Assembly (NCBI GenBank): GCA_025997155.1
Contig: BNUF01000049.1
Location: 1 to 14,983 of the forward strand
DNA length: 14,983 bases
Direction: 5' to 3'
Origin: Clostridia bacterium
GTDB lineage: Bacteria > Bacillota > Clostridia > Lachnospirales > WQUN01
Shown: positions 1 through 14,983 of the stretch, in pieces
Numbering within the stretch: the first letter of the stretch is position 1
How the letters are laid out: each line of letters begins with the position of its first letter
Program-made: the position numbers and the translations under genes
Notes under the pieces: generated by a model
Seen by the model: the letters and a program-made list of their open reading frames with translations, nothing else
What the model was told of the DNA's origin: nothing
The model's database searches: none

Positions 1-2
1 AT

Positions 3-107
3 CAACTCCGATTAGCCGCTGATGTACCAAAAGACCTTTGGACTTTGGCTAATAAATTTGAACGAAAAATAGAAGTATCAAAAACTAAAAATCAAAAATA
101 TTTATGA
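3..107 (+). CDS. C-terminal end of a truncated ORF, product unknown
   Basis: An open frame enters from the left edge and ends at TGA 105-107. It encodes about 34 residues, beginning QLRLAADVPKDLW and ending in a lysine-rich tail. No start lies inside the window. It is in the same reading frame as the JAB-domain ORF that follows, with only the TGA and no good independent start between them. The two could therefore be halves of one protein interrupted by a stop, or two genes. I do not recognise a family from so short a fragment. Confidence 0.45.
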   Translation, partial: QLRLAADVPKDLWTLANKFERKIEVSKTKNQKYL

Positions 108-125
108 ACATTATTATACGAGGAG

Positions 126-695
126 GTGTTTAATGAATTGAAAAACAAAAGCGAGAAAAACGCGCTTTCGCAAAATACAGGCATAAAATCTACATCAACG
201 GGCAAGATTTCCGCGACAACAGGAGGAATATCAAAAACCTTGGGGATTAACGAACCGACTGCCGAAAAGACTTTGAAACAGACCGAGAATTCATATAAAT
301 TGGGCGTACCGAAAAATGTCGAGGTGAACGCTACTTTAAGTTCGTTAGACGGCTCAAAAGTTATAGCGGACGTTATAGGCGAAAACGGACATATCAGCGA
401 TACATCTAAAAACGTCCCCGAACTTTTGAAATACTTGAAAACCGCCGACCCTTACAGCGTTGTAATGGTTCATAATCACAACAATGTTTCAGATTTTTCA
501 TTGCCCGACTTGGATACGTTCTTTAAGTATAAATCAATATACGCAATGACGGTAATTGACGAAAAAAAGAATATTTATGGTGTTGCAAAGCACCGAGGAT
601 TGGTTTATAATTGGAGTGATATTAAAGAAACTTATATATCTAATTTTAAATCTAAAGTTAAAAGCATATTAACAACTCAATTTAGATATGCTTGA
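126..695 (+). CDS. JAB/MPN-type (RadC-like) domain protein, possible phage head-protein C-terminus
   Basis: The open frame gives up to 189 aa. Residues about 1-60 are Ser/Thr/Lys-rich and look disordered. Residues about 60-165 look like a JAB/MPN fold: H116-x-H118, then S125 and D128, in the order of the JAMM zinc-protease motif. The sequence around it (VVMVHNHNN followed by FSLPDLD) resembles JAB domains found at the C-terminus of some phage minor head proteins. If active it would be a metal-dependent isopeptidase or protease. The start is unclear: GTG 126 lies inside the AGGAGG-like stretch (121-126), ATG 133 is out of frame and stops after two codons, and TTG 138 is the only in-frame codon suitably placed behind that ribosome site. 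The frame is open upstream to the TGA at 105-107, so this may instead be the distal part of a longer, interrupted gene. The domain assignment is fairly safe; the role and start are not. Confidence 0.6.
   Translation: MFNELKNKSEKNALSQNTGIKSTSTGKISATTGGISKTLGINEPTAEKTLKQTENSYKLGVPKNVEVNATLSSLDGSKVIADVIGENGHISDTSKNVPELLKYLKTADPYSVVMVHNHNNVSDFSLPDLDTFFKYKSIYAMTVIDEKKNIYGVAKHRGLVYNWSDIKETYISNFKSKVKSILTTQFRYA
662..693. repeat. Inverted repeat at the end of the JAB ORF
   Basis: AAGCATAT (662-669) and ATATGCTT (686-693) form a perfect 8-bp stem with a 16-nt loop, ending at the stop codon. No T-run follows, so it is not a convincing intrinsic terminator. It lies at the edge of the gap between the JAB ORF and the integrase and could be a weak terminator or part of an attachment region. 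Confidence 0.4.
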
Positions 696-814
696 CTTAT
701 CTAGGAAAATCAACGTATTTAGACGTGGTTAAAAGTGGAAAAACGTAGGAAAATGTACATAACTCGTGCATTATTCCTATGTTATTTCTACACTGCGATT
801 CCTACATATACAGG
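696..814. other. Gene-free gap with repeated TAGGAAAAT-like words; candidate attachment/integrase-arm region
   Basis: This gap separates two converging genes. TAGGAAAAT occurs at 702-710 and 746-754, 44 bp apart. The related inverted words ATTCCTAT (around 773) and ATTCCTACA (around 798) occur further on. Repeated short sites beside the end of a tyrosine integrase gene are typical of arm-binding sites and of attP/attL. No second copy of a core site can be seen because the other end of the element is outside the window. The assignment rests on position and repeats only. Confidence 0.35.
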
Positions 815-2038
815 CTATTTTATTTTTTCGATTTCCGATTTTAACCAATCGAATTCTCTTTTAGTGTAGATTTTTTCTGTTATATCAGAGATTGCGTGTC
901 CGACTATATATTTGACCGCGTACTCATCGACTCCATATTTCTTGGCGGAGGTTACAAAATGGGTTCGTCCGTCATGGGGTCTATGGTCGGGGTTAAGTTT
1001 CAACTCGTCTCGAACCATTTCAAAGCCTTTTTGGTAGCGAGTGTACGTTAGGAGTATACTATTGCTGATTTTACGGTGGTCGGCGTAATTGAACAGGTAT
1101 TTACTTCCTAGGGTGTCGGCTTCTTTATATTTTTGGACAACTAAATCTCGTATCTTGGAATGAATTGGAACGACCCTATCAGTACCCGTTTCCGTTTTCA
1201 TACCGCCCTTAAAAAACCAGTTCTCCAAGTCTATATTTTCGAGTTCTAGCAATCCTAATTCTTGCGGTCGCCAGCCCGAATAGCATTGAATTAGAATTGC
1301 GTCTACATATCGTTTCTGGTCGACATTATCCCATAGTAATTCCATTTCTTCTTCTGTAAAAGGCATATGTCCCTTTTTAACCGTCGTCTTTTCTTTAATG
1401 ACTTCATCGGACACCTTGAAACTTCTTGCATAATTGCGGTCTACGATTTCATATTCCAAGGCGTAATCGAGCATTAAGTTGAAAAGAGACTTGATAGCGG
1501 TCTTTGTCGCGGCACTTGGGTGGCGGTCTTTAACCGTTCCCTCCTCCATACAGCCTTTTATATGCCGCGCCCTTACGTCCACAATCCTCATATCGTATAT
1601 AGATGAGCAATAAACCCAAGCGGCGTTAGCCGAACGGACGCTTGATTGAGTACGAGTCTTGAAATGTTCTTCCGCCCATTTTTCGTATAATTCCTTTACT
1701 GTTATGGACGGCGCTAAGTCATACGGGTTCTTGTTATATTCTATCAAGGCGGCGTAAGCGTCGTTATACGTGGGAAAGTATGAATTCGGTTTGAGAGGTT
1801 TGCAAATAGGACGACCCGTATCGGTCTTTCCGACCGTAATCATTGCTCGAAAAGGGCTTCTAAGATTGCGGTTTTTTATTTCGCTTATTTGCCCGAAACC
1901 GTTTGGCAATCTCCGTTTTTTGCTTGAATTACGCGGGGTTCTTGGTTTTGCATCGGGCTTAAGCGGGTATCCGCAATGGGGGCAGGAAATCGCCTTATCG
2001 CTTGCTTGTAATTCGCACTCTGGGCATTTTATCAGCAT
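815..2038 (-). CDS. int: Tyrosine recombinase (phage integrase) with N-terminal zinc ribbon
   Basis: This 407-aa site-specific recombinase would integrate and excise the element. Residues 1-25 hold a CxxC...CxxC zinc ribbon (C5, C8, C19, C22), unlike a plain AP2-like arm-binding N-terminus. A basic linker follows, then a core-binding SAM-like domain (about 111-210) and the catalytic domain (about 225-400). The catalytic set is complete: R257 in the WRPQE motif, K281, H355-x-x-R358, H381 and nucleophile Y391 in IYTKRE. Length is normal for the family. The start ATG has an AAGGTGA ribosome site (minus strand, complement of 2043-2050) and a good sigma-A promoter. It is the only clear minus-strand gene and is transcribed divergently from the rest, the usual layout at one end of a prophage. 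The zinc-ribbon fusion is known in Clostridia integrases. Confidence 0.95.
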   Translation of the reverse strand: MLIKCPECELQASDKAISCPHCGYPLKPDAKPRTPRNSSKKRRLPNGFGQISEIKNRNLRSPFRAMITVGKTDTGRPICKPLKPNSYFPTYNDAYAALIEYNKNPYDLAPSITVKELYEKWAEEHFKTRTQSSVRSANAAWVYCSSIYDMRIVDVRARHIKGCMEEGTVKDRHPSAATKTAIKSLFNLMLDYALEYEIVDRNYARSFKVSDEVIKEKTTVKKGHMPFTEEEMELLWDNVDQKRYVDAILIQCYSGWRPQELGLLELENIDLENWFFKGGMKTETGTDRVVPIHSKIRDLVVQKYKEADTLGSKYLFNYADHRKISNSILLTYTRYQKGFEMVRDELKLNPDHRPHDGRTHFVTSAKKYGVDEYAVKYIVGHAISDITEKIYTKREFDWLKSEIEKIK

Positions 2039-2071
2039 ATTTTCACCTTTCTTATTGCGTTAGTCCTAATA

Positions 2072-2100
2072 ATCATATACGATAATGCAGGGTTTGTCAA
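2072..2100 (-). promoter_or_regulatory. Sigma-A type promoter of the integrase
   Basis: Read on the minus strand: -35 TTGACA (complement of 2095-2100, perfect), a 17-bp spacer, and -10 TATGAT (complement of 2072-2077, 5 of 6). It lies about 34 bp upstream of the integrase start codon. On the plus strand the overlapping word TTGTCA (2094-2099) could serve as a -35 for the rightward gene at 2138, though its -10 is poor. The two divergent promoters may share this box and compete. Confidence 0.75.
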
Positions 2101-2112
2101 CTCCTATATTTT

Positions 2113-2128
2113 TAATCTAGATTAGAAA
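2113..2128. repeat. Palindrome TAATCTAGATTA and first copy of a 15-bp repeat
   Basis: A perfect 12-bp palindrome (2113-2124) sits just upstream of the DUF6431-like gene. The 15-mer AATCTAGATTAGAAA starting at 2114 recurs exactly at 3284-3298. A palindrome in the divergent int/rightward intergenic region could be an operator. The second copy is inside a coding region, so this is only a suggestion. Confidence 0.35.
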
Positions 2129-2137
2129 GAGGGCTAT

Positions 2138-2455
2138 ATGGTTAGAGTCAAAGAGACAACTTGCCCGATTTGCGGAGGAAATTTGAAGTATTATGACAGC
2201 GTAAAGAGAATCGTTCGGTCAAAGGGGCGAAGTACGAAGTGGGTTTATATTCGCAGATTGAGATGTTGTGGTTGCAATACTTTACATAGAGAACTGCCAG
2301 ATTATATATTTCCATACAAACAATACGAAGCTGAGGTAATAAAAGGTGTATTGAGCGGCGTTATAACTTCTGATACTTTGGGATACGAAGATTACCCTTG
2401 CGAGATGACTATGTTTAGGTGGAGAAATTCGCAAAATTTACAAAGCCTATTATGA
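2138..2455 (+). CDS. DUF6431-like zinc-binding protein
   Basis: 105 aa. The N-terminus has a CPxCG zinc-ribbon knuckle (C9, C12), paired with C43/C44/C46 near residues 40-47 after a basic stretch. Then comes the conserved-looking block HRELPDYIFPYKQY and a C-terminal helical region ending MTMFRWR. This matches my recollection of the DUF6431 family, small zinc proteins common in Clostridia mobile elements, often near transposase or integrase genes; their function is not established. The AGAAAGAGGG ribosome site precedes ATG 2138. Its stop codon TGA is the last three bases of the first copy of the 26-bp promoter-like element. The first rightward gene from the int/2138 divergent region, so a regulatory DNA-binding role is possible but unproven. 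Confidence 0.7.
   Translation: MVRVKETTCPICGGNLKYYDSVKRIVRSKGRSTKWVYIRRLRCCGCNTLHRELPDYIFPYKQYEAEVIKGVLSGVITSDTLGYEDYPCEMTMFRWRNSQNLQSLL
2430..2455 (+). promoter_or_regulatory. Copy 1 of the 26-bp phage promoter-like element
   Basis: CGCAAAATTTACA, then 5 nt, then TATTATGA. It overlaps the last codons of the DUF6431-like gene and uses its stop codon as the final TGA. It lies 28 bp upstream of a 31-aa membrane-peptide gene. Consensus over seven copies: CGCGAAA-N3-ACA-N5-TnTTATGA. Confidence 0.7.
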
Positions 2456-2482
2456 GAAACTTATATTTTAGGAGGAATATAT

Positions 2483-2578
2483 ATGAAGGAGCACACGCGT
2501 GAGGCAATTGCTATAATTGTACAAGGGGCGATAATTGTCACTGGAATGGTACTTTTTTATAAATTATTCAAAATCTAG
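2483..2578 (+). CDS. 31-aa single-span membrane peptide
   Basis: A short ORF (ATG 2483 to TAG 2578) begins MKEHTREAIAIIVQGAIIVT and ends with a YKLFKI tail. A strong AGGAGG ribosome site (2470-2475) sits 7 nt upstream. Residues about 8-26 form one hydrophobic helix after a charged N-terminus, so a small inner-membrane peptide is expected. It is the only gene between promoter-like copy 1 and the following weak terminator, so it seems to be a one-gene transcription unit. I do not recognise a family. It might be a membrane-active phage peptide, but nothing shows this. Confidence 0.65.
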   Translation: MKEHTREAIAIIVQGAIIVTGMVLFYKLFKI

Positions 2579-2597
2579 TTATGAAGTTAATCACGGA

Positions 2598-2625
2598 AAG
2601 GTTCTAACAAAGACTCTTTCTTTTT
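2598..2625 (+). terminator. Weak intrinsic terminator
   Basis: AAGGTTCT and AGACTCTT pair with one mismatch and one wobble around an AACAA loop, followed by TCTTTTT. The sequence resembles the stronger terminator near 6022-6047, which shares AACAA, GACTCTTTCT. It would end the 31-aa peptide transcript. Confidence 0.45.
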
Positions 2626-2702
2626 GCCAAGTTTCCACCGACTTCGTTTTTACTTGCCGAAATTTCTAAGCTAGAATAGGTTTTGAGAGGAGGTGATTGT
2701 CA

Positions 2703-3005
2703 ATGGACGAAGTTATATTTGCAACTGGCTCTGTACCCGTTACGACGGCGGCTAAGATTTACGGGAAAGACGCGTCGTGGATTAGAGCTGGGATTATATC
2801 TGGGTGGCTGCAAATCGGAAACGCGACTAGAAACGGCAAACTCGTAACCAATGTCAAGGAGATTAACTCGAAGCGCGGAAGAATCAATTTTTATATTTCG
2901 CCGAAGTTACTTTGGAAAGCGACTGGTTATCTATGGAAGGGGAAAAGCGATAATGGGGACAACGACACGACCGATAATATCAGAGAAGAACAGATACTGG
3001 ATTGA
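2703..3005 (+). CDS. Conserved phage protein, possible DNA-binding regulator
   Basis: 100 aa from ATG 2703, chosen because GGAGG (2688-2693) lies 9 nt upstream; an in-frame TTG at 2697 is too close to it. The N-terminal half (VTTAAKIYGKDASWIRAGI and on) looks like a MerR/excisionase-type winged-helix segment; a central GRINFYISPKLLW block recalls a family I know from Clostridia prophages without an assigned function. The C-terminal 25 residues are polar and probably disordered. It overlaps the next gene by 53 bp, so the two are co-translated or coupled. A helix-turn-helix-like role is an inference from the pattern only. Confidence 0.65.
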   Translation: MDEVIFATGSVPVTTAAKIYGKDASWIRAGIISGWLQIGNATRNGKLVTNVKEINSKRGRINFYISPKLLWKATGYLWKGKSDNGDNDTTDNIREEQILD

Positions 3006-3372
3006 AAAGCACAGATATTACGAGTTGAAACATTTCTGCCTGCAATATCCGATATGGAAACAAGCACACGCGGCATTGGACGGATTTAGCAAACGTCCGA
3101 CAGACCTCTCGGCGGTTTCTCAAACAAACGATATAAGCGACCCTACACTCAAATGCGCGGAGGCTCGGTCGTTTTACCTTGAACGAATGGATTTGATTGA
3201 ACGAATCGCGAGAGATACGGACTTAAGTCTATCCAATTATATTTTGGAAGCGGTTACGGAGGGTGTTTCATATGAGCATTTGAAATCTAGATTAGAAATT
3301 CCCTGCTGTAAAGATGTTTACCACGAATTGTACAGACGGTTCTTTTGGTTGTTGAACAAGGAACGGCAGTAA
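2953..3372 (+). CDS. Phage protein, possible RinA/ArpU-like late transcription regulator
   Basis: 139 aa from ATG 2953. The frame is open further upstream (to 2851), but that part is only the shadow of the overlapping gene, and 2953 has a GGAAGGGG ribosome site. The N-terminus is basic and aromatic (EKHRYYELKHFCLQY, WKQAHAALDG). The C-terminus (about 90-139) has a helical block IERIARDTD, ILEAVTEGVSYEHLK, then IPCCKDVYHELYRRFFWLL. Such proteins are common in Clostridia prophages and look like the sigma-like RinA/ArpU regulators (conserved helix, then a recognition-helix-like EHLKSRL segment). That assignment is from memory and moderate at best. Its 3' end carries the second copy of the 15-bp AATCTAGATTAGAAA repeat. 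Confidence 0.65.
   Translation: MGTTTRPIISEKNRYWIEKHRYYELKHFCLQYPIWKQAHAALDGFSKRPTDLSAVSQTNDISDPTLKCAEARSFYLERMDLIERIARDTDLSLSNYILEAVTEGVSYEHLKSRLEIPCCKDVYHELYRRFFWLLNKERQ
3284..3298 (+). repeat. Second copy of the 15-bp AATCTAGATTAGAAA repeat
   Basis: Exact match to 2114-2128, inside the coding region of the preceding gene (codons for KSRLEI). It includes most of the palindrome. Confidence 0.4.
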
Positions 3373-3376
3373 CTCA

Positions 3377-3402
3377 CGCGAAAAATACATGCTCTATTAT
3401 GA
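3377..3402 (+). promoter_or_regulatory. Copy 2 of the 26-bp phage promoter-like element
   Basis: CGCGAAAAATACA, TGCTC, TATTATGA. It abuts the tRNA-like RNA: if the G of TTATGA (3401) is the first transcribed base, the transcript begins exactly at the base of the extended acceptor stem. A sigma-type reading, with TATTAT as -10, would start transcription about 6-8 nt later, inside that stem. Confidence 0.75.
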
Positions 3403-3479
3403 AGAAAGAGTTAGCTCAATGGGAGAGCTCTACGACAATAGTTGTAGTGGTATAGGTTCGAGTCCTGTACTCTTTCTTC
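3401..3479 (+). ncRNA. tRNA-like RNA with atypical anticodon loop
   Basis: The cloverleaf is clear. The acceptor stem is 7 bp (3405-3411 with 3469-3475), extended by GAAG/CTTC to 11 bp. The D-stem is GCTC/GAGC with loop AATGGGA. The T-stem is ATAGG/CCTGT with loop TTCGAGT. Elbow positions are right: T8, A14, the GG pair of the D-loop, and the TTC-A of the T-loop. The anticodon arm (3430-3447) is 5 bp, CTACG/TGTAG with one wobble, but the loop is 8 nt (ACAATAGT) and has no U33, so a normal anticodon cannot be read. The variable region is 4 nt. CCA is not encoded. A T-rich tail (TTTATTTTTTCT, 3480-3491) follows, so stem plus T-run may terminate. It may be a degenerate tRNA, a frameshift suppressor or a non-decoding tRNA mimic. 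Confidence 0.7.
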
Positions 3480-3492
3480 TTTATTTTTTCTA

Positions 3493-3577
3493 AGAATTTG
3501 AAATCTGTTTTACTCAGCCTTTGGGCATGTTTAATGATTTGCTGAAGTCGGCAAGACATTAAAATTGAACAGATTCT
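3493..3577 (+). ncRNA. Possible structured RNA (three-way-junction fold) downstream of the tRNA-like RNA
   Basis: This stretch has no gene. AATCTGTT (3502-3509) pairs perfectly with AACAGATT (3568-3575). Inside it are a small GCC/GGC hairpin (around 3517-3526), and TTTAATG (3530-3536) paired with CATTAAA (3557-3563), which encloses TTGCTG/CGGCAA (3539-3544/3549-3554) with an AAGT loop. The nested perfect stems are unlikely in plain spacer DNA. No known RNA family is recognised and no terminator T-run follows directly. Confidence 0.4.
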
Positions 3578-3595
3578 AAAAAATACCGTACGCAG

Positions 3596-3624
3596 GTGAC
3601 AATAAACTGTGTTATATTTGTAAT
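3596..3624 (+). promoter_or_regulatory. Candidate sigma-A promoter
   Basis: -35 GTGACA (3596-3601, 5 of 6), 17-bp spacer, -10 TGTAAT (3619-3624, 5 of 6). It lies 19 bp upstream of copy 3 of the 26-bp element, so the gene at 3702 may have two promoters. It is unsupported beyond the boxes. Confidence 0.4.
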
Positions 3625-3642
3625 GTGCAAAATTTTGGAATC

Positions 3643-3668
3643 CGCGACATGAACATGCTCTTTTATGA
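3643..3668 (+). promoter_or_regulatory. Copy 3 of the 26-bp phage promoter-like element
   Basis: CGCGACATGAACA, TGCTC, TTTTATGA. It shares the TGCTC spacer with copy 2 and lies 34 bp upstream of the gene at 3702. Confidence 0.72.
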
Positions 3669-3701
3669 AACCGAGTAAATTTGCTGAAAGGAGGACTTAA
3701 A

Positions 3702-4052
3702 ATGGAAAAAGCAATTATGGAGTTGTTAAGCGAGGAGATTAAGAAGGAAATTCGCGACATATCCGAACTTCAAGTGGGCAGCGAAGAAAAATCGAAAGCG
3801 ATTGAGGATCTGGCGAAACTTTACAAGATGAGAATCGATGAGACTGAAAACCAACGGGACAAAAACCGATTGGCGGAACAGGTCAAAGACCGATATTTCA
3901 AATTTGGAGTTGACGCCGCTGGAATCATATTACCGATGATATTCTACGCCGTTTGGTTGAATAAAGGATTTAAGTTTGAAGAAACAGGAACATTCACTTC
4001 GACGACATTCAGAGGATTGTTCAGCCGTTTTAGACCGACTAATAAAATTTAA
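3702..4052 (+). CDS. Single-span phage membrane protein of unknown function
   Basis: 116 aa from ATG 3702, which has AAGGAGG 6-7 nt upstream; the longer frame from TTG 3681 has no ribosome site. Residues 1-65 are highly charged and helical (coiled-coil-like). Residues about 68-87 (VDAAGIILPMIFYAVWL) form one membrane helix. A conserved-looking tail follows, FEETGTFTSTTFRGLFSRF, that I recall from other Clostridia phage membrane proteins. An N-terminus-inside topology is likely, with the charged domain in the cytoplasm. It is alone between promoter copy 3 and a strong terminator. Function unknown. Confidence 0.75.
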   Translation: MEKAIMELLSEEIKKEIRDISELQVGSEEKSKAIEDLAKLYKMRIDETENQRDKNRLAEQVKDRYFKFGVDAAGIILPMIFYAVWLNKGFKFEETGTFTSTTFRGLFSRFRPTNKI

Positions 4053-4068
4053 CGAAGTTTAAAGATTG

Positions 4069-4103
4069 AGAGGTTATGTTAAAAACGTAGCCTCTTAGTT
4101 TTT
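4069..4103 (+). terminator. Intrinsic terminator
   Basis: An 11-bp stem (4069-4079 with 4085-4095, two wobble pairs) with a 5-nt loop, followed by TAGTTTTT. It ends the 3702 unit and lies only 5 bp before promoter copy 4. Confidence 0.8.
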
Positions 4104-4107
4104 CTTG

Positions 4108-4133
4108 CGCGAAAATTACAAAGTATATTATGG
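4108..4133 (+). promoter_or_regulatory. Copy 4 of the 26-bp phage promoter-like element
   Basis: CGCGAAAATTACA, AAGTA, TATTATGG. It is the only copy ending TGG instead of TGA. It lies directly behind a terminator and 30 bp before the gene at 4164. Confidence 0.72.
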
Positions 4134-4163
4134 AAGGAAGACGATTATAAGGAGGAGATTTTT

Positions 4164-4394
4164 ATGAAATACTACAGTGTTAAAGACCTCGTTAAGATAG
4201 AAACCATTAAAAACACGATTAAATCAATCGGCGGTTGGGATAACATTAATTTATTGATAGATGTTGTTGTGGCTTGCGACGAATTTATAGAGGCTTTTGT
4301 GGCGGATTTTGACGCGGAGAAATTGGCAACTGGTGAGTCGGAACATAAAGCGAATCATTATTATAAAAAACTAAAAGACTTAGGGGCGATTTAG
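4164..4394 (+). CDS. Small soluble protein, unknown function
   Basis: 76 aa from ATG 4164 behind a strong AAGGAGGAG site. It is mixed-charge and helical (begins MKYYSVKDLVKIETIKNTIK), with a hydrophobic middle (about 29-47, INLLIDVVVACDEFIEAFV) that is amphipathic rather than a clear membrane span. A conserved family is not recognised. The stop codon lies inside the following terminator stem. It is the sole gene between promoter copy 4 and that terminator. Confidence 0.65.
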   Translation: MKYYSVKDLVKIETIKNTIKSIGGWDNINLLIDVVVACDEFIEAFVADFDAEKLATGESEHKANHYYKKLKDLGAI

Positions 4395-4409
4395 CCCTTT
4401 TGTTTTTTT
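4382..4409 (+). terminator. Intrinsic terminator overlapping the stop codon
   Basis: AGGGGC pairs with GCCCTT (one wobble) around loop GATTTA, followed by TTGTTTTTTTC. The 5' arm begins at the end of the 4164 gene. The next gene (4435) follows with only its ribosome site, so it depends on read-through. Confidence 0.75.
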
Positions 4410-4434
4410 CTTTTTGAAAGTAGAGGGAGTGATT

Positions 4435-4794
4435 ATGCGGTATCACTACGAAAAGCCAGATATTTATTTGTCGCTATATGGAGAGGTTTATAGTTGCGAA
4501 CATCCCGTTTATAACCGTTGCACTCTGTTTAAGATAGGCGATAATGGACTAGCGGTTATACAGCAACGATTCGATACTGGCACAAAGAATACGTGGTGGG
4601 GCGAAGTAGACACATGGCTTGCGGACGATTTATATTTACATTCGAGGTTTAAAAAGTATTTCGATGAACGAGCAGGAACTTGTACGTACGGATTATACCC
4701 GACTGTAACGGTCAGACAAATTATGTGGGCGTTGAAGATGAGTCCGATACCGAGAGAGCGTTGGGAGACTGTATTTGACAGGAGGCATATTTGA
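4435..4794 (+). CDS. Conserved phage protein of unknown function
   Basis: 119 aa from ATG 4435, preceded by GAGGGAG. A longer in-frame TTG start at 4414 sits inside the terminator T-run and is unlikely. It is soluble, with many aromatic residues: EKPDIYLSLYGEVYSCEHP near the N-terminus, a TWWGEVDTWLADDLYLH block in the middle, then YFDERAGTCTYGLYPTVTVR and a C-terminal WALKMSPIPRERWE. I recall this family as widespread in Clostridia phages and integrative elements without a known function. Two cysteines near residues 22 and 30 could bind metal. No promoter-like copy lies directly upstream. Confidence 0.75.
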   Translation: MRYHYEKPDIYLSLYGEVYSCEHPVYNRCTLFKIGDNGLAVIQQRFDTGTKNTWWGEVDTWLADDLYLHSRFKKYFDERAGTCTYGLYPTVTVRQIMWALKMSPIPRERWETVFDRRHI

Positions 4795-4800
4795 ACTTTA

Positions 4801-4826
4801 CGCAGAATCTACATTGCCTTTTATGA
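4801..4826 (+). promoter_or_regulatory. Copy 5 of the 26-bp phage promoter-like element
   Basis: CGCAGAATCTACA, TTGCC, TTTTATGA. If transcription starts at the G of TTATGA (4825), the message begins GAGGAG, which is the ribosome site of the next gene at its extreme 5' end. A later sigma-type start would lose it. Confidence 0.7.
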
Positions 4827-4839
4827 GGAGATGATAGAT

Positions 4840-5013
4840 GTGAAAATTGCTGAAATGGCACTATCGGCTATATTGAAGAAAGGAATTCTTTATGAAGCTA
4901 GGAATGTAGATACAAATATCGAAATTCCTGTAAACATAGGGAATAAGGAAAGCAATGTGGTAGTTAATATCAAATGTGAACACATGACATTGCGAATCGA
5001 AAAAGAGGAATAG
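4840..5013 (+). CDS. Small protein, unknown function
   Basis: 57 aa from GTG 4840. The alternative ATG 4831 touches GAGGAG (4825-4830) with no spacing, whereas GTG 4840 lies 9 nt behind it, so GTG is preferred. The sequence begins MKIAEMALSAILKKGILYEA and continues with beta-rich alternation (IEIPVNIG, NVVVNIKCEHMTLRIE). It is probably a soluble small fold. I do not recognise it. It is a one-gene unit between copy 5 and a terminator. Confidence 0.6.
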   Translation: MKIAEMALSAILKKGILYEARNVDTNIEIPVNIGNKESNVVVNIKCEHMTLRIEKEE

Positions 5014-5036
5014 TCCGGAAAGGGCTTTTCCTTTTT
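5012..5036 (+). terminator. Intrinsic terminator
   Basis: AGTCC pairs with GGGCT (one wobble) around GGAAA, followed by TTTCCTTTTTAT. It ends the 4840 unit. The next gene starts 20 bp later with its own AGGAGG. Confidence 0.65.
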
Positions 5037-5055
5037 ATATTTAGGAGGATTAATT

Positions 5056-5856
5056 ATGATTAAACTTAACGCGTTGAAACGTTCTGTTCCGACTATCTTA
5101 ACTTTTGTCGGAGTCGCCGGGGTTGTTGCGACAACCATACTGACCGCGAAAGCCACGCCAAAGGCAATGGTTTTGTTGAAAGAAGCCGAATACGAGAAGG
5201 GCGAAAAACTTACTAAATCAGAGGTTGTGAAGTCGGTTTGGCGTTGCTATATTCCTGCGGCGGTTGTCGGATTATCTACGATTTCTTGCATAGTTGGCGC
5301 GAATGTACTTAACAGGAAATATCAAACATCTTTAGCGAGTGCTTACGCTCTTTTACATCAGTCGTATCATAAGTACAGGACTGCCGCGAATTCCGTATAC
5401 GGCGACGACGCTGACTCCAAGATTCTGTTGAGTGTAACAAAAGATGCGTATGTGTCGGCGGAAGGACTGTTGATATATGACCCGGAGTTAGATACGGCAA
5501 ACGAAAAAGTGTTGTTTTATGATATGTATTCGCAAAGATATTTCAAATCTACTATGGCGAACGTCATGAACGCGCAGTACCACGCGAACAGAAATCTATC
5601 TTTACGCGGCGAAATTTGTGTTAATGAGTTTTATGAGTTTTTGGGGCTTGACGGAATTAAAGGCGGAGATGTCATTGGTTGGTCGTTTGAAGAATTTATG
5701 GATTTTGGGATTTTATGGCTTGATTTTGAAAATGTCCACACTACAATGGAAGACGGAATTGAATGTTACATTATATCCTCAATGGTTGAACCTGAAGTTT
5801 TAGATTATAACGATTATTTAAACCTCGGCACGCGAGATTCACAAACTATATTATGA
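5056..5856 (+). CDS. DUF6353-like membrane protein, paralogue 1
   Basis: 266 aa from ATG 5056 with AGGAGG upstream. Two membrane helices: about 12-32 (ending before KATPKA) and about 65-86 (CYIPAAVVGLSTISCIVGA). A soluble C-terminal domain (about 90-260) follows, containing the block SQRYFKSTM, an NEFYEFLGL-like motif and an IGWSFEEF motif shared with the other copies. I recognise the family as DUF6353, common in Clostridia phages; its function is unknown. The two helices place the N-terminal part in the membrane, with the C-terminal domain probably in the cytoplasm. It follows a terminator at 5012-5036 but has no promoter-like element of its own. Its stop codon is the last TGA of copy 6. Confidence 0.8.
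   Translation: MIKLNALKRSVPTILTFVGVAGVVATTILTAKATPKAMVLLKEAEYEKGEKLTKSEVVKSVWRCYIPAAVVGLSTISCIVGANVLNRKYQTSLASAYALLHQSYHKYRTAANSVYGDDADSKILLSVTKDAYVSAEGLLIYDPELDTANEKVLFYDMYSQRYFKSTMANVMNAQYHANRNLSLRGEICVNEFYEFLGLDGIKGGDVIGWSFEEFMDFGILWLDFENVHTTMEDGIECYIISSMVEPEVLDYNDYLNLGTRDSQTIL
5831..5856 (+). promoter_or_regulatory. Copy 6 of the 26-bp phage promoter-like element
   Basis: CGCGAGATTCACA, AACTA, TATTATGA. It overlaps the 3' end of the DUF6353-like gene, whose stop TGA forms its last three bases, as in copy 1. Confidence 0.72.
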
Positions 5857-5872
5857 AAAGAGGCGATGCTTT

Positions 5873-6013
5873 ATGAATGATAAATTGATTAAAGTTATTA
5901 AAGTAGCGACACCCGTTCTCGGCATTGGATTAGCGCTTGTGAGAGAATGGTTGGAAGATAGAAAGATAGACGAAAAAATCGCGGAAGCAGTCAAAGAAGC
6001 ACTTGCCGAATGA
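5873..6013 (+). CDS. 46-aa small protein with hydrophobic segment
   Basis: ATG 5873 to TGA 6013 encodes 46 aa beginning MNDKLIKVIKVATPVLGIGL. A hydrophobic stretch (about 11-23) follows a basic N-terminus; the rest is a charged amphipathic helix (EWLEDRKIDEKIAEAVKEAL). It could be a peripheral or single-span membrane peptide. The GAAAAGAGGCG site lies upstream. It is the only gene between copy 6 and a terminator. No family is recognised. It lies too short for ordinary gene finders. Confidence 0.6.
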   Translation: MNDKLIKVIKVATPVLGIGLALVREWLEDRKIDEKIAEAVKEALAE

Positions 6014-6019
6014 GAAGGG

Positions 6020-6047
6020 AGGAGTCCAAACAAGGACTCTTTCTCTT
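6020..6047 (+). terminator. Intrinsic terminator
   Basis: GAGTCC (6022-6027) and GGACTC (6034-6039) form a perfect stem around AAACAA, followed by TTTCTCTT; further wobble pairs extend it outward. Confidence 0.75.
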
Positions 6048-6082
6048 CGCGTTGAGCGTTATATTTGAAAGGGTGAATTGAA

Positions 6083-6853
6083 ATGGCTAAATCAAATGTA
6101 TCAACTATTATCAAAAGCGTAGGCGCGGCGATGAGAACGCATAGTCTGGAGATACTTACGGGAATCGGTATTGTAGGTATGATTACGACAACGGTTATGG
6201 CGGTTAGAGCAACGCCGAAAGCACTTGCACTTATTGACGAAAAGAAAAAAGAAATCGGCGAGGATAAACTAACCGCCGCCAGAACTGTTAAGGTTGCTTG
6301 GAAATGTTATATTCCGTCAGCGGTAACAGGTGTCGCTTCCGTAGCTTGCTTGATTGGAGCGGGTTCGGCGAACGCCAGACGCAACGCGGCGTTGGCGGCG
6401 GCATACACTATCTCCGATTCCGCTTTCAAAGAGTATAAGAAAAAAGTTGTTGAAACTGTCGGCGATAAAAAAGAACAAGATGTGAGAGACGCTATCGCGA
6501 AAGATAAAGTTGAACACAACCCTGTTAGCAACTGTGAAGTCATCATAACCGAGAAAGGGAACACTCTGTGTTATGATGTGCTGTCGGGAAGATATTTCAA
6601 ATCCGATATAGAGTTATTGAAAAGAGCGGTAAACGAAACGAACCGAGATTTACTATCCGAACGATTTATATCTTTGAACGATTTCTATTACAACATCGGA
6701 TTGACTGAAACTACAATCGGGCGGGACATAGGCTGGTGCGTTGACGACGGATTTATCGATTTGAATTTCAGTTCTCAGTTGGCGGAGGACGGAACACCGT
6801 GTCTTGTATTGAACTATATCGTTGCTCCTAGATATGATTATCTGCGCCGTTGA
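6083..6853 (+). CDS. DUF6353-like membrane protein, paralogue 2
   Basis: 256 aa from ATG 6083 behind GAAAGGGTG. This is the copy closest to the family type as I recall it. Membrane helices about 24-43 (before RATPKA) and 75-95 (CYIPSAVTGVASVACLIGAG) are followed by a charged helix with repeated Ala/Lys (about 98-150), then a domain containing CEVIITEKGNTLCYD, SGRYFKSD, a LNDFYYNIGL motif and IGWCVDDGFIDLNF. Function unknown. It sits behind a terminator and has TTATATTT before its ribosome site. Compared with copy 1 it keeps the KATPKA and KCYIP motifs but diverges elsewhere, so the duplication is old. Confidence 0.85.
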   Translation: MAKSNVSTIIKSVGAAMRTHSLEILTGIGIVGMITTTVMAVRATPKALALIDEKKKEIGEDKLTAARTVKVAWKCYIPSAVTGVASVACLIGAGSANARRNAALAAAYTISDSAFKEYKKKVVETVGDKKEQDVRDAIAKDKVEHNPVSNCEVIITEKGNTLCYDVLSGRYFKSDIELLKRAVNETNRDLLSERFISLNDFYYNIGLTETTIGRDIGWCVDDGFIDLNFSSQLAEDGTPCLVLNYIVAPRYDYLRR

Positions 6854-6859
6854 CGGATA

Positions 6860-6885
6860 CGCGAAATAAACACGGTCTTTTATGA
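6860..6885 (+). promoter_or_regulatory. Copy 7 of the 26-bp phage promoter-like element
   Basis: CGCGAAATAAACA, CGGTC, TTTTATGA. It is the last copy seen in the window, between the second DUF6353-like gene and the gene at 6920. Confidence 0.74.
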
Positions 6886-6919
6886 AGAACAGTGTTGATA
6901 TTTGAAAGGGGAAATTAAA

Positions 6920-7150
6920 ATGGATACTAACGAAAGTTTAGACGTTACAATCGAAACGATTGCGGAAAACGGAAGTTTGCTGAAAATGGCGGCTGGAGTC
7001 GGTGTAGGTGTTCTTGTAGGTGTACTAGCTTACAAGTACGCCGTTGAGCCGATAATAGCCAAAATCAAAGAGCGGAAAAAATCACTTGCCGATGATTACA
7101 ACGAGTATGTCGAGACGGACGAAGAACCAGAACTGAACGTTATCAAATAG
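6920..7150 (+). CDS. Single-span membrane protein, unknown function
   Basis: 76 aa from ATG 6920, the codon following GAAAGGGG; an in-frame TTG at 6902 has no site. The acidic N-terminus (1-20) is followed by a glycine/valine-rich membrane helix (about 23-44, MAAGVGVGVLVGVLAYKYAV), then a charged tail. It is probably inner-membrane, with the glycine-rich helix able to pack against others (speculative). It is the only gene between copy 7 and the terminator at 7169. Confidence 0.7.
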   Translation: MDTNESLDVTIETIAENGSLLKMAAGVGVGVLVGVLAYKYAVEPIIAKIKERKKSLADDYNEYVETDEEPELNVIK

Positions 7151-7168
7151 GACAATGTTTAACAAGCT

Positions 7169-7206
7169 GGGAGATACCTTTAACAAGGTGTTTTCCCTTT
7201 TGTATT
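7169..7206 (+). terminator. Intrinsic terminator
   Basis: A 12-bp stem (7169-7180 with 7185-7196, three wobble pairs, TAAC loop) is followed by CTTTTGTATTTT. Confidence 0.7.
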
Positions 7207-7208
7207 TT

Positions 7209-7304
7209 GGAGCGTGACACCCTAATCAAACCCGCTTGGCACATATTTCACACAACGGTTGTGAAGTGAAACGCCATATTACAACGCCGCAGGACACACG
7301 CTCC
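7209..7304 (+). ncRNA. Candidate structured leader RNA
   Basis: GGAGCGTG (7209-7216) pairs perfectly with CACGCTCC (7297-7304), enclosing 80 nt. Inside, TTTCAC (7246-7251) and GTGAAA (7266-7271) close a hairpin whose inner arm is ACAA/TTGT with a CGG loop and a GAA bulge. The remainder is unpaired in my reading. It lies between a terminator and the next gene, so it may be a 5' leader of the 7343 operon or a free RNA. I do not recognise a riboswitch class. Confidence 0.45.
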
Positions 7305-7342
7305 TGATGCAACATAGCTAGTAAGACGAAAGGGGAAGTAAA

Positions 7343-7921
7343 ATGGAACAATACAGTTCAAACTCTCATAAGTCCAAAGAGGAAAAGAAAGTAGAAAAAG
7401 TTATTTCAGGTTTGGCAAGACAAAAAAAGAAAGGTGAGTTTCGCAAAATTGTAGATTGTTTTATCGCGGAAGACTTGCATGACATAAAGTCTTATATTTT
7501 GAAAGATGTAATCGCTCCAGCAGTTAAAAAAGCGGTTTGGGACGTTGTTACAAACGGAGCGGATATGCTTATTTACGGGGAAACGAATCATACAAAAAAA
7601 TCGTCAAATGTATCTTACAGAAACTACTATGATAAGTCTGACACTCGCAGAGATTATCATGCACCAGTGGTAAAAACAGGGTTTAGCTTTGATGATATTA
7701 TCTTGGATACCCGAGGAGAGGCGGAGGGCGTTCTGGAACGAATGGACGAGCTTATTTCCGCTTACGGTATTGTTAGTGTCGCTGATTTGTATGATTTGGT
7801 AGGAGTGACGGGCGACTACACTTACAATAAGTACGGCTGGACTGATATTCACAGCGCCAGCGTAATGAGAGTGCGTGACGGATACATGTTGAAGTTACCT
7901 AAGGCACTTCCAATCAATTAA
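7343..7921 (+). CDS. Conserved phage protein of unknown function
   Basis: 192 aa from ATG 7343 behind AAAGGGGAAG. It is soluble, with a basic N-terminal region (1-35), an acidic middle with the DVVTNGADMLIYGE segment, a polar linker around 86-108, and a well-defined C-terminal domain (about 112-192) with GFSFDDIILDTRGEAEGVL and YNKYGWTDIHSASV. I recall this family from other Clostridia phages but know no function. It begins the operon that runs, with gaps or overlaps of at most about 26 bp after each gene, through the replication genes. Confidence 0.75.
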   Translation: MEQYSSNSHKSKEEKKVEKVISGLARQKKKGEFRKIVDCFIAEDLHDIKSYILKDVIAPAVKKAVWDVVTNGADMLIYGETNHTKKSSNVSYRNYYDKSDTRRDYHAPVVKTGFSFDDIILDTRGEAEGVLERMDELISAYGIVSVADLYDLVGVTGDYTYNKYGWTDIHSASVMRVRDGYMLKLPKALPIN

Positions 7922-7933
7922 GGAGATGATTAT

Positions 7934-8854
7934 ATGAAATCGAAAATTATGAGCAATGTAAGCAAAACGGTTTACAAAGTTGGTTTTCAACTGAGGAAAT
8001 ACAGCCCCGAGATACTTGCGGTTGTAGGGGTTGTCGGAATCGTCGCGGGAACTGTTATGGCGTGCAAAGCAACGACCAAAGCAAGTGAAGTTCTTGAAGA
8101 TATGAAAGAAGATATTTCAAAGATTAACGATTGCGCGGAGAATGAGGAGTTGCAAGAATCCAACAAATACACAGAAGAAGACCGCCAGAAAGATAAGATT
8201 ATCGTTTATACCAAAACTACCGTTAAACTCGCGAAGATTTACGCTCCCGCCGTAGCGATTGGTATATTTTCTGTTGGCAGTCTTTTGATGTCTAACCGCA
8301 TTCTCCGTAAGCGCAACATCGCGTTTGCCGCCGCTTACACCGCTGTTGACAAGGGGTTCAAGGAGTACAGAAAACGTGTCGCCGAGCGTTTCGGAGAAAA
8401 TGTTGAACGAGAGATTAAATACAACATTTCCGAAGATATCGCCATTAATGAAAACGGTAGTGAAACTACAAAGCCAGTTGCTAATATAGCGTATGACAGC
8501 AGTGTGTACGCTCGTTTCTTTGACGCAAGCAGCGGACATTATGAAAAAGACCCCGAGTATAATCTGATGTTTCTGAAAGCGCAACAGAATCACGCAAACG
8601 ATTTGCTTAAAGCGCGAGGTTATCTGTTTCTGAACGAGGTATACCAAATGCTTGATATTCCGATAACAAAAGCGGGGCAGGTTGTAGGTTGGCTTTATGA
8701 CGCCAAAAACCCAAGCGGCGACAACTACGTTGACTTCGGTATATTCAATTTGGGAACAAATTGTGATTTTGTAAACGGCTATGAGACTGTTATATTGCTA
8801 GATTTCAACGTTGACGGAAACATATGGAATAAGGACTTTACTTCCGTGAAGTAA
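7934..8854 (+). CDS. DUF6353-like membrane protein, paralogue 3
   Basis: 306 aa from ATG 7934 (AAGGAGATGAT site). Two membrane helices, about 27-44 (before KATTKA) and 101-121 (YAPAVAIGIFSVGSLLM). The stretch between them is longer and more acidic than in copies 1 and 2. Its domain carries VYARFFDASSGHYEKD, a FLNEVYQMLDIP motif and VVGWLYDA, the equivalents of the motifs in the other paralogues. The region before the second helix is rich in charged residues. Function unknown. It is the most diverged copy and is in the continuous operon rather than in the element-controlled units. Confidence 0.8.
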   Translation: MKSKIMSNVSKTVYKVGFQLRKYSPEILAVVGVVGIVAGTVMACKATTKASEVLEDMKEDISKINDCAENEELQESNKYTEEDRQKDKIIVYTKTTVKLAKIYAPAVAIGIFSVGSLLMSNRILRKRNIAFAAAYTAVDKGFKEYRKRVAERFGENVEREIKYNISEDIAINENGSETTKPVANIAYDSSVYARFFDASSGHYEKDPEYNLMFLKAQQNHANDLLKARGYLFLNEVYQMLDIPITKAGQVVGWLYDAKNPSGDNYVDFGIFNLGTNCDFVNGYETVILLDFNVDGNIWNKDFTSVK

Positions 8855-8872
8855 TAAAAAGGAGATGATAGT

Positions 8873-8980
8873 ATGAGTATATTAACATTTGCGTCTTATG
8901 CCCTTGCCGCCGTGGCGGGGCTTTGCTTTTTCAGCGGAGTTGCTATTTTGTCAGGCGGGAGGAAACGAATATGGAAGTGA
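8873..8980 (+). CDS. 35-aa single-span membrane peptide
   Basis: ATG 8873 to TGA 8980 begins MSILTFASYALAAVAGLCFF, a single hydrophobic helix (about 3-27), then a basic GRKRIWK end. An AAGGAGATG site is 5-7 nt upstream. The next gene starts inside it (ATG 8971), overlapping by 10 nt, which suggests translational coupling. The GGCGGGAGG ribosome site of the next gene is within its coding sequence. No family is recognised. Confidence 0.55.
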   Translation: MSILTFASYALAAVAGLCFFSGVAILSGGRKRIWK

Positions 8981-9132
8981 TAGAAAACATCATAGAAGCG
9001 ATTGATTATATTTTGGATACCAAGCGGAAACGCCACATCACTGGCGGTATCCTGATAAGCATATCAATGCTCTGCGGCGGGTTGGCGGCAACTGTCATGA
9101 CAATTAAAAACGAGGTGACTGATAATGAATAA
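8971..9132 (+). CDS. 53-aa single-span membrane protein
   Basis: 53 aa from ATG 8971, preferred over an upstream in-frame TTG-class start because GGCGGGAGG lies about 8 nt upstream. Charged amphipathic N-terminus, then a helix (about 24-43, GGILISISMLCGGLAATVM) and a short polar tail. It overlaps its neighbours on both sides (10 nt and 8 nt). Function unknown; a small phage membrane protein. Confidence 0.6.
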   Translation: MEVIENIIEAIDYILDTKRKRHITGGILISISMLCGGLAATVMTIKNEVTDNE

Positions 9133-9592
9133 GTTTGTTATATTTATGATTGGCGCGGTGGTTGGTTCTGTTGCGGCTTGGAAGTTCCTTAAGGGTAAAT
9201 ACGAGCGAATCGCCCAAGAGGAGATTGATTCCGTCAAAGATATTTTCTCGAAAAGAGAAACGGTGAGTGCTGTTGTGGAAGTGGAATCCCCCGCTGTTGA
9301 TGATAAAAAGGAGGAAGTAAAACCAGTGGACGCACCCTATGTTATATCTCCCGACGAGTTCGGAGAGTTTGACGACTATGAATTGATAACTCTATATTTC
9401 TACGACGACGCGATTGTGGCGGACGATAACGGCGACGTACTGGAAGACGTTGAAAACACAATCGGGTTTGAATCACTTGGACAGTTTAATGATTACGTTG
9501 ACGAGATACATGTAAGAAATAACAGATTGAAGTGCGACTACGAAGTCTTAAAAGACGAAAAAAAGTATTCGGACATTGGAAGGGGAAAGTGA
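9125..9592 (+). CDS. Membrane-anchored acidic phage protein
   Basis: 155 aa from ATG 9125, which overlaps the previous stop by 8 nt. A signal-anchor-like helix (about 2-19, NKFVIFMIGAVVGSVAAW) has positive charge after it, then a Val/Glu/Lys-rich linker and an acidic soluble domain (about 75-150), with YVISPDEFGEFDDYE, a LYFYDDAIVADDNGDVLEDV segment and DYVDEIHVRNNRLKCDYEVL. I recall the domain from other Clostridia phages; function unknown. The anchor puts the acidic domain in the cytoplasm. Confidence 0.75.
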   Translation: MNKFVIFMIGAVVGSVAAWKFLKGKYERIAQEEIDSVKDIFSKRETVSAVVEVESPAVDDKKEEVKPVDAPYVISPDEFGEFDDYELITLYFYDDAIVADDNGDVLEDVENTIGFESLGQFNDYVDEIHVRNNRLKCDYEVLKDEKKYSDIGRGK

Positions 9593-9595
9593 TAG

Positions 9596-10117
9596 ATGAG
9601 AACAAAGAAGACAAAAGCGGTCGACTATTTTGAGTGGTTGTACAAAAGCGTATACACTGACAAACACGATAGACCTTATCGGAAGTTATTTTCCCGCTTA
9701 CACGAAACCGAGTTTATATTTAGCATAGCGTTGGACAAAAATAGGGCTTCGGACGGAATAGCTCTTAGACGACAATTCGGTCTGGACGATGAGCGTCCTT
9801 GCAGTGTTTTAGAGATGATGATTGCTCTTAATAATCGCTGTGAACTTATGGTAACAGGTAGTCTCGACGACAATCATGACGGTCTTTACTTCTGGACTAT
9901 GATATTAAACCTAGATTTAATACACATGTACGACTACAATTTCGACTGTGATTATATGGACGATGTTATCTCCACAATGCTTAATCGAGAATACGCACCC
10001 GACGGCGACGGGGGTTTGTTTACAGTTGAGGGTCGCGGTGATTTGCGGAAAGTTGAGATTTGGTATCAGATGTGTTGGTATTTGAATGAGAATATGATAG
10101 GCGCGAAAGGGGAATAA
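9596..10117 (+). CDS. Conserved phage protein upstream of the replication genes
   Basis: 173 aa from ATG 9596 (GGAAGGGG site). Soluble and aromatic, with KLFSRLHETEF near residue 30, LRRQFGLDDERPCSVLEMM, WTMILNLDLIHMYD and the closing LRKVEIWYQMCWYLNENM. I recognise it as a widespread phage family of unknown function commonly near replication genes. It lies 6 bp before the helicase-primase gene and is surely cotranscribed with it. Confidence 0.75.
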   Translation: MRTKKTKAVDYFEWLYKSVYTDKHDRPYRKLFSRLHETEFIFSIALDKNRASDGIALRRQFGLDDERPCSVLEMMIALNNRCELMVTGSLDDNHDGLYFWTMILNLDLIHMYDYNFDCDYMDDVISTMLNREYAPDGDGGLFTVEGRGDLRKVEIWYQMCWYLNENMIGAKGE

Positions 10118-10123
10118 ATCGGA

Positions 10124-12838
10124 ATGGTGGATTTCCTGTTGGTGTCGGCACGCAGTACAAAACGCGGTTCAATAGAAATCTATCCGAAGTTCATAATCAA
10201 AAAAAGTTCCGATTTGATGATTCGAGGCGGCGACTTCTACGCTATCTGGATTGAGGAATGCGGTTTGTGGTCTACCGATGAGCAGGACGTTATACGGCTT
10301 ATAGACCGTGAGTTGGATAGATACGCGGAAGAACAGCGCAAGCAAACAGATTCCGATATTAGAGTTATGCATATGTGGGACGCTGAATCTGGAATGATTG
10401 ATATTTGGCATAAATACTGTCAACGACAGTTAAGAGATTCATTTCAGATGTTGGACGAGAAACTTATATTTTCAAACACTATCACAACTAAGAAAGATTA
10501 CGCAAGTAAAAAGCTAACTTATCCCTTGGAAGCGGGTGATTTTCCTGCCTACGATAAGCTCTTATCAACTTTATATTCTCCCGAGGAACGGACAAAAATC
10601 GAGTGGGCTATCGGAGCGGTTGTTTCAGGCGAATCAAAGAAGTTGCAGAAGTTCATTGTTCTGTACGGAGCTGGCGGAACTGGTAAATCAACAGTGCTTA
10701 ACATAATTCAGCAATTGTTCGAGGGCTATTTTTCAATGTTTAACGCGAAAGATGTTGGCTCTGCAACCAACGCTTTTGCTCTGGAATCATTTAGAAGTAA
10801 TCCGCTTGTGGCGATTCAGCATGACGGTAATTTATCAAAAATCGAAGACAACTCAAGACTCAACAGTTTAGTATCTCATGAACTTATGACGGTAAACGAG
10901 AAGTTCAAGTCAACATATACAAACAGTTTCAAATGTCTTCTAGTCATGGGTACAAACTATCCTGTGAAGATTACAGACGCTAAATCAGGTATCATACGAA
11001 GATTAATTGATATTTCTCCTTCTGGCAACACGATACCAACCAAGGAGTATCACAAACTTGTTAAACAAGTCGAGTTCGAGCTTGGAGCTATTGCTTATCA
11101 TTGTAAGGCTTTATATTTAAATAACACGAGTAAATACGATGATTATATTCCGATAACAATGCTCGGAGCGTCTAACGATTTCTACAATTTCGTCATTGAT
11201 TCGCATCATGTGTTCAAGAAAGAAGACGGAACTACGATGAAAGCCGCGTGGGAGATGTACAAGACTTACTGTGACGAGGCGAAAGTGTCGTTTCCATTTT
11301 CTCAAAGAGTTTTCAAAGAGGAACTTAAAAACTATTTTCGCGACTACAAAGAACGGTTTAACTCTGAAGACGGTGTTCGTGTTCGGAGTTATTACAGCGG
11401 ATTTCGCGCTGAAAAGTTTGAAGTAAGGATAGTCAGCGAAAAAGATGATACTTACGTAAAGGAGTTGATTAAGTTTAACTACACAAAATCTATATTTGAT
11501 ACAGAGTACGGTGATTGTCTCGCTCAATATGCTACGCCGAAAGATATTCCGTCTAAAAAATGGGACGAAGTTGCATCAACTTTACAAGAGTTAGACACAT
11601 CAAGAGTTCACTATGTTAAAGTACCTGAAAATCACATCGTTATTGATTTTGATATTTCGGACGAACACGGTAATAAGTGCTTACAGAAGAACATCGAAGA
11701 AGCGAGTAAATGGCCTCCTACCTACGCGGAACTTAGCAAAAGCGGCGCAGGAATACACCTGCATTATATTTATCTCGGAGATGTTGCGAATCTCAGCCGC
11801 GTATATGACAACCATATAGAAGTTAAAGTGTTCAGCGGTAAAAGCTCATTACGGCGGAAATTATCCAAATGCAACAACTTACCAATCGCGGCAATCAGCT
11901 CAGGTTTACCTCTGAAAGGAGACAACAAAATGGTAAATTTCGAGGCAATAACAAGTGAAAAGACGATTAGAGCTTTGATTAAGCGCAATCTCAACAAAGA
12001 AATACACGCTGGGACTAAACCAAGTATCGACTTCATCTGCAAGATATTAGAGGACGCATATTTAAGTGATGTGAATTACGATATTACTGATATGCGAAAC
12101 TCTGTATTGTCATTCGCGGCGAACAGCACTAATCAAGCCGATTACTGTATCAAACTTGTCAACAAAATGCGGTTTAAATCAGAAGAATCTTCTGAGGCAG
12201 TAACGAACGAAGAATCTAAACTTATATTTTACGATGTTGAAGTCTTCCCGAACCTGTTTGTTGTTTGCTGGAAAATCGAGGGCGAGGGTAAACCAGTAGT
12301 GCGTATGATTAACCCAACTCCAACTGAAATTGAAGAACTGATACGATTCAGACTGGTCGGTTTCAACTGCCGTCGATACGACAATCATATTTTGTACGCG
12401 AGACTTATGGGATACAGCAACGAACAACTTTACAACTTGTCACAAAAGATTATCAGCGGTAGCCCGAACTGTTTTTTCGGAGAAGCGTACAATATATCTT
12501 ATACCGATGTATACGATTTCTCAAGTAAAAAACAGTCTCTCAAAAAGTTTGAAATCGAACTGGGTATTCATCACAAAGAACTTGGTATGCCTTGGGACGA
12601 ACCTGTTCCCGAAGAACTGTGGTTCAAGGTTGCGGAGTATTGCGACAACGATGTAATAGCAACCGAATCTACATTCAACGCTCGCAAAGCCGATTTCTTA
12701 GCTCGGCAGATTCTTGCGGATTTAGCAGGCATGACAGTCAATGACACAACTAACACTCTCACTACCAAGATTATATTTGGGAATGAGAAACACCCGAAGT
12801 TGGTTTACACAGATTTAGCTACAGGGGAACAAAGTTAG
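10124..12838 (+). CDS. SF3 helicase / AEP-like primase / family B polymerase 3'-5' exonuclease fusion
   Basis: 904 aa. D5/P4-type SF3 helicase: an N-terminal region (about 1-180), Walker A GAGGTGKST at 182-190, then the motif B region LVAIQHDGN (228-236, D234), with a TNYP-type motif C following. AEP-like primase: DFD motif at 508-510, SGxGxH motif (S540-H545) and the HIEVKV strand (564-569). Exonuclease: D704-x-E706 (FYDVEVFPN), N748 and D753, Y839-x3-D843 (YCDND). These are the three family B exonuclease motifs. The protein stops after TDLATGEQS, where homologues run on into the palm domain, so it is the front part of a split polymerase. It would unwind DNA, make primers and proofread for the polymerase encoded downstream. 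The order helicase, primase, exonuclease is unusual. ATG 10124 has AAAGGGG about 12 nt upstream. Confidence 0.85.
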   Translation: MVDFLLVSARSTKRGSIEIYPKFIIKKSSDLMIRGGDFYAIWIEECGLWSTDEQDVIRLIDRELDRYAEEQRKQTDSDIRVMHMWDAESGMIDIWHKYCQRQLRDSFQMLDEKLIFSNTITTKKDYASKKLTYPLEAGDFPAYDKLLSTLYSPEERTKIEWAIGAVVSGESKKLQKFIVLYGAGGTGKSTVLNIIQQLFEGYFSMFNAKDVGSATNAFALESFRSNPLVAIQHDGNLSKIEDNSRLNSLVSHELMTVNEKFKSTYTNSFKCLLVMGTNYPVKITDAKSGIIRRLIDISPSGNTIPTKEYHKLVKQVEFELGAIAYHCKALYLNNTSKYDDYIPITMLGASNDFYNFVIDSHHVFKKEDGTTMKAAWEMYKTYCDEAKVSFPFSQRVFKEELKNYFRDYKERFNSEDGVRVRSYYSGFRAEKFEVRIVSEKDDTYVKELIKFNYTKSIFDTEYGDCLAQYATPKDIPSKKWDEVASTLQELDTSRVHYVKVPENHIVIDFDISDEHGNKCLQKNIEEASKWPPTYAELSKSGAGIHLHYIYLGDVANLSRVYDNHIEVKVFSGKSSLRRKLSKCNNLPIAAISSGLPLKGDNKMVNFEAITSEKTIRALIKRNLNKEIHAGTKPSIDFICKILEDAYLSDVNYDITDMRNSVLSFAANSTNQADYCIKLVNKMRFKSEESSEAVTNEESKLIFYDVEVFPNLFVVCWKIEGEGKPVVRMINPTPTEIEELIRFRLVGFNCRRYDNHILYARLMGYSNEQLYNLSQKIISGSPNCFFGEAYNISYTDVYDFSSKKQSLKKFEIELGIHHKELGMPWDEPVPEELWFKVAEYCDNDVIATESTFNARKADFLARQILADLAGMTVNDTTNTLTTKIIFGNEKHPKLVYTDLATGEQS

Positions 12839-12865
12839 TTTGTCATATAAGAAAGGAGAATTGAA

Positions 12866-13300
12866 ATGGATATTGTTGGAGAGTTCAGGTTTTACAACCG
12901 TTATATTCCGATTTACGGAAGCGTTGAAGAACCGCTATTTTTAGCAGTAGATGTAGCAAGAGCAATCGATTACTCAACAGGAAACACCGCGCATATGCTC
13001 GAACAGGTTGACCCCGATGAAAAAGTTTTTACTCGTACTATTACTACGAGCAAAAGAGGTGGCAGAAGCAGAGACGCGTGGTTTCTCACCGAAAACGGGC
13101 TGTACGAAGTCCTGTTTCAATCCCGCAAACCCGTTGCTAAGATATTCAAAAGTATTGTGAAACAAACACTTAAAGATATTCGAAAAGAACATGATTGGTC
13201 ATTCGATTGGTTCGAGCAAGAAGCGGTTAAATACGCTATGGATTCCGAAACAGGCGAGTACAGACCGATTGATATTTTCGGCGATTTTACGGACGATTAA
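12866..13300 (+). CDS. Bro-N domain protein (antirepressor-like)
   Basis: 144 aa from ATG 12866 behind AAAGGAG. The Bro-N fold is recognisable over about residues 1-105: EFRFYNRYIPIYG, PLFLAVDVARAIDY, AWFLTENGLYEVLFQSRKPVAK and a following helix. Phage antirepressors and some DNA-binding regulators carry this domain. Here there is no recognisable second domain such as KilA-C or ANT; the C-terminal 35 residues are charged and possibly disordered. It sits between the two parts of the split polymerase, 27 bp after the first, so it may have come in with the homing endonuclease. Confidence 0.8.
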   Translation: MDIVGEFRFYNRYIPIYGSVEEPLFLAVDVARAIDYSTGNTAHMLEQVDPDEKVFTRTITTSKRGGRSRDAWFLTENGLYEVLFQSRKPVAKIFKSIVKQTLKDIRKEHDWSFDWFEQEAVKYAMDSETGEYRPIDIFGDFTDD

Positions 13301-13335
13301 TATTGATAGGTGTTTCGGAAAAGAGGTGGTGATTT

Positions 13336-13947
13336 ATGCAAGAAGAATGGAAAGACATTTGTAATTTTATCGGATATCAGGTAAGTAATCAAGGACGAGT
13401 TAGAACGTTTTGGAGGAGGAAACATTACCTTACAGGATATGGAAGTTATAATTATTTGTCTGATAGTCCGAAAATGATGTCGCAATCAGATGACGGCAAC
13501 GGCTATATGAAACTAATGTTATACAATAAAAATGACGGGAAAAGATATTGCAAAAAAGTCCACCGTTTAGTTGCTGAGGCTTTTATAGAAAATGACGACA
13601 CGAGAAAAGATACTGTAGACCATATCGTATCTGGTTCGTCTGGAAAATTAAACAATTCGGTAAATAATCTTCGCTGGGTATCAAGACGAGAAAACATAAA
13701 GAAAGCCTATAAAGACGGAATGTGTGATGAGAGGATTAGAAAATCCAAAAAACCGATAATGGCTACTGATTTATGGAATGGTGAAGTGACATATTTTCCA
13801 AGCATTGGCGACGCGGCTGTTTGTTTGGATATAGATCGTTCAACGATATCTCATATTCTTAACGGAGATCTCGAGCGAACCGCCAGATATACTTTCGAGT
13901 ATGCCCAAAGAGAGGAGCGATTGTTATATGGAACGTCCGATTATTAA
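13336..13947 (+). CDS. HNH homing endonuclease (NUMOD4-HNH-NUMOD1 type)
   Basis: 203 aa from ATG 13336 (AAGAGGTGGTGAT site). NUMOD4-like N-terminus (about 3-25, EEWKDICNFIGYQVSNQGRV). HNH core: H76 in VHRLVAEAFI, D95-H96 in VDH, N107 and N111 in LNNSVNNLRWV, N120. NUMOD1-like C-terminus (about 139-190). This order is typical of phage HNH homing endonucleases, which cut DNA at a target gene and promote copying of themselves. The ORF runs out in another frame over the start of the polymerase palm gene: the last residues, LLYGTSDY, are translated from the duplicated sequence. Its location inside the broken polymerase gene suggests it targets that gene. Confidence 0.9.
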   Translation: MQEEWKDICNFIGYQVSNQGRVRTFWRRKHYLTGYGSYNYLSDSPKMMSQSDDGNGYMKLMLYNKNDGKRYCKKVHRLVAEAFIENDDTRKDTVDHIVSGSSGKLNNSVNNLRWVSRRENIKKAYKDGMCDERIRKSKKPIMATDLWNGEVTYFPSIGDAAVCLDIDRSTISHILNGDLERTARYTFEYAQREERLLYGTSDY

Positions 13948-14044
13948 CTCATTCCTTGGGTATGAATTTGTCATAGACGAGCGATTGTTATATGGAACGT
14001 CCGATTATTAACTCATTCCTTGGGTATGAATTTGTCATAGACGA
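13915..14044 (+). repeat. Perfect 64-bp tandem duplication
   Basis: Bases 13917-13980 are repeated exactly as 13981-14044, with two more matching bases before each copy (66 bp overall). The unit holds the end of the HNH ORF and the first 17-18 codons of the polymerase palm gene. Because 64 is not a multiple of 3, the first copy's polymerase start (ATG 13928, with AGAGGAG upstream) runs into a stop after 27 codons. Only the second copy's ATG 13992 leads into the full palm gene, and its ribosome site is weaker. Confidence 0.95.
13928..14011 (+). pseudogene. 27-aa ORF from the first copy of the duplicated polymerase start
   Basis: ATG 13928 has AGAGGAG (13911-13917) 10 nt upstream, the better start. 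The ORF gives MERPIINSFLGYEFVID then shifts into the duplicated bases and ends LLYGTSDY at TAA 14009-14011. It is a by-product of the duplication and overlaps the real ATG 13992 by 20 nt. Ribosomes finishing here could restart at 13992. Confidence 0.6.
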
Positions 14045-14861
14045 AAACAACAAACCTCATAATATGTATCGAGGCGTTGACATCGGCTTTGGCGGTTATA
14101 TTTACGCTAAACCAGGAATGTACACCAATGTTGCAGTTCTTGATTCTGCCAGTCATCATCCGACATCTATAATATGTATGAATTGTTTCGGAGATTATAC
14201 GACGAATTACAAAGACCTCCTTGATGCCCGAATCGCGATAAAACACGGGGAATTTGATAAAGTTAAAACCATGCTCGGAGGAAAATTGAACAAGTATATT
14301 TCCGAAAACGATTCGATTAAAGACCTCGCTTACGCGTTAAAAATAGCCTTGAATTCAACTTACGGTTTAACCAGTGCGAGTTTCGAGAATCCATTCCGTG
14401 ATGTCAGAAATAAAAACAACATCGTCGCTTTACGCGGAGCTTTATTTCTTAAAACACTTCACGACGCGGTGGTAGAAAAAGGCTTCTCCGTTATAGCGTG
14501 CAAGACTGATTCGATAAAAATCCCAGACGCTACTCCTTATATTATCAAATTCGTTCAGGATTTTGGGGCTGAATACGGGTATACGTTTGAACACGAAGAG
14601 ACCTATGAAAAAATGTGCTTAGTTAATGCGGCTGATTTTGTAGCGAAGATTAAAGACGGCAAACACGCGGGAGAATGGACGGCAACTGGCGTTCAGTTTC
14701 AGATTCCATACGTATTCAAAAAGTTGTTTTCAAAAGAACCTATCGAGTTTGGAGACATGTGCGAAACTAAATCCGTCAGCACAGCTTTATATTTAGATAT
14801 GGGTACAGAACACTATCGCTTTGTCGGAAAGGTTGGGCAATTCTGTCCGATAAAAGGGTAA
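13992..14861 (+). CDS. Family B DNA polymerase, palm part (split gene)
   Basis: 289 aa from ATG 13992. Family B motifs in order: motif A LDSASHHPTSI (catalytic D51), motif B KIALNSTYG (K117, N121, Y124, G125), motif C KTDSIKI (D173; the usual DTDS has K in place of the first Asp). Together with the exonuclease on the 904-aa protein it would make the replicative polymerase; on its own it lacks the exonuclease. The start is at the second copy of the tandem duplication, with a poor ribosome site, so expression may rely on restart from the overlapping 13928 ORF or the HNH ORF. The ORF stops after VGQFCPIKG, where homologues, as I recall them, continue for perhaps 80 or more residues, so a second interruption is possible. 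Confidence 0.85.
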   Translation: MERPIINSFLGYEFVIDENNKPHNMYRGVDIGFGGYIYAKPGMYTNVAVLDSASHHPTSIICMNCFGDYTTNYKDLLDARIAIKHGEFDKVKTMLGGKLNKYISENDSIKDLAYALKIALNSTYGLTSASFENPFRDVRNKNNIVALRGALFLKTLHDAVVEKGFSVIACKTDSIKIPDATPYIIKFVQDFGAEYGYTFEHEETYEKMCLVNAADFVAKIKDGKHAGEWTATGVQFQIPYVFKKLFSKEPIEFGDMCETKSVSTALYLDMGTEHYRFVGKVGQFCPIKG

Positions 14862-14983
14862 TGTCATAAAATAGTTGAAACATCAAAAACCCTACCAAAG
14901 AAAAACGTATTTATGAATGTTCCAACAACAGCCTTATGAATGCTTTTGTCTTTCGAAAAACATATGGTTTTACGACAGAGTCT
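14862..14983 (+). other. Region after the polymerase palm ORF with no gene
   Basis: 122 bases after the stop, running to the window edge. I see no ORF, promoter-like element or strong hairpin. GGGT at the ORF end could pair with ACCC-like sequence in AAAACCCTACC downstream, as a P1-type helix would, but this is too little to call an intron. Several TTATGA and TTTATGA words occur but lack the CGCGAAA and ACA parts of the 26-bp element. Confidence 0.5.

What the first reader, a model, noticed from the sequence alone, without database searches (positions are those of the whole stretch)
2430..6885. Seven copies of a 26-bp promoter-like element
CGCGAAA-N3-ACA-N5-TnTTATGA occurs at 2430, 3377, 3643, 4108, 4801, 5831 and 6860, all on the plus strand and all with identical internal spacing. 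CGC, the seventh A, the ACA, the T, TTAT and G are invariant in all seven. Each lies just before a small gene or RNA, often directly after a terminator. In copies 1 and 6 the final TGA is also the stop codon of the upstream gene. A contiguous block of this length does not look like a -35/-10 pair; TTAT before a G with purine-rich downstream bases (GAGAAA, GAAGAA, GAAACC, GGAAGG, GAGGAG, GAAAAG, GAAGAA) resembles single-subunit phage RNA polymerase promoters. No such polymerase gene is in this window.
Basis: partly seen in the sequence, partly recalled or inferred. Interest (0 to 1): 0.88.

Follow-up and report, generated by a model that had tools for sequence, protein, structure and literature searches.

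The report
Promoters of a phage's own polymerase
The repeated 26-letter element is most likely the start signal read by an RNA polymerase that the phage itself carries, a one-piece relative of fungal RNA-silencing polymerases; the same signal recurs in phages of very different bacteria, which makes the unknown promoter of this polymerase family directly testable.

Summary
In detail: seven same-strand copies (shuffles mean 0.11, none of 200 reach 7). They are best read as promoters of a phage-encoded single-chain RNA polymerase, but not a T7-type one.

The window is one contig of a phage related to Faecalibacterium phage FP_oengus. Contig C46 carries the next part of its DNA polymerase gene, four more elements, and an 892-aa two-barrel (QDE-1-like) RNA polymerase with an invariant DFDGD site and helix-turn-helix segments.

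A position-weight matrix finds 2-16 sense-strand elements in each of 18 polymerase-bearing phages (Faecalibacterium, Arthrobacter, Gordonia, Streptomyces, Lactococcus and others) and none in three without it. In IMG/VR, 40 of 48 element-bearing contigs encode the polymerase against 0 of 35 controls. In 22 contigs chosen by another gene, 11 of 12 with the polymerase carry at least five elements; none of 10 without does.

Fifteen of 21 distinct tRNA or tRNA-like genes begin 1-8 nt after the element's G, placing +1 at or beside it and arguing against a sigma -10.

No transcript was measured, and co-occurrence alone does not separate the polymerase from other core genes.

The parts
2430..2455 (+). 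element copy 1 (predicted +1 = G2454); its TGA is the stop of ORF 2138-2455; before a 31-codon ORF 2483-2578
   Evidence: (small ORF read by eye)
3377..3402 (+). element copy 2 (predicted +1 = G3401), directly before the tRNA-like gene
3401..3485 (+). predicted small tRNA-like RNA; stem pairs from G3401; 7-bp anticodon-position stem with a 4-nt loop, no CCA, U-rich 3' end
   Evidence: ARAGORN 3404-3477; Rfam tRNA 47 bits 3405-3476; MFE -30.6, z -3.76
3643..3668 (+). element copy 3 (predicted +1 = G3667), before ORF 3702-4052
4108..4133 (+). element copy 4 (predicted +1 = G4132), before ORF 4164-4394
4801..4826 (+). element copy 5 (predicted +1 = G4825), before ORF 4831-5013; very short leader
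5831..5856 (+). element copy 6 (predicted +1 = G5855); its TGA is the stop of ORF 5056-5856; before ORF 5873-6013
6860..6885 (+). element copy 7 (predicted +1 = G6884), before ORF 6920-7150
4382..4409 (+). terminator-like hairpin plus T-run at the end of the copy-4 gene
   Evidence: 6 such sites found in the region, 3.9 expected
5012..5036 (+). terminator-like hairpin plus T-run after the copy-5 gene
7169..7206 (+). terminator-like hairpin plus T-run after the copy-7 gene
5056..8854 (+). three DUF6353 genes (5056-5856, 6083-6853, 7934-8854), a core family of these phages
10118..14852 (+). interrupted primase/helicase-DNA polymerase gene; matches FP_oengus DNA polymerase residues 1-912 and 929-1233; residues 1232-1311 are on contig C46 together with the RNA polymerase (C46:6277-8928, minus)

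Best explanation
Each copy is a promoter for the phage's own single-chain two-barrel RNA polymerase. Shown: a fixed element from -24 to +1 (CGC box, A/T tract, ACA box, TATNATG) with purine-rich bases after +1; sense-strand placement before short genes and tRNA-like genes, often after a terminator-like sequence; occurrence together with the polymerase in phages of Firmicutes and Actinobacteria; a polymerase gene on the adjoining contig of the same phage. Inferred: transcription starts at the G of TTATG (or the next purine); the polymerase reads the element itself with its N-terminal and C-terminal helix-turn-helix segments and catalyses with its DFDGD barrel; an element about 0.9-1.6 kb upstream of the polymerase gene gives positive feedback and may also feed the late genes; the other copies make short, separately terminated units (small proteins, tRNA-like RNA).
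Against: No transcript or in vitro data. The polymerase is one of many core genes shared by all 17 phages compared, so co-occurrence does not by itself single it out, and related contigs are not independent (G093 and G094 share element sequences). Eight of 48 element-bearing contigs lack a detectable polymerase: one is a single chance-like copy in an unrelated phage, three are cut off before the polymerase position, three are inconclusive, and G007 reaches the terminase gene without it, although only residues 3-658 of its DNA polymerase were found. G097 has the polymerase but only one element at <=3 mismatches. Six of 21 tRNA genes have no element next to them. The tRNA-like genes could be read through from upstream. 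Sigma-70-like matches are in excess in 2050-7400 (23 against 12.7 in shuffles), although only copy 6 overlaps any. In actinophages the last part is a perfect TATAAT, so a host -10 cannot be excluded there by sequence alone. YonO, the best-studied functional analogue, shows no profile similarity.
Confidence: 0.85

Rival explanations
1. Host RNA polymerase with a phage activator: TATTAT/TATAAT acts as a sigma -10, and the CGC...ACA part is the site of a phage-coded activator replacing the -35, as in T4 middle promoters (recalled).
For: Actinophage copies carry a perfect TATAATG. No -35 is needed if an activator is used. Sigma-70-like matches are in excess in the region (23 against 12.7).
Against: Only 1 of 7 window copies overlaps a -35/-10 match, with a poor first hexamer. 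Window and FP_oengus copies include TTTTAT and CTTTAT. In 11 of 15 tRNA-adjacent cases a start 6-8 nt after the hexamer would cut into the tRNA. No other helix-turn-helix protein was noticed among the core genes, but not all core families were scanned.
Confidence: 0.09
2. A binding site of a repressor or other regulator (stoperator-like), or a DNA element for replication or packaging, not a promoter.
For: Multiple one-directional, mostly intergenic copies also describe stoperators of cluster A and CA phages (PMC13313380, passages).
Against: Position before start codons (median 34 nt) and before tRNA 5' ends, frequent terminator-like sequence just upstream; in FP_oengus only weak hits (36344 and 58187) lie in the roughly 30-kb late region after the element at 27684.
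Confidence: 0.04
3. An RNA-level element (processing site or leader structure) transcribed from promoters further upstream.
For: Short distance to the ribosome-binding site; tRNA-like RNAs downstream.
Against: Elements often follow terminator-like sequences, and the conserved block ends at a purine start, as a DNA element read from upstream would.
Confidence: 0.02

Closest known systems
YonO of Bacillus phage SPbeta (Forrest et al. 2017, PMC5467207; passages read)
   Same: Single-chain phage DNA-dependent RNA polymerase with distant homology to multisubunit enzymes; transcribes a set of phage genes.
   Different: No sequence similarity found between YonO and this family. YonO reads late genes as one operon from one mapped start; the paper says its promoter sequence remains to be determined. 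No element hit in SPbeta 54-66 kb, which holds yonK and yonO.
Thermus phage P23-45 gp64 non-virion RNAP and gp96 virion RNAP (PMC10770324; passages read)
   Different: Different promoters (described as GC-rich and AT-rich); chain of about 595 residues against 892; the helix-turn-helix ends lie outside the aligned region.
QDE-1 / RDR2 RNA-silencing polymerases
   Different: Eukaryotic; not known for sequence-specific promoters (recalled).
T7-type single-subunit RNAP promoters
   Same: Contiguous element of about 24 bp ending at a purine start (T7 layout recalled).
   Different: No PF00940 match in the own genome (the control rang nowhere, so weak); the polymerase fold is unrelated to T7 RNAP (recalled).
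PHROG 4291 'RNA-dependent RNA polymerase'
   Same: The C46 protein matches over residues 4-890, 1,317.6 bits.
   Different: The family name implies RNA templates; the evidence here suggests a DNA-dependent, promoter-reading polymerase.
Repeated intergenic motifs of other actinophages (cluster EC 18-bp motif in 12 copies, EI 30-bp repeats, SAS/ESAS; PMC7302621, passages)
   Same: Short asymmetric or start-associated motifs in small intergenic regions, function unknown or unclear.
   Different: Different sequences and phage clusters; the paper's section on cluster EL, which includes Camille, mentions no such motif (section 21 read whole).

Membership tests
Two-barrel (DPBB) single-chain RNA polymerases, QDE-1-like | DxDxD metal-binding motif in the second barrel | tested here: met
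   DFDGD invariant in 18 of 18 and 35 of 35 sequences
Two-barrel (DPBB) single-chain RNA polymerases, QDE-1-like | QDE-1-like catalytic fold | tested here: met
Two-barrel (DPBB) single-chain RNA polymerases, QDE-1-like | Template-dependent RNA synthesis | not testable with these tools
   no biochemistry
YonO family proper | Detectable sequence homology to YonO | tested here: not met
   hhalign probability 3.4%, 20 columns; no SPbeta match with profile A1
T7-type single-subunit RNAP system | RNA_pol family PF00940 in the phage or host genome | tested here: inconclusive
   no match in G000, but the control rang in 0 of 14 genomes and the MAG is 77% complete
sigma-70 type promoter | -35 and -10 hexamers 16-18 nt apart | tested here: not met
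   1 of 7 copies (copy 6) overlaps a match of a loose scan, first hexamer TCGGCA
Phage RNAP promoter | Copies precede transcription starts | tested here: inconclusive
   indirect: 15 of 21 tRNA(-like) genes start 1-8 nt after the G; no 5'-end data
Phage RNAP promoter | Occurs only with the cognate polymerase | tested here: inconclusive
   40/48 against 0/35 and 11/12 against 0/10; exception G007

The most novel reading that the evidence does not exclude
A very large phage lineage (7,997 polymerase homologues scored, all that the search passed on) carries a self-sufficient two-barrel RNA polymerase with its own helix-turn-helix DNA-binding segments. It reads one ancient promoter, conserved in layout across phages of Firmicutes and Actinobacteria, to fire arrays of short terminated units including a family of tRNA-like RNAs, several of which (by eye) lack a normal anticodon loop and which begin within a few bases of +1. 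Changes in the CGC box may track changes in the polymerase's second N-terminal helix-turn-helix (an Arg kept in 17 of 18 aligned relatives is Thr in Lactococcus P078, whose copies have TTT instead of CGC; against it, P1046 keeps the Arg but has CAC in 6 of 10 copies and CGC in none).
Probability: 0.6. Interest if true: 0.86.

Novelty: new variant of a known kind. Interest (0 to 1): 0.78.

Why it matters
The 2017 YonO paper left open which promoter a single-chain polymerase of this general kind recognises and whether it needs helper factors (passages). Here a sharply defined candidate promoter is tied to a named polymerase family present in cultured phages of laboratory bacteria (Arthrobacter Circum, Microbacterium Camille, Lactococcus P078, FP_oengus), so recognition, start site and factor needs can be tested in vitro at once. 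If right, it also corrects the label 'RNA-dependent RNA polymerase' or 'HTH protein' on about 250 phage records, gives a new orthogonal promoter-polymerase pair, and offers a natural model of how a two-barrel enzyme can find promoters without a separate sigma factor.

Tried and rejected
T7-like polymerase: PF00940 search of the own MAG was empty, but its control rang nowhere, so it proves little. Listeria phages as natural controls (DNA polymerase, no RNA polymerase): rejected because the one listed match is only 29% identical and partial. SPbeta: one pattern hit at <=2 mismatches, equal to its reversed control, and no PWM hit at 54-66 kb; no YonO promoter is claimed. PDB sequence searches found only HTH-like or chance hits, no polymerase. 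Core-gene comparison did not single out the polymerase. Lactococcus P1046 has no copies of the TATAATGAGA form and nothing convincing with the CGC forms, but 10 same-strand matches of a CTATAGTAG-like form, 0 on the other strand; 6 of 10 have CAC in place of CGC, none CGC; this is against a strict link between the HTH2 arginine and CGC. Literature: 10 searches and passages of PMC5467207, PMC8270828, PMC10770324, PMC5513430, PMC7302621 (section 21 whole) and PMC13313380, plus PMC8758107 (no search term in it), showed no published promoter motif for these phages; the ReqiPepy6 paper is not held, and most subscription papers are outside the library, so this is not proof of absence. The strand-biased word BATATTY was first thought to belong to the ribosome-binding region; counts inside genes rejected that. 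Partial inputs: one search listed 80 of at least 120 stretches, and one search was given the 48 distinct contigs of >=20 kb among them; one search was given 22 of the 75 loci, hand-picked by rank and contig length. Rows dropped: identical sites were collapsed; MT835495, the window and C46 were left out; for MT835495 only 60 of 69.8 kb was scanned; FP_Mushu was tested by pattern only, not by PWM.
Full report
WHAT IS THERE. The window holds seven + strand copies of CGCGAAA-N3-ACA-N5-TNTTATGA with fixed internal spacing. Dinucleotide shuffles give 0.11 on average and never reach seven in 200. Six precede short genes whose start codons lie 6-36 nt after the element's G (read), and one precedes a tRNA-like gene. 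A sigma-70 scan of 2050-7400 finds more matches than shuffles (23 against 12.7), but only one of the seven copies overlaps any, with a poor first hexamer.

WHERE IT COMES FROM. The window is contig C49 of a 3.05-Mb MAG (77% complete). Its genes (integrase, DUF6353, primase-helicase-DNA polymerase) match Faecalibacterium phage FP_oengus. The window's DNA polymerase gene ends at residue 1233 of the FP_oengus protein, and contig C46 carries residues 1232-1311. C46 is therefore very probably the next piece of the same phage. C46 also carries four copies of the element and, at 6277-8928 on its minus strand, a protein 53% identical to FP_oengus gp55.

THE ELEMENT TRAVELS WITH THE POLYMERASE. Homologues of gp55 are in 251 of 50,697 phage records. 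In 23 records searched whole with a relaxed pattern, 15 of 18 polymerase-bearing phages had + strand hits (100 in all, one further hit on the other strand; 4 for the reversed pattern) against 0 of 4 without the polymerase; SPbeta had one, as did its control (polymerase absence in those five). The three without a + hit were Scap1, Serenabean and P078. A PWM from 112 seed sites then found 2-16 + strand hits in all 18, two - strand hits in total, and 0-2 per phage for a column-reversed control; three phages without the polymerase had none. Scap1 and P078 gave no seeds yet have seven and four hits; for the others the PWM test is partly circular. In several actinophages the form is close to CGCANAAATTACACGNCCTATAATG, followed by AGACCCCTACGAAAGGA and a start codon. 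The layout is thus kept across hosts of two phyla and in pieces with GC contents from 31 to 61%.

METAGENOMIC TESTS. Of the 48 distinct contigs of at least 20 kb among the 80 stretches listed, 40 encode the polymerase against 0 of 35 control contigs, 33 picked by an arbitrary 15-mer and two by the reversed pattern. In all 48 contigs every hit lies on one strand, with no reversed-pattern hit. A second sample of 22 contigs, taken by rank and length from 75 that encode a relative of a G007 protein (ThyX-like by its position, not tested), was blind to element and RNA polymerase. Of 12 with a full-length polymerase, 11 have at least five elements on one strand (G089 also has two on the other) and one (G097) has one; of 10 without, none has more than one per strand. 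Reversed-pattern hits in this looser search (<=3 mismatches) total 9 against 121. G093 and G094 share element sequences and are not independent. Three of the ten have weak distant polymerase hits and no element.

EXCEPTIONS. Eight of the 48 contigs lack the polymerase, also with the profile search. Piecewise comparison: G020 has one copy in an otherwise unrelated phage; G025, G028 and G034 are cut off before the expected position; G019 and G038 have about 9 kb after the helicase without the module; G024 has about 15 kb without it; G007 reaches the terminase gene without it, but only residues 3-658 of its DNA polymerase were found. G007 is a true exception unless it is a degraded prophage. Also against a simple reading: 17 phages share many core genes, not only the polymerase, so the assignment rests on the polymerase being a promoter-type enzyme with DNA-binding segments, not on co-occurrence alone.

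WHERE TRANSCRIPTION STARTS. Of 21 distinct tRNA or tRNA-like genes in the loci held, 15 begin 1-8 nt after the element's G (1,2,2,2,3,3,3,3,3,3,4,5,6,6,8), six have no element beside them, and random placement gives 0.45%. If TATTAT were a sigma -10, the start would lie 6-8 nt after it (textbook), inside the tRNA in 11 of the 15. A start at the G fits all 15. In the window, the predicted RNA pairs from G3401. In 518 distinct window-type sites, +2 to +4 are purines in 93-97% and -5 is A or T in 91%; these columns were not fixed by the pattern, except that the contigs themselves were fetched with A at +2. Readthrough from upstream promoters cannot be excluded for the tRNA-like genes.

GENE CONTEXT. 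414 of 506 sites have a Shine-Dalgarno plus start codon within 200 nt (median 34 nt) against 324 of 1,012 random positions; 219 of 506 follow a hairpin plus T-tract against 74 of 1,012. In 13 of 17 phages one element, several of them weak (11.5-18 bits), lies 907-1,588 nt upstream of the polymerase gene, before the VRR-Nuc/Cas4/polymerase genes; none was found within 3 kb in Miek, P078 and D_HF4_2, nor in BitterVaud, whose record starts 1.3 kb before the gene. In FP_oengus this is the last strong element before the late genes. I infer positive feedback and possibly late-gene transcription from it.

CO-VARIATION. Lactococcus P078 copies keep ACA and TATAATG but have TTT instead of CGC in 8 of 8 (a further one has TTC), and its second HTH has Thr where 17 others have Arg. 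P1046 keeps the Arg yet has CAC in 6 of 10 copies and CGC in none. With two lineages this is a lead, not a result.

VERDICT. A promoter is very likely, and the phage's own two-barrel polymerase is the likeliest reader. This is a new variant of a known kind (phage RNA polymerase promoters) for a polymerase family whose promoters I found nowhere in the searched library (searches listed under Tried and rejected). All functional steps remain to be shown at the bench.

Noticed in passing
window 907-14788, + strand; relatives L151, L157, L163, L164, L194, L203, L211-L213: A second strand-polar word, [TG]ATATTT (more widely BATATTY): 39 on + against 2 on - in the window, TATATTT 28 to 0 (expected 5.5), roughly every 380 nt, including inside genes and three times on the + strand within the minus-strand integrase gene. 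Strong in GC-rich relatives (Scap1 ATATTT 15/0, expected 0.2; Spectropatronm piece L203 21/0, expected 0.7) but not in the pieces counted of Circum (19/41), P078 (22/37), D_HF4_2 (1/1) or three phages without the polymerase. Function unknown.
   Followed up: partly
window 3401-3485; L151 2935-3006; L131, L136-L138, L141, L144 and others: A family of tRNA-like RNAs right after the element: tRNA D- and T-arms kept, extended acceptor stem, no CCA, U-rich 3' end; several have (by eye) an anticodon-position stem with only a 4-nt loop (ARAGORN 'tRNA-???'). Possibly a decoy or mimic.
   Followed up: partly
L207 13242, L210 11316, L224 12597, L204 11545, L151 27684: The element upstream of the VRR-Nuc/Cas4/polymerase genes is followed by a similar leader (GAAGGGATAGAATAC-like), which looks like a regulated leader RNA.
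   Followed up: no
L203 7018 and neighbours: AGGGGTCT directly before and AGACCCCT directly after some actinophage elements: inverted words flanking the promoter, perhaps the terminator of the preceding unit.
   Followed up: no
window 12866-14042: The DNA polymerase gene is interrupted by a Bro-N gene and a NUMOD/HNH-type gene; about 63 bp occur twice in tandem at roughly 13916-14041 (by eye, 130).
   Followed up: no
window 126-695: Upstream ORF with an HxH...D pattern (MVHNHNNVSDFSLPD) like a JAB/MPN or RadC-type domain (recalled resemblance, not tested; ORF).
   Followed up: no
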